This document shows, piece after piece, positions 1 through 64,000 of a DNA stretch of 64,000 nt. A program made the position numbers and the translations under genes. The notes beneath the pieces are model-generated. The model ran no database searches and had not been told where the DNA came from. It saw only the letters and a program-made list of their open reading frames with translations. Position 1 is the stretch's first letter. Each line of letters begins with the position of its first letter. The stretch covers positions 1 through 64,000 of the forward strand of contig JAKAFL010000001.1 in the NCBI GenBank assembly GCA_021817945.1, read 5' to 3'. This stretch comes from a bacterium. Lineage in GTDB: Bacteria > Verrucomicrobiota > Verrucomicrobiia > Limisphaerales > UBA11358.

Positions 1-80
1 GCGGTGCGGAAAGACTCGCGCACGAGGTAGGAGACGTAGGTTTTGCCTTTGCGTGAGGATTTGGTGGCTTGAACGAACAC
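1..80 (-). mobile_element. N-terminal fragment of an IS transposase (IS1634/IS4-like), truncated by the window edge
   Basis: Reverse strand from a GTG at 80 reads (M)FVQATKSSRKGKTYVSYLVRESFRTA, resembling IS1634-type transposase N-termini; preceded by an in-frame TAG. Only about 26 codons visible. Confidence 0.6.
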
Positions 81-271
81 GAGCTACAGAATAAACGCAA
101 TAAACGGGCATTGCAAGAACAATATTGTCATTAATTAATATATTACTTGCTACAAAAATGCGCTTTTATTGGCCTTTTGTGATTTTTTGGGGGAAGTCAG
201 GCTAACCGTGGCCTTGGGCTTCGTTTCGGCTCAGTTACAGGATTTGGCAAACCTGCGCCTAAAGGAAATAA

Positions 272-1504
272 TCAGGGGATTTGGATGGCTCCTTTTTCAT
301 CCAGAAAGCGCAGGCTGGCAATGCGATTTCGACCCATTATAAGAATGAACAGGCCAAGCCAGGATGTGGATGCAATAATCGCCGTGATGGGCAACATGCC
401 ATGAGAGTTTGTCATGCCAACGATGGCGGAGGCAAGGCCGGAGACGCCAATTTGGAGAAAGCCCAGCATGGCGGCGGCGCTGCCGATGTTATGATCAAAA
501 GGAACAAGCGCCAAAGCGGCGGCATTGGGAAAAGCCAGTCCCAAGCTGGAAAGGATGAGGAATAAAAGCGCGAGGGTTGTAGCCAAACCCAGCCAGTGAC
601 AAAAGGTTCCAGCCAGAAGCAGCATCGCGCAGGGACATTCCACCCACAGGGCGCCCTTGAAAATCTGGACGCTTGTGAATTTTCGCAGTAGAACCACGTT
701 GATTTGGTTGCTGCCTATGAAACCTACGGCAAGCCCGGCGAAGATGATGCCAAATAATCGTGAGCTTACGTGAAAAACCTCCATGAAGATGATTGGGGAT
801 GCAGCGACATACACCAGCAATCCCGAAAAGGCGAACGAGCCTGAGAGGGTAAAAACGGTGAACTGTGGTTCCATAAGGACTTCGATAAAATTTCTAAGAA
901 CAGGCAGTGGATGAAGAGAAATATCAGGGTCGGCCTGATGGCCTTCAGGCAGGAACCAAAAAACCAAGGCTAGATTCAGGATCGCCACAAAAGCCAAAAT
1001 GGCAAAAACCAACTGCCACCCGAAATGAATGGCAACAAATGCACCCACGGTGGGGGCCAGCAAAGGGGACACACCAAGGATGAGAATAAGGAGGGAGATG
1101 ATTTTTGCGGTTTCCTGGACAGGAAAAAAGTCGCGCACCATGGCCATGGAAGCGACTTGCGCGCCGCATCCTCCCAAAGCCTGTAAAAAGCGCATGGCCA
1201 CGAGCCATCTTTCCGTTCTGGAGACCATGCACAGAAGCGACCCCGCAGCAAACAGAATCAATCCCGCATAAAGGGGCCGCTTGCGGCCAAAACGATCCAG
1301 CAACGGACCATAAATGAATTGACCGGCGGCCAAGCCTGCAAAATAGCTGGCCACGGAAAGGGAAACCCGCGCCGGAGTGGTATGCAGGCCTGCTGCGATC
1401 CTGGGAAATGCCGCGAGATACATGTCTATGGCAAATGGGCTCAGGGCAGAGAGCGATCCTAAAATAAAAATGGTAAGCGTGCGCCGGTGCTTGCTATGGG
1501 ACAT
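272..1504 (-). CDS. MFS drug resistance transporter, Bcr/CflA type
   Basis: 410 aa, about 12 TM; 'LGSLSALSPFAIDMYLAAFPRIA' and 'GPLLDRFGRKRPL' motifs typical of Bcr/CflA MFS proteins. Confidence 0.9.
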   Translation of the reverse strand: MSHSKHRRTLTIFILGSLSALSPFAIDMYLAAFPRIAAGLHTTPARVSLSVASYFAGLAAGQFIYGPLLDRFGRKRPLYAGLILFAAGSLLCMVSRTERWLVAMRFLQALGGCGAQVASMAMVRDFFPVQETAKIISLLILILGVSPLLAPTVGAFVAIHFGWQLVFAILAFVAILNLALVFWFLPEGHQADPDISLHPLPVLRNFIEVLMEPQFTVFTLSGSFAFSGLLVYVAASPIIFMEVFHVSSRLFGIIFAGLAVGFIGSNQINVVLLRKFTSVQIFKGALWVECPCAMLLLAGTFCHWLGLATTLALLFLILSSLGLAFPNAAALALVPFDHNIGSAAAMLGFLQIGVSGLASAIVGMTNSHGMLPITAIIASTSWLGLFILIMGRNRIASLRFLDEKGAIQIP

Positions 1505-1682
1505 GTATTAAAGGGTTTCCTACCCGGGAATAATTTTTTGTAAAAGGAAGATTTGTCAGCCCTTTCCAGCCTACTCATGATGGCCCCAATCCGGCAAATT
1601 TGAAGCCAACATGTGAATGAAATAGGGTGGTGAGCCGGTCAAATGGACGGTCGTAAAACTATTTGATGTTCGGAGGGGCCTG

Positions 1683-2210
1683 CTATTCCGAGCTGTTTTG
1701 AAGGTTTTGCAAATCCTCGGCAAGGAACTGGGTCACGTCCTTGAAGCGTTCGATGTTTTCAGGGGCGATTTTCATCAGTGTTTTATGAGCCTCCAGGCTT
1801 GTGCGGGTAATTTGTTCGTGAGTGGGCTGGCTGGTCTCGGGATCGCAAGGGGCTGGAGCCATGCCCCCCGGCAGGGTTGCCTCGCCCATGGTTATTTTGA
1901 ACAGGTTGGCCGCCCCCAGGTTTTCCAGGAGCTCCCGCACCCGGTCATTGACATTGATCAACTCAACGCAGCCATTCGAGTCCTTTCCATCTGGATTGAG
2001 TTTCATGCCAAATCCTGCCAGCACGCCCAAAAAAGTGCTATCCATCAAAACGCACTTTTGAAGCTCAATTTTGAACCGGCCATATCCTTTCTGGAGCAGT
2101 TTTTCCAGCAAGGTCTGGAATTCCGGACTGGAGGCAAAGTTCGCCCTTCCGCCGATGCGAATCCATGCTTCGTTTTTACCCACCCATACCTCCAAATTGG
2201 CCGATGACAT
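1683..2210 (-). CDS. STAS-domain protein (anti-sigma factor antagonist-like)
   Basis: 'KIELQKCVLMDSTFLGVLAGFG' STAS phosphoacceptor-like motif (D-S-T-F-L-G); start assigned to internal ATG at 2210. Confidence 0.75.
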   Translation of the reverse strand: MSSANLEVWVGKNEAWIRIGGRANFASSPEFQTLLEKLLQKGYGRFKIELQKCVLMDSTFLGVLAGFGMKLNPDGKDSNGCVELINVNDRVRELLENLGAANLFKITMGEATLPGGMAPAPCDPETSQPTHEQITRTSLEAHKTLMKIAPENIERFKDVTQFLAEDLQNLQNSSE

Positions 2211-2226
2211 GATTTTCCTTTTGATT

Positions 2227-3354
2227 TCAAATTGCAGTCGGGGCTGATACGATTTGCACCAGCGAGTGTTGCAGCAACATGGATTCATCGAGTCCGCTCG
2301 AAACCATTCGTTGGTTGCACCTCAGCAAAATCTCCATAGCCCTGACCAGTTCTGTTGATGTATAGTTTTTGACTTGAGCCACCGCTTTGTAAAGCACATA
2401 AGGATTGATGGCGAGGGGGTTGAATTTTTTGTCCTCGGGGAGTTGATCCGCTGGCACGCGGGCCAACTGGTTTTTGAATTGGGAATAGTCATGGGTGGGC
2501 TTGATCCACCCTTCCTTGACCATTTCCTTGACCAGGATCATGGATCGAATTTTACCAATCAACCCGTATAATAGCCCTATTTCACTCTTGTCCCGGTCAA
2601 ATTTAGCCTCCCATAGCTCCTCATCCAGGCGTTTCAAGAGGTTGGCCAGTTTTCTTTCACCCAATGCATCCCCCAGCGCAAAAGCTCGTGCCGTCTTATT
2701 GCGGGAGCAAGCTTCCGTCACATCGTTTATTTCCACCTGGGCGCGATTTCCAATATAGAGGCACAATTTTTCCACTTCACTGTCGAGTTGGCGCGCGTTG
2801 GGCCCAACTCGGGCAAGTAGTTCTGCTAGAGCTTCTTCAGTTATTTTTTTATCGCATTTTTGAAATCCAGACCGGGCAGCCATTTCAGCCTGCGGAACCC
2901 ATTGTCCTCCGTCCACAGACCATGCCATGTGAGTCTCGATGGTGCCCAGTTTTTCCAAGGTCTTGTAGAATACCCGGCGTTTGTCCGCCTTGCCGGCACT
3001 GATGATGAGTCTCACACCTTTCCAGTCATGTTCCTTAAGCTCAACAGCCAATTCGCCCAGCGCATCCATCACGGCCTTGGATGATGCCGTTTTTTCTTCA
3101 CCCAGAAAATTGCAGTCCTTGAGCCATACTACCTTGCCATTGCCGAAAAACGGGAGGGTCTGAAGAGCTTCACGAAGTCGGCCAATGACTTTCATGGCCT
3201 CGCCGCTATTGCCTGCTGAGGCATCCAGAATTTCATGGTCCATCCCCCCCAAAGCTGCGCACCACTCCCCGAAAAGTGCCTTGGCAACTTGTTTCACGGC
3301 AAAATCATCGTCCCCGCAGATCAGCCGCAGGGTTGTGGCTGGGGTGGAGGACAT
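2227..3354 (-). CDS. holA: DNA polymerase III subunit delta
   Basis: 375 aa with HolA-like architecture ('LICGDDDFAVKQ', 'LDSEVEKLCLYIG', 'ARAFALGDALGERK'). Confidence 0.85.
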   Translation of the reverse strand: MSSTPATTLRLICGDDDFAVKQVAKALFGEWCAALGGMDHEILDASAGNSGEAMKVIGRLREALQTLPFFGNGKVVWLKDCNFLGEEKTASSKAVMDALGELAVELKEHDWKGVRLIISAGKADKRRVFYKTLEKLGTIETHMAWSVDGGQWVPQAEMAARSGFQKCDKKITEEALAELLARVGPNARQLDSEVEKLCLYIGNRAQVEINDVTEACSRNKTARAFALGDALGERKLANLLKRLDEELWEAKFDRDKSEIGLLYGLIGKIRSMILVKEMVKEGWIKPTHDYSQFKNQLARVPADQLPEDKKFNPLAINPYVLYKAVAQVKNYTSTELVRAMEILLRCNQRMVSSGLDESMLLQHSLVQIVSAPTAI

Positions 3355-3356
3355 TT

Positions 3357-3815
3357 TTATTCCGATTCCGGTCCTGATTCGTTCATTTTTTCGAGGACCT
3401 CACTCATGTCTTCCAGTTGTTCAAAAAGTCGGCCCACCACAAATATGGGTTTTTTCTGAGCCGCAGCCAGGGCCAGGCAGTCGCTGGGCCGCGCATCCAA
3501 TTCCACGATCTTTCTCTCGGTGTGCAATTCGTTCTGCTGTTGCAGTATCAAACGGGCGAAATAGGTGGAATTTTTCAGGTCGGTGATGATCACTCGCTCC
3601 ACACTGATGCCAAAACCCATGAAAACGCGATTGATCAGGTCATGGGTAAGGGGCCTTTCCTTGGGCGTGTCCCGAAGAAACATGCCAATGATGGAACCCA
3701 TTTGAGGTTCGATCTGAATGACAAAAACTTTTTGCTCATTGCCGACAAACAAGGCGCAACTGCTGTTTGCCGGCAAAATACCCCGGATATCCACCTTCAC
3801 CACGTCCTGTTTCAT
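3357..3815 (-). CDS. Bifunctional nuclease family protein (DUF151)
   Basis: 'LPIxIG..'-type start, 'RPLTHDLI', 'DARPSDCLALAAAQKKPIFV' characteristic of DUF151/BFN proteins. Confidence 0.9.
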   Translation of the reverse strand: MKQDVVKVDIRGILPANSSCALFVGNEQKVFVIQIEPQMGSIIGMFLRDTPKERPLTHDLINRVFMGFGISVERVIITDLKNSTYFARLILQQQNELHTERKIVELDARPSDCLALAAAQKKPIFVVGRLFEQLEDMSEVLEKMNESGPESE

Positions 3816-3941
3816 GAGATCAAGTTACGCTGGACAGCGGGAAAAACAAGCACTCCTTCGCCTAAAAACCCCGGGGCTACGCCATATTGGACGGAGCTTC
3901 CAACCGTGGATGGATCACGGAATTTCCGCTGCTTTTCCACT

Positions 3942-5036
3942 TTACCATTGTCCATAACGATTATAGGGAAGGGTGTAATGGGTTGGATAAATCAGGTAAA
4001 CGGTGTTTTGGGAGGTTGCCCAGGCTTCTTTTACTGCTTGGCGGGAATAAATCCGGCGAATGGAATGCCTTTTGGTGTCTGTGGCAGGATCGTTGCAAAC
4101 CACGTCCCCGGTGGGGGTGAACCCTATGCAAACCAGCAAATGCCCATTACCCGTGTCCGTACGCCCTTTTTCCAACAAATTCCAGCGTGCAGAAAGGATC
4201 ACCGGCACGTCCGCTGTTATCCAATCTTCTAATTCACTTAGGTCGTCCAAGCGGGTCACGATCGCGCGCATTCCGGGAAAGCTTCCAGCGTAGGCCGTAT
4301 TCATGGGCCAGTTGCCAAATCCGGAATAATCCTCGTCATAAACCAATCCCGCCACTTCAGGCACCCCATGGTTCAGTTCAGGCCGGTCCAAGACCTCGGC
4401 CCAATGATCCATAACCATGCTGATGGAGGCGGGGCTGCACCAGCCATGACTCCCTGCATAGCCATTTTCACTCCTTTCTGGTGTGGGGATGATGATTCCC
4501 CAAGCAGCGTGGTTGGCCGGATGGCTGGGTGGTTTTGAATGGGTGTTGCTTAGACTCAACCCCAGATAGGTCAGGCGCGGCAGATTTTCCCGGCTGCCTT
4601 CCAGACGCACACGTACCTGTAGGTTGGTTGAAAAACCATTCAGTATCAAGGTGTCGGTCGCCACCATGCCGTCTGCATCCTCCTGCCCGGGCACGCTGGT
4701 GCGCTTGAATAAAATATTGTCCGGGCTCCAACGAGCCATGGTGTAGTAGCGCGTGGCATGTCCGGAGACGAAGGTCCGGGCCTGAATTTCCAGCCCCGAA
4801 CCGGGCGGCGCCTGGGCATTCCAGGACACGACCAATTCATTCCAGTCCAGCGGAGTGGTGATGGGCTGCGATTCCAAAAGGCAGGTGCCATCGGCGAGCA
4901 AGGTTTTGGAAAATTGCGAAAAGTCATCCACGCCAATGAAATGGCTGAAGCGCTCCGCACGGTCGTGAGTGTGGGTGGCGCAGCCACCCAGAAGCAAGGC
5001 CACCGCAAAAGCCATCCAGTAAAACCTTGGAACCAT
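3942..5036 (-). CDS. Lipoprotein with C39-like cysteine peptidase domain
   Basis: Lipobox LLLGGC; 'GWCSPASISMVMDHW' (catalytic Cys) and 'GHLLVCIGF' (His), 'CNDPATD' as in peptidase C39_2. Confidence 0.8.
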   Translation of the reverse strand: MVPRFYWMAFAVALLLGGCATHTHDRAERFSHFIGVDDFSQFSKTLLADGTCLLESQPITTPLDWNELVVSWNAQAPPGSGLEIQARTFVSGHATRYYTMARWSPDNILFKRTSVPGQEDADGMVATDTLILNGFSTNLQVRVRLEGSRENLPRLTYLGLSLSNTHSKPPSHPANHAAWGIIIPTPERSENGYAGSHGWCSPASISMVMDHWAEVLDRPELNHGVPEVAGLVYDEDYSGFGNWPMNTAYAGSFPGMRAIVTRLDDLSELEDWITADVPVILSARWNLLEKGRTDTGNGHLLVCIGFTPTGDVVCNDPATDTKRHSIRRIYSRQAVKEAWATSQNTVYLIYPTHYTLPYNRYGQW

Positions 5037-5158
5037 GGTTTCACAAAATATCCCAAGCCGCCGTCAGCTTGTCCAGTCCAGCGTGCGCCCGGCAGCAGAC
5101 CCGCGTCCGGAAATTCTCAATGTGGCAGTCCCTGCTGTTTCACCCGGCCCGGTTTGTC

Positions 5159-8100
5159 TCATCCGGGGGTGTAATTCAGCCAGGGTCCCAGCCATCGTTC
5201 CATTTCGGTCAGGGATTTGTTTTTGCGCAGGGAAATATCCTCCACCTGATCCCGGCCCAGTTTGCCCACGGCAAAATATTTGGATGCCGGATGGGCAAAA
5301 TAAATTCCACAAACCGAGGCGCCGGGCCACATTGCAAAACTTTCAGTCAATTGAATGCCGGTTGTTCGTTCCGCATCCAGCAATTTCCAAAGGGTGTCTT
5401 TTTCCGTATGATCCGGGCAGGCTGGATACCCGGGCGCAGGCCGGATTCCGCGGTATTTTTCCTGTATCAAATCCTGAGGGGACAAGTTTTCGGTTGCGCC
5501 GAATCCCCAATCTTTCCTGGCTCGCAGGTGCATGGCCTCCGCGTAGGCTTCCGCCAGCCGGTCTGCCAGCGCTTCGAGCAGGATGGCATTATAATCATCG
5601 TGGTTTTTCTTGAAGCTTTCCACTCGTTCCTTGGTTTCAATCCCGGAAGTGACCGCAAATGCCCCCAGATAATCTGGAAGGCCGACCGGGGCAATGAAAT
5701 CTGCCAGGCACCAATTGGGCGTGTCATCTTCCTTGTTCATCTGCTGCCTCAGGAAATGAAGGGTATGCAACGGTTTTAAACGCTGTTCATCCCCAAACAC
5801 CTGCACGCTGTCCCCCGCACGGTTCGCTGGAAAAAATCCCAGCACCCCACGTGGGGTGATCCATTCCTCGGTAATCATGCGCTCCAGCATGGTCTGGGCG
5901 TCTGCATACAATTTGCGCGCCTCTTCGCCATGTTTTTCATGCTGCAAAATGGACGGGTAAACACCTCGCAATTCCCAACTGTGAAAAAAGGGCGTCCAGT
6001 CCATGTAGGGCACGAGGTCTGCCAGACGAATGCCACTATCCGGTCTCACTCCTGTGAAAGCGGGCTTGGGCAGGTCGTTGTAGAGCAGGGCGGGCGCCTT
6101 GGCTCGCGCATCTTTCAAACTCAATAGGCTCACCCGAGATTTGCCATGGCGTGATCGCAATTTGTCATATTCATCGCGCAGTTGCCGGACAAAAGGCGCC
6201 TTTCCATCCGTGCTCAACAGGCTGCTGGTCACCGGCACGGCGCGCGAGGCATCCAGCACATGAACAACAGGCTCGCTGTAATGGGGGGCAATTTTCACGG
6301 CGGTGTGCTCCTTGTTGGTCGTGGCTCCCCCGATCAACAAGGGGATTTTTAATTTCAACCGCTCCATTTCCCGGGCTACATGAGCCATTTCATCCAGCGA
6401 CGGGGTGATCAACCCGCTTAGCCCAATGATGTCCGCGTTTTCCTGCCGCGCTTTTTCGAGGATTTTTTCACAGGGCACCATCACTCCCATGTCTATTACT
6501 TCATAATTGTTGCAGGCTAGCACCACTCCCACGATGTTTTTGCCGATGTCATGCACATCCCCTTTCACCGTGGCCAGCACCACTTTGCCCTGGGCCCTCG
6601 GTTTTTCTCCACGCGCCGCCATCGCGGCTTTTTCTGCCTCCATGTGTGGCGTGAGGAATGCCACGGATTTTTTCATTACGCGCGCTGATTTCACCACTTG
6701 GGGCAGGAACATTTTGCCTGCACCGAATAAATCACCCACCACGCTCATGCCTGCCATCAGGGGGCCTTCGATGACGAGCAGCGGGCGTCCGTATTTCACC
6801 CGGGCTTCCTCTGTGTCTTCCTCTATGTGGGTGTCAATGCCTTTGACCAGAGAGTGGGTGAGGCGTTCTTCCACTGTGCCTCGCCGCCATTCCTCCGTGG
6901 TTTTCTTGTCCGCAGCAACCGGTCCCGTGCCTGACGATTTAATGCTTTCACCAAAGGCTACCAGCCGCTCCGTGGCATCGGGCCGACGGTTCAGCAAAAC
7001 ATCCTCCACCAAAACTTTTAATTCCGGCTGGATTTCCTCGTAAACCTCCAGCATCCCTGCATTGACAATACCCATATCCATTCCAGCGCCAATGGCGTGG
7101 AAGAGAAAGGCGCTGTGCATGGCTTCCCTCACGGGATTGTTGCCTCGGAAACCAAAGGAAACGTTGGACACTCCACCACTGACCTTGGCGTGTGGAAGGT
7201 TTTTTTTGATCCAGCGTGTGGCTTCGATGAAGTCCACCGCGTAGTTGTTGTGTTCTTCAATACCTGTTCCCACTGTCAGGATATTGGGGTCAAACACGAT
7301 GTCTTCCGGCGGAAAGCCCACCTCCTGCACCAAAATGCGATAGGCGCGTTCACATATTCGGATTTTATCCTGGTAGGTCGCCGCCTGACCTTGTTCATCA
7401 AAGGCCATCACCACCACCGCAGCCCCGTATTTCAAGACCGTTTTCGCCTGTTCACGAAAACGTTCCTCCCCTTCCTTCAAGGAAATGGAATTAACCAGTC
7501 CTTTGCCTTGCAAGCATTTAAGGCCCGCTTCAATTACAACCCACTTGGATGAGTCCACCATGAAAGGCACTTTGGCCACCTCAGGCTCGCTTGCCAGCAA
7601 GAGAAGGAACCGCGTCATGGCGGCCACCCCATCAATCATCCCTTCATCCATGCAAATATCAATGATGTTGGCCCCATTTTCCACCTGCTGGCGGGCGATC
7701 GCCACGGCCTCGTCAAATTTGCCCGCCTTGATCAGTCCGGCAAATTTGGGTGAACCTGCCACGTTGGTCCGTTCTCCAATCATGATAAATTGGCCAACCT
7801 GCTGGGTGAAGGGTTGGGAACCCGAAAGCCGCAGCGGTCGAGTTTCCTCAGGTGCTTGGAGTGTCTCGGGAAGCGGTTTTTCCCGGGCCGCAGGTAGTGA
7901 CAGTGTGCGTTGACCCTGAAGGGGCCTGAATTCCCTCGGATGCTTTCCTTCCAACGCCTTGGCTATCGCCGCGATGTGTTCCGGTGTGTTGCCGCAACAG
8001 CCGCCAGCAATATTCAACAATCCGCTGCCGGCAAATTCTCCCAGATGCCGCGCCATGTCTTCTGGTTGCAAATCAAAACCCGTGGGCGAGAGCGGGTTGG

Positions 8101-9001
8101 GCAATCCTGCATTGGGGTAACAGGAAATAGCCGTGTCTGCCTTTCCCGCCAGTTCGGCCAGGAAAGGACGCATTAAATCCGGACCTAATGAACAATTCAA
8201 ACCCACCGCCAGCGGCTTGACATGCTTGATCGCGTTCCAAAATGCTTCCACAGTCTGAGCGGATATCATTGTTTCCCCGCCACGACCCACCGCCGCAGAG
8301 ACCATGGTGGGCAGGTAAATGCCGTCTTTTTGAAAAACCTCGTTGATCGCCACCAGTGCGGCTTTGGCGTTCAAGGAATCAAAAATGGTTTCCAACAACA
8401 GCAAATCCACTCCTCCAGCCACCAGCGCGCGAATTTGATGCCTGTACGCCTGAACGACCTGGTCAAAGGTCGCCACTCTGAAACCCGCATCCTCCGCATC
8501 GGGTGAATTGGACAGTGACAAGGTCAACGGACCAATGGATCCCGCCACAAAGCGAGGCTTCCCGGTGGAGTTTCCCACCCTGTCGGCCCACTTTCTGCAT
8601 TGAAGCGCGGATTGCTGGTTGATTTCCCACGCCAAATCGTTCAGAAAGGGATTTTCAATGACTTCCTGATAAAATGCAGAGTCCTTTCGCCCGCCATGCT
8701 CGCGGGGATCATCCTTGAAAAACTCGCTTTGGCCGATGCTTGTGGCCGAAAATGTGTTGGTTTCGATCAAGTCCGCTCCCGCTTCCAAAAACCGGCGATG
8801 AATGTCCTCAATGGTCTCGGGTTGTGTCAGGGAATAGAGGTCCCCATTGTTTTTTAAATCCTTTTTGGAATCCTTGAATCTTTTACCCCGAATATCATCC
8901 TCGCCCAGCCCATAGGTGCGAATGGTTGTGCCCATGGCGCCATCAATAATCACAATGCGTTCGCCCAAGGCTTTAATCAACAAATCAACGTGGCTCGACA
9001 T
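5159..9001 (-). CDS. metH: Cobalamin-dependent methionine synthase
   Basis: Full-length about 1280 aa; homocysteine-binding domain ([11 protein letters not shown]), pterin domain, B12-binding '[14 protein letters not shown]', activation domain. ATG at 9001 (MSSHVDLL). Confidence 0.97.
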
Positions 9002-9192
9002 GCGGTTAAAATACCTCAAAAACAGGGCGTTTCAATTTAAAAATCAACATATCATGATTTGATGATGCGAGTGATTATCCTGTTTTTGAATTGGTCACCA
9101 AAACGTTGCCACTCGCGGATTGACTCTGAATAACGCTTTGTTAAATTTACTTCTCTATTTTTCGTAACAATATTAACTGCACTGATTGAAAT

Positions 9193-11940
9193 ATGGCCAA
9201 ATCAAAATCTGTAAAATACGTTTATACATGGGGTAACAAAAAGGCCGATGGAGATGGGTCCATGAAGCCTTTGCTGGGGGGTAAAGGGGCGAATCTTGCG
9301 GAGATGACCCGAATTGGGTTGCCAGTTCCTCCCGGTTTCACCATCACCACCGAGGTTTGCACCTACTATTATGCTCACAAGCGCACTTACCCGAAGGAAC
9401 TGAGAGCCCAAATGGAAGCCGGGGTGGCCAACATGGAAAAGATCATGGGCTACAAATTTGGTGATGCCAAGGGCTTTCCATTATTGGTTGCGGTCCGTTC
9501 CGGGGCGCGGGATTCCATGCCTGGGATGATGGATACGATTTTGAACCTGGGTCTGAATGACCAGACCGTTCTCTCGTTAGCGCAGGCCACAAGAAACGAG
9601 AGGTTTGCCTGGGATTGTTACCGCCGATTCGTCCAGATGTATGGAGACGTGGTTTTAGGCGTGCAAAAACGGGAAGGGGAGGATCATGAGCCATTTGAAA
9701 CAGTGATTCATGCCTTCAAGCATGAGAAGTACCACGGAGACATCGAGGATTCCAAGCTCACTGCGGCAGACCAGCAGGAGTTGGTTTCACGCTTCAAGGC
9801 CCTCGTGCTGGAGCGCACCGGAAAGTCTTTCCCCGCCAACCCTTGGGATCAACTCCTGGGAGCCGCTGGAGCGGTTTTTGGCTCTTGGATGAATGATCGC
9901 GCCACCGTGTATCGGCGCAAGTACAACATTCCCACCGAATGGGGAACTGCGGTGAACGTGCAGGCCATGGTTTTTGGCAACACCGGGGAGGCCTCCGGAT
10001 CAGGGGTGGCATTCACCCGCAATCCAGCCAATGGGACCAATGAATTTTACGGGGAATTCCTTATCAACGCCCAGGGCGAGGACGTGGTGGCCGGTGTCCG
10101 CACACCTGAACCCGTCTTGGAATTGAAAAAGAAAATGCCCAAATCCTACCAGGAATTGCTGGATGTCCGCAAAATCCTTGAGAAACATTTCAAGGACGTT
10201 CAGGACATTGAATTCACCATTCAGGATGGAAAGCTGTTCATGTTGCAGACCCGCAACGGCAAGCGCACAGCCATGGCGGCGCTGAAATTCTCCATGGACA
10301 TGGTCCGCGAAAAGCTCATTGATTCGGAAACCGCCGTGCTGCGCAATCCAGCCGACCAGTTGGAACAGTTGCTGGCGCCGGTTTTTGACGTCAACGAGGT
10401 CAAGAAAGCCGGGTTGATTGCCTCCGGGCTTCCCGCCGGGCCCGGCGCGGCAAGCGGAAGGATCTATTTCAACGCAGACCGTTGCGTTCAGGCTTCGGCA
10501 AGGGGTGAAAAAGTCCTGCTTGTACGCGTGGAAACATCCCCGGAGGATCTTCGGGGCATGATCGCAGCCGAGGGAATTCTCACCGCCCGGGGTGGTGTCA
10601 GTTCGCACGCGGCGCTTGTCGCCCGTCAAATGGGAAAAGTTTGTGTTTGCGGGGCGAGCGCGTTGCAGATTGATTACGACAAAAAATCCGTCACAATCGG
10701 GGGCGCCACGTTCAAGGAGGGGGATTATCTCTCCATTGATGGCACCGCAGGCGCGGTCTATGCCGGGGAAATCAAGACCGCACCATCCGAAATCATTGCC
10801 GGCCTTTTGCACGACAATAAAGCCGCGAAGGAGACTGAGAAGTTCAAACATTTCGCCCAGCTCATGAAGTGGTGTTCCCAGCACTCGCGCATGCAGGTCC
10901 GGACCAACGCTGACACGCCTGAACAAACCCGGAATGCCGTGGCGTTTGGTGCTTCTGGCATTGGTCTTACCCGCACTGAACACATGTTCTTTGAAGGTAA
11001 TCGCATTGATGCCATGCGCGAGATGATCCTGGCGGAAACAGTTGAGGCCCGCGAAGGTGCGTTGGCCAAGCTGCTGCCCTACCAACGGGAGGATTTTCTG
11101 GGTATTTTCAAGGCGCTCAAGGGATTCCCTGCCACCATCCGGTTCCTGGATCCCCCATTGCACGAATTCCTACCCAACACCAAGGAATCCCAGATGGACC
11201 TGGCTCGCAAACTCAACATCCCGGTTGAGAAAATCATGAATCGCGTGAATGAACTTCACGAGTTCAATCCCATGCTTGGCTTCCGCGGCTGCCGTTTGGG
11301 CATCAAGTTTCCGGAAATCACCCGCATGCAGGCCCGCGCTGTTTTTGAAGCGGCTGCCGATGCCCAGAAACAGGGCTTCAAAGCCAAGCCCGAGATCATG
11401 ATCCCGTTGGTTGGGTTCAAAAAAGAGCTCGATTTGCAAGTTGAAATCGTGCATGACGTTGCAAAAAAAGTTCAAGCGGAGCGCAAAACCAAACTCAGTT
11501 ATTCCGTCGGAACCATGATTGAGATCCCCCGTGGCGCCCTTACCGCCGATCAGGTGGCTCAAACTGCTGAATTCTTCAGCTTTGGCACCAATGATCTCAC
11601 CCAAACCACCCTTGGAATGAGTCGCGATGATTCCGGCAGTTTCCTGGGTGCCTATCAGGAATCCGAAATCATGAAGAAAAATCCATTTGCCTCCATTGAC
11701 CAGACTGGCGTTGGGCAGCTTATGGAAATTGCCATTGCCAAGGGTCGTGTCACGCGTCCTGACATCAAGTTGGGCATCTGTGGCGAACATGGCGGTGATC
11801 CTGATTCCGTCAAATTCTGCCACCGTATTGGGCTTTCCTATGTCAGTTGTTCGCCTTATCGCGTTCCTGTGGCGCGGCTGGCTGCAGCTCAGGCAGCCAT
11901 CGAGGAAAAACGGAAATCTGCCGTGCGGAAAAAGAAGTGA
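9193..11940 (+). CDS. ppdK: Pyruvate, phosphate dikinase
   Basis: 915 aa; '[10 protein letters not shown]', '[25 protein letters not shown]', '[16 protein letters not shown]'. Confidence 0.97.
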
Positions 11941-11960
11941 CCGTTCGATGAACTGGTTTA

Positions 11961-11991
11961 AACCCGCCCGGGTCATCCGGGCGGGTTTTTT
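11961..11991 (+). terminator. Rho-independent terminator of ppdK
   Basis: aacccgcccgg-gtcat-ccgggcgggtt followed by TTTT. Confidence 0.9.
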
Positions 11992-12304
11992 CGTGGAACA
12001 TTGCCTTCATATGGATAGTGATGCGTGTCCTGGATGGCGGCAAATCTCGTTCATGAAAGACATCCCGGCCGCGGTTCCAAGACTCACTGATTAATTCAGA
12101 TGCAGTTGCATTCATGTCACAACCGGGGGCTTGCAAACCTCTGCCTTCGCATCATTAATATCAGGTTGGGACGTTTTCATGCATGGCACTTCTCCTCAAG
12201 TTTTTCTGGATCGAGATACCTGCGAATAAAGCCACCGGGACCAGCGGGATCAAATACTTTTCACTGCGGCTGTCAGCCACAAAAGGCGGTCAGACCTGGG
12301 GTCA

Positions 12305-13789
12305 TCAATTTTTGTTTTCGGAAAAATCAAGCCGATTCCACCAGCCGCCACCGAGTGCCAGGAACAGCGCAGCGGTGTCTGAAAGACGATTTGCCTGCGC
12401 CTGAACCAAGGTGATCCTGGCTTGCTGATAAACCACTCCTGCGCCCAGAGCTGCCATATTGCCGGCATAACCTGTTTGTAATTGCCGCTGGGTTAAATCG
12501 AGGGTTGCCTTGGCAGCGTCTGTGTTTGCGGAAGCCGTTCGCACTGCATCACCGTCGTGCTGAAGCGCGCTGAGCACATCGGCCACATTTTGAAATGCCG
12601 TCAATACGGCACCGCGGTATTGTTCTGATGCCTGGACAAAAGCTGCCTTGGCAGCCCGCTCCCTGTGGAGCAATGTCATTCCTTCGAACAGGGGCGCAGT
12701 GGCGCCAGCTCCGATGCCCCAGAAACCCGTGCCAGAAGCGAAAATCTGGTTTAATTGCAGGGCTGTGCTGCCCGCGTTAGCCGTCAGGGTGATGTTCGGC
12801 AAACGATTGGCAATGGCAATCCCAATTTGTGCGCTGGCCGAATGCAGGTTTTCCTCTGCCAGTCGCACGTCCGGGCGCTGTTCCACGAGTTTGGATGGGA
12901 GACTCACAGGCAGTTCTGAAGGCAAAGTCAGGCTCGAAAGTTCAAATTTCTCCGTCAACGCCGCGCCAGAAAATCCACCTGCCAAGGCCGCCAGCAAATC
13001 GCGTTGCTGGGCCAGTTGTATGAGCAGGGGAGGCAGGGTGGCCTCCGACTGGGCCGATTGTGCTTCCTGCGCAGCCACTGCCAGGCGCGAGGCATAGCCG
13101 CAGGCATACTGGCTACGCAAGATATCAAGCATCCTGGCATTCAGGGTGATAATCTTTTGATCTGAATCAATTTGTGCCCGCAGGGAAGCCTCCTGGATGG
13201 CGGCCGAAACGACGTTGGCAACCAAGGTAATATCTGTGGCAATCCATTGGAATCGCGCCTCGCTTTCCTGAGCTGCGAGGGATTCCACGGTTCGGCGATT
13301 GACTCCAAATATATCCGGCACATAGGAAACGCTGACTTGCGGGGTAAAAAGATCGTAGGTGTATTCCGCCGTGGTAATTGGGAAATTGGGTATGGGTGCG
13401 AGCTGCTCGGATTGCGATTGCCGACTCGCGGAGAATCCGGCTGAAGCGTTGGGCCAATATAAGCCTTTTTGGGCGATGACATTTTCCCGGGCGATAGCCA
13501 GAGCAGCCTGTGCTGCATTGACGTTCGGGTTATTGGTCAAACAGCGTTCGATCAAATCATTGAGCGGCTTCGAGTGAAAAAGCGTCCACCACTGCCCGAG
13601 AATATCTTGTCCCGGAATGAATGACTGTGCCTGTCCGGCAATGACTTTGGCATCGCCGGCAACGGTGGAAAGCGGTGTGGCGGTATAAGAGCTGACGCTT
13701 GGGGCCGCGGGTTTCTTATAGTCCGGACCGACTGCGCAGCCAGCCAGCAAAACCAGAAGACAGGCCAGGCGTGATGCTTTGAAAATCAT
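12305..13789 (-). CDS. RND efflux outer membrane lipoprotein (NodT/TolC-like)
   Basis: Lipobox LLAGC; 'DYKKPAAPSVSSY', 'DVRLAEENLHSASAQIGIAIANRLPNI' typical of the NodT family. Confidence 0.92.
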   Translation of the reverse strand: MIFKASRLACLLVLLAGCAVGPDYKKPAAPSVSSYTATPLSTVAGDAKVIAGQAQSFIPGQDILGQWWTLFHSKPLNDLIERCLTNNPNVNAAQAALAIARENVIAQKGLYWPNASAGFSASRQSQSEQLAPIPNFPITTAEYTYDLFTPQVSVSYVPDIFGVNRRTVESLAAQESEARFQWIATDITLVANVVSAAIQEASLRAQIDSDQKIITLNARMLDILRSQYACGYASRLAVAAQEAQSAQSEATLPPLLIQLAQQRDLLAALAGGFSGAALTEKFELSSLTLPSELPVSLPSKLVEQRPDVRLAEENLHSASAQIGIAIANRLPNITLTANAGSTALQLNQIFASGTGFWGIGAGATAPLFEGMTLLHRERAAKAAFVQASEQYRGAVLTAFQNVADVLSALQHDGDAVRTASANTDAAKATLDLTQRQLQTGYAGNMAALGAGVVYQQARITLVQAQANRLSDTAALFLALGGGWWNRLDFSENKN

Positions 13790-14148
13790 AAAGGTTTATG
13801 GTTTACGCTGGTTCCACTGATGACCGGGGAATTTTTGCTTTTTGCCGGACCGCCAAGGATGGTCATGGCCGGACTGCGATTGCGTGCATCCCGGAACATT
13901 GGGCCGGCAGGCTGGATGCCAATAAAACGCACGGCCTTGCTGGACTTGGTGCCGGGAGATTCGATTCCGGGAAGGACCATTTTGGCTGCTGCTGCGGCCT
14001 TGCCTGTTGCGGCACCCGAATCCTTGAGCAATGTTGCTGAATTTGGAATCGCAGGGGGCAAAAGCAGCGCCTGGGCTGGTGGATTGGCAAAACAAGCCGC
14101 ATGCCACAAGGCAGCCGTGGCCGCCAACAAGAAGTAAAACGCTTTCAT
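13786..14148 (-). CDS. Small secreted protein of unknown function within the RND efflux operon
   Basis: 120 aa with N-terminal signal peptide; ATGA-type overlaps with genes on both sides (14145/14148 and 13786/13789). Confidence 0.65.
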   Translation of the reverse strand: MKAFYFLLAATAALWHAACFANPPAQALLLPPAIPNSATLLKDSGAATGKAAAAAKMVLPGIESPGTKSSKAVRFIGIQPAGPMFRDARNRSPAMTILGGPAKSKNSPVISGTSVNHKPL

Positions 14149-17100
14149 TTTGATCCAGTGGTGGATGCCTTTTCTTTTTTGGAACCCAGAAAAACCATTT
14201 GCAGGGCAGGCACCACAATGAGCAGCAAAACAGGACCGATAAACATGCCTCCCACCACAACCGTTGCCAAAGGCCGCTGGACCTCACTTCCAATGCCCCT
14301 TGAAATAGCCGCCGGCAAAAGCCCAATCCCTGCGGAAAGACCCATCATGAGGAGGGGGCGCATCAGCGTGGAGGCACCCGAAAACATTGCCTCCATGGGT
14401 TGCACACCCTGGCGCAGGGCGTGCTTGTAGTGGTTGATCAGAAGGATGCCAATCATCACCGATACTCCAAAAAGCGAAATGAACCCGATTGCCGCTGAGA
14501 TGCTGAAATTGATGCCGGTAAAATATAGGGCCAGAACGCCGCCTGCCATGGCAAAAGGAATGCCAAAAAGCGCCAGGAGAACTTCCAGGACTGAATTAAA
14601 AAGGCAGTAAAGAAGGCCGATGATCAACACCATGCTCACGGGCACAATCACCGCGAGTCTTCTTTTGGCCTGCTGAAGGTCTTCATATTCGCCGGACCAA
14701 ACCAAGTGATAGCCGGGCGGGAGCTTGACGTTTTTTGCGATACGGCGCTGGGCTTCGGCAACGGTGCTCTCAAGATCACGCCCGCGTATGCTGAATTTCA
14801 CCGGTATAAAACGTTCCAAGGTTTCGTGGTAAATCCAGGATGCCCCCGTATCCAGTGAAATGTCGGCCAATTCCTCCAAAGGAATGTAAGCCGTGGAACC
14901 GCTTGCCGTCGTGTAGCCCACCTTGATTTTGCCTATTTTGTCAACGGTGTCCCGATATGGGGGCGCGTAACGCAGAACAAGATTCCATTCCCGATCCCCC
15001 TCAAGCACTTGGGTGGCGGTGGAGCCTCCAATTGCGGTTTGTATGACCGAATTGATGTCGCCAGAATTCAGCCCGTACCGCGCAGCTTTGGCCCTGTTCA
15101 CCTTGATGTCTAGGTTAGGCTGGCCCAAAACCGGGAAAATTCCCAGATCGGTGATGCCTTTGACATGGCTCATTTGGTCTTGAATCTGGCCTGCCAGATC
15201 GGTCAGTGTTTGAAGGTTTGGTCCGAGTATCTTGCAGGAGTTGGCGCTCTTGACACCGCTGATGGCTTCTTCAATGTTGTCCTGAATGTATTGGGAAAAA
15301 TTAAAAATAATCCCGGGCAATTCATTCGCAAACTCATCGCTTATTTCTTCAGTTAATTTTTCCTTGGTCATGCCCTTCGGCCACTCGTCCAGCGGTTTAA
15401 GAGGCGCATAAAGTTCAACATTTGAAAACGGCGAGGCATCTGTTCCATTGTCCGGACGGCCATGCTGGGAAGTCACGGTCAGAACCTCGGGGTATTTCAA
15501 TAAAATCCGCCGCATTTTTGCCGTCGCCGCTTCACCATCTTCCAGCCCCATGGTCGTGGGCATGGACGCTCGAATCCAAAAGTTGTTTTCTTCCAAAGCC
15601 GGAAGAAACTCGCCGCCAAGCCGCGACCCAAAGAAGGCCGTTGCCCCCAGGAACAAAACCCCAAGCAACACCACAATGAGACGGTGCGCCAGCGCGAAGC
15701 GAAGGGTGGGATTATAAACCTTATGCAGCCAGCGGATGAGAAATGTCTCCGTCTCCCGGAGGTGCATGGGTAGAAAAATCGAAGCCATCACAGGAGTAAT
15801 GGTGAAAGTAGCGATCAAGGCCCCGGCCAATGCATAGGCATAGGTGCGTGCCATGGGCCCGAAAATGGCCCCTTCAACCCCCTGCATTGTAAACAGGGGC
15901 ACAAAGGCTGCCACAATAATCAGAATGGAAAAAAACACCGCTTTGTCAATTTGCATCGTGCTGATGAGGATCAACCGCAGCCGGTCTGACCATCCTGGAA
16001 TCGTGGTTGAGCGGTCAGAACCGCGTGTTGGATCGGGACCCCAGGACCCCTCGGAGAGCCTTTGAAGCAGGCCAATCCTTTCCACTTCCGGCCTTTGGAG
16101 ATTCCTGAAGATGCACTCAACCAAAATCACCGCTGAATCCACAATGATGCCAAAATCCACCGCTCCAACGGACAGCAGGTTGGCGCTTTCGCCCGACATT
16201 ACCAAAAGAAGCAAGGCAAAGAAGAATGCGATGGGGATGTTGATCCCCACAACCAAGGCGCTTCGGAGGTCTCCAAGAAAAATCCATTGAATCAGGAAAA
16301 TCAGCACGCACCCGAATATGAGATTATGCAGGACGGTGTGGGTTGTGACCTTCACCAAATTGTCCCTGTCATAAAAAGGCACTATTTTGACTCCCGGCGG
16401 CAGACTGCCGTCCGTGTTCATTTTGGCGATCATGGACCTGACTTGAGGCAGCACGTCCGCCGCCTTTGCTGTGCGGGTCATCACCACGATGGCTGCAACA
16501 ACATCGTCGTTCGTGTCTTTGCCAAATATGCCCAGCCTTGGAACGTTGGTAACCACCACATTGGCCACGTCTTTCACCAATACCGGCACTCCATTGTACT
16601 GGGACAACACCACGTTTTGAATGTCATTAACCTTGTAACCTTGCGTGAGGTCGTCATTGCCGCCGTCATCAAAAAGTCCCAGGCCGCGAATATTGATGGA
16701 TTGCTGACCGATGTTAATTTCCCGCCCTCCGACATTGATGTTTGCGTTTCCCAGGGCGGTGATGATTTGTGGGACGGTGACTCCATAAAACTCCAATTTG
16801 TGCGGGTTCACCTGGACGTCAAATTCTTTGGTGGTGCCGCCCCAGGAATTGATGTTGATCACGCCTGGAATGGTGGAAAGGCGCCTCAGGACGACCCAAT
16901 CCTGCACGGTTCTAAGGTTGGTGAGACCAAAATGCGGGGGGCCTTGGAGTGTGTAACGAAAAATCTCCCCGGTGCCGCTATTTTGATTGACCGAGGGAAT
17001 CTGACCGCCCGGCAAAGTGCAATTCTGTTGCAACGCGATGACCGACTGTGCATACGCAAAATCGTAGGGAACCCCGTACTTGAAGACCACCCGCACAAAG

Positions 17101-17372
17101 GACAATCCATAAAACGACGTGGAGCGGATGATTTGGACGCCGGGGGTGGAGTAAAGCGCCACCTCCATGGGTATGGTGTAGTAGCGCTCCATGTCTTCAG
17201 CAGAGAGGCCAGGAGCCTGCGCGGTGATTTCAAGAATGACCGGAGCGGGGTTGGGGTAGGCTTCAATGTTGATGTTCTTGGCGGCAAAAATGCCGGCTGC
17301 GGCAAACAACAACAAGCCAAAGACAACAACTGCCCGGCGGCTGAGGCACGAAGCGACAATGAATTTGAGCAT
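14145..17372 (-). CDS. RND efflux permease, CusA/CzcA (HME) type
   Basis: 1075 aa; 'LSVGAVDFGIIVDSAVILVE' TM4 signature of HME-RND proteins, 'GVPYDFAYAQSVI', 'FGVSVMIGILLINHY'. Confidence 0.93.
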   Translation of the reverse strand: MLKFIVASCLSRRAVVVFGLLLFAAAGIFAAKNINIEAYPNPAPVILEITAQAPGLSAEDMERYYTIPMEVALYSTPGVQIIRSTSFYGLSFVRVVFKYGVPYDFAYAQSVIALQQNCTLPGGQIPSVNQNSGTGEIFRYTLQGPPHFGLTNLRTVQDWVVLRRLSTIPGVININSWGGTTKEFDVQVNPHKLEFYGVTVPQIITALGNANINVGGREINIGQQSINIRGLGLFDDGGNDDLTQGYKVNDIQNVVLSQYNGVPVLVKDVANVVVTNVPRLGIFGKDTNDDVVAAIVVMTRTAKAADVLPQVRSMIAKMNTDGSLPPGVKIVPFYDRDNLVKVTTHTVLHNLIFGCVLIFLIQWIFLGDLRSALVVGINIPIAFFFALLLLVMSGESANLLSVGAVDFGIIVDSAVILVECIFRNLQRPEVERIGLLQRLSEGSWGPDPTRGSDRSTTIPGWSDRLRLILISTMQIDKAVFFSILIIVAAFVPLFTMQGVEGAIFGPMARTYAYALAGALIATFTITPVMASIFLPMHLRETETFLIRWLHKVYNPTLRFALAHRLIVVLLGVLFLGATAFFGSRLGGEFLPALEENNFWIRASMPTTMGLEDGEAATAKMRRILLKYPEVLTVTSQHGRPDNGTDASPFSNVELYAPLKPLDEWPKGMTKEKLTEEISDEFANELPGIIFNFSQYIQDNIEEAISGVKSANSCKILGPNLQTLTDLAGQIQDQMSHVKGITDLGIFPVLGQPNLDIKVNRAKAARYGLNSGDINSVIQTAIGGSTATQVLEGDREWNLVLRYAPPYRDTVDKIGKIKVGYTTASGSTAYIPLEELADISLDTGASWIYHETLERFIPVKFSIRGRDLESTVAEAQRRIAKNVKLPPGYHLVWSGEYEDLQQAKRRLAVIVPVSMVLIIGLLYCLFNSVLEVLLALFGIPFAMAGGVLALYFTGINFSISAAIGFISLFGVSVMIGILLINHYKHALRQGVQPMEAMFSGASTLMRPLLMMGLSAGIGLLPAAISRGIGSEVQRPLATVVVGGMFIGPVLLLIVVPALQMVFLGSKKEKASTTGSK

Positions 17373-17402
17373 GATAGGCCTTTGGCAAAATAGACTGCTT
17401 CC

Positions 17403-18404
17403 CTAATCGGTCGGCGGTGCGAACAGTATGTTGTCAATGAAAACGGCTCCATCCGTGACGACCAGTTCGCCGGGTTGAAGACCGCTCAAAACCTGCACTT
17501 CTCCATTTTCCCGCAGGCCCGTCGTAATAATTCTTTGGGTGAAATGCCTGCGGTCTGCCGTGACCCATGCCGTCATCGTCCCATCACCTTCGCGGACCAC
17601 TCCATTGGCGGGAATGGCTGCAGCCTCCAGTGGTTTGGAGACCTCAATGGTCATGGTGGCGAGCATGCCTACGCGCAAATAGTCATTCGTGTCGGTCACC
17701 TCCACCCTCACCGCCATGCGATGCGTATTCGAATCCAAGTTGGGGTAAATTTTGGAAACTGAGCCGTCAAATATCCTTTTTGGAAAGGCTGCCACCCTGA
17801 CCGTGACAGGCTGGCCTAGCTGAATTGACGGGGAATCGTCCTCGTCAATGTTGGCCCGTGCCCATTTGGGTGAAGAATGCTCCCCCTGCGCAGCCGGGAT
17901 TTTTCCGGTGTCGAGGATCTGGCTTATTTGGGCATCTGTTTCGTTCAGAGCCCGCACTGCGTCGCGCGCGGCTTTTAACGCGGCCTTGGAGGTTTTTTCC
18001 GTAGCGACATCCTGGTCCAACTCTGCCAGGGAGACGCCGTTGGTTTCATAAAGAGCCTGCGCGCGTGCGAGCACTTTGGAAGCCAATTCCTCAGCGGCTG
18101 AAGCGCCTGCCAACGTGGATTCTGCCTGGACGAGGCTTGGATCTTCCCCGAAGAAAATGGATCCAATCGATTCAACTTCCCTTGGGAAGGCGTAAACTTC
18201 AACGGTTCCAATTTTGATGGCATTTAATTGATCGCCACTGAGTTCTGCGGTTGGCGGACTGGATGTGCTGGGTGCCGAGTCATCCGGTGGTGTTGCGGCA
18301 GGGTCCGGTCCACGTTCACAGCCAGTGCTCAAGGATACTGTTGCCAGCATCAACCCCGCCCCCCCGGCGAATATGGCCATTTTAAATCGCTTTAGAAATT
18401 CCAT
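17403..18404 (-). CDS. RND efflux periplasmic adaptor lipoprotein (CzcB/CusB-like, apparently lacking lipoyl domain)
   Basis: Lipobox LSTGC; alpha-hairpin 'LVQAESTLAGA...ALKAARDAVRALNETDAQI' and beta-barrel 'WARANIDEDDSPSIQLGQPVTVRV'. Confidence 0.88.
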   Translation of the reverse strand: MEFLKRFKMAIFAGGAGLMLATVSLSTGCERGPDPAATPPDDSAPSTSSPPTAELSGDQLNAIKIGTVEVYAFPREVESIGSIFFGEDPSLVQAESTLAGASAAEELASKVLARAQALYETNGVSLAELDQDVATEKTSKAALKAARDAVRALNETDAQISQILDTGKIPAAQGEHSSPKWARANIDEDDSPSIQLGQPVTVRVAAFPKRIFDGSVSKIYPNLDSNTHRMAVRVEVTDTNDYLRVGMLATMTIEVSKPLEAAAIPANGVVREGDGTMTAWVTADRRHFTQRIITTGLRENGEVQVLSGLQPGELVVTDGAVFIDNILFAPPTD

Positions 18405-18694
18405 TCCCCAAGATTACTCTGTTTCGTATTCCAGTGTCTGTGAGGCGTCGCCTTTAATTCTTGCAGGGCAATACCCTACAACTTTTGGGTTTGGGATTGC
18501 ATGCTTTGGTTTCTCCTGTCCATGCAAGCGCATGCTTTTGACGGTCATTTTCACCCGGTCTGCCGCCATTTCTTAGCCACGTGTTGATCCCCAATTTGCC
18601 GGGTTGGATGCTGATCTTGGTGGTCTGGACCAGCAGGATTGACGGGTTTGCCAGCGCATCGTAAATTGAATGATCAAGTGGTTGATTTTTTGAT

Positions 18695-19573
18695 ATGAGT
18701 AATTTGCAGGTTTCACTGGTGGAATTGATACGGCGCACCTCGGCGGAGATTCCGGAGGACGTTCACAAAGCTATTTTGCATTCCTTGGAGCAGGAAAAGA
18801 AAGGATCCCTTGCATCCAATGCCATGGCGATCATTGACCAAAACATTGCGCTTGCCCGGAGAAAATCCCAGCCCCTTTGCCAGGACACCGGCAGCATTTT
18901 GTTTTATGTGCACACTCCGGTGGGTTACGACCAGATTCAATTTGCCGACACGGCGCGGGAGGCAGTCAAGGAAGCCACCAAAAAAGGCTTTCTGCGGCAA
19001 AATTCCGTGGATTCCCTGACGGGACGCAATGATGGCACCAATGTGGGGATCGGCGCGCCTGCTTTTCATTTTCACCAGCACCGTGGCAGTGAATTGGAGG
19101 CGAGGCTGGTTTTGAAGGGTGGCGGGTGTGAGAACGTGGGGGCGCAATATTCCCTGCCGAATGAGGACCTCCATGCCAATCGGGATTTGGATGGTTGCCG
19201 GAAAGTCATACTGGATGCGGTGCTGCAGGCCCAGGGCAAAGGTTGTGGTCCGGGCATTTTAGGTGTGTGCATTGGAGGAGACCGGGCCACGGGCTATGAA
19301 TTGTCCAAAACCCAGTTTTTAAGGCGGTTGGAAGATCGAAATCCTGTGCCTGAATTGGATGCCTTGGAGCAGGATATTTTAATGACCAGCAATGAGCTGG
19401 GGATTGGCCCCATGGGGTTCGGCGGTAAAACAACCCTGTTGGGAGTCAAGATCATGGCCGCAAACCGGGTGCCGGCCTCGTTTTTTGTCAGCATCAGCTA
19501 TATGTGCTGGGCTTACCGGCGTCAGGGCGTCCGCCTGAATGCAACCGGGGAAATCAGTGACTGGCTTTACTAA
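18695..19573 (+). CDS. Class I fumarate hydratase, alpha subunit
   Basis: 'LCQDTGSILFYV', 'GRNDGTNVGIGAPAFHFHQ', 'GIGPMGFGGKTTLLGVKI' typical of Fe-S fumarase/tartrate dehydratase alpha. Confidence 0.93.
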   Translation: MSNLQVSLVELIRRTSAEIPEDVHKAILHSLEQEKKGSLASNAMAIIDQNIALARRKSQPLCQDTGSILFYVHTPVGYDQIQFADTAREAVKEATKKGFLRQNSVDSLTGRNDGTNVGIGAPAFHFHQHRGSELEARLVLKGGGCENVGAQYSLPNEDLHANRDLDGCRKVILDAVLQAQGKGCGPGILGVCIGGDRATGYELSKTQFLRRLEDRNPVPELDALEQDILMTSNELGIGPMGFGGKTTLLGVKIMAANRVPASFFVSISYMCWAYRRQGVRLNATGEISDWLY

Positions 19574-19580
19574 AATCTCC

Positions 19581-20156
19581 ATGATCGAACTCACCTTTCC
19601 TTTTAACGAAAACCAGATTCGCGCATTAAAAGTGGGCGATGAAGTATCCATTAATGGAGTGGTTTTCACGGGTCGTGACGCGGTTCACAAGTATTTGCAT
19701 GAGGGCGGACAGCTTCCCACAGGGGTGAGTCTGCGTGATGGAATCATTTACCATTGTGGGCCGGTGATGCTCAAGCAGGCGGATAATACGTGGAAATGCA
19801 CGGCGGCGGGTCCCACCACTTCCATTCGTGAAGAGCCGTATCAATGGCAAATCATCCGTGATTTTGGTTTGCGAGGAGTGATTGGAAAAGGTGGGATGGG
19901 CGAGCGCACCCAGGTTGCATGCCGGGAATATGGCTGTGTTTACCTGCATGCCGTCGGCGGGGCCGCGCAGGTTCTGGCTGAGCGCGTGAGGCAGGTTCGA
20001 AACGTCCATTTCCTTGAAAAATTTGGCGCGCCGGAAGCCATTTGGGAGCTGGAAATAGTCCAGTTTCCTGCGGTGGTGACCATAGATGCGCACGGGAAAT
20101 CCCTGCACGAGGAGATTTTGGCCCGTAGCCGGGCAGCATTGGCGGAACGGGTCTGA
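19581..20156 (+). CDS. Class I fumarate hydratase, beta subunit
   Basis: 'GRDAVHKYL', 'IYHCGPVM', 'AAGPTTSIREEPYQ', 'VIGKGGMGERT'; ATG at 19581. Confidence 0.93.
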   Translation: MIELTFPFNENQIRALKVGDEVSINGVVFTGRDAVHKYLHEGGQLPTGVSLRDGIIYHCGPVMLKQADNTWKCTAAGPTTSIREEPYQWQIIRDFGLRGVIGKGGMGERTQVACREYGCVYLHAVGGAAQVLAERVRQVRNVHFLEKFGAPEAIWELEIVQFPAVVTIDAHGKSLHEEILARSRAALAERV

Positions 20157-20286
20157 ACGCGGATCGCGGCTTTGGATTGGGTAGTCAGCCCATCCTCACT
20201 ACCATGGCGGCTCATTTTTGCAAGTCTTTGCCAGGTGCCAAAAATCTCCGTTCCGAGTTCGCCACAACTTTTCCAGACTCGACCGG

Positions 20287-21042
20287 CTAAAACTTGAGGT
20301 TCCACTCACTTTTCGTGTATTTAGAATGGGCAAGCCTTTCCATTCGATCGAGTGGCGGGTTAGGAAGTGGAAGAGTCGCATTCCAAGCGGTAGCCAGGGA
20401 CTCTTTTACCAATTCAGCAGGAATGTTGAGGTTAATAAGGAAATCGGCATGATTTCTGTGTGCGCGGTATTCAGGCTGAAGGGAGGGCATTGGGAGGAGA
20501 TGTCCAATTGTGTCCAAGGTGGAATGGAGCAGAAACGTTCCATGAAACAATAAAAACCCCCGGCGGCGGCGCTGCGCATTGCCACTGACTTTGAGTGAGC
20601 CCAGGCAGAGATCGGTATGTCCCTGCACCGAGAGGGCAGGGGAGGGTGAACCATCCAACAGGACGGCCAGTGCCGCCCGATTTTTTTGCATGATAAAGCA
20701 GTTGGTGGAGGTAATGGTTGCGAGAGGGCCTTCCGAGGGAATGCGCAAGATGAGGCTGTAATTAAGTATTCCCGGCATTTGCACCACCGTCCCGCCGCCC
20801 GAACAGCGGCGAAAGATGGGAATATTCTCTCGGGCGCAAACCGATTCGTTCACCTCCTTTTGCACCCGGTTTGCATAGCCTACCACCACAAAGGTTTCGA
20901 CCGGTTCCCAAAAGAGCAGCATCTCAGGCCCGCCCTGCTCCTCGGCCCAATCCAGAAATGCCTCGTCCGCAGCCACCTGGCGGGCAGGGTCAACGGATTT
21001 CAAGTCGTGTCGGCACAAGTCTTGTGCGGGGATAAAGTTCAT
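20287..21042 (-). CDS. Lipoate-protein ligase A family protein
   Basis: 'RRCSGGGTVVQMPGILNYSLIL' and catalytic-lysine-like 'KVSGNAQ'. Confidence 0.85.
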   Translation of the reverse strand: MNFIPAQDLCRHDLKSVDPARQVAADEAFLDWAEEQGGPEMLLFWEPVETFVVVGYANRVQKEVNESVCARENIPIFRRCSGGGTVVQMPGILNYSLILRIPSEGPLATITSTNCFIMQKNRAALAVLLDGSPSPALSVQGHTDLCLGSLKVSGNAQRRRRGFLLFHGTFLLHSTLDTIGHLLPMPSLQPEYRAHRNHADFLINLNIPAELVKESLATAWNATLPLPNPPLDRMERLAHSKYTKSEWNLKF

Positions 21043-21128
21043 TTGTTGTCTGGCGCTGTGTGTGTTAATTTACTGGCGCGGGCTGATGACATAGGGTTTA
21101 ATAACCCCTGCGTTTCGCACGACTTTAT

Positions 21129-23837
21129 TTGACCACAGTGAAAGCAGACACAAAAGAAATTTACAACATGCGCGCATCCCGCGGCTCCGCCTCAAAAAAC
21201 AATGGCGACAAACTGGACGAGAGCTTCCAATCCGTATTCGAACTGGCTCTGGAGAACCATGGGCCTGAGCGCACAGCCCAATTGTTGGAAAACCTGGCCA
21301 GCCAGTTGAGGTCGGCTCCGCGCCCGGTTGGCGGGCCCACCACGCCTTACCTGAACACCATAGGAGTTGAAGAGCAACCCAAGTACCCAGGCAACTGGCA
21401 GGTGGAGCGGCGAATTAAAAGTTTTATGCGGTGGAACGCCATGGCCATGGTTGTAAAGGCCAATTCCACCACCAATGTGGGCGGGCACATCTCCAGCTAC
21501 GCCTCGGCGGCAACTCTTTACGAAATCGGTTTCAACCATTTTTTCCGTGGCGCCTCTGATTCTTTTCCGGGTGACTTGGTTTATTTTCAAGGCCACGCCG
21601 CGCCGGGCATTTATGCCCGAGCGTTCATGGAGGGACGCCTGAGCGAAACCCACCTCCAGAATTTTCGTCAGGAACTGGCCGAGGGAGGAGGGCTTTCCTC
21701 CTACCCACATCCCTACCTGATGCCGGATTTCTGGCAGTTCCCCACCGTTTCCATGGGCTTGGGCCCCATTGGGTCCCTTTATCAGGCCAGATTCAACCGC
21801 TATCTCAAGGCTCGGGGTCTTGTGCAATGGAAACATGAACCAAAGGTCTGGTGCTTCGTGGGAGATGGTGAATCGGACGAACCCGAATCCTTGGGTGCCA
21901 TCACGCTTGGCGCCCGCGAAGGTTTGGACAATTTGATCTGGGTGGTCAACTGCAACCTCCAGCGCCTTGATGGTCCGGTACGCGGCAACGGTAAAATCAT
22001 CCAGGAACTGGAAGGATTGTTCCGCGGGGCGGGATGGAACGTCATTAAGGTCATTTGGGGCAGTGACTGGGATGATTTGCTGCGGCGCGATACCTCCGGG
22101 CTGCTTCTCAAGCGGATGGAAGAATGCGTGGATGGCGATTACCAGAAATATTGCGTGGAACCAGGCAGCTACACACGCAAGCATTTCTTTGGCAAATACC
22201 CGCAATTGCTGGATTTGGTGAACCACCTCACCGATGAACAGATCAGCAAACTTCTGCGCGGAGGTCATGATACCAAGAAAGTTTACGCTGCCTACCATGC
22301 AGCCATGGCTCACACTGGGCAGCCCACCGTGATTCTGGCCAAAACCGTCAAAGGCTATGGCTTGGGCGAGGCTGGCGAAGGACGCAACATCACCCATAAC
22401 CAGAAAAAAATGAATGAAAAGGAACTCCGTGAGTTCCGCCGTCGCTTCGACATTCCCATCAGCGATGACATCATTGCAGAAACCCCGTTTTACCGTCCGC
22501 CCGCCGACAGTGTGGAAATCCAGTATCTCATGGAGCGCCGCAAAAAACTGGGTGGTTTTCTTCCTGCGCGCCATGTCAAGGAGAAGCGGCTAGAAGTGCC
22601 CGATTTGAGTTATTTTGCCGACTTTTTCAAGCCATCCACCACGGAAATCTCCACCACCACGGCCTTTGTAAGCGCCATCCGAACCCTGCTGAGGCATAAA
22701 GGCATTGGCCGGAATGTGGTTCCGATCATCCCTGATGAAGCGCGCACCTTTGGTTTGGACGCTCTTTTCAGGGAATTTGGCATTTATTCTTCCAAGGGAC
22801 AATTGTACGAGCCTGTGGACAGGGCGTCCCTGCTTTATTACCACGAAGCCAAGGACGGGCAAATTTTGGAGGAGGGAATCAGCGAGGCCGGGTCCATGGC
22901 CTCATTCATTGCCGCAGGCACCAGCTATGCCACGCACGGGGTTCCCATGATCCCGTTTTATATTTACTACTCCATGTTCGGGTTCCAGCGTGTGGGAGAC
23001 CAGATGTGGCTGGCTGGCGATATCCGTGCCAAGGGTTTTCTCCTGGGCGCCACCGCTGGACGCACCAGCCTGAATGGCGAGGGCTTGCAGCACCAGGATG
23101 GCCATAGTCTCCTGCATGCCAGCACCATTCCAACCTGCCTGCCTTACGATCCGGCGTTCGGGTACGAATTGGCCATCATCGTGGCCGACGGCCTGCGCCG
23201 CATGTATCTCCAGGGCGAGGAAATTTTTTATTATCTCTCGCTCTATAATGAAAATTACGCCATGCCTGCCATGCCTGAGGGGGTGCAGGATGGAGTGCTT
23301 GCCGGGTTGTACAAGTTCAAAGCCGGCCCGTCCAATGCCAAGATCAAGGCCCATATTCTCGGTAGCGGCACCCTTATCCAGTCCGCGCTCAAAGCTCAAG
23401 TCATCTTGGCGGAACGTTATGGCGTAAGCGCCGATGTGTGGAGCGCCACCAGTTATAAATTGCTTCGCACGGATGCCTTGCGCTGTCAACGTTGGAACAT
23501 GATGCATCCCTCCCAGCCTCCACGCCGCAGCTATGTGGAGACCGTTCTGGCAGGTGAATCCGGACCCTTTGTGGCTGTATCAGACAACTTGCGGACCGTG
23601 CCTGACCAGATTCATCCATGGGTGCCAGGGGGCCTGTTCACACTGGGGACCGATGGATTTGGTCGGAGCGATACCCGTGCCAGGCTGCGACGCTTCTTCT
23701 CTGTTGACACGGAATGCACGGTGGTAGGTACCCTCTACGCGCTGGCGCAAAAGAAAATCATTCCATTATCACTGGTGGAACAAGCCATTAAAGACCTGGG
23801 CGTCAATCCCGAAAAGATACAGCCGGAATTGGTTTAA
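21129..23837 (+). CDS. aceE: Pyruvate dehydrogenase E1 component (homodimeric type)
   Basis: 902 aa; 'GDGESDEPESLGAI..AREGLDNLIWVVNCNLQRLDGPVRGNGKIIQELE' ThDP site, 'GLQHQDGHS'. Confidence 0.96.
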   Translation: MTTVKADTKEIYNMRASRGSASKNNGDKLDESFQSVFELALENHGPERTAQLLENLASQLRSAPRPVGGPTTPYLNTIGVEEQPKYPGNWQVERRIKSFMRWNAMAMVVKANSTTNVGGHISSYASAATLYEIGFNHFFRGASDSFPGDLVYFQGHAAPGIYARAFMEGRLSETHLQNFRQELAEGGGLSSYPHPYLMPDFWQFPTVSMGLGPIGSLYQARFNRYLKARGLVQWKHEPKVWCFVGDGESDEPESLGAITLGAREGLDNLIWVVNCNLQRLDGPVRGNGKIIQELEGLFRGAGWNVIKVIWGSDWDDLLRRDTSGLLLKRMEECVDGDYQKYCVEPGSYTRKHFFGKYPQLLDLVNHLTDEQISKLLRGGHDTKKVYAAYHAAMAHTGQPTVILAKTVKGYGLGEAGEGRNITHNQKKMNEKELREFRRRFDIPISDDIIAETPFYRPPADSVEIQYLMERRKKLGGFLPARHVKEKRLEVPDLSYFADFFKPSTTEISTTTAFVSAIRTLLRHKGIGRNVVPIIPDEARTFGLDALFREFGIYSSKGQLYEPVDRASLLYYHEAKDGQILEEGISEAGSMASFIAAGTSYATHGVPMIPFYIYYSMFGFQRVGDQMWLAGDIRAKGFLLGATAGRTSLNGEGLQHQDGHSLLHASTIPTCLPYDPAFGYELAIIVADGLRRMYLQGEEIFYYLSLYNENYAMPAMPEGVQDGVLAGLYKFKAGPSNAKIKAHILGSGTLIQSALKAQVILAERYGVSADVWSATSYKLLRTDALRCQRWNMMHPSQPPRRSYVETVLAGESGPFVAVSDNLRTVPDQIHPWVPGGLFTLGTDGFGRSDTRARLRRFFSVDTECTVVGTLYALAQKKIIPLSLVEQAIKDLGVNPEKIQPELV

Positions 23838-23872
23838 TTCCAGGCGACGAAATTATTCCAGGCGACGAAATT
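23837..23872. repeat. Perfect tandem duplication of an 18-bp unit (attccaggcgacgaaatt x2)
   Basis: Direct reading of sequence downstream of the aceE stop. Confidence 0.95.
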
Positions 23873-24051
23873 TTCCCAAGGTTTGCCCCTGCTCTCGCAA
23901 AGGGTTTCCTGCGGAGAGCGCGGCTCGTTGTTTGAAGCCTGAGGCAACCCACGATAACCCCCAATTCGCCGCAGGGGCCTGAATGGCAAAAATCACTTTT
24001 GCGGTGGATGCCTTCTTGCCTCATGCGGCAAATTCACGTAAACAGTTCCGC

Positions 24052-26100
24052 ATGAATTCCAATATTCGCCCCAAGTTCAAACGCTTTACTGTCCGCGCTG
24101 GTCATTTTGCCGTGATGATCATGGGAGGGTTGTTGGTTCTTCTGGCAGCAGGGGCCTCAAAAGCTGCCACGGTTTGGCTGGATGACCTGGACCTTGGCGC
24201 CGTAAACCAATCATGGGGAGACCCGCACAAAAATAGGTCTGTGGAGGGCCATCCACTCTCTTTGGAAGGCCAGGTTTTTGAACGGGGACTGGGCACCCAT
24301 GCAGAAAGCACCCTGTATGTGCGACTGGAGGGAAATGCCAAGTCCTTCAGCGCCACAGTTGGCGTGGATGACGAAGTCCAGAGCAATGCAGCCACTGTTC
24401 AATTCCAGGTTTACGGGGACAACCGTTTGTTGTGGCAGAGCCGCGTGTTGCATTCCGGGGATGGAGCCCAAACCTGCAATGTGGTGTTGAAAGGGGTCCA
24501 GATGCTGCTGCTTAAGGTGGGTGATCCTAGTGGTGACATTGCCTTTGCTCATGCCGACTGGGCGGCAGCCAGTTTTGAGATGGCCAATGGATTCCAACCT
24601 GTCACCCTGTCCACGCCTGACGAGGTGGCGCAGATTCTCACTCCCGCAGCCCCCGCCAAGCCGCGCATCAACGGAGCCGCCATCCAGGGAGTGCGGCCCG
24701 GTTCGCCGTTTCTCTACACCATCGCCGCCACAGGGGAGAGGCCCATGACCTTTTCTGCAAAGCATTTGCCTGACGGATTGTCCTTGGACCCGCTTACGGG
24801 CCGCATCACCGGAACACTCAATCAGTTGGGAACCTACCAAGTTACCTTGAAGGCCAAAAACCGGCGAGGTTCATCCACCCGGTCCTTTACCATCGTGGTG
24901 GGAAGTCAAATAGCCCTCACACCCCCGATGGGCTGGAACAGTTGGAACTGTTTTGCAGGCGCTGTATCCGAAGATAAAGTCAAGGCCGCCGCCAAGGCTC
25001 TCGTGGAGAGCGGCCTGGCTGACCATGGCTGGACCTACGTCAACGTGGATGATTTCTGGCAAAACAACTACCGCACCAAGGACCCCACTTTGCGCGGACC
25101 GTACCGTGATGCCCAAGGCAATATCCAGCCCAATGCCCGTTTTCCGGACATGAAAGGCTTGGCTGATTACATCCATTCGCTCGGGCTCAAGGCCGGTTTA
25201 TATTCCTCTCCGGGACCTTGGACCTGCGGCGGGTGCGCCGGAAGCTGGCGGCATGAAGCCCAGGACGCAGCCCAGTACGCAGCGTGGGGATTTGATTACC
25301 TGAAGTATGACTGGTGCAGCTATGAAGAGGTGGCCCAAGGCAAAGTTCACTCAAGTCCGGACCTTCCCACATGGCAATCAAGCCATGGTATGAACGACAC
25401 CGCCGTGGCTTCCTATCCCTACAATGTCATGGGACTTTGCCTTCGGGCCCAACCCCGTGACATCTTTTATAGTCTGTGCCAGTACGGAATGCAGGATGTC
25501 TGGAAATGGGGTGAATCAGTGCAGGGCAACGCTTGGCGCACCACCGGGGATATTAATGATTCCTGGTCCAGCATGTCCCGCATAGGATTCCGCCAGGACC
25601 CCGCAGCACCCTATGCAGGGCCCGGACATTGGAATGACCCCGACATGTTGGTCGTGGGCAAGGTGGGTTGGGGGCATCTTCACCCCACACGGCTGACCCC
25701 CAATGAACAATATACCCACATCAGCCTCTGGTGCCTCTTGTCTGCACCTTTGCTCATTGGTTGTGATCTTACCCAGTTGGATCCTTTCACCCTCAACCTT
25801 CTCGAAAACGACGAAGTCCTGGCGGTGGACCAGGACACGCTCGGACGGGAAGCCACAACCGTCTGGAAAGAGGGAAACGAGTGCATTTACGCAAAACCCC
25901 TGTCGGACGGATCTAAAGCAGTTGGCCTGTTCAATTTGGGCGAAACCCCGACACAAATCAAGGTGACCTGGACGGAACTGGGATTGAAAGGAAGGCTGCA
26001 TGTGCGCGATTTGTGGCGTCAAAAGGACCTGGGTCGTCACAAAGATTCCTACACCGTAACCGTACCACGACATGGCGTGGCACTTTTCAAGGTGTGGTAA
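24052..26100 (+). CDS. Secreted GH27 alpha-galactosidase with N-terminal NPCBM and putative Ig-like domain
   Basis: GH27 motifs 'TPPMGWNSWNCF', 'YLKYDWCSYEE', 'GHWNDPDMLVVG'; NPCBM-like 'FERGLGTHAESTLYVRL'; start uncertain (24052 or 24118). Confidence 0.93.
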   Translation: MNSNIRPKFKRFTVRAGHFAVMIMGGLLVLLAAGASKAATVWLDDLDLGAVNQSWGDPHKNRSVEGHPLSLEGQVFERGLGTHAESTLYVRLEGNAKSFSATVGVDDEVQSNAATVQFQVYGDNRLLWQSRVLHSGDGAQTCNVVLKGVQMLLLKVGDPSGDIAFAHADWAAASFEMANGFQPVTLSTPDEVAQILTPAAPAKPRINGAAIQGVRPGSPFLYTIAATGERPMTFSAKHLPDGLSLDPLTGRITGTLNQLGTYQVTLKAKNRRGSSTRSFTIVVGSQIALTPPMGWNSWNCFAGAVSEDKVKAAAKALVESGLADHGWTYVNVDDFWQNNYRTKDPTLRGPYRDAQGNIQPNARFPDMKGLADYIHSLGLKAGLYSSPGPWTCGGCAGSWRHEAQDAAQYAAWGFDYLKYDWCSYEEVAQGKVHSSPDLPTWQSSHGMNDTAVASYPYNVMGLCLRAQPRDIFYSLCQYGMQDVWKWGESVQGNAWRTTGDINDSWSSMSRIGFRQDPAAPYAGPGHWNDPDMLVVGKVGWGHLHPTRLTPNEQYTHISLWCLLSAPLLIGCDLTQLDPFTLNLLENDEVLAVDQDTLGREATTVWKEGNECIYAKPLSDGSKAVGLFNLGETPTQIKVTWTELGLKGRLHVRDLWRQKDLGRHKDSYTVTVPRHGVALFKVW

Positions 26101-26239
26101 ACCCTCCTGCCCAGTGGGGGGTGAAGCCATCAGGCGTTGCCTCTTTGCATTTGGAAGGGGAAATTTGCCCGGACAGATCAATTTATATCTGGAATGAAAG
26201 GCATTTGCGGGAAAAAGGGCGCCCGGTTAAGATTGGGCC

Positions 26240-26992
26240 GTGAATATCCTTGGCATCATCCCGGCCCGTTATGATTCAAGCCGGTTTCCAGGAAAACCAT
26301 TAGCCCTGATCGCAGGTCAACCCCTGATAGAGCACGTGGTGAATCAATGCCGCAAGGCGCGCAGCTTGGCGGAAGTCATTGTGGCAACCGACGACGGACG
26401 TATTGCAGAAGTGGCCCGGCGGTTTTGCCGCGTGGAAATGACCCGCAGGGATCATCCCAGCGGCAGTGACCGCATCGCCGAGGTTGCTGCGCGGATCCCC
26501 GCGGAGGCGGTGGTGAATATCCAAGGGGACGAGCCATTAATGGATCCCGGCGTGATTGATGCCGTGGCCGGCGCGCTGGGCAGGGCGGAAATTTCCACGG
26601 CAGCCACGCCCATTCGTAATCCAGAGGATTATGACAACCCGAACGTTGTAAAAGTCGTTGTCAATGCCGCAGGCCGGGCCTTATACTTTTCACGGCGCAC
26701 AATACCCTATTTGCGCGAGACCGCCAGTCGTCCGGTTCCGGAGCAACTGGCGGCATTTCCTTTTTTGAAGCACTTGGGAATATACGGTTATCGGAAAGAT
26801 GCCTTGTTGAGGCTTGTGGCGCTGCCGGAATCGGGTTTGGAAAGGGCGGAAAAGCTGGAGCAGTTGCGGGCCTTGGAAAATGGCATGAGCATGGAGGTGG
26901 TGCGGGTGGACCATGACAGCATTGGGGTGGACAGGCCGGAAGATGTGCAGGTGGTGGAAAAGTTGTTGTCCTTAAAGATGGGCGGTGGATAA
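26240..26992 (+). CDS. kdsB: 3-deoxy-manno-octulosonate cytidylyltransferase
   Basis: 'IIPARYDSSRFPGKPL', 'VNIQGDEPLMDP', 'KHLGIYGYRKDALL'; GTG start. Confidence 0.96.
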   Translation: MNILGIIPARYDSSRFPGKPLALIAGQPLIEHVVNQCRKARSLAEVIVATDDGRIAEVARRFCRVEMTRRDHPSGSDRIAEVAARIPAEAVVNIQGDEPLMDPGVIDAVAGALGRAEISTAATPIRNPEDYDNPNVVKVVVNAAGRALYFSRRTIPYLRETASRPVPEQLAAFPFLKHLGIYGYRKDALLRLVALPESGLERAEKLEQLRALENGMSMEVVRVDHDSIGVDRPEDVQVVEKLLSLKMGGG

Positions 26993-27072
26993 AAGAAGGG
27001 GATCTCCGGGTTCCGGTGCGCGGCAATATGAATAACGGCTTTGGGATGGCGGTATTTGCAAGTTGATTTTAA

Positions 27073-28692
<1,620 letters not shown>

Positions 28693-28781
28693 CGGGCGTT
28701 TACCGGGCTTTCGCCATGTCTGCCCAAGGCTGCGATTGAATGGTTACAGTTGGGAAGGATGTTTACGGTTGGAAAGGATTC

Positions 28782-30086
28782 ATGAACTACGCTGAAACCT
28801 TGTCTTATCTGTATGGGTTGAGCTTGTTTGGCGCCCATTTTGGGCTCGCCACCACGGAAGCCCTGGCTGCGATGATGGGCAATCCCCACCAACGACTCCG
28901 ATTCATACATGTGGCCGGCACCAACGGCAAGGGATCCACTTGCGCCATGCTGGAATCCGTGTACCGGGAGGCGGGTCTCCGCGTGGGCCTTTATACCTCT
29001 CCACACCTGGCCTGTTTTCGTGAACGCATCCAAGTGAACCGCGCTTGCATTTCTGAGCAGGAGCTTGTCCGACTGGCCACGCTGTTGCGCAAGGCCGCTG
29101 ATGAACGCCCGGTCACCCTTTTCGAATTCACCACCGTCATGGCCATGCGCCATTTTGCAGAACAAAACTGCGAACTCGTGATTTGGGAAGCGGGTCTCGG
29201 CGGCAGGCTGGATGCCACCAATATCGTCACGCCCCTGGCCAGCGTGATCACCAACATTGCCTTGGATCACCAACAGTGGCTGGGCGACACCACCGCCAAG
29301 ATTGCGCGAGAAAAAGCAGGCATCATCAAACCCGGAATTCCTGTCATCACCATGGTGGACGATGCGCCAGCGCTGACGGTCATCAAGGAGGAGGCTTTAA
29401 GGAAGGGATCACCTTTAATCAAAGTGGAGCCTCCAGCTCCTGGTTGGGCGTCAGATGGAACACCATCCTTTGATCCGGGCCTTGCGGGACAACACCAAAA
29501 GTGGAATGCGGCGGCAGCGCGGGCCACGGTGGAGGCCTTGCAAGGCGTTCTGCCGGTGCCCGAGGCGGCCTTGCGCCGGGGATTGGCCGGAGTGCAGTGG
29601 CCTGGACGCTTTCAAATCGTTCCCATGCCAAACGGAATAAAAATGGTTCTGGACGGCGCCCATAACCTTGCAGGAGTGGAGGCGTTGGCGCTGGCCTTGA
29701 AGGATTATTTCCCGGGCCAAAACAAAACTTTGATCCTCGGGGTTCTGGAGGATAAGGATTGGGCACCCATTTGCCACAGGTTGGCGCCCTTGGCGTCGCG
29801 CCTGATTATTGTTCCGGTTGCCAGTCCACGGTCTGCCAGACCTGTGGATCTGGCCAGGGAATGCATGGCAGCCAATCCGTCGGCGATGCTGTGTTGCGCA
29901 GGGGGCATGGCAGAAGCGCTTGCCAAAGCCGGAGGGGATGGGTTGGTAATCGTCACGGGATCCCTGTATTTGGTGGGTGAAGCGATGGAAATACTGGGCT
30001 TGTTGCCCGGGGACGGGGCGCGATCCCTGAATGACTGGGGAACGGGCAGGGATGATAAAGTTAATTTTAAAGGTAAGGCAGAATGA
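28782..30086 (+). CDS. folC: Folylpolyglutamate synthase / dihydrofolate synthase
   Basis: 'HVAGTNGKGSTCAMLESV', 'YTSPHL', 'EAGLGGRLDATNIV'; ATG at 28782 preceded by a purine-rich RBS. Confidence 0.95.
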   Translation: MNYAETLSYLYGLSLFGAHFGLATTEALAAMMGNPHQRLRFIHVAGTNGKGSTCAMLESVYREAGLRVGLYTSPHLACFRERIQVNRACISEQELVRLATLLRKAADERPVTLFEFTTVMAMRHFAEQNCELVIWEAGLGGRLDATNIVTPLASVITNIALDHQQWLGDTTAKIAREKAGIIKPGIPVITMVDDAPALTVIKEEALRKGSPLIKVEPPAPGWASDGTPSFDPGLAGQHQKWNAAAARATVEALQGVLPVPEAALRRGLAGVQWPGRFQIVPMPNGIKMVLDGAHNLAGVEALALALKDYFPGQNKTLILGVLEDKDWAPICHRLAPLASRLIIVPVASPRSARPVDLARECMAANPSAMLCCAGGMAEALAKAGGDGLVIVTGSLYLVGEAMEILGLLPGDGARSLNDWGTGRDDKVNFKGKAE

Positions 30087-30163
30087 TTTTTTGCTGGGCC
30101 GCAGATATATTCTTGATTCTAATTAGGTGTCCGCGCATATTAGCCCAACTGAAAAACTGATCT

Positions 30164-30994
30164 ATGGCCCTCTCAAGTTTGCCAGCACAACGGCCTTTTG
30201 GCGTAACCACCCGTACGGACGCCTGGTGGATGCAGCCGTTGCTGGTGTTCCTCGGGTTTTCCGCGTTCATTATTTATTCCACCTGGGCGGCATTTCATCC
30301 CCTGGCGAATGGGACATGTGCCTACTATTATGACGGCAACGGGGCGGATTATCTTTCGCCGTTTTTCTCGCCGGAGATTTTTGGATACACCAAGCACGCC
30401 TGGTTTGGACCCAAGCCGGGTTGGTGGCCGGGTTGGCTTATGTTTTCACCGGCTTTTTTGGTTCTTTGGGCCCCTGCTGGTTTTCGTTTTACCTGCTATT
30501 ATTACCGAGGCGCCTATTACAAGGCCTTCTGGGCTGATCCCATCAACTGTGCGGTGGGTGAATCCAGGAAAAAGTTCCTGGGAGAGCGTTATTTCCCCCT
30601 TATTCTGCAAAATATTCACCGCTATTTCTTTTATCTCGCTGCGATTTTCGTGTTGATCCTGGCGTATGATGGCTGGCAGGCGCTTTGGTTTCAGGACAGC
30701 GCAGGCGGTAAACACCTCGGGGTGGGCGTTGGCACGCTGGTGATGCTGTTGAATCCCCTGTTTCTGGGCTTGTACACCTTTGGCTGCCATTCCCTGAGGC
30801 ACCTGGTAGGCGGGTTTTTGGATTCCAAATCCAAGGCGCCCACCTGTGCCAAGGCCTACAACTGCGTGAGCTGCCTGAACTCACGCCACATGATGTGGGC
30901 CTGGGTCAGCCTTTTCTGGGTGGGATTCACAGACCTTTATATTCGCCTGTGCGCCATGGGCAAAATCCATGACTTGGTTTTTTTCCATTTCTGA
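30164..30994 (+). CDS. sdhC: Succinate dehydrogenase/fumarate reductase membrane (cytochrome b) subunit, actinobacterial Sdh1-like
   Basis: 276 aa, about 5 TM, immediately upstream of flavoprotein and iron-sulfur subunits. Confidence 0.8.
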   Translation: MALSSLPAQRPFGVTTRTDAWWMQPLLVFLGFSAFIIYSTWAAFHPLANGTCAYYYDGNGADYLSPFFSPEIFGYTKHAWFGPKPGWWPGWLMFSPAFLVLWAPAGFRFTCYYYRGAYYKAFWADPINCAVGESRKKFLGERYFPLILQNIHRYFFYLAAIFVLILAYDGWQALWFQDSAGGKHLGVGVGTLVMLLNPLFLGLYTFGCHSLRHLVGGFLDSKSKAPTCAKAYNCVSCLNSRHMMWAWVSLFWVGFTDLYIRLCAMGKIHDLVFFHF

Positions 30995-31018
30995 TACGAA
31001 TCACAACCCATTCAAACT

Positions 31019-32842
31019 GTGGCAAACAACTACGAAACTCACGAGTACGACGTATTGGTCATTGGCGCGGGTGGCGCGGGATTGCGCGCCGCCATTGAGG
31101 CATCCGCAGCCGGTGTGAAGGTGGGGTTGATCTGCAAATCACTGCTGGGCAAGGCGCACACGGTGATGGCGGAGGGCGGAATGGCCGCCGCCATGGGCAA
31201 CGTGGACGACCGGGATAACTGGAAAGTGCATTTTGCGGACACCATGCGGGGCGGGCAATATGTCAATAACTGGCGAATGGCCGAACTGCATGCCATGGAG
31301 GCACCCGCGCGGGTGCGTGAATTGGAAGCCTGGGGTGCCGTGTTTGACCGCACCAAGGATGGCAGGATTTTGCAGCGTAATTTCGGAGGACATCGTTATC
31401 CGCGCTTGGCACATGTGGGCGACCGAACCGGGTTGGAAATGATCCGGACCCTCCAGGACCATGGCATTCACCAAGGCATAACCGTACACATGGAGTACAC
31501 CATTGTTTCACTGCTGAAAAATGGAGACCGCGTGGCGGGAGCATTTGGCTATGACAGGGAACGGGGTCGGTTTCGTATTTTCAAGGCAGGGGCTGTGGTG
31601 CTCTCCACCGGGGGCCTTGGCCGGGCGTATCGCGTGACCAGTAATTCATGGGAAGGAACTGGCGATGGGGTGTCCCTCGCCTACCACGCTGGCGCTGAAT
31701 TGCTGGACATGGAGTTTATTCAATTTCATCCCACAGGAATGATATGGCCGCCAAGTGTGATGGGCATCCTGGTTACTGAAGGGGTGCGAGGCGAGGGGGG
31801 GGTATTGCGCAACAAGGAAGGTAAGCGATTCATGTTCGATGACATTCCTGACAATTACAAATCCCAGACCTCCATGGATCCGGAGGAGGGATGGCGATAT
31901 ACCCAGGGAGACAAATCCGCACGGCGCCCGCCTGAACTCCTCACCCGTGACCACGTGGCGCGCTGCATCATGCGCGAGGTGAAGGCAGGGCGGGGCAGCC
32001 CGCATGGGGGCGTTTTCCTGGATATCGCATGGATCAAGGAAAAAATTCCCAACGCCGCAGAACATATCAAGAAAAAGCTGCCCTCCATGTACCACCAGTT
32101 TATGCAACTGGCCAACCTGGACATTACGCGTGAACCCATGGAGATAGGCCCAACGACCCACTATGCGATGGGCGGCATCCGGGTGAATGGAGACACCCAA
32201 GCCACCAATGTTCCCGGCTTGTTTGCCGCAGGTGAATGCGCGGCCGGACTGCACGGCGCCAACCGTTTGGGCGGCAATTCCCTTTCCGATCTCCTGGTGT
32301 TTGGCAAACGGGCTGGCGAGCACGCTGCCCAATTCGCGCGCAACCAGCAAAAAGTTTCCGTGGATGATGCTCAAATAGAGGCTGCGGCACGCGAAGCTTT
32401 GGAACCCTTTGAACGACCCGTCAGCCAGTCCGGAGAAGGACCCTACCAGGTTCAATATGCCCTTCAAAATGTCATGCAGGATTGTGTGGGTATCGTGCGG
32501 GTGCAGAACGAAATGGAACGGGCGCTCGATGAAATTGGAAAACTAAAGAAACGCGCCTCGCAGGTGGCGGTGCAGGGGCACCGCGAGTACAACCCGGGCT
32601 GGCATACCGCGCTGGATTTGAAAAACCTGCTCACCTGCGCCGAGGCCATCACCCTCTGCTCCTTGGACCGCAAGGAAAGCAGGGGTGGCCATTTCCGCGA
32701 TGATTTTCCCAACAAAGACCCCGAAAGCGCCAAGTACAACGCCATTGTGAGCAAAGCGCCTGATGGTTCAATGAAGTTGCGCCGGGAAATCATTCCCCCG
32801 CTCCCGGATCACCTGAAGCAGGTCATTGAAGAAATGAAGTAG
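31019..32842 (+). CDS. sdhA: Succinate dehydrogenase/fumarate reductase flavoprotein subunit
   Basis: 'DVLVIGAGGAGLRAAIEA', 'AEGGMAAAMG', 'FIQFHPTG', 'GLHGANRLGGNSLSDLLVFG'; GTG start. Confidence 0.96.
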   Translation: MANNYETHEYDVLVIGAGGAGLRAAIEASAAGVKVGLICKSLLGKAHTVMAEGGMAAAMGNVDDRDNWKVHFADTMRGGQYVNNWRMAELHAMEAPARVRELEAWGAVFDRTKDGRILQRNFGGHRYPRLAHVGDRTGLEMIRTLQDHGIHQGITVHMEYTIVSLLKNGDRVAGAFGYDRERGRFRIFKAGAVVLSTGGLGRAYRVTSNSWEGTGDGVSLAYHAGAELLDMEFIQFHPTGMIWPPSVMGILVTEGVRGEGGVLRNKEGKRFMFDDIPDNYKSQTSMDPEEGWRYTQGDKSARRPPELLTRDHVARCIMREVKAGRGSPHGGVFLDIAWIKEKIPNAAEHIKKKLPSMYHQFMQLANLDITREPMEIGPTTHYAMGGIRVNGDTQATNVPGLFAAGECAAGLHGANRLGGNSLSDLLVFGKRAGEHAAQFARNQQKVSVDDAQIEAAAREALEPFERPVSQSGEGPYQVQYALQNVMQDCVGIVRVQNEMERALDEIGKLKKRASQVAVQGHREYNPGWHTALDLKNLLTCAEAITLCSLDRKESRGGHFRDDFPNKDPESAKYNAIVSKAPDGSMKLRREIIPPLPDHLKQVIEEMK

Positions 32843-32904
32843 GGAATGGGGCGGGAATTCTGAACAGCAGCGCTCTTTCGGCGAATGGATTAACGAGATT
32901 GAAC

Positions 32905-33651
32905 ATGAAAACCGTCACATTCAAAATCTGGCGCGGGGATGCCAACGGAGGCAAGACCGTGGATTACACCACCGAGATCACCGAGGGCTTGGTGGTGTTG
33001 GACGTGGTTCACAAGATTCAAGCCACCCAGGCCAATGACCTGGCCTGCCGATGGAATTGCAAGGCTGGCAAATGCGGTTCCTGTGCCGCTGAAATCAATG
33101 GAGTACCCCGGCTGATGTGTATGACGCGCATGGATACCCTGCCAGTGGACAAGCCGGTGACCGTTGAGCCCATGCGGTCCTTTCCAAACGTCCGGGATCT
33201 TGCCACGGATGTGTCTTGGAATTTCCGGGTGAAACAAAAAATCAAAAAATTCAAGCCTCGAGCGCCCGACGCACCTGATGGCACCTGGCGGATGCAGCAG
33301 GAGGATGTGGACCGGGTTCAGGAGCTTCGCAAGTGCATTGAATGTTTCCTTTGCCAGGACGTCTGCCACGTCCTCAGGGACCATCACAAGCATGAGGAAT
33401 TCATCGGGCCCCGTTTTCTGGCTTACACTGCGGCCCTGGAAATGCACCCGCTCGATACCGAAGACCGCCTGCCAGAACTGCGCCAGGCGCAGGGTATCGG
33501 TTTCTGCAACATCACAAAATGTTGCACTAAGGTCTGCCCGGAGCACATCGCCATCACCGATAATGCCATCATCCCGCTGAAAGAGCGCGTGGTGGACCGC
33601 TATTATGACCCACTGGGGTGGTTGTGGAAAAAAATCCGCCCCCAAGGGTGA
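32905..33651 (+). CDS. sdhB: Succinate dehydrogenase/fumarate reductase iron-sulfur subunit
   Basis: 'CNCKAGKCGSCAAEING', 'CIECFLCQDVCHV', 'CNITKCCTKVCPEHI'. Confidence 0.95.
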   Translation: MKTVTFKIWRGDANGGKTVDYTTEITEGLVVLDVVHKIQATQANDLACRWNCKAGKCGSCAAEINGVPRLMCMTRMDTLPVDKPVTVEPMRSFPNVRDLATDVSWNFRVKQKIKKFKPRAPDAPDGTWRMQQEDVDRVQELRKCIECFLCQDVCHVLRDHHKHEEFIGPRFLAYTAALEMHPLDTEDRLPELRQAQGIGFCNITKCCTKVCPEHIAITDNAIIPLKERVVDRYYDPLGWLWKKIRPQG

Positions 33652-33672
33652 ACTCCAAGGGCGGATTGCAGT
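33633..33672 (+). terminator. Probable terminator overlapping the 3' end of sdhB
   Basis: aatccgccc ... gggcggatt 9-bp inverted repeat, then a short T stretch (gtttt). Confidence 0.5.
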
Positions 33673-33868
33673 TTTATCAAATAAAAATGCAAAAGCAGCA
33701 TGGTCTCAAATCTGCCTGGTGGTGTATGTTGGATAACAAGCCGCCTGCCCGGAAAAATTGATCCAACATGCGGGCAGGGGTTTCGGGTGTGGTGTTCCGA
33801 TGAACGGGTTTGAAAACCTTGGCCATGAATCCCGGGCCGGGTGATGACTGACAAGAAAACATGCTGCC

Positions 33869-35278
33869 ATGAGTTTTATCCACGAAGATTTTCTGTTGAA
33901 AAGCAAGCCGGCGCGCCGGCTGTACCATGAATTTGCCGCCAACGAGCCGATTCTGGATTATCATTGCCATCTTTCCCCACGGGACATTGCGGAAAATCGG
34001 CAATTCAAGAACCTCCACGAAATCTGGCTAGAAGGCGACCATTACAAATGGCGCGCCATGAGAACCAACGGGGTTTCCGAGGAATACGTCACAGGTAAGG
34101 CCACGCCGCGGGAGAAATTCATGGCGTGGGCGCGCACGGTGCCTCAAACCCTGCGTAATCCCCTTTACCATTGGACACACCTGGAGCTCAAACGTTACTT
34201 CGGCATCCAGGAATTGCTCAATGAGGGAAATGCCGACCGCATCTGGCTGAAGACGGAGGAAAAACTGGCCGCACCGGCAATGAGCACTCAGGGAATTTTG
34301 AAGAAATTCAAGGTCAAGGTGGTCTGCACCACGGATGATCCGGTGGATGACTTGAAATACCACCGCAATTTTGCCGCAGTCGGTCATTCAACCCGAATGC
34401 TGCCCGCTTATCGCCCAGACAAGGCCCTTGCAGTTCATCAAGCGGATGGGTTCAAGCACTGGGTTGCAAGGCTGGCAGAGGCTGCCGACATGGAAATTTC
34501 CCAACTGGGCGACTTTCTCAAGGCTTTGGAAAAAAGGCATGATTTTTTTCATTCCCATGGATGCCGCCTTTCGGACCACGGCATGAACCACTGCTTTTCC
34601 GAGGATTGCACGGAAAAAATGGCGGTGGGCATTTTTGCCCGGGCTCTTCAGGGACGCGCCGCTTCGCCCGATGAACACTCGCGGTTTGCTTCATTCATGA
34701 TGCTTTTTTTCGGACGGTTGGATGCCAGTCGCGGTTGGACCAAGCAACTCCATCTCGGCGCCTTGAGAAGCGCCAACACGCGCTTGTTAAAAACCCTGGG
34801 CCCGGATACAGGATTCGATTCGATTGGGGATTTTCCACAGGCTGCCAGCCTGGCGCTTTATCTGGACCGTCTGGATTCAGAAAATGCGCTGCCTAAAACC
34901 ATTCTCTACAACCTGAATCCGGCCGACAATTATGTGTTCGCATCCATGATTGGAAATTTTCAGGATGGGTCAGTGGCTGGAAAAATTCAATTTGGGTCGG
35001 GATGGTGGTTTCTGGATCAAAAGGAGGGGATGGAATGGCAGATGAATGCCTTGTCCAATCTCGGCTTATTGTCCCGTTTTGTGGGCATGATCACCGACTC
35101 CCGTTCCTTCATGAGCTATTGCAGGCACGAGTATTTCAGGCGCACCCTCTGCAATTTGGTGGGGCGCGATATTAAAAATGGGGAAATACCCGATGATGAC
35201 GACCTGGTGGGCCCCATGATTCGCAATATCTGTTACACCAACGCCCGGGATATTCTGCAATTCCCTGGAGTGAAATAG
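33869..35278 (+). CDS. uxaC: Glucuronate isomerase
   Basis: 469 aa; 'DYHCHLSPRDIAENRQF', 'TTDDPVDDLKYH', 'MITDSRSFMSYCRHEYFRR'. Confidence 0.96.
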   Translation: MSFIHEDFLLKSKPARRLYHEFAANEPILDYHCHLSPRDIAENRQFKNLHEIWLEGDHYKWRAMRTNGVSEEYVTGKATPREKFMAWARTVPQTLRNPLYHWTHLELKRYFGIQELLNEGNADRIWLKTEEKLAAPAMSTQGILKKFKVKVVCTTDDPVDDLKYHRNFAAVGHSTRMLPAYRPDKALAVHQADGFKHWVARLAEAADMEISQLGDFLKALEKRHDFFHSHGCRLSDHGMNHCFSEDCTEKMAVGIFARALQGRAASPDEHSRFASFMMLFFGRLDASRGWTKQLHLGALRSANTRLLKTLGPDTGFDSIGDFPQAASLALYLDRLDSENALPKTILYNLNPADNYVFASMIGNFQDGSVAGKIQFGSGWWFLDQKEGMEWQMNALSNLGLLSRFVGMITDSRSFMSYCRHEYFRRTLCNLVGRDIKNGEIPDDDDLVGPMIRNICYTNARDILQFPGVK

Positions 35279-35335
35279 CGGGCAAGCCTGAGATTTGCCA
35301 GTGAACGAGGTGAAGGTTTCGCCCGTCAAACGATC

Positions 35336-36610
35336 TTAATTCAAGCGCACCACGCGATAAATCCTTGTGGGATTGGCCAGGGTGTCGGTCACGACCAAGC
35401 TGGCACGCGCAGCCGTGAGGGCCGGACCCAGGTTTTGCCAGGCTTCGGCAAAGCCGTTCCGAAATTGCGCCTGGTAACTTTTTCCGGCCACGGTTTTCCA
35501 GGAAAGTGTAATGACCGGGGAGGAGGAAGGGCTGCTGGCATTGATTTGGAACGGGACGATGACAGAGCGCACCAGTTCGTTATAGGTGTCTGAAACCAGC
35601 AGGGAGCCATCTCGGGCCAAAGCGAGTCCGAAAGGATTGTAAAACCGCCCCATGCCGTTGTTGCCATTCGCTGCGCCGACTTCACCAGAAGCGCCACTGA
35701 CGGTGGAAACGATGCCGTTGGTGTTGATTTCGCGGATGGTTTGGTTGAAGGAATCGGCCACAAACAGATCATCCCACTGGTCAAAAACCAGACCCGCCGG
35801 ACTGCGAAATCGGGCATTGGTCCTCTCGCCGTCAGAGGAGCCATCGCAGCCGGCTGATCCGGCAAAAGTGGTGACCACGGCATTGGAGGTGATCATTCGG
35901 AGGGTGTCGTTGTTGGCATCGCTCACAAATAAATTGCCTTGGGTATCGAAAGCCATTCCCAATGGGCCATTGAACTCGGCATTGGTGCCTGTGCCATCCT
36001 GGCTGCCCCAGATTTGCGGTTTGCCTGCGAAGGTGGAAACGATGCCGTTCGAAAGAAGCCTGATGCAATGGTTGCCACAATCGGCAATGAGCAGGGCGCC
36101 ATTGGGAGCCACGGCCAAGCCTTGGGGCGAGCTGAAGTGCGCCATTCCCGCTGGGCCATCGGCAAATCCTGGATAACCTGCAATGCCTGCAATGGTGGTA
36201 ACCATTCCACCTGGACTTATTTTGCGGATGGTGTTGTTGCCGGTGTCTGAAACGTACAAGTCACCGGAGGGATTTAAAGCCAGGCCGCTGGGGGCATTGA
36301 AAGCGGCGTTGGTGCCGGCCCCATCCGCCGTTCCACTGTTTCCCATGCGTCCGGCAAATACCATCACGAGTCCGTTGGTGGTGATTTCACGAATGACATG
36401 GTTTTGGGAATCTGCAATAAACAAGTCACCTTGGGGGTCGGTGACGATGGCTGCCGGGTCGTCAAAGGTTGCCTGGTCGGTGGGTCCATTGGTTTGGCCG
36501 GCAACAAGAAGCTGGCCAGCCAAAGTGGTCACAGAATCCTGGGCATGCAATCGCAGGGCCAGGTATAATGGCAGACCCAAGGAAAGGAATTTCAGAATCC
36601 TGGATTTCAT
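35336..36610 (-). CDS. Secreted NHL-repeat beta-propeller protein
   Basis: Signal peptide; repeats such as 'GTNAAFNAPSGLALNPSGDLYVSDTGNNTIRKIS'; start overlaps the upstream decaheme cytochrome stop. Confidence 0.88.
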   Translation of the reverse strand: MKSRILKFLSLGLPLYLALRLHAQDSVTTLAGQLLVAGQTNGPTDQATFDDPAAIVTDPQGDLFIADSQNHVIREITTNGLVMVFAGRMGNSGTADGAGTNAAFNAPSGLALNPSGDLYVSDTGNNTIRKISPGGMVTTIAGIAGYPGFADGPAGMAHFSSPQGLAVAPNGALLIADCGNHCIRLLSNGIVSTFAGKPQIWGSQDGTGTNAEFNGPLGMAFDTQGNLFVSDANNDTLRMITSNAVVTTFAGSAGCDGSSDGERTNARFRSPAGLVFDQWDDLFVADSFNQTIREINTNGIVSTVSGASGEVGAANGNNGMGRFYNPFGLALARDGSLLVSDTYNELVRSVIVPFQINASSPSSSPVITLSWKTVAGKSYQAQFRNGFAEAWQNLGPALTAARASLVVTDTLANPTRIYRVVRLN

Positions 36611-39600
36611 TCTCCGCGCCGCATCAGGCGTTCTTCAGTCGGTTGGGCGGACAGCGTTTCAACCTGGTCCACGGCCTGATAGGCGGTTGTGGGTTTTAAT
36701 TCCCTTCCGGAAGCAGTCAGAAGCCTGCCTTCATGCATGTGGACATTTTCGACCGTATAAAGGGCATTGTTTCTTTCGTAAAATGCTTTCATTTCGTCGA
36801 GGTGGAAAGGACGGGAGCCGCGACGGCCAAACACCACGGTTTGATTTCCGCTCTCATCAACCACCCGGTCGCGATCCAAACCGCGTCCCACCGCGACAGC
36901 CGGGGCCCGGGTTGGATACGTGGCAATCAGAATCGGACAAGGCACCGGACTGAAGCCCATGGCTCCCGGAACCGTGTCCGGCGATATCAATTGAAGAACG
37001 CGAAGACCATTTTTACCATCTGCTATGAGGGCAAATTCAGATGCGCTGACCGACCCAACCTGCACGGCGCGGGTGTCATTCAACAATCCTCCTGCATTGA
37101 AGAGAGACTTAAGGCGGGGTTTTTCAGGGTTGGTGATGTCAATCAAGGCAAGCCCATCCGCGCCATCCGCCACATAGGCATAGGTTCGCGCCAGATAGAA
37201 TCGCTGTGCATGCCGCAGTGGGATAAACGCCCCCGGGACAGGACGTGGCTTGGCAGGTTCCGTGATGTCCAGCACCTTGAAACCTTGATCATCCGTGATA
37301 AAAGCATAGCGGAACTGGACGCCTACAGCCTTGGGGTTGTTCAGGCCATGTGTCAGTTCGCCGGCCAGAATGGGGGGTGCCAGGGCATCGTTGCGCAATC
37401 CCACCACAAAAAGACCGTTGGTACCCACCACATAGAGATTGGTTCCAGCCATGCAGGAATCCATGGCGCCGCCAAGTTTGCCTTCAGGATTGAAGCGAAT
37501 GATTTTTTCGCGGTCAAAAAAATTATTGTCCGGGTTGCCATCCAGCAGCGTGCCCACCGAGACCATCACCAACCCCTGCTCAAGATCGGTGACAAAAACC
37601 CAGGCATAAATCGGGCTGACGGGTTGCTCTTCGTTGGAAGGATTTCTCAGGCGCAGCGGATCAATGGCCAAGGTGCTTGGGAGGGTCACACTGGTGGCGA
37701 AGGGTGTTCGCACGCGGGTGCGTTGCCCCAGAGGGGAAACCGGCGCGGTGACTATTTTTTCAGAGAATCCCTTGTTGTTGAGGTTGGCAATATCGAAGAC
37801 TTCAAATCCATCCGAACCGTTGGCGGTATAGAGATACTCGCCCCGCTGGACGAGATCCAGAATGTCATGTGCATCCTTGTGTTCCGATTCCTGGAGCACG
37901 CCATGATGTGTCTTGACGTGTTGGAGATAGTTGTCCGGGTAGGCCAGCTTTTGAAGGTGACTGCCAATGACGGACTGGGGCTCGTCTGCTTCGGTCCAAA
38001 CCACGGCATCCAGGCCGCCTGAACCTTCGCCCACAAAGGCATGCCGTCCAAAAAAGTTCACGGTTCCCGTGCCAAAACCGAGCAAGGAAGCCATCCAGGC
38101 ATTATTGTCATTGGCGGAGGAAAGGTGACAATCCTCGCAATTTTTGGTGGTTCCGACGCCGCTGGTGGTGTGAGGAAAATGAGGGTTATAAGCCTGGCCG
38201 CTGTAACCCTCGGCGCTGATGGTCTGCTGCTGGGCATAAACCCATTCGCGGTTGGCATTCTGGGAGCTGACCAGCACGGCGGATGATGACCGAAGGACGG
38301 CAAGGCGGTGGTGTTTATAGTCAGCGTCTATTCCCAATTGAAACACATCATCACGCACCACTTGGGGATTGTAGGAGGTGAAATTACGGTCGGTTACGCC
38401 TTCGAATTTATTGAGGGCCACGCGCTGGTTGGCGCGCATGGGCAGGTGGCATCCAAAGCAGGATGTGGCCCAGGAGGTGTGGCAAATCTGGCAGGAAACA
38501 TTGTCATTGTCATGGGCCAGGCAGCGCTGGCACCGGGCGGCAGAAGGCACGGCGCCCCAGGTTTTTCCGTCCCGCCAAAGAGTTTTGGCATAGGCGGACT
38601 CGGGATCATAATGCGGGGAAGCCGGATTGATGGTGTCCATGGTCTGGGGAACTTCCCAAGTTAAATCAGGAGACATGGAGGAGCGTTGATACAGGCGGTT
38701 GTCCTGCCAGAAGAAGCGCGGTCCCCATGGTGTGTTGTCTGCCTGCAAATCCACGGGCGCTATTTTATCCCCTTTCCAGATGCCGCCATTGCCGCTGGTT
38801 ACCAAAGTCGGGCGCTTTTCGATCGTGCCATGGCAGTCAATGCATTCGATGGTTGTGGCAGCGCGGGGTTCTCCATACAACATGCCGTTCCCATGCACAT
38901 CCACGTCAAAATGACAATCCACACACTGCATTCCATGCGCAAGGTGCTCATCCTTCAAATGAACAGCCAGGACGAATTTATGAGGGTCGTCCGGCTGAAT
39001 GATCCTGTCTTCCCTATCTCGAAGGTTACCCTGGCGATCGTGCTTGAAGACAGCGCGAAAAATCCAGCCGTGACCGTGATAATCGGCAAACTGTGTGTTC
39101 TTCAGCTTGGGATTAAGCTCCGAAACCTTCTCCAAAAAATCCAAATTTCCCCACAAACCACGTGCTGCCGCCGCCTCCGGATTATCCTGGATTGATCGAG
39201 TAAGATACCCCGGTGTGACATTGCGTTGTTGCTTGGGATATAAGAATTCCCCATCGGTTTCCTCATCCCACCAGGTAAAACCCAGGTAGGGGTTCACGAA
39301 TAAATTGCCCTGGTGCATGTGGCAACTCATGCATTGGCTCGAGGGGATGGAGCGTGTGAACTGATGCCTGATCGGATGACCGCGCTCGTCTTTTCTTATG
39401 GTTTTATCCGCGGTAAAGCTGAGCCCCTGGTTGCCATACTTTGCATACCATCCGGAGTCCGTGGGGGAACGGTCGTTGGCATAGACAACATGGCAAGCGG
39501 TGCAACCGCTGTTGCGGTAATCCCCGGGATGATTATTGGATCCCATGAAATCCAGAAGCGGGTCGTGGAGCCGGGTTTTTTGAAGGTTCAGATAAACAGG

Positions 39601-40449
39601 GTCAATGCGGTTTAAGGTTCCCAGGCCGCGTTCACTCAAACGCCGCGCTGGCTTGCCATCCTCTTCAAATGGATTTGGAATGCCAAGCTGGAGAGGCGCT
39701 TCACCTCCCCGCTCAAAGATGCGAAGGATGTTGCTCGGTGGGGCTGTTTCAAATCGGGGCAGGGGTTCTATGAAGGGCAAAACCGCCCATTGCTTCGTCA
39801 TTTGGGGTGTCACCGGCACGGGGCTTTCCAAGCGTAACGGCACGCCGTTTGCCCCGTAAGCCTGGCCAAAACGGTAATTCTTGGCGTCGCTCGCGCCGTT
39901 ATTGTACAGGGCCGCACCCCAAAGCATGGCTCCATGCCGCATCATGCTGTGGCTCACCTGCCTTACGATCTCGCCATGGCACAGGCCGCAGGCCTTTTCC
40001 GCCACGCGCAAATCCCCCGGGTTTACAAATTGAATAAACTCCGGCGATTCATGGTTTAGCAACACACTGGAATCATTGGGGTTGGCGGCGCTCAGCCAGA
40101 AGGCGGGATAGCGGGGAGCGACGTGAGCCTGGGTCTGCGTAAGGCCGGGAGTTGGATTGCCTCCATGGCAATCCACGCAGCCCAATACCACATTGGGCGA
40201 GGCATGCATGGATTCCACCCCGGAATGACATTCCAGACAGCCTCGGGATTTGCGATCTGCCTCGGCTTGGGATTGGTCAATCCGGTTTGGTGCAGGAAAG
40301 TTGGGCCAGGGGATTTGCGAAGATGATTTGGGAACGGAAATGGCGGGGCCCGATCCATCCTGTTGTGCCATGAGGGCGGCCATTCCACCCAGCCAAAGTG
40401 TAATCAGCAGAAATGCTTGCCAGCGTGCCAGTGTCATGGATGTTTTCAT
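36607..40449 (-). CDS. Large exported decaheme c-type cytochrome with C-terminal LVIVD-like repeats
   Basis: 1280 aa; ten CxxCH (CLECH, CVDCH, CGLCH, CTACH, CMSCH, CVDCH, CIDCH, CQICH, CFGCH, CEDCH) plus degenerate CQRCLAH; C-terminal repeats like 'YAYVADGADGLALIDITNPEKPRL'. Confidence 0.9.
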   Translation of the reverse strand: MKTSMTLARWQAFLLITLWLGGMAALMAQQDGSGPAISVPKSSSQIPWPNFPAPNRIDQSQAEADRKSRGCLECHSGVESMHASPNVVLGCVDCHGGNPTPGLTQTQAHVAPRYPAFWLSAANPNDSSVLLNHESPEFIQFVNPGDLRVAEKACGLCHGEIVRQVSHSMMRHGAMLWGAALYNNGASDAKNYRFGQAYGANGVPLRLESPVPVTPQMTKQWAVLPFIEPLPRFETAPPSNILRIFERGGEAPLQLGIPNPFEEDGKPARRLSERGLGTLNRIDPVYLNLQKTRLHDPLLDFMGSNNHPGDYRNSGCTACHVVYANDRSPTDSGWYAKYGNQGLSFTADKTIRKDERGHPIRHQFTRSIPSSQCMSCHMHQGNLFVNPYLGFTWWDEETDGEFLYPKQQRNVTPGYLTRSIQDNPEAAAARGLWGNLDFLEKVSELNPKLKNTQFADYHGHGWIFRAVFKHDRQGNLRDREDRIIQPDDPHKFVLAVHLKDEHLAHGMQCVDCHFDVDVHGNGMLYGEPRAATTIECIDCHGTIEKRPTLVTSGNGGIWKGDKIAPVDLQADNTPWGPRFFWQDNRLYQRSSMSPDLTWEVPQTMDTINPASPHYDPESAYAKTLWRDGKTWGAVPSAARCQRCLAHDNDNVSCQICHTSWATSCFGCHLPMRANQRVALNKFEGVTDRNFTSYNPQVVRDDVFQLGIDADYKHHRLAVLRSSSAVLVSSQNANREWVYAQQQTISAEGYSGQAYNPHFPHTTSGVGTTKNCEDCHLSSANDNNAWMASLLGFGTGTVNFFGRHAFVGEGSGGLDAVVWTEADEPQSVIGSHLQKLAYPDNYLQHVKTHHGVLQESEHKDAHDILDLVQRGEYLYTANGSDGFEVFDIANLNNKGFSEKIVTAPVSPLGQRTRVRTPFATSVTLPSTLAIDPLRLRNPSNEEQPVSPIYAWVFVTDLEQGLVMVSVGTLLDGNPDNNFFDREKIIRFNPEGKLGGAMDSCMAGTNLYVVGTNGLFVVGLRNDALAPPILAGELTHGLNNPKAVGVQFRYAFITDDQGFKVLDITEPAKPRPVPGAFIPLRHAQRFYLARTYAYVADGADGLALIDITNPEKPRLKSLFNAGGLLNDTRAVQVGSVSASEFALIADGKNGLRVLQLISPDTVPGAMGFSPVPCPILIATYPTRAPAVAVGRGLDRDRVVDESGNQTVVFGRRGSRPFHLDEMKAFYERNNALYTVENVHMHEGRLLTASGRELKPTTAYQAVDQVETLSAQPTEERLMRRGE

Positions 40450-40451
40450 GG

Positions 40452-42788
40452 CTAATATGTGCAGGTCAATGCTATCAACGCGCTGTAAGGCAGGGCATCC
40501 GCATTGCCCACGGGGCTATTACCGTCGAATCCGGGCACAGGGTTGGGGTTGGTGCGGTAAATATCCCGATAACCGCTGCCTGGAATCAGCGCGCCAAATC
40601 CGGTGGAAAGAATGACATTATCCGTCAAAAAGGGCCTGTATTGAAATCCAATGCTCAAGTCCCAACCCACTTCATTGCCAATGTTGGAGGTAAAAAGAGC
40701 CTGTTTAAGCGGATCCGTTTGCGCAAACATGATGTAATTGGCATTCAAGAAAGTTCGCAGTTTGGGGGTCAGGTCAAATTCCGCGCCCAAACCGTAAATA
40801 AAAACGCCAGGATTGACAAAGTTGGCCTGGCCTTCGGTTTTGCTGCTGCGCATGTCTGGCAGGAGACTGTTCTCGTTTTTGAGGTTCACCAATGTGCCAC
40901 CCAGGTTAAACCCCTGCCGCGACCAAAAACTAAAGGGACCCCCTATGAAATTTGGATTGTCCACGATGGAATCAAAACCTGAAGCCGTGCCGCCAGATGC
41001 ATTGCCATCGCCTGAAGCATAAAAAAAGGAGGCCTTGTAGCGCGCCCAGTCATGGTCATAGGCTATTTCCAACGATGCCATTTGCGCATTCACATAGACC
41101 GGATGCCCGGCGAGACCGTTGAATTCATCCCGTCCTAGAACCTGGTAAAATTGGTCCGAAAGATTGAACCTGCCGATATGGCCGTCCCCACCCCACCCAA
41201 GGTAGTAGGCCTGCAGGTTATGGGGAACCACAGTGCCAAGGGGTTCAGGACGGACTAGAAACCCATTGTCGTCGTAATGCAGTCCGCCGTTGTCAAAGTT
41301 GCCCAGAAAACTCCATTCACTGGTATAACCTTGCCAGATGAAGTCCTGGCGGTAAAGATTCGCCACCACCACGCGCTGGTTTCGCTCGTTGAAAGTGTTT
41401 AGCCCGGAATCGGTGTCCTTCTCCCGAAGGTCAAAGACGGCCAGATTGAACTGGTAGAGGTTGTTGTCGTAATTGCCAAACAAACGAATGCCGGTATTAA
41501 TGTCGTTGAAAACAAATCCACGAAAATCGGCGTTAAAGGGCTGGTTCCCGATCCGCACAGAGACAAAATCATAATTGTCAGACAGGTCAGCCAGATGAAA
41601 CTCCAGGTAGGCCTGCTGGAGTGAGAAGTAGGTCATGGTTCTTTCGGTGCTGGCACTGTTGCGATAACTGCCCGCTGGGCCAACCTGGCCATTGAGCAGG
41701 GAGCCCACATCCCCAGGATTGCGAACGAAGCCGTTGGATGGCGGCGCAGTATTGTTTCCAAATCCAAGCACGCCGCGCGGATCGGGCGATACCACCCCGG
41801 TCTCCTGGGCTTGCAGGTAGTTTACATTGAATACTGGTTCCACATTAATGGCCCAATCCACCGGGCGGAAGGATGTGTCCCCCTGAAAAAAATTGAAATC
41901 CAAGGCCAGGTAGTTCTCCGTGCTCAGGACATTGCCTTGCCCATAAAATTCATATTCGCCCGGCACAACGCCGCTGACCTGGCTTGGGGTGGGAATCCTC
42001 TTGAATTCGGTGTCGCTTTCAGCCGAGGCGGTTAAATCCAGGAAGACATCCTGTCCCAGGATGGGCAAATCGCCCTTGAGATAACTTTGGCGGTACGGCT
42101 GCCACAACGCAGGCTCCGGCGCGTCAAAGGGATCCTCAATGCTTCCGCTGGTGTAGCGGTTCCAAGGCTCGAAACCAATTCGCCAGCGGTCAGGCACGGG
42201 CGTGGAATCAGCCGGGTTGTCAGCCGGTGTTTTTGAATAATCTGGATTAAAGAATTGCTGGTCAATTTTGAGTTCGCGACGGACGTTTTGACGGGGCAGG
42301 GTCAGGTTCGGGGGTAAAGGTTCGGACCCGTAGGCGGGCGGGGGTGGATTGGTGTTGGGAACCAGTTCCACGGTGCGGAGGTTGCGCCTGGGCAGCTTAA
42401 GGTCATTTGGAATGGCTGGCGGGATGAATTGTGCCGGGGCGACCGGATCGTGAAACCATGGTACCAAGGTGGCTGCCGCTGGGTTACTGGCGCAAAACGC
42501 GCCCGGATCAGGATTGAAGCCGGGTATGGGCGGTGTGTTGGAGGAGATCACGATACGCAGAATCCATGCGGGCTGGGTGACGGCAGGCGCAGGCAACTGA
42601 ACTGGATTGGGATCCGGATTGAAATTCCGGGGCGAGGCGGGCGGTGTATTGGTGCTGACGGCTTGGTGCGGTTTCAAGGAATCCTCCCCCCGCAGCGACA
42701 TGGCGTTGCCAGCCACCATTCCAGCCACAAACAGCCGGGGTAGAAAATGAAGGGCCAATTCTGATTTAGGCAGCCGCATTTGATACAT
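40452..42788 (-). CDS. Candidate outer-membrane beta-barrel (porin-like) protein with proline-rich N-terminal region
   Basis: 778 aa from ATG 42788 (MYQMRLPKS); signal-like N-terminus; alternating amphipathic strands rich in Y/F/W/N; C-terminal aromatic residue (...ALTCTY). The longer 970-aa ORF start would overlap the divergent gene. Confidence 0.7.
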   Translation of the reverse strand: MYQMRLPKSELALHFLPRLFVAGMVAGNAMSLRGEDSLKPHQAVSTNTPPASPRNFNPDPNPVQLPAPAVTQPAWILRIVISSNTPPIPGFNPDPGAFCASNPAAATLVPWFHDPVAPAQFIPPAIPNDLKLPRRNLRTVELVPNTNPPPPAYGSEPLPPNLTLPRQNVRRELKIDQQFFNPDYSKTPADNPADSTPVPDRWRIGFEPWNRYTSGSIEDPFDAPEPALWQPYRQSYLKGDLPILGQDVFLDLTASAESDTEFKRIPTPSQVSGVVPGEYEFYGQGNVLSTENYLALDFNFFQGDTSFRPVDWAINVEPVFNVNYLQAQETGVVSPDPRGVLGFGNNTAPPSNGFVRNPGDVGSLLNGQVGPAGSYRNSASTERTMTYFSLQQAYLEFHLADLSDNYDFVSVRIGNQPFNADFRGFVFNDINTGIRLFGNYDNNLYQFNLAVFDLREKDTDSGLNTFNERNQRVVVANLYRQDFIWQGYTSEWSFLGNFDNGGLHYDDNGFLVRPEPLGTVVPHNLQAYYLGWGGDGHIGRFNLSDQFYQVLGRDEFNGLAGHPVYVNAQMASLEIAYDHDWARYKASFFYASGDGNASGGTASGFDSIVDNPNFIGGPFSFWSRQGFNLGGTLVNLKNENSLLPDMRSSKTEGQANFVNPGVFIYGLGAEFDLTPKLRTFLNANYIMFAQTDPLKQALFTSNIGNEVGWDLSIGFQYRPFLTDNVILSTGFGALIPGSGYRDIYRTNPNPVPGFDGNSPVGNADALPYSALIALTCTY

Positions 42789-42834
42789 GAGAAAATGTTT
42801 ATTTTCAGAAAGCAAGTGATTATCCTGAATCATT

Positions 42835-44412
42835 GTGAAAAGTTGGTTGACGATGTTTCTGGCTGCTTGTCTGGCAGGAGTGGGAGCACGCGGCGGCATG
42901 CTGCAGGCCGATGTCAGGCAAATAATCCAGCAAGCAGTGTCGCGGGCGGAAACCTTGGGGCCGCCCCTGAGCACCCAGGCGGTGGTCGCAGTAACCGACC
43001 GGGAAGGTTGGGTGCTGGGGGTCTGGTCCATGAATGCCACCCTGAAAGGCAATGACCCTCTGGTGGGCGAGGCCATTGCCAAGGCCGGCACGGCCGCGTT
43101 TTTAAGCAGCGACAACAATGCTTTCAGCACGCGCACGGCGGGCGATATTGTGCAACAGCATTTTCCTCCCGGCATTGATAATACTCCGCCCGGCCCGTTG
43201 GTGGGGGTCAACTTTTCCCAACTCGCCTTTTCTGATATTAATAAATTCAAAGGTCCCGGCAGTTTGATTGGTTTTGACAGTTCTCCGGGGAACGCGCTGG
43301 TTCCGGTGCCACTTCCGGTCACCGGTGGGTTGGAAGGCACTCCAGGCGGTTTGCCGCTTTTCATAAATGGTCAATTGGTTGGGGGCGTTGGCGTGGCCGG
43401 AAACGGTGTGCCTCCAACAGACGTCACTCCCGCAGTGGTTTCAAGTCCAGACAGTGACGAGGATATGGCGCTGGCCGCGCAGGTTGGTTACGCGCCGCCA
43501 CCGGCCATCCTGGGTTCACAAGTGTTTATCAACGGCATCCGGTTGGAATATGCCGAGAGTTCCACTGTGTCCAGCCCATTGATTCCCTTCGCAAACCTTC
43601 CTGGAGGCCCGGTTTTTCCTTACTCTATTATCTCATCACCTCCTCAATTTCCTTATCCCATTGCGGTTTTTGGTGGCGAAACCGGTCAGATACGGCAACC
43701 CATCATGAATGACCCATCCGCCCTGCCGCTGCCGGGAAACACGGCCCGGTTGACAGCGGCGGAGGTCACCAACATTATCGTGGCGGCGGCCAACCGCGCC
43801 CGTACCACCCGCGCTGGCATCCGGCTTCCCAGAGGCCTTAACGCCCAGGTTTTCATCACGGTAGTGAATAATCCCGGTTCCAATGGCGTGCCTCCGGTGG
43901 TGCTGGGTACTTTCTGCACCTCCTCCAATGCAACGCTCTTTGGCTGGGACGTGGCAGTGCAAAAGGCCAGGACGGCCGTGTTTTTCTCCTCCTCATCGTA
44001 TGCTTTTTCCACCCGCTGCGTGGGCTTTCTGGGACAGGAGTATTATCCACCCGGCATTGATAATACCCAGCCCGGATTGTTTTTTGGCCTGCAGGAACAA
44101 TATTCCATCATCACCCCGGCACCGGAACTAATCACCAACCCCGTCAACAATGCCGTGTTTACAAGTTTCACCAATACAGACCCCAACCTGCCCAATGGCA
44201 TTACCATCTTCCCGGGAGGTTTTCCTCTTTATCGAAACGGCGTTTTAATCGGCGCCATCGGAGTCAGCGGCGATGGGGTGGATCAGGATGACCTGATTTC
44301 CGCCAGCGGCGCCTCCTTGTTTCTTGCCCCGGTGCCCCTTCGTACTGACCAGTTTCAATACCGTGGGGCTTTGCTGCCTTTTGCAAAATTTCCCCGAAAC
44401 CCAGGCTTGTAA
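42835..44412 (+). CDS. Secreted protein with two HbpS/GlcG-like (DUF336) domains
   Basis: Signal peptide; duplicated 'STQAVVAVTDREGWVLGVWS...AFLSSDNNAFSTRTAG...FPPGIDNTPPG' and 'AQVFITVVNNPGS...AVFFSSSSYAFSTRCVG...YPPGIDNTQPG'; GTG start. Confidence 0.8.
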   Translation: MKSWLTMFLAACLAGVGARGGMLQADVRQIIQQAVSRAETLGPPLSTQAVVAVTDREGWVLGVWSMNATLKGNDPLVGEAIAKAGTAAFLSSDNNAFSTRTAGDIVQQHFPPGIDNTPPGPLVGVNFSQLAFSDINKFKGPGSLIGFDSSPGNALVPVPLPVTGGLEGTPGGLPLFINGQLVGGVGVAGNGVPPTDVTPAVVSSPDSDEDMALAAQVGYAPPPAILGSQVFINGIRLEYAESSTVSSPLIPFANLPGGPVFPYSIISSPPQFPYPIAVFGGETGQIRQPIMNDPSALPLPGNTARLTAAEVTNIIVAAANRARTTRAGIRLPRGLNAQVFITVVNNPGSNGVPPVVLGTFCTSSNATLFGWDVAVQKARTAVFFSSSSYAFSTRCVGFLGQEYYPPGIDNTQPGLFFGLQEQYSIITPAPELITNPVNNAVFTSFTNTDPNLPNGITIFPGGFPLYRNGVLIGAIGVSGDGVDQDDLISASGASLFLAPVPLRTDQFQYRGALLPFAKFPRNPGL

Positions 44413-44458
44413 AATTCCCGTCCCTGCTCACCCGAGTCTTTGATGAAATCATACCCTT

Positions 44459-46021
44459 TCATCGCCGGGCCACTTGGGGATTGTGATAAATGTGGCATTC
44501 TGTGCAGGCGCTATTTATTCCTCCACGGGGGCTGTGACACTCCATGCAGGTTTCCTCCGAGGGCAGCAACAGGTCGGAAGTCTGCCTGCTTTGCAAGGCT
44601 TCGTGGCACTTTTCACAAGAAATGTCCCGATGGGCCCAATGGCTGAAGCGTGCATGGGACAGCCAGTGGGTGGTTTGCTCCGGGATGGTCACCGCTGGGG
44701 TTTCGCCAGCTATTTTTACTTCGTGGCAATAGGCGCATCCGGGAAAAATGGCGCGGCCCGCCCCTCGGACCTCGCCCGTTTTCACCTGCGGACCATGTGT
44801 GGCCGAGCTCAGGAATATCCATTTTGCCAGCATATCGGCATCCCCAAATCGAGCCTGGATGTCCGCCAGCTTCGACCGGGCTTCCGAGTCTGGATCAGTT
44901 GAATGCTCCCGCGTGGCTAGGTCCAGGTACTGCCTGGGCAAAGAATGTAGAAAGGCCAATACATGGTCGGTGCTGCCGTGGGGAACCTCCAGTTCGGGTG
45001 TTTCAGGGTCAAACTGGAGCGAATGGCAAACGCGACAATTTTTATCGTAGGTGACCGGCATCATGAACGTGCCCGAGGCATCCGGCTGGTGGCAGAAGCC
45101 GCAGTTCAATTTTGCGCCGCCAGGCAGTGGTGGAATGGTGGGGCTGCCAAGATGCAGGGCATGGTCAAACTTGAGTGTGTCGGGATTGCGCCACTTTTCA
45201 ACGATGAAACGAAATTGCGGATGGTCCAGGCCAAAATGGTGAAGCGCAACAAAACGGGGGGTTGCGGCCATGACTGCGGGGTCTGAGTGGCAAAAATCGC
45301 ATTGGGAATCGGTGATTTCAGCCATTTTGATGCCATGATGTTCCGAATGACAGAAAGCGCAGGAAACCGGCGGCGCCTGGGGTTGGTGGAATTGGTGAGC
45401 GGCATGACAGGCCAGGCAGGAGGCATCCATGGCCGAAGGCTCTGCCGCACGCGCGGCAATGAGACCATGAAAATTAAAAATTCCAGGACTTGAGTGCAGG
45501 GCTTCCGCAAGAATGTGCCCCGGTCCACGGCCTCCTGCGGTGTGACACGCGCCACATCGCGGCGCAAGATGGTTCGCTTGCGCCATTGACGAAAAAACCG
45601 CGCCGGTATGGGGGCTGGAAATCGCTCCGGGGTTGAAAAAGAGGTCGCGCCAGGCAGGCTCTCCCATGGCTAATAGAAGGGTGGCCAATGCGATCGTCAC
45701 CACCCCAAACGTGATGCGCTTTCGCACCTGGCGCAGTGAAGGTTTCGGAGTGCAGGAGGAAATTGGATGGCAACACCGTCCGTCAGGAAGCGGCCCAGAC
45801 TCGCATTCACCGCTCGATCGGGTGCAAAGCCATCGTCCTTTGGTTTCACCAGGCTGGATTTTGAGTGTGGGAATGCACTCGCCCGAAGCCCGGCACCGGC
45901 CCCAATTATCCGGGCCCAGCGGACACGTTTTGCCTTCGCAGGAATGGCCGCAAATCCAATTGTGGTTTGGGCGCGCGTACTCATTTGAATCAAACGACGG
46001 CGCTGGAAGCTGATCGCTCAT
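44459..46021 (-). CDS. Membrane-anchored decaheme c-type cytochrome with Cys-rich N-terminal segment
   Basis: ATG at 46021 overlapping upstream TGA; ten CxxCH (CGACH, CLACH, CAFCH, CDFCH, CGFCH, CRVCH, CAYCH, CEKCH, CMECH, CTECH); N-terminal 'WICGHSCEGKTCPLGPDNWGRCRASGEC' before a single TM. Confidence 0.9.
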   Translation of the reverse strand: MSDQLPAPSFDSNEYARPNHNWICGHSCEGKTCPLGPDNWGRCRASGECIPTLKIQPGETKGRWLCTRSSGECESGPLPDGRCCHPISSCTPKPSLRQVRKRITFGVVTIALATLLLAMGEPAWRDLFFNPGAISSPHTGAVFSSMAQANHLAPRCGACHTAGGRGPGHILAEALHSSPGIFNFHGLIAARAAEPSAMDASCLACHAAHQFHQPQAPPVSCAFCHSEHHGIKMAEITDSQCDFCHSDPAVMAATPRFVALHHFGLDHPQFRFIVEKWRNPDTLKFDHALHLGSPTIPPLPGGAKLNCGFCHQPDASGTFMMPVTYDKNCRVCHSLQFDPETPELEVPHGSTDHVLAFLHSLPRQYLDLATREHSTDPDSEARSKLADIQARFGDADMLAKWIFLSSATHGPQVKTGEVRGAGRAIFPGCAYCHEVKIAGETPAVTIPEQTTHWLSHARFSHWAHRDISCEKCHEALQSRQTSDLLLPSEETCMECHSPRGGINSACTECHIYHNPQVARR

Positions 46022-46833
46022 GCCGCTCCTCGCGAGAATGCGCACACCAAAACGATGTGCCAAACAGTGAAAATGAGAAGCCCATAGGTGAGGGGGATAT
46101 GGACAAAAAGCCAGGTTTTTAGTGTCAACTGGAGTGCCCGGTGATAATCCAAGCCATCTTTCTGGCACATCAACTGTTCCAAACGGAACATTTTTTCCTG
46201 ATCAATTGCGTCAGCAAAACGGCGCTGGTCCTCCAACATGGCCAGCAAGGCGGCCAGTGGACGGCGGGATTCAAACAAATGCAACCAGAAGTTTTTTGGA
46301 CGGGCAAAAAACGGGGCCAGGTGAACCACATAAAATCCGGCAAGAACGGACGATTTGGCCTCTTTCCCCAGCACTATGTTTTCGGCCTCAGTTCGAAGCC
46401 GGTTGCGGATGAGGGGTATGTTTTCAAAAATCACCTCCCCGCCGCGCGTGGCCAGTCGGCGGGGCAGAATGCGGCTGAAAAAAAGTCCAAACACGCCACT
46501 GGCGCTGACCAGGATGAAAAGGCCTGCCAGACAATAGTCAAAGCCTCCCTGTGGAGGGTGAAAGTTCAAGTGGATTCCGAAGAGCAGGGTGGTGAAGAAC
46601 CCCAGGTAAATATGTATTTGCAGCCAGTGTTCCGATCTGCCCAGCGGCAGAAATGGAAGTTTCTTACGCATATTATAGAGTGCCAGGATTAAAATGGCAG
46701 CCAGCAGCGCCCATCCGGTTAAATAGGGAAAATACGGCAGCCCCATGAATCTTTGGCGGCACTCCAATGCTGCGGCGGATGCCGCAAGCAAACTGAACAG
46801 GCCCACGAAAACCTGGCGGCGGAAACGGTTCAT
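46018..46833 (-). CDS. Cytochrome b-like integral membrane protein
   Basis: About 5 hydrophobic segments; paired intramembrane His 'LQIHIYLGFFTTLLFGIHLNFH' and 'LFVHIPLTYGLLIFTVWHIVLV'; overlaps neighbours on both sides. Confidence 0.7.
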   Translation of the reverse strand: MNRFRRQVFVGLFSLLAASAAALECRQRFMGLPYFPYLTGWALLAAILILALYNMRKKLPFLPLGRSEHWLQIHIYLGFFTTLLFGIHLNFHPPQGGFDYCLAGLFILVSASGVFGLFFSRILPRRLATRGGEVIFENIPLIRNRLRTEAENIVLGKEAKSSVLAGFYVVHLAPFFARPKNFWLHLFESRRPLAALLAMLEDQRRFADAIDQEKMFRLEQLMCQKDGLDYHRALQLTLKTWLFVHIPLTYGLLIFTVWHIVLVCAFSRGAA

Positions 46834-48557
46834 AGCTTGAGCCAGCCCGCCAAATCATCAAGCTGGTTTAAATTCATCCGCGCCAGGGCGCCATGCGGGC
46901 AGGCCCTTTCGCAGGCCGGTCCGCCCCGATTTTCGACGCACAGGTCACATTTGGTCGCCTTCACAATCGGTTTCATCTCCGGATCCACCAGAAATTCCCC
47001 GCGTTTATTACGGATTTCCACCATGCGTATGGCTTCGTAGGGGCAATTGTTATGGCACGATTTGCAGCCAATGCAGGTCGAGGGATTGATCACCACCTGG
47101 CCGGCAAAGGACTCACGGTGAATCGCTCCTGTGGGACATCCAATCATGCAGACCGGGTCTGAGCAATGCATGCAGGCATTGGCCACCATGAGCCGCCCCG
47201 AGGAAGGGCCATGCCGGAGGAAACGAGGGTTGTTATCATGCGTGGAGGCACACGCCCTCACACAATCATCGCAGCGCGTGCATCGGTCCAGATTGATCAC
47301 CATGGCCGCGGTGCCGTTATAAAAACGGTTGGCCGCCAGAAACTCCATGACTTCCCCGCCCACTTTTTCTCGCGCAGCAGTCGAGCCGGCCTTGGACGGC
47401 AGGAAAGGTTCCGGTGCAGGCCCCACCATGGGCGGAAGTTCTGATACCGGCAGCGACGGCAGCACGATACTCTCCATCACATGGGTCGGAATCACCAGCA
47501 GATGGGTATAGCCAATGGCCCTCAGGGTGTATTGCATGCTGACCGGGGCCGATTTGCGGCGCCAATTATGCGCAATTTCCTCCAGGCCAAATACCTGGCC
47601 GGCTCCAATATAATTCAACGTGCGCTCCCCAACCCCCAATTTCTGGCTGACTCGCGCAAATCCGGCCCGCAAAAGCACCACTCCGTTGGGATAATCCCCC
47701 TCGGATAAGATAACAGGCTCACTTTCCGGGCGGATATTACCCGAGTGTGCCAGGCGCTTATATTCTCCAGACCAGTCGTAATCCCCAAAGGTGGCGAATT
47801 CCACGGAGGCGGCAACCTGCTCGAGGCGGGCCTTGTCCAGGTTCCGCAGCAGGGGAATGGCCCCGAGAAAACTGGCCAGGGCGCGTTCACGGTAAATCCG
47901 GTTGATGTGTTCCCGCAGCGCGCCGTCATACTTCATCATGTCGCGCAATCCTTGCCACCGGATTTCCAATAGTTCGGAATCGTCACTATCGGCAAAAATC
48001 GTCGAGGTCCGCGCCATGCGGCTCAGCGCGGCTATTTCTCCGAAAAAATCCCCGACCGCTAATTGCGCGGTGCGGTGTTGATTCAAAACCCTGGGAATAT
48101 CCTGGAGGAATACCCTGATTTCCTGTCCGGACTGGCGCGAGCCAAGTTCCTCTGACTGGCTCAGGTTTTTGGGATCAATGAATTCAGTAGGCCGGGAGGG
48201 ATTCCAAATCTGTGCCAAGGTGCGCAGCAACCCCTTCCTACCAGTGGCATGCCGGCCAAGCAGGTCCGGGACCAGGTCCGGGCTCAATACCACACGTGCC
48301 GCGCCACGTAGTATCAGGAAGGCCGAGGTTCCGTAGTCGCCTTGGCGTACAATGATTTCCCCCTTTCGAAGTCTGACCATCCGCGTGTCATGCCGCAGGA
48401 TCTCGCGCAGGGGCAGGCGCTGGGGAAACTGGGCGCGATCCATCCTGCTGAAAGGCTCAATGCCCAGCAACCGATCCACATCGGTTTCCGTCATCCGCTC
48501 ATCAAAAGCCGTGTCCCAGCGTTGCGGACGTTCCAAGATGGTCAATGCGGCAGGCAT
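46830..48557 (-). CDS. Fusion of two cyclic nucleotide-binding domains and a NrfC/DmsB-like ferredoxin with four [4Fe-4S] motifs
   Basis: PBC-like 'GDFFGEIAALSRMARTSTIFA' in the first cNMP domain; second 'GQVFGLEEIAHNWRRKSAPVS'; four Cys sets CTRCDDCVRAC, CMHCSDPVCMIGCP, CIGCKSCHNNCP, CDLCVENRGGPACERACP. Confidence 0.92.
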   Translation of the reverse strand: MPAALTILERPQRWDTAFDERMTETDVDRLLGIEPFSRMDRAQFPQRLPLREILRHDTRMVRLRKGEIIVRQGDYGTSAFLILRGAARVVLSPDLVPDLLGRHATGRKGLLRTLAQIWNPSRPTEFIDPKNLSQSEELGSRQSGQEIRVFLQDIPRVLNQHRTAQLAVGDFFGEIAALSRMARTSTIFADSDDSELLEIRWQGLRDMMKYDGALREHINRIYRERALASFLGAIPLLRNLDKARLEQVAASVEFATFGDYDWSGEYKRLAHSGNIRPESEPVILSEGDYPNGVVLLRAGFARVSQKLGVGERTLNYIGAGQVFGLEEIAHNWRRKSAPVSMQYTLRAIGYTHLLVIPTHVMESIVLPSLPVSELPPMVGPAPEPFLPSKAGSTAAREKVGGEVMEFLAANRFYNGTAAMVINLDRCTRCDDCVRACASTHDNNPRFLRHGPSSGRLMVANACMHCSDPVCMIGCPTGAIHRESFAGQVVINPSTCIGCKSCHNNCPYEAIRMVEIRNKRGEFLVDPEMKPIVKATKCDLCVENRGGPACERACPHGALARMNLNQLDDLAGWLKL

Positions 48558-49864
48558 CAGGCGTCAAGAACCAGGTCGTTTTGCGGCCGACAAATGCAGG
48601 TCAGGCAGGTGCCCGGGTCAGGCGCGGATGCGGGCTTTTTCAGGTAATCCACAGCGCCGGATTTGATCGCCACGCCGCACGAGCCGCATCCGCCAGCCCT
48701 GCATCCAGAATCAATTTTAATGCCCAGGGATTCGGCAAAAGACAGCAGGTTTTCAGACGAGGGCTCCCAACGCACCGTTCGGGCGGACCTTGCAAAGGTA
48801 ATGGTGACTTTCTGAAGGCGGGTGGTTTGTTCCGGGGAAGGTGAAGCCGCTTTTTTCTTCACGCTGGCGGGGCCAAAAGCCTCGAAATGCACGCGGTCCT
48901 CCGGCACGCCCCAGGCTTCCAGGCCATCGGTCAGGCTTTTCATGAAAGGCCCGCTACCGCAAAGGTAATACTCGAAATTGTTGGATGGAAGGATTTCCTT
49001 GACCCATTCCACGCCCACGCGGCCCTCGTAGTGATAATCCCTGCCTTTCACATCCTCCGGCCCGGGCTTGCTGTAGGCCACGTGCAGGTGAATGTTTTCA
49101 TGTGCGGCAGCCAGCGCCGCCAGTTCCTCTTGGTGGATGTGTTCCTGCCGGTTACGGACGCCAAAAAACAAATAGGCCTCCCGCTTCGTTCCGCTGGCCG
49201 CAATCGCATTGGCCATGCTCAGAATCGGGGTAATCCCCACTCCGCCTGCCAGGAGCACGACCGGATTATTTTTGGTCATGTCCAGAAAAAAATGCCCGCT
49301 GGGTGCCTTCACGTCCAGTATGTCCCCAACCTTGACCTTGTCCGTGAAATAACTCGAACCAGCCCCGGGTGGAAATTCAGGCCTGTCCAAAGGCGCTTTT
49401 TCCTTCTTGATGGTCACCCTGTAATAGTCGCGATGGTCCGGGCTGTCTGACAGGGAATAGCAACGGATCAGGGGTTTCTCGCGCCCGGGAATTTTCAACT
49501 GAAAGGTCAGATATTGCCCGGGTTTGAAATAAGGCAAATCCCTGCCATCGTGGGGTTTTAGATAAAAAGAAAAAACCCCGTCGCATTGGCGAATTTTTTC
49601 GGCGACACTGAATTTGCGCAGGCCATTCCAGCCGGAAGCGGCCATTTCTGCCTCACGGCATCGTTGGCGGGTTTCCTGGAGCCGGGTCTGGAGGATGGCC
49701 AGGGTCAGCTTTTGCTGCCGGGCTTCTCCAATTATCCTGATAAGGGAGCGCGCCATTTCCAGAACCAGCCAGAGCAATAAAGCGGAGATCAGGATCAGGC
49801 CAAGCGCGAAAGCGGTTGCGCTGCTGCCCGGGATTCCAAGGGAATGATTTAGGGTTGCATTCAC
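48557..49864 (-). CDS. Membrane-anchored FNR-type flavin oxidoreductase with C-terminal plant-type [2Fe-2S] ferredoxin
   Basis: N-terminal TM plus coiled-coil; 'RCYSLSDSP' (FAD), 'LAGGVGITPILSM' (NAD(P)), 'CRAGGCGSCGVAI...CLTC' ([2Fe-2S]). Confidence 0.92.
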   Translation of the reverse strand: MNATLNHSLGIPGSSATAFALGLILISALLLWLVLEMARSLIRIIGEARQQKLTLAILQTRLQETRQRCREAEMAASGWNGLRKFSVAEKIRQCDGVFSFYLKPHDGRDLPYFKPGQYLTFQLKIPGREKPLIRCYSLSDSPDHRDYYRVTIKKEKAPLDRPEFPPGAGSSYFTDKVKVGDILDVKAPSGHFFLDMTKNNPVVLLAGGVGITPILSMANAIAASGTKREAYLFFGVRNRQEHIHQEELAALAAAHENIHLHVAYSKPGPEDVKGRDYHYEGRVGVEWVKEILPSNNFEYYLCGSGPFMKSLTDGLEAWGVPEDRVHFEAFGPASVKKKAASPSPEQTTRLQKVTITFARSARTVRWEPSSENLLSFAESLGIKIDSGCRAGGCGSCGVAIKSGAVDYLKKPASAPDPGTCLTCICRPQNDLVLDA

Positions 49865-49893
49865 TTAAATATTCTATTAACAAAATTAAAGCC

Positions 49894-51048
49894 TTGCGCA
49901 CAACTTTTTATTTCCCAGCCCCCGCCCTTGTGGCCGTGATAAGCGCGGCCATTTACACCGGCTTGTGCAGTGCGGAGACGCCCGGCAAAATCCTGGGAGC
50001 CTCTTCCTGCGCCAGTTCCAGTTGCCATGGCGGCGGCGGCGCTTTGCACAACCAGTTCCTCGTCTGGTCTCTTCGGGATTTTCACTCCTCACGCCCAAGC
50101 GCCATGCTTGCCACCGCCCGAGCCAGCCAAATAGGCGGCGCGTTGAACATTGGCGACGTCACCGCCGATCCACGCTGCACGATCTGTCACGCACCTCTCC
50201 TGCTTGCGCCTCAATCGCTGCGAGGCAGCCTGTTTCAGCCAGGCGAGGGGGTTTCTTGCGAATCATGCCATGGTCCGGCGGAACACTGGATACGTTCCCA
50301 CACCCGTCCAGATTTTACCGAGGCCGACCGGGTGGCTGCGGGGATGCGGGATCTGGAGAATCTCTACATCCGGGCCAATGTCTGCGTGGCATGTCATCAG
50401 AATGTGTCCAGCGACCTCATTAATGCCGGGCACCCCGTTTTGATGTTTGAAATGGATGGGCAGTGCGCGGCTGAACCGCGGCATTGGACTTCGGAAAAGA
50501 ATGGAAATGGTGCCCAGGCCTGGCTCGTGGGACAGGCTGCCGCATTGCGCGAAATGAGTTGGCAATGGTCCAATGGCGGCACCCCTTCGGACCATGAATC
50601 CAACCGGTGGACAGCCTTGGTTTGGCTTTTAAAAACAGCGCAACCTGAAACGGACTTCAAAATCCTTGCCGACGGGAATGGCGCAGACCTGGGCAAAAAA
50701 GCCCGTTCTTTGCAGGACCAGGCTGATGAACTTGCACGCCATGTGGCAGCCCAGCAGTGGACACCTGATGCCACCCGCAGACTGCTTCAACGACTCGCTG
50801 CCTCCTCACCGGATTTTCGCAATTCAAACACCTCCACACTCCAGCAGGCCGATCGTGCCGGACGCCTGGTTTTGGCTTTGGACCGGTTGGTGGGATCCTT
50901 GCCTGAATTGAAGACACGCCAACCATTGCAGTCTGCCTTGGATCAGATGTTTGCGGAGGCTCAATCCATTCCCGATTTCAATCCAGTGCAATTTTCCACC
51001 ACTCTGGACCAATTCCGCGCGGCTCTTCCATGGCAAAATAGCCCATAG
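49894..51048 (+). CDS. Exported c554-like multiheme cytochrome
   Basis: CxxCH at CTICH, CESCH, CVACH plus N-terminal CASSSCH (CX4CH). TTG at 49894 yields a plausible signal peptide (RTTFYFPAPALVAVISAAIYTGLCSAE); start uncertain. Confidence 0.8.
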   Translation: MRTTFYFPAPALVAVISAAIYTGLCSAETPGKILGASSCASSSCHGGGGALHNQFLVWSLRDFHSSRPSAMLATARASQIGGALNIGDVTADPRCTICHAPLLLAPQSLRGSLFQPGEGVSCESCHGPAEHWIRSHTRPDFTEADRVAAGMRDLENLYIRANVCVACHQNVSSDLINAGHPVLMFEMDGQCAAEPRHWTSEKNGNGAQAWLVGQAAALREMSWQWSNGGTPSDHESNRWTALVWLLKTAQPETDFKILADGNGADLGKKARSLQDQADELARHVAAQQWTPDATRRLLQRLAASSPDFRNSNTSTLQQADRAGRLVLALDRLVGSLPELKTRQPLQSALDQMFAEAQSIPDFNPVQFSTTLDQFRAALPWQNSP

Positions 51049-51168
51049 GCCAGGCCAAGTAAGATTCCGGGCTGTTTCCACTGATCCTGCTGGATTGGCG
51101 CGTTCGAAGTTGTCGCTCTGGAATTTTGCTTGCAACAGGGGCGTGGGGGGTTGAACTTGTCATTGTCC

Positions 51169-52395
51169 ATGAACAGCACCTTTCATGAATGGGTGGTTTT
51201 CGCTGCCTATGGAGTTCCTTCCGCCCTCGTCTTTGTGGGCATCATTCTGGTCCTGCGCCATTTTCAATTGCCAGTTCTTTGGTTGTTCAAAATGCTGGTC
51301 AGCGTGCCTATTTTTTTTCTGTGCATCAAAGTGGCTGCTTCCATGGGACTGTTGGGGGTATTGATGATTGTCGGCTTGGGTTTTGTCCTCGCTTTCATAT
51401 GGGCTCCGGATTTGGCAGCAGCGGTTTGCAGTCCTTTGACAAATATGTTGGATGGAGGCGGGGTTGCCCCGGAACTCAAGGCATCGTATTCCATTGCCAT
51501 GGCTCATCGCAAAAGGGGACGGTACCCTGAAGCCATCCAAGCGGTGAGGGGGCAATTGGAGCGTTATCCCATGGATTTCGAGGGTGTTCTGCTGCTGGCC
51601 GGGATTCAGGCTGAAAATTTGTGGGATCTGCCCGGGGCTGAGAATACCTTGAGCCATTTTTGCAATAACCCCAAGGCCCCTCCCAACCAGGTGGCCGCAG
51701 CATGGAATGCCATGGCCGACTGGCATCTTAAAGTGGGCAAGGACACGGATTCGGCTCGAGTTTCGTTGCAGAGGATCATCAACTCCTTTCCGCAATCGGA
51801 ATTGGCGCTCCGGGCGGAACAACGGCTGGCTCACTTGGTGGAGACTGAAGGTGTTTTGCTGGGCCAAATGAGCGATACGCCTTATCTACTTGCCCCAGGG
51901 GTTCAAGATATTGGCCTGCTGGATTCATCGGCCTTTCTCAAGCCAAAGGAGGAAAGCCCTGTTCAACGCGTCTCAAAATATGTTCAGCATCTGGACCAGC
52001 ATCCCCACGATTCCGAGGCACGCGAAAAATTGGCGCTGGTTTATGGCAGAGAACTGGGGAGGCTGGACCTGGCAACCATTGAATTACGACATTTAATTGA
52101 TGAAAAACGGCACAGCCCCAAGCAGATTGCCAGCTGGCTGGATCTTTTGGCCACGCTACAGATTGAGGGGGGAGCCAATGTGGCCACAGTGCGGGCCACG
52201 CTTCAAGAAATCGTGGATTCGTTTCCAAGCCTGCCGTTGGCCGACGCCACCCGGCGGCGGCTGGTGCGGATTGATTCGGAAATCAAAAAAAAGGAGACCA
52301 AACCGGCCGAAATCAAGATCGGCAACTACGAGCAAAATATCGGTCTCAAATACGGCGCCCCCCGATACGGCGCCCCGGATGGCACGGGAGGCTAG
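51169..52395 (+). CDS. Membrane-anchored TPR-like protein
   Basis: Three N-terminal TM segments followed by helical repeats with TPR-like spacing; ATG at 51169. Confidence 0.6.
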   Translation: MNSTFHEWVVFAAYGVPSALVFVGIILVLRHFQLPVLWLFKMLVSVPIFFLCIKVAASMGLLGVLMIVGLGFVLAFIWAPDLAAAVCSPLTNMLDGGGVAPELKASYSIAMAHRKRGRYPEAIQAVRGQLERYPMDFEGVLLLAGIQAENLWDLPGAENTLSHFCNNPKAPPNQVAAAWNAMADWHLKVGKDTDSARVSLQRIINSFPQSELALRAEQRLAHLVETEGVLLGQMSDTPYLLAPGVQDIGLLDSSAFLKPKEESPVQRVSKYVQHLDQHPHDSEAREKLALVYGRELGRLDLATIELRHLIDEKRHSPKQIASWLDLLATLQIEGGANVATVRATLQEIVDSFPSLPLADATRRRLVRIDSEIKKKETKPAEIKIGNYEQNIGLKYGAPRYGAPDGTGG

Positions 52396-52398
52396 GTG

Positions 52399-52800
52399 TC
52401 AGTGAGCAGCGAGTTGTAGGGCGATTTCCTTCTCGAGTTCGTGAACAAGGCCGACATCCGTGGTTCCCCAACTGGAGCGGGCTTGGACATCCACCTGGGA
52501 GGTTTGCGGATCAACTGCCTCGACCCGCACCCACACGTTGCGGTCGGCCACGCGGCCTTCCAGGGAGCGAACCGAATTAGTGGTGTCATGGGGAATAAAC
52601 TCGGTCAAAACCACGCCATTCCTCTGCACAACAGCAAGTGAAGCGTTGTAAACTTCATCCAAGGGCCGGGCATAACGACCTGAGACGGTGTCGGTATTCC
52701 AAGAGGTGGCAAATGCATGGGTGTCATCCACGGTGCTGACGCAACCGGTGATGATGGCCGCAGCGGTGACCGCCAAAAGTGCCAGAATGGTTTTCTTCAT
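52399..52800 (-). CDS. Small lipoprotein (DUF3568-like)
   Basis: Signal with lipobox (MKKTILALLAVTAAAIITGC); internal ATG 52800. Confidence 0.6.
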   Translation of the reverse strand: MKKTILALLAVTAAAIITGCVSTVDDTHAFATSWNTDTVSGRYARPLDEVYNASLAVVQRNGVVLTEFIPHDTTNSVRSLEGRVADRNVWVRVEAVDPQTSQVDVQARSSWGTTDVGLVHELEKEIALQLAAH

Positions 52801-53110
52801 AACCAAGATAGACCAACTCAAAAACCGCTCCGCGTCAAGCTTGATTGCAATTTTCGGGAGCGGATAAAAAACGACAAACACAGTGGCCTGGGTTCAAAAT
52901 TCGTGTTTGATGAGCAAGATAAGGGGGATGCGACCGGTTCTGGAGCGCCAACCCGGGCGTTTTCTGTCCTGAAAAGGGGAGCCTATGGCATGGTAAAAAG
53001 GATGCCAATCCCAAATGACTGCCGAATGGCTGCGAAATGGCTACGTCATTATCGGGAATTGGCATGGATTCCGCTGTAATTGGCAGGGTTTAAAGCCTGA
53101 AACTATATTT

Positions 53111-53815
53111 ATGCTTGCCACAATACCAACGCAGGGCTCTTGGTGGATGAAATTCCACCCCAATGTCACGGCATTTGACATTATTTTGGCGGCTGTGATT
53201 GCGTTTGGGTTCTGGCGCGGGCGCCGAAATGGAATGACCAAGGAAATCATTCCCTTGAGCCAAAGCCTGGTCATGATTATCGCTTGCACGTTGGGTTACG
53301 GGATATTGGGCCAATTTCTGGCACATTCCGGCGTGATCCACTCGGTATTTGGCACCTTTATCAAGGAAAACACAGCGGCGGCAGTGACCGCCTACCTGTT
53401 GATAGCTTTGGTCGTGTACATGGCCTTTTCGCCTTTGAAAGTCCGGTTCAGGGAACGGGTGGATGGGGGCAATTCCTTTGGAAACAGCGAGTATTACCTT
53501 GGTATGATGTCCGGCGTGGTGCGATACACTTGCTTGGCGGTTTTCTGCCTGGCGTTATTGAATGCTCCGGTTTATTCGCAATTCGACATCCAAAACCGCA
53601 AGGAATTCAACAAACACTGGTTTGGTGGAGGTTTGGATGGATACAACGGCGATTTCATTCCAAGCATGGACGAGATTCAAAGCGCTGTTTTCAAGGATTC
53701 CATGCTGGGTCCCGAGATCAAAAATAATCTGAGCATGCTGTTGATCAATTCGGACCGCTCTGCTATCCAAAAGTCCACGGCTCAAAAGAAGCCGGTAATC
53801 CACATGGGAAATTGA
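53111..53815 (+). CDS. CvpA family membrane protein
   Basis: 'AFDIILAAVIAFGFWRGRRNGMTKEIIPLSQSLVMIIACTLGY' CvpA-like N-terminus; start uncertain. Confidence 0.7.
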   Translation: MLATIPTQGSWWMKFHPNVTAFDIILAAVIAFGFWRGRRNGMTKEIIPLSQSLVMIIACTLGYGILGQFLAHSGVIHSVFGTFIKENTAAAVTAYLLIALVVYMAFSPLKVRFRERVDGGNSFGNSEYYLGMMSGVVRYTCLAVFCLALLNAPVYSQFDIQNRKEFNKHWFGGGLDGYNGDFIPSMDEIQSAVFKDSMLGPEIKNNLSMLLINSDRSAIQKSTAQKKPVIHMGN

Positions 53816-53854
53816 TCCCGGAGCGATTGCCTGCAAGACCAGCCGTGTTGAACC

Positions 53855-55666
53855 ATGGCCGGATTGCTGCCTCCTGAAATGCGGGAACGGATTCGAGCTG
53901 CCAATGACATTGTCGAAGTCATTGGCGGCTATTTGGCGTTAAAGCGGGCCGGGGCCAATTTCACCGCGCTATGCCCGTTTCACAGGGAGAAAACCCCCAG
54001 TTTCCATGTAAACCCCCAACGACAGGTTTTTCATTGCTTTGGCTGCCACAAGGGCGGGGATGTGTTCACATTCGTGCAGGAATACGAACACATTGGGTTC
54101 ATGGATGCTTTGCGGCGTCTGGCGGATCGCGCCCGTATTCCGCTGGAATTCACCCTATCCCCTGAGGACCTTGCGGCGAGGGGATTGAAGGAAAAGCTCT
54201 TGGAAATCCACGAAAAGGCCGCCCAACACTGGCAAAAAATCCTGGCCGGTCAACCGGAGGGGCAACGAGCACGGGATTACCTGCGCCAGCGTGGCGTGTC
54301 GGAAGATTCCATCCGGCTGTTTCGACTCGGGGCTGCCGCCCTGGCATGGGATGACATGGTTCAATGGGGCAGGGATCAGGGCTTCGGAGCCGACCTGATG
54401 GAACAGTCCGGGTTGGTGACGCGCAAGGCGGAGACGGGCCGGATGTATGATCGTTTCCGCGGGCGTCTCATATTTCCCATATCCGATGAAAACGGCAGGG
54501 TGGTGGGTTTCAGTGCGCGGGTTTTGCCGGGGGATGACAGTCCGGCGAAATACATGAATTCACCGGAAACGCAGATTTTTTCAAAGGGCCGTCTTTTTTA
54601 TGGCCTGGATAAAAGCAAGCGGGCCATTTTGGACGCAGGGCATGCCATACTTTGCGAAGGGCAATTGGACCTGATTGCCTGCCACAGCCACGGTGTGACC
54701 AACGTGGTGGCGCCTCAAGGCACGGCCCTCACGGGGCAGCAGGCGCGCCTGCTCAAGCGCTACACAAACGAGGCTGTTCTTTGTTTTGATGCCGATAATG
54801 CGGGGCAAAACGCCACGGTGCGTTCTCTTGATGCGATGTTGGAGGCGGGATTGGCATTGCGGGTGGCACGAATTCCGGAGCCGCATGACCCGGATACGTT
54901 CATCCGGGAAAAGGGCGCAGAACAGTTCCGGGAATTAATCCGGCTAGCACCGGATTTTTTTGATTATTTCCTGCAACGCCTGTGCCAGACCAACGATGCC
55001 CGTTCGGATAAGGGCAGGCTGGCCATCCTGGGTGCCATGGCAGAGGCCTTGGGCAAAACAAACAATGAAGTCCTGGTGGATGCGCATGCCCGCAAGACAG
55101 CGCTGAAGCTGGGGGTCTCCCCGGAATCCGTAAAGACTGAATTCACCAGGCTCATGGAAAAACAGTCCTTCACTCCTCCGGAATCTGAAGCCGACGAGGC
55201 GGCCAATGAGCCGGACGAAGAAAGACCCTCCGCTCATGAACTTCACCTCCTAAAAATCCTCCTGATTCATGAGGAAATTTGCCAGAATGGGTTGAATTTA
55301 CTGGACCTGGATTGGATTCAAGACTCGCGAACCCGGGCCATTTTAAGCAGGCTCAAGGCGGCCTGGAGTTCAGGCCAGTGGCCCGGCTTGGCCTCATTTA
55401 TGGACGATTCAAAGGATGATTCCGAACGCAGGTTGATCACGGAAGTTGCCACGGTGGAACGCAAGGTTCCCAACCCTGAACAACAATTGCCCGACCTGTT
55501 GCTGAAATTGCGCAATCAGAGCCTAGACAGACAGCTAGTCGAGGCTGGAATCAAAATGACCCAAACCGGCTTGTCTGAGGCTGAACACATCGAGTCCATA
55601 AAAGCCTACCAGAGAATTCGTGAACTCAAGAGGCAACCCTTGTCTCCAGTGCAGACCATGGCTTGA
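53855..55666 (+). CDS. dnaG: DNA primase
   Basis: Zinc finger 'CPFHREKTPSFHVNPQRQVFHCFGCHKGGD', TOPRIM 'AVLCFDADNAGQNA'. Confidence 0.97.
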   Translation: MAGLLPPEMRERIRAANDIVEVIGGYLALKRAGANFTALCPFHREKTPSFHVNPQRQVFHCFGCHKGGDVFTFVQEYEHIGFMDALRRLADRARIPLEFTLSPEDLAARGLKEKLLEIHEKAAQHWQKILAGQPEGQRARDYLRQRGVSEDSIRLFRLGAAALAWDDMVQWGRDQGFGADLMEQSGLVTRKAETGRMYDRFRGRLIFPISDENGRVVGFSARVLPGDDSPAKYMNSPETQIFSKGRLFYGLDKSKRAILDAGHAILCEGQLDLIACHSHGVTNVVAPQGTALTGQQARLLKRYTNEAVLCFDADNAGQNATVRSLDAMLEAGLALRVARIPEPHDPDTFIREKGAEQFRELIRLAPDFFDYFLQRLCQTNDARSDKGRLAILGAMAEALGKTNNEVLVDAHARKTALKLGVSPESVKTEFTRLMEKQSFTPPESEADEAANEPDEERPSAHELHLLKILLIHEEICQNGLNLLDLDWIQDSRTRAILSRLKAAWSSGQWPGLASFMDDSKDDSERRLITEVATVERKVPNPEQQLPDLLLKLRNQSLDRQLVEAGIKMTQTGLSEAEHIESIKAYQRIRELKRQPLSPVQTMA

Positions 55667-55684
55667 GTGCTTTCCATGCATTAA

Positions 55685-55718
55685 AAAAACCCCGCCCGTA
55701 GAGGAGGGGTTGGTTTTT
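55685..55718 (+). terminator. Probable terminator downstream of dnaG
   Basis: aaccccgcccgtagaggaggggttggttttt hairpin plus T-run (imperfect). Confidence 0.5.
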
Positions 55719-55773
55719 GAGTTAATACGGGTCCAAAGCACTGAAATGGTCGGACCAGCCCTATTACCGGGGC

Positions 55774-56199
55774 TTACTTGGCACCTTGGTCAATCCATGC
55801 GCGAATCAAGCCAATCTGTTCGTCAGACAATTTCTTGGCTCTTTTGGGCATATAGGAATCCGGGTCTCCAACATGGGCCACAGACAGCAGCAAGTCGCTG
55901 TGCGCGCTGTCACCGGGTTTGACCACAGCTCCATCACGGTCGCCTTTCATGATGCCGTCCAATGTATCAAGGGAAAGTTTGGCGGCCTGCTTTTTCTTTT
56001 TGCTGTCATGGCATTTCAGGCAGGAGGCATCAAAAATGGGTTTGATGTCGTTTTCATAGGTCACACCCGTTTTGGTGGACGCAGGGGGCAGGTTGGCGCC
56101 ATTGCCATCGGAATCTTCAGCTCGTGCCGAAAGGGACAAGGCAAGGGAGGCAGCAACGGATAGCGTTAGGAATTTCACGCGGATATTCATGGTAAACAA
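55774..56199 (-). CDS. Exported monoheme cytochrome, planctomycete cytochrome C (PSCyt1)-like
   Basis: Signal peptide; 'YENDIKPIFDASCLKCHDSKKKKQAAKLSLDT...SYMPKRAKKLSDEQIGLIRAWIDQGA'. Confidence 0.85.
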   Translation of the reverse strand: MFTMNIRVKFLTLSVAASLALSLSARAEDSDGNGANLPPASTKTGVTYENDIKPIFDASCLKCHDSKKKKQAAKLSLDTLDGIMKGDRDGAVVKPGDSAHSDLLLSVAHVGDPDSYMPKRAKKLSDEQIGLIRAWIDQGAK

Positions 56200-56408
56200 G
56201 TTGATGTGATTAATTGATTAACTGCTGACAAGACGCCCGAAAAGTCGAAAAGTTTCAAGAAAAAAACAAAAAAAGCTTGGTGAATCGCAAATTCGGGAGG
56301 AATTGTTCCGCTTGATGTGGCGCATTACCTTGAAAAGCAGCCTTGGATGGAGGTGAAGGAGGGGAAAAGGGTTGCCTTGGCAGGGGAGGATTTGGCTTAC
56401 TGCTGGGG

Positions 56409-57287
56409 ATGGAAGGGACCGAATTGAGCGAAGTTGCGGTGGTGATACTGGGGCATGGCACAGAGATGAACCGCCAATCAGCAGCCCCGGCCCGGCAACA
56501 TGCGGAAACTTTGAACAAACGAGGATGCTGCGCCGGAGTTCGATCCGCTTTTTGGAAGCAAACCCCACGGGTTCAGGATGTATTGCAGGAGATTACCGCC
56601 ACAACAAAAGCTTCCAGAATCTTCATCGTGCCTTTGTTTGTCAGCGAGGGGTATTTTTGTACCCAAGTGATCCCACGGGAACTGGGTTTCGATTACGCAG
56701 GCCGCAGGGAGGTGGAACATGCTGGTATCCGGCAATATTACTGCGACCCCGTGGGAACCCATCCAGCCATGACGGAGGTTATTATGGCGCGGGCAAGGGC
56801 GGTGGTTGAGGAATCGCCATTTCCACGCGCGCCTAAGTTGAAAAACTCCACCCTGATCATCGCCGGTCACGGAACGGAAAGACACGCCGGTTCGAGGGAG
56901 GCAATCGCCATCCAGGTTTCCCGGATCCAAAAAAGCGGCGTTTTTGCCCATGTCCAAGCCGCGTATATGGAAGAATCACCCCATATCAAGGACTGTCTTT
57001 CCAAAATTGACACCCGTCATGTGGTGGTGGTTCCATTTTTCATCAGCGATGGTTTGCATGTGGTTGAGGATATCCCCGTGTTACTGGGTGAGCCGCAGGC
57101 CCTGGTCAAGGAGCGGCTGGCAACGGGCAAGCCTACATGGCGCAATCCCACAGAGCGTGAAGGCCGCTTGGTGTGGTATGGAAAGGCAGTGGGCAACGAG
57201 CCTTTGCTGGCGGATGTGATTTGGCAAAGGGTCCGTGAAACGGCCGGGCTGTATTCAACTCCGGCGGTCCCATGCGTGTCCGGATAA
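56409..57287 (+). CDS. CbiX-like (sirohydrochlorin cobaltochelatase family) two-domain protein
   Basis: Two CbiX halves: 'VVILGHGTEMN' and 'LIIAGHGTERHAGSREAI...VVVPFFISDGLHVVEDIP'; ATG 56409. Confidence 0.82.
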   Translation: MEGTELSEVAVVILGHGTEMNRQSAAPARQHAETLNKRGCCAGVRSAFWKQTPRVQDVLQEITATTKASRIFIVPLFVSEGYFCTQVIPRELGFDYAGRREVEHAGIRQYYCDPVGTHPAMTEVIMARARAVVEESPFPRAPKLKNSTLIIAGHGTERHAGSREAIAIQVSRIQKSGVFAHVQAAYMEESPHIKDCLSKIDTRHVVVVPFFISDGLHVVEDIPVLLGEPQALVKERLATGKPTWRNPTEREGRLVWYGKAVGNEPLLADVIWQRVRETAGLYSTPAVPCVSG

Positions 57288-57304
57288 CCCTTGCGAAAAA
57301 GATT

Positions 57305-58381
57305 ATGAAACCACTAAGGATTGGGATTTTAAGCACCGCAGGAATTGCGCAACGTAACTGGAAGGCCATCTTCCACTCGGGAAATGCCGTGGTGTCCGCC
57401 GTTGCCAGCCGCGACATGTCCAAAGCGGCGGGATTCGTTGCCGAATGCCAAAAGTCGTGGGCTTTTGAGAAAACACCCCGGGCCTGGGGCAGCTATGAAG
57501 CCTTGCTGTCCGACCCGGAACTGGATGCGGTGTATGTGCCATTACCCACCGCCCTGCGAAAAAACCATGTGATTGAGGCGGCCCGCAGGGGTTTGCATGT
57601 GTTGTGCGAGAAACCGTGCGCCATTAGCCGCACAGCCCTGGATGAAATGACCGATGCCTGTGCCCAAAACAAGGTTCAATTCATGGACGGTGTCATGTTC
57701 ATGCACAGCCCGCGCATGGAACGCATCCGGGCCATCCTTGCGGATCCCGGCCAATTGGGTCCACTCCGGCGAATTCAGAGCAGCTTCACATTTCGATCGG
57801 TGGAAGGTTTCGAGGAGAAAAACATCCGGGCGCATGGCGGATTGGAGCCTGCGGGCTGCCTGGGAGATTTGGGTTGGTATTGCCTGAGGTTTGCGCTCTG
57901 GGTGATGGATTGGCAGTTGCCAAAGCGCGTGACCGCACGCATCCATGCCGCCTCACCGGACTTGCCAGGACATCCTTCTGCACCTCTGGATTTTTCCGGT
58001 GAAATGACTTTTGGCTGCGGAGTGACTTTCGGATTTTATTGTTCCTTTCGGACCATGAGCCAGCAATGGGTTCATGTGGGAGGACGGGATGGCTGGTTGC
58101 GGGTGGCGGATTTTGTTCATCCTTTCAACAGCTACAACCCGGTACTGGAGGTGAACCGGGTGGAGGTTGCCACCGGAGCCGCCAATTTGTGTCCCGATGG
58201 AGCTGAACCGGCGGAGCAGGGGCATCCTACAGCCCAGGACACATTGATGTGGAGGAACTTTGCGAAACAAATCGCCTCAGGCCGGTTGAATGAGGAATGG
58301 CCCCGCTGGGCGACACAAACCCAAACCGTCCAAGACGCATGCCTGCGCTCTGCGCGGGAAGGGGTGGATATCTGCCTTTGA
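57305..58381 (+). CDS. Gfo/Idh/MocA family oxidoreductase
   Basis: 'IGILSTAGIAQRNWKAI', 'VYVPLPTALRKNHVIEAARRGLHVLCEKP'. Confidence 0.92.
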   Translation: MKPLRIGILSTAGIAQRNWKAIFHSGNAVVSAVASRDMSKAAGFVAECQKSWAFEKTPRAWGSYEALLSDPELDAVYVPLPTALRKNHVIEAARRGLHVLCEKPCAISRTALDEMTDACAQNKVQFMDGVMFMHSPRMERIRAILADPGQLGPLRRIQSSFTFRSVEGFEEKNIRAHGGLEPAGCLGDLGWYCLRFALWVMDWQLPKRVTARIHAASPDLPGHPSAPLDFSGEMTFGCGVTFGFYCSFRTMSQQWVHVGGRDGWLRVADFVHPFNSYNPVLEVNRVEVATGAANLCPDGAEPAEQGHPTAQDTLMWRNFAKQIASGRLNEEWPRWATQTQTVQDACLRSAREGVDICL

Positions 58382-58472
58382 CTCATTCTGGCATGGTTTG
58401 CCTTAATCTGGCAGGAATGCCACCTTGGTAGAGGGCAAGTTCCCCATCAACCCCGCCGTTTGGCAGGCTGGG

Positions 58473-59648
58473 TCAAGCCGCCAGGCTGCGGCAGAAGGCA
58501 TTCATCCGGTCCAAACCTTTTTCAATGTTTGCCATGCTCGTGGCATAGCTCAAACGAATGTAATCATCCGCACCGAAGGCAATGCCGGGCACTGCCGCCA
58601 CTTTTTGTTGTTCCAGCAAACGCGCGCAAAAATCCGCGGATTTCAAGCCGGTCCTGGCAATGTTGGGAAAGAGATAGAAAGCGCCCTTGGCATTGACGCA
58701 AGAGATACCGGGCATGGCATTCAGTTGCGCATGGGCATGGCGCCGGCGCTTGTCAAACTCCACCAGCCAGGTTTTCAAATGATCCTGTGGACCGGTCAAG
58801 GCTGCCACGCCACCTTTCTGGGCAAAGGATGTTGGGTTGCTGGTGGAATGCGATTGAAGCGCATCTATGGCCTTGGCAATGGGTTCCGGAGCCGCCAAAA
58901 ATCCCAAACGCCACCCGGTCATGCTCCAAGCCTTGGCAAAGCCGTGAACGATTATGGTATGATCCTGGTGTGCCTGGGAAAATGAAGCCACGCTTTTTAC
59001 CTTGGCATTGTCATAGAGCAGATGTTCATAAATTTCGTCGCTCATGATCAGGACGTTCTTTTCCACGCAAATGTCGCCCAGAGCCTTCACTTCTTCCGGG
59101 GTGTAAACACTTCCAGTGGGGTTGCTGGGCGAATTGAGTATGAACAACCGTGAGTGCGGCGTGATGGCCGCCTTCAATTGGTCAGGAGTGACTTTAAATT
59201 CGGTTTTGTCCGTGGTAGGCAAAATCACAGGCTTGGCTCCAGCCAGTTTCACCATTTCTGGATAGCTCAACCAGTAGGGGGCAGGAATGATCACTTCATC
59301 TCCCGCCTCGCAAGTCGCCAAAATCACGTTGAAACAGGAATGCTTGCCCCCGCAACTCACAACGATTTGAGAAGGTTTATAGGTCAGCCCGTTCTCTCGT
59401 TTGAATTTTTCAGCCACGGCCTCGCGTAATTCAGGAATGCCGCTGCTCGGGGTGTATTTTGTGAATCCAGATGCAAGCGCTTTAGCCGCAGCGTCTTTTA
59501 TGTGCTGAGGGGTATCAAAATCAGGTTCACCAGCTCCAAAACCCACCACATCCTCCCCGGCGGCTTTCATTGCCTTGGCTTTGGAATCTATTGCCAAAGT
59601 CAAAGAAGGAGCCAAGGACGCCGCGCGTTGAGATATTTTATAGTTCAT
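58473..59648 (-). CDS. Pyridoxal-phosphate aminotransferase, aspartate aminotransferase type (class I/II)
   Basis: 'FGAGEPDFDTPQHIKDAA', 'NSPSNPTGSVY', 'HGFAKAWSMTGWRLGF'; ATG 59648. Confidence 0.93.
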   Translation of the reverse strand: MNYKISQRAASLAPSLTLAIDSKAKAMKAAGEDVVGFGAGEPDFDTPQHIKDAAAKALASGFTKYTPSSGIPELREAVAEKFKRENGLTYKPSQIVVSCGGKHSCFNVILATCEAGDEVIIPAPYWLSYPEMVKLAGAKPVILPTTDKTEFKVTPDQLKAAITPHSRLFILNSPSNPTGSVYTPEEVKALGDICVEKNVLIMSDEIYEHLLYDNAKVKSVASFSQAHQDHTIIVHGFAKAWSMTGWRLGFLAAPEPIAKAIDALQSHSTSNPTSFAQKGGVAALTGPQDHLKTWLVEFDKRRRHAHAQLNAMPGISCVNAKGAFYLFPNIARTGLKSADFCARLLEQQKVAAVPGIAFGADDYIRLSYATSMANIEKGLDRMNAFCRSLAA

Positions 59649-59741
59649 TTTAAAGACCCCGATTTTAAGCGCACAATTGGATGTTGCAAGAAAGGAATGT
59701 TTCACCCAAACCCGACTGATAGAGCAATAAAAATGGAAAAT

Positions 59742-59782
59742 AAAAAGGGCCTGACTGAAACCCTAAAAAAACAGTCAGGCCC
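59742..59782 (-). terminator. Rho-independent terminator on the minus strand, upstream of the aminotransferase gene
   Basis: Minus strand GGGCCTGACTG-N14-CAGTCAGGCCC followed by TTTTT; no T-run on the plus strand. 11-bp perfect stem. Confidence 0.85.
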
Positions 59783-60272
59783 TAACCCAAACCCCTAAAC
59801 CATACTACTTACTATCATACTACGAACCACTCAACATACATTCGACTCCGCATCACGGAAATAGTTCAAACAAAATGAAATTTTTTTAAAGCCACCAGTC
59901 CCAGCGGATTGTTCGTTTCGCTTAAAAATTCATAAGCATCTATAAATAAACATGATATTATTTTTTAGCTTTCGACGATGCCAATCAGCTTGGGGAGTAT
60001 AAAAAACTTTTTAGCGGACAAACTGGTGCCTAAAATCCATCTAAGCCGGCACAGTTCGCAGTCTTTCCTTACAAAATGGAGGCAATTTTTCGAAGGTGAT
60101 TAATCCAGAGGGGCAGGACAGGTTCAATGGGGCCTTGACAAGGCAGACTGCACAAATTTCAATTTAATTTGCAAATGTTTTTCAGATCAAATTTTCCAAG
60201 AAGTGCTACATTGGAGGCGTTCACTCGGACCCGTAACATGTTTAACCTCTATACCACTAACTGAATCATACC

Positions 60273-61037
60273 ATGAAACACTTCGTCGTACCAACCTTGC
60301 TCACCCGTCGTTCATGCCGTCTGGCATTTTTGGCAATTGCCAGCATTGGACTTGCAGGAACATCCAAGGCCCAATTTGACCTGCTGAATGTGAAAATTGG
60401 CTCTGACACCCTGAATGCCGGGGCTGGAGCCAGCCAACAGCAGGAAGGGGCAGCCGTTTTGGGAACCTCTTCTTCTTGGTGGAATGAATATGCCTACGTG
60501 TCCAGCACTCCGTACCAAGTTTCCGTTGTGGATACGGCGGATGCAACCATTTCCGGTGTCACCCTGACGGTGCAGAATTCAGGAGGAGTGGGTCACAAGA
60601 CCAACATCGGTAGCAACCCCTCTTTTTTATACTCCAGCGAGCCTTATCAAAACCCGGGTGGCGTTTTTACCATCACCCTGACAGGCTTGTCGGCAAATTC
60701 ACAATATGAGTTTGTGGGGTATGCGGGCTACCCTGGCTCCTCCTCCGGCGCCACGTGGTCCGTAACGGATGGCACGTTAATCTCTGGAACCACCATGAAT
60801 ACCGGCGCCAGCGTGGATATTTCAACTGGCAATGGTGATGCCTATTCCCTTTTTTATGCTTCTTCGGATGCGAATGGCAAACTTGTGGTCACGGACACCG
60901 GAAACCTTTCATCGGCAATCAGCACACTCGCGGGATTCCAAGTTTCCCCCGTGGCGGTGCCTGAGCCTGCTTGGTGGGGTTCCCTGGGGGCAGGGTTGGT
61001 GGCGGTACTGGGTTTGAAGCGCCGTTGGTCTGCCTGA
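60273..61037 (+). CDS. PEP-CTERM sorting domain protein
   Basis: Signal peptide and C-terminal 'VPEPAWWGSLGAGLVAVLGLKRRWSA' (PEP, TM, basic tail). Confidence 0.85.
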   Translation: MKHFVVPTLLTRRSCRLAFLAIASIGLAGTSKAQFDLLNVKIGSDTLNAGAGASQQQEGAAVLGTSSSWWNEYAYVSSTPYQVSVVDTADATISGVTLTVQNSGGVGHKTNIGSNPSFLYSSEPYQNPGGVFTITLTGLSANSQYEFVGYAGYPGSSSGATWSVTDGTLISGTTMNTGASVDISTGNGDAYSLFYASSDANGKLVVTDTGNLSSAISTLAGFQVSPVAVPEPAWWGSLGAGLVAVLGLKRRWSA

Positions 61038-61079
61038 TGCGGTTTTAGCGAAAGCTTTCCTTTCTACACCACCACGATA

Positions 61080-61114
61080 GCCCGGCCGATTTGCCTCGAC
61101 CGGGCATCTTTTTT
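61080..61114 (+). terminator. Terminator downstream of the PEP-CTERM gene
   Basis: cccggccga-tttgcc-tcgaccggg stem (one mismatch) followed by catctttttt. Confidence 0.8.
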
Positions 61115-61439
61115 AACCAAATCACCTATTCCTCCCACTGCGCTCGTTCGATTTGTCCCCAAACGGAATCTCAAAAGATGGGAAACCTGTTCCAAAAACC
61201 GGGAATGAACCGCGAAAATGGTCCATGGCGTTTGGACCAAAGGATTGCGATTTGTTTGTATGGGATTTTTTGGACATGGTTGGGACAAGCGCGTCTATCT
61301 TAAAAAGGGCGGGAAGGGGATTAATTTTTTCTTTTTTTGTGTTCCTGAAGCGGTTTCAATTCCATGAGATGTTCGAAACCGCACCGTGAAAACATGTCAC
61401 GGGTTCGTTCATGAAACCAAAATCAACCTTATTGCAGAC

Positions 61440-63125
61440 ATGCTGGCAGCGTTACGCATCAAAAATCTCGCCTTGGTGAGTGATTTGACTTTTGAACCAA
61501 AGCCCGGCCTGAACGTCATCACAGGAGAAACGGGTGCGGGAAAGTCTATTATTATTGGCGCGCTAAACCTTTTAGTGGGAGGCAGGGCAGGGCGGCATTT
61601 GATCCGCGACGGTGAGGAAACCTGCATGGTGGAGGGGGTTTTTGAGCTGAGGGATAAAAGCCTGCTGGACCGCATCCAGGTTTTTCTGAATGAGAACGGG
61701 CTGGAGTCCTGTGAGGAGGGGCAACTAATCCTTAAGCGCAGCCTGGGAATCTCCGGCGGCAACCGTCAATTTGTAAACGGGTCGCCAGCCACCATGGCCC
61801 AACTTGCTTTACTGGGTGATTGGCTGCTGGATATTCATGGGCCGCACGACCACCAATCCCTTCTTCATCCGAACCGGCAATTGGCCATATTGGATGCGTA
61901 CGGGGGGTTGGAATTCGATCGGGTTGCATTTGGCAAGCTTGTTACCGGACGGCGGGCTTTGGAGCGACAAAAGGCGGAATTGGGCCTGGATGAGGAAGAG
62001 ATGTCACGCCAGGTTGAAATGCTCCGGTTTCAAGTAGAGGAAATTAAAATGGCCAGATTAAAACCTGGCGAGGACGTTGATTTGGCACAGGAACACCAGC
62101 GTGTGAGTCAATCTGCAAGGTTAATGCAGATCACCTCCGCCGCCCTGCTGGTTCTGGGTGAAAGTGATGATTCCCTTTTCAATCTTTCTGGAATTTTGGG
62201 AAAACACCTGGCGGACTTGGCCCGAATTGACCCGCAATCCTCGCATTTGGCATCAAACCATGCACAGGTCAGCGCTGGATTGAGGGATTTGCAAATGGAA
62301 CTGGGCCGTTACGCAGACCGGCTGGAAACCAACCCGGCACGGCTGGCCGAACTGGAGGAACGCATCAATTTGCTTCACACACTGCAACGCAAGTATGGCC
62401 GGACCCTGGAGCAGGTGATGGCCACCGGCGAGGAGGCGGAACGCAGACTGGCGCTGTTGGAGGGACGTGACCTGGAACTGGAGCGCTTGAACAAGGCCTT
62501 GTCCGATATGGATGCCGAACTTGTCCGCGCCGGGGACAAACTCTCCCAGGCTCGCAAAAAAACCATTCCGGATTTGGTCAAAGCCATCAGCCGACAACTA
62601 CAGGGTCTGGGTTTCAAGCAGAGTCGGCTGGAGATTCAATGGAACGAAGCAGCCCTGGCCAGGCAAAACAGTCCTTCTGAATGGGGGGAACATGGGTATG
62701 ATTCCGTTGAATTCATGTTCACACCCAATCCAGGGGAAATGCCAAAGCCATTGAGGGCCATCGCATCCTCCGGGGAAATGGCCCGGGTGATGCTGGCCTT
62801 AAAAACGGCGTTGGCAGCCCAGGATGAAATTCCGGTGCTGGTATTTGATGAAGTGGATGCAAACGTAGGCGGCGAAACAGCCAGGGCTGTCGGGGAAAAA
62901 ATGAAAAAAATCGCCGCCCGGCGCCAGGTCTTTTGCATTTCCCATCTTCCCCAAGTCGCGGCGGCAGCGGATGCTCATTTTGTGGTTTCCAAGCAGGTGA
63001 AAAATGGTCGCACCGTGTCCGAAATGAAATGGCTGGATAAACCTATGCGAGTGACCGAAGTGGCCAGGATGCTGGGTGGCCAGTCCGAGGCTTCACGCAA
63101 GCATGCCGAGGCATTGCTGGCTTAA
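61440..63125 (+). CDS. recN: DNA repair protein RecN
   Basis: 'MLAALRIKNLALVSDLTFEPKPGLNVITGETGAGKSIIIGAL', 'VLVFDEVDANVGGETARAVGEKM', 'CISHLPQVAAAADAHF'. Confidence 0.96.
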   Translation: MLAALRIKNLALVSDLTFEPKPGLNVITGETGAGKSIIIGALNLLVGGRAGRHLIRDGEETCMVEGVFELRDKSLLDRIQVFLNENGLESCEEGQLILKRSLGISGGNRQFVNGSPATMAQLALLGDWLLDIHGPHDHQSLLHPNRQLAILDAYGGLEFDRVAFGKLVTGRRALERQKAELGLDEEEMSRQVEMLRFQVEEIKMARLKPGEDVDLAQEHQRVSQSARLMQITSAALLVLGESDDSLFNLSGILGKHLADLARIDPQSSHLASNHAQVSAGLRDLQMELGRYADRLETNPARLAELEERINLLHTLQRKYGRTLEQVMATGEEAERRLALLEGRDLELERLNKALSDMDAELVRAGDKLSQARKKTIPDLVKAISRQLQGLGFKQSRLEIQWNEAALARQNSPSEWGEHGYDSVEFMFTPNPGEMPKPLRAIASSGEMARVMLALKTALAAQDEIPVLVFDEVDANVGGETARAVGEKMKKIAARRQVFCISHLPQVAAAADAHFVVSKQVKNGRTVSEMKWLDKPMRVTEVARMLGGQSEASRKHAEALLA

Positions 63126-63155
63126 AATCCAGAAGCATGATGCACCGGGGGGTCT

Positions 63156-64000
63156 TCATTTCCGGGAAACCATGGACCTGCGCCATGCCTGCACCGCCAA
63201 TGCACCCACGCATGTCCATCCAAAAACATCGCCATGGCGATTATACCAAGTGCCGGGCTCAGCGGCTCCACTCGATGGCAGCGGTACATCTGCATGAATG
63301 AATCCACGCCCGTACTCGCTGCCTCCTGGGGTCCGAAACAAACGTTCCACTCCGCCTTGGGAATTAATGAGGCAAGTGACCCCGTTGTTGGCGCAGCGAA
63401 ACATGGGTATGCCATTTTCAACAGCACGAAACACCGCATTGGCCATGTGCTGCCACTGCTCTGAACCCTGGCCAAACCAGCCATCATTTGTCAGGTTTAC
63501 GAAAAAGTCTATGTCTTGGCGGGCTGCGGAACGTGCCACCCCGGGGAATGTGTCCTCAAAGCAAATCAACACCGAAGTGTGGCAGGAAGCCGGCACCATC
63601 CCTGTCTGTCCGCCCGGGCTGCCCAGGTAAACGACTCCAGGCTGATCTGAGGGTTGGGCATGGGCTAAATCCGGTGAAGGGTTTGACGGTTTTTCTAATC
63701 CTGTGATTTCAAAGCGTTGGGGACCCTTGCCTGGCGTCCATGCTCCTGAAATGGGTGTCAACCACTTTAGAAACGGCAGCCATTTTGAAAATGGCACATA
63801 CTCCCCAAAAATCACAAGTTTTTGCTTGTGGTAAGCACCCGCAAGCCTGCCTTCTGGGTTGACCAGAAAAGCGGCATTATAATAATTGGTTTCAGCGGAG
63901 GTTTCCTCCACGTCCTCGCCGTTTAGAATCATCCAAACATGATGTTGCCGCGCCAACAGGCTGATGCGGTTGCAATTCTCGGGACTCATTTCTGGCACTG
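63156..64000 (-). CDS. lnt: Apolipoprotein N-acyltransferase, C-terminal part (truncated by window end)
   Basis: 'YHKQKLVIFGEYVPF', 'VLICFEDTFPGVAR', 'FVNLTNDGWFGQGSEQWQHM' of the nitrilase domain. Confidence 0.92.
   Translation of the reverse strand, partial: VPEMSPENCNRISLLARQHHVWMILNGEDVEETSAETNYYNAAFLVNPEGRLAGAYHKQKLVIFGEYVPFSKWLPFLKWLTPISGAWTPGKGPQRFEITGLEKPSNPSPDLAHAQPSDQPGVVYLGSPGGQTGMVPASCHTSVLICFEDTFPGVARSAARQDIDFFVNLTNDGWFGQGSEQWQHMANAVFRAVENGIPMFRCANNGVTCLINSQGGVERLFRTPGGSEYGRGFIHADVPLPSSGAAEPGTWYNRHGDVFGWTCVGALAVQAWRRSMVSRK

Follow-up and report, generated by a model that had tools for sequence, protein, structure and literature searches.

A conserved Verrucomicrobiota gene cluster encoding a candidate NAD(P)H-linked electron conduit with a PCC4-type inner module and a distinct outer module

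To our knowledge, known outer-membrane conduits are fed from the quinone pool, or an exchange of electrons with that pool is proposed for them. Barrels of the MtrB/PioB family have 26-28 strands. PCC4 is a putative porin-cytochrome system comprising a porin and cytochromes with 4, 5 and 10 hemes, and lacking an extracellular multiheme cytochrome. Its inner-membrane protein (IMP) is marked by SGXXG together with two copies of WX3HX13H, and subgroup II has a PF13247 Fe-S gene upstream of the IMP gene (He et al., 2017, Front Microbiol, PMC5566968). The same study places PCC4 in Zetaproteobacteria that oxidise Fe(II) and proposes that it oxidises a donor (PMC5566968). A porin-multiheme cytochrome complex of Verrucomicrobia, with an octaheme cytochrome beside a porin, is described by He et al. 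(2017, mSphere, PMC5615132), who name IMCC26134 as a carrier. The ExtHIJKLMNOPQS system of Geobacter sulfurreducens, described for selenite and tellurite, contains a porin, several multiheme cytochromes, a cytochrome b and an Fe-S protein (PMC5877670).

The cluster analyzed here is located in a Verrucomicrobiota genome of 3.76 Mb, from a soil or freshwater bacterium, and its block of eight conserved genes looks like a wire. Coordinates refer to the window, the whole 64,000-nucleotide stretch of DNA that was analyzed. The open reading frames listed in an earlier note on this DNA were all recovered in place, with gene identities as it had described. The candidate electron input (48557..49864, minus strand) is a transmembrane-anchored FAD/NAD(P)H reductase with a C-terminal [2Fe-2S] ferredoxin domain (FNR; Pfam NAD_binding_1, FAD_binding_6 and Fer2; conserved 2Fe-2S cysteines). 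It is followed on the same strand by a protein with two cNMP-binding domains and four predicted [4Fe-4S] clusters (cNMP-FeS; 46830..48557; Pfam cNMP_binding and Fer4_11/PF13247), a putative cytoplasmic relay and possible gate, by a predicted bis-heme cytochrome b of the inner membrane (46018..46833), for which DUF4405 was the sole, weak Pfam match, and by dhcN (44459..46021), with a Cys-rich cytoplasmic N-domain, one transmembrane helix and a predicted periplasmic decaheme wire. The start of dhcN was placed at 46021, not 46168.

A secreted, duplicated HbpS/GlcG-like protein is encoded on the plus strand (42835..44412; PF03928 in two stretches). The candidate outer-membrane beta-barrel (40452..42788, minus strand) gave no Pfam match; its open reading frame, 40452-43364, was too long and 42788 was the better start. 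Next on the minus strand are a decaheme c-type cytochrome with a signal peptide and a C-terminal LVIVD beta-propeller (decaheme-LVIVD; 36607..40449; ten CXXCH, PF08309), the candidate outer terminus, and a secreted NHL beta-propeller, probably accessory (35336..36610; PF01436), which adjoins the cluster in Limisphaerales and some others. At the far end, a secreted tetraheme c554-like cytochrome (49894..51048, plus strand; PF13435) has three CXXCH and one CX4CH. Its open reading frame (49816-51048) contains no ATG start, and the likely start, a TTG at 49894, is uncertain. Pfam searches supported the LVIVD, double HbpS, cNMP and Fer4, FNR/NAD/Fer2, C554 and NHL assignments. The earlier estimate of about 23 c-type hemes agreed with the 23 CXXCH counted (10 in decaheme-LVIVD, 10 in dhcN, 3 in the c554-like protein), and the extra CX4CH brings the cluster to 24 probable c-hemes.

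A TPR gene at 51130-52395 was rejected as a cluster member, being absent beside the clusters of relatives. Elsewhere in the window, a succinate dehydrogenase/fumarate reductase flavoprotein gene (31019-32842, plus strand) is preceded by a 276-residue open reading frame that gave no Pfam match (30164-30994, plus strand) and may be its membrane subunit.

The inner half of the cluster resembled PCC4. The cytochrome b carries the IMP signature of PCC3/PCC4, with WX3HX13H at residues 70 and 241 and SGVFG at residue 112; both WX3HX13H motifs were present in 29/29 cytochrome b relatives longer than 200 residues and SGXXG in 25/29, and the Sphingobium homolog has both types of motif. As in subgroup II, a PF13247 gene lies directly upstream of the IMP gene, and the cluster also has tetraheme and decaheme cytochromes and a porin gene. 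It differs from PCC4 in lacking the pentaheme, in the place of which stands a second decaheme with an LVIVD propeller, and in the additional double HbpS and NHL genes. PCC4-type clusters were located in Verrucomicrobiota (L147, L148, L157, L158 and L160, from relatives G057, G052 and others), with a 5-heme cytochrome, porin, FNR, 4-heme cytochrome, cNMP-FeS, IMP and 10-heme cytochrome at L147 2037-12619 and similar loci. The cNMP-FeS protein of L160 has an FHA domain.

Identities to proteins of these clusters were 51% for the FNR (L147), 48% for cNMP-FeS, 44% for cytochrome b and 28% for the decaheme. The barrel showed no kinship with the porins of the Verrucomicrobiota PCC4-type clusters (hhalign probability 1.2%), and decaheme-LVIVD was unrelated to their pentaheme. 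Plain PCC4 membership, judged against these Verrucomicrobiota clusters and not the original PCC4 sequences, was rejected, as pentaheme and porin differ. By protein similarity the inner module is nevertheless homologous to the PCC4-type inner module. The earlier note had recognised no described system in this gene combination; that stands for the outer half, and the inner half has to be withdrawn from it.

The decaheme-LVIVD protein was used as the query against 85,462 species genomes. A relative was encoded at 419 loci, of which 80 were kept, at 55 to 97% identity. By record title these come from Limisphaerales, Opitutae, Spartobacteria and Verrucomicrobiaceae, a spread that is approximate because titles of metagenome-assembled genomes (MAGs) are often wrong. 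In Opitutae, including the complete genome of IMCC26134, FNR, cNMP-FeS, cytochrome b, dhcN, barrel and decaheme-LVIVD follow one another, all oriented the same way, and c554 diverges from them. Verrucomicrobiaceae have two back-to-back runs, c554-barrel-decaheme-LVIVD and FNR-cNMP-cytochrome b-dhcN. These arrangements point to two natural modules, inner and outer. The double HbpS gene adjoins the cluster in many relatives, and in Verrucomicrobiaceae and Sphingobium the c554 and barrel genes are collinear.

Among 59 relatives the parts of the set were found jointly or were wholly missing: dhcN was present in 18/21 against 0/38, cNMP-FeS in 17/21 against 0/38, and the barrel in 20/21 against 0/38 (Fisher p 2e-11 to 8e-15, uncorrected for kinship). 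The modules lie on separate contigs in G008, G011, G026, G033, G040, G041 and G057, so that the linkage is more than mere proximity. The gene order of barrel and decahemes was kept across Verrucomicrobiota, the synteny on which the earlier note had made its proposal depend. At a variant cluster (L127), a protein with an adenylate/guanylate cyclase domain and TPR (10932-13358, minus strand) adjoins dhcN, beside which no cNMP-FeS gene was seen. The cluster was also observed at 64-76% identity at L065, L113, L057, L080 and L088, under MAG titles of Proteobacteria, Methylacidimicrobium or Akkermansia muciniphila that are probably wrong.

A plasmid tblastn search returned the system only from Sphingobium and Sphingopyxis, with nearly the whole set on Sphingobium plasmids and the outer module on a Sphingopyxis plasmid. 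In both, c554, HbpS, barrel and decaheme-LVIVD form one run in that order; in Sphingobium, dhcN, cytochrome b and cNMP-FeS lie on the opposite strand. Identities to the Sphingobium homologs were 45% over the full length for decaheme-LVIVD, 35% for the barrel, 33% for HbpS, 28% for dhcN and 29% for cNMP-FeS. Immediately upstream of the conduit operon in Sphingobium is a two-partner secretion pair, one protein ShlB/FhaC-like and the other very large (L128 467-8620); no such pair flanks the Sphingopyxis copy (L129).

FNR is missing from Sphingobium, whose cNMP-FeS protein carries a fused Pyr_redox flavoprotein domain instead. Nothing else speaks as strongly for pyridine-nucleotide input, with NAD(P)H as the partner, as this unrelated flavoprotein at the same position in the circuit. 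It bears directly on a conduit running inward, in which Fe(II), Mn(II) or reduced humics would be oxidised at the surface and the quinone pool would receive their electrons by way of the decahemes and cytochrome b. Such a direction is in keeping with an inner module homologous to that of PCC4-type clusters, with the donor oxidation proposed for PCC4 in Fe(II)-oxidising Zetaproteobacteria (PMC5566968) and with an IMP signature that suits a quinone-reactive cytochrome b. A conserved NAD(P)H-binding flavoprotein with an unrelated substitute speaks against it, since it indicates a pyridine nucleotide as the partner, and at neutral pH the reduction of NAD+ by Fe(II) requires an input of energy. We consider inward flow unlikely.

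Ligands were scored as conserved when kept in at least 95% of sequences from Verrucomicrobiota and Sphingobium relatives. At this threshold dhcN retained all ten CXXCH and exactly ten other histidines, cytochrome b exactly four histidines (Sphingobium included), the cNMP-FeS protein 16 cysteines, and decaheme-LVIVD every CXXCH except the first (nine of ten) together with 13 other histidines. The c554-like heme motifs were also conserved among relatives. From the alignments, such conservation across two phyla is far above chance. A candidate second histidine for each of the ten dhcN hemes is expected for electron transfer and not for catalysis, and the conserved histidines of dhcN and decaheme-LVIVD fit bis-His electron-transfer hemes. 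The heme density of dhcN (35.5 residues per heme) is close to the wire-like ratio of ∼33 in MtrA (PMC5566968); decaheme-LVIVD has 70.5 residues per heme across its heme stretch. Residues 1-95 of dhcN form the conserved Cys-rich domain, which gave no Pfam match; Sphingobium has an FHA-like domain in its place, and L087 and L127 lack it.

AlphaFold2 modelled the C-terminal propeller of decaheme-LVIVD with good confidence; the heme region was poorly modelled and too weak for comparison. With a signal peptide and a propeller the protein may be exposed at the surface, and the lack of a lipobox in most decaheme-LVIVD proteins counts against regarding surface attachment as established.

The product of 40452-42788 was confidently predicted by AlphaFold2 as a beta-barrel, as the earlier note had supposed, with ∼18 long strands at residues 248-777 (counted from the listed elements), most above 90 pLDDT, following a disordered, Pro-rich N-terminus. 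The best Foldseek matches were AlgE (3rbh and 4afk, E about 1e-16, top 3.5e-16), followed by 18-stranded Occ/OprD porins; MtrB was not among the 50 best. No match to the MtrB family was obtained for any of 51 barrel members, of which five weakly matched Alginate_exp. Of the suggested MtrCAB-type conduit, the barrel is therefore retained as a prediction, and the large MtrB-type sheath is not, at ∼18 strands and AlgE/OprD size. It would be unsafe to presume that a barrel of 18 strands, far narrower than MtrB, encloses a decaheme in the manner of MtrAB.

An AlgE-type fold with occasional Alginate_exp matches would also suit a system with no wire across the outer membrane, in which NAD(P)H drives a reductase of the periplasm or outer membrane that acts on a soluble or polymeric substrate, the barrel passes substrate or product and HbpS binds heme or iron. 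The conservation of the secreted HbpS accords with this, as do the local resemblance of decaheme-LVIVD to octaheme nitrite reductase (ONR; E 5e-4) and its weak match to ExtM (58.6 bits, cut-off 800). The ONR similarity spans only two hemes, however, and the 13 additional conserved histidines of decaheme-LVIVD suffice for bis-His ligation of all ten of its hemes, leaving no obvious catalytic heme. A reductase of this kind appears improbable. An NrfA/ONR-type enzyme was rejected on the extent of that two-heme patch, and ExtM membership on its score. A characterised soluble enzyme family, which the earlier note had considered as the opposing outcome, was not matched by the cytochromes over their length.

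The reading that we favour, with somewhat better than an even chance of being correct, is a two-module conduit carrying electrons outward from NAD(P)H to an extracellular acceptor. We infer direction, outer-membrane crossing, surface exposure, cNMP gating and acceptor as follows. NAD(P)H would reduce the FAD and then the [2Fe-2S] cluster of the FNR, from which electrons would pass to the four [4Fe-4S] clusters of the cNMP-responsive protein, to the bis-heme cytochrome b and, across the inner membrane, to the membrane-anchored periplasmic decaheme dhcN. The c554-like protein and decaheme-LVIVD, at the 18-stranded AlgE-type barrel, would carry them across or to the outer membrane; double HbpS and NHL would be accessory parts of the outer module. 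Humic quinones, Fe(III), Mn(IV), oxygen or a bound cofactor may be the acceptor. This direction is the opposite of that proposed by He et al. for PCC4 (PMC5566968).

Gating of the conduit by cyclic nucleotides is suggested by the cNMP domains, by the CpdA-like phosphoesterase gene that adjoins dhcN in Sphingobium and by the cyclase-domain gene beside dhcN at L127. If electrons moved outward over the inner membrane and no protons went with them, membrane potential would be dissipated and not built up, which suggests a role in redox balancing or surface reduction and not in energy-conserving respiration. A fuller version is possible but doubtful: a pyridine-nucleotide-fed, cNMP-gated exporter in which a small AlgE-type barrel with a decaheme-propeller terminus is a new design, acting as a redox valve or surface reductase, not in anaerobic respiration, and spread by plasmids into aerobic sphingomonads. 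If the outward conduit is correct, the redox state of the cytosol would be tied directly to the cell surface by an NAD(P)H-linked and possibly cNMP-gated pathway. Extracellular electron transfer would then reach Verrucomicrobiota that are common in soils and lakes, as well as aerobic Sphingobium, which can be cultured and in which it is testable. The 18-stranded barrel would test the minimum size of a cytochrome sheath. This cluster and the PCC4-type clusters also show one inner-membrane module joined to outer-membrane modules of quite different kinds.

As in porin-cytochrome complexes generally, a predicted barrel gene adjoins multiheme cytochrome genes and is conserved together with them. 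With MtrCAB and MtoAB of Shewanella and Sideroxydans the cluster shares a periplasmic multiheme cytochrome, an outer-membrane barrel and a further decaheme; its barrel has ∼18 strands where theirs have 26-28, and its input is NAD(P)H-linked, without CymA. No match to the DmsE/MtrA families was obtained for dhcN, which gave only weak HmcA/TmcA matches far under the cut-offs. MtrB/MtrA membership was rejected, with no family matches and AlgE as the best fold.

The porin, multihemes, cytochrome b and Fe-S protein of Ext are also represented here; the cluster lacks the Rieske protein and rhodanese of Ext, and its LVIVD, cNMP and FNR components are not noted for Ext (PMC5877670). In common with the Verrucomicrobia complex of the same phylum it is a candidate porin-cytochrome complex, and IMCC26134 holds both loci, but the octaheme beside a porin (PMC5615132) is lacking here. 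An octaheme-type locus, with a DmsE/GSU2203-like cytochrome and a porin of 718 or 763 residues, was instead located elsewhere in the host genome (L142) and in IMCC26134 (L139). At L142 (G000:C8:120000-139900), 4503-12765 encodes an octaheme-like DmsE/GSU2203-family lipoprotein with seven CXXCH counted, the 718-residue barrel and a pair of 9-heme proteins, and a CbcL-like protein with 11 hemes is encoded nearby; the L139 counterpart (6423-11271) has an NrfH-like 6-heme protein. These barrels showed no similarity to that of the cluster, and identity with the octaheme complex was rejected, the locus being separate. L142 and L139 fit the complex of PMC5615132 and represent a third, separate candidate system.

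Literature searches on LVIVD with cytochromes, cNMP with multiheme cytochromes and Sphingobium with multihemes returned nothing describing the present system. On the protein comparisons, its outer module of AlgE-type barrel, decaheme-LVIVD and double HbpS differs from the PCC4-type and MtrCAB modules. What is known here looks like the inner half, of the little-studied PCC4 type, and what is new looks like the outer half, which is different and undescribed.
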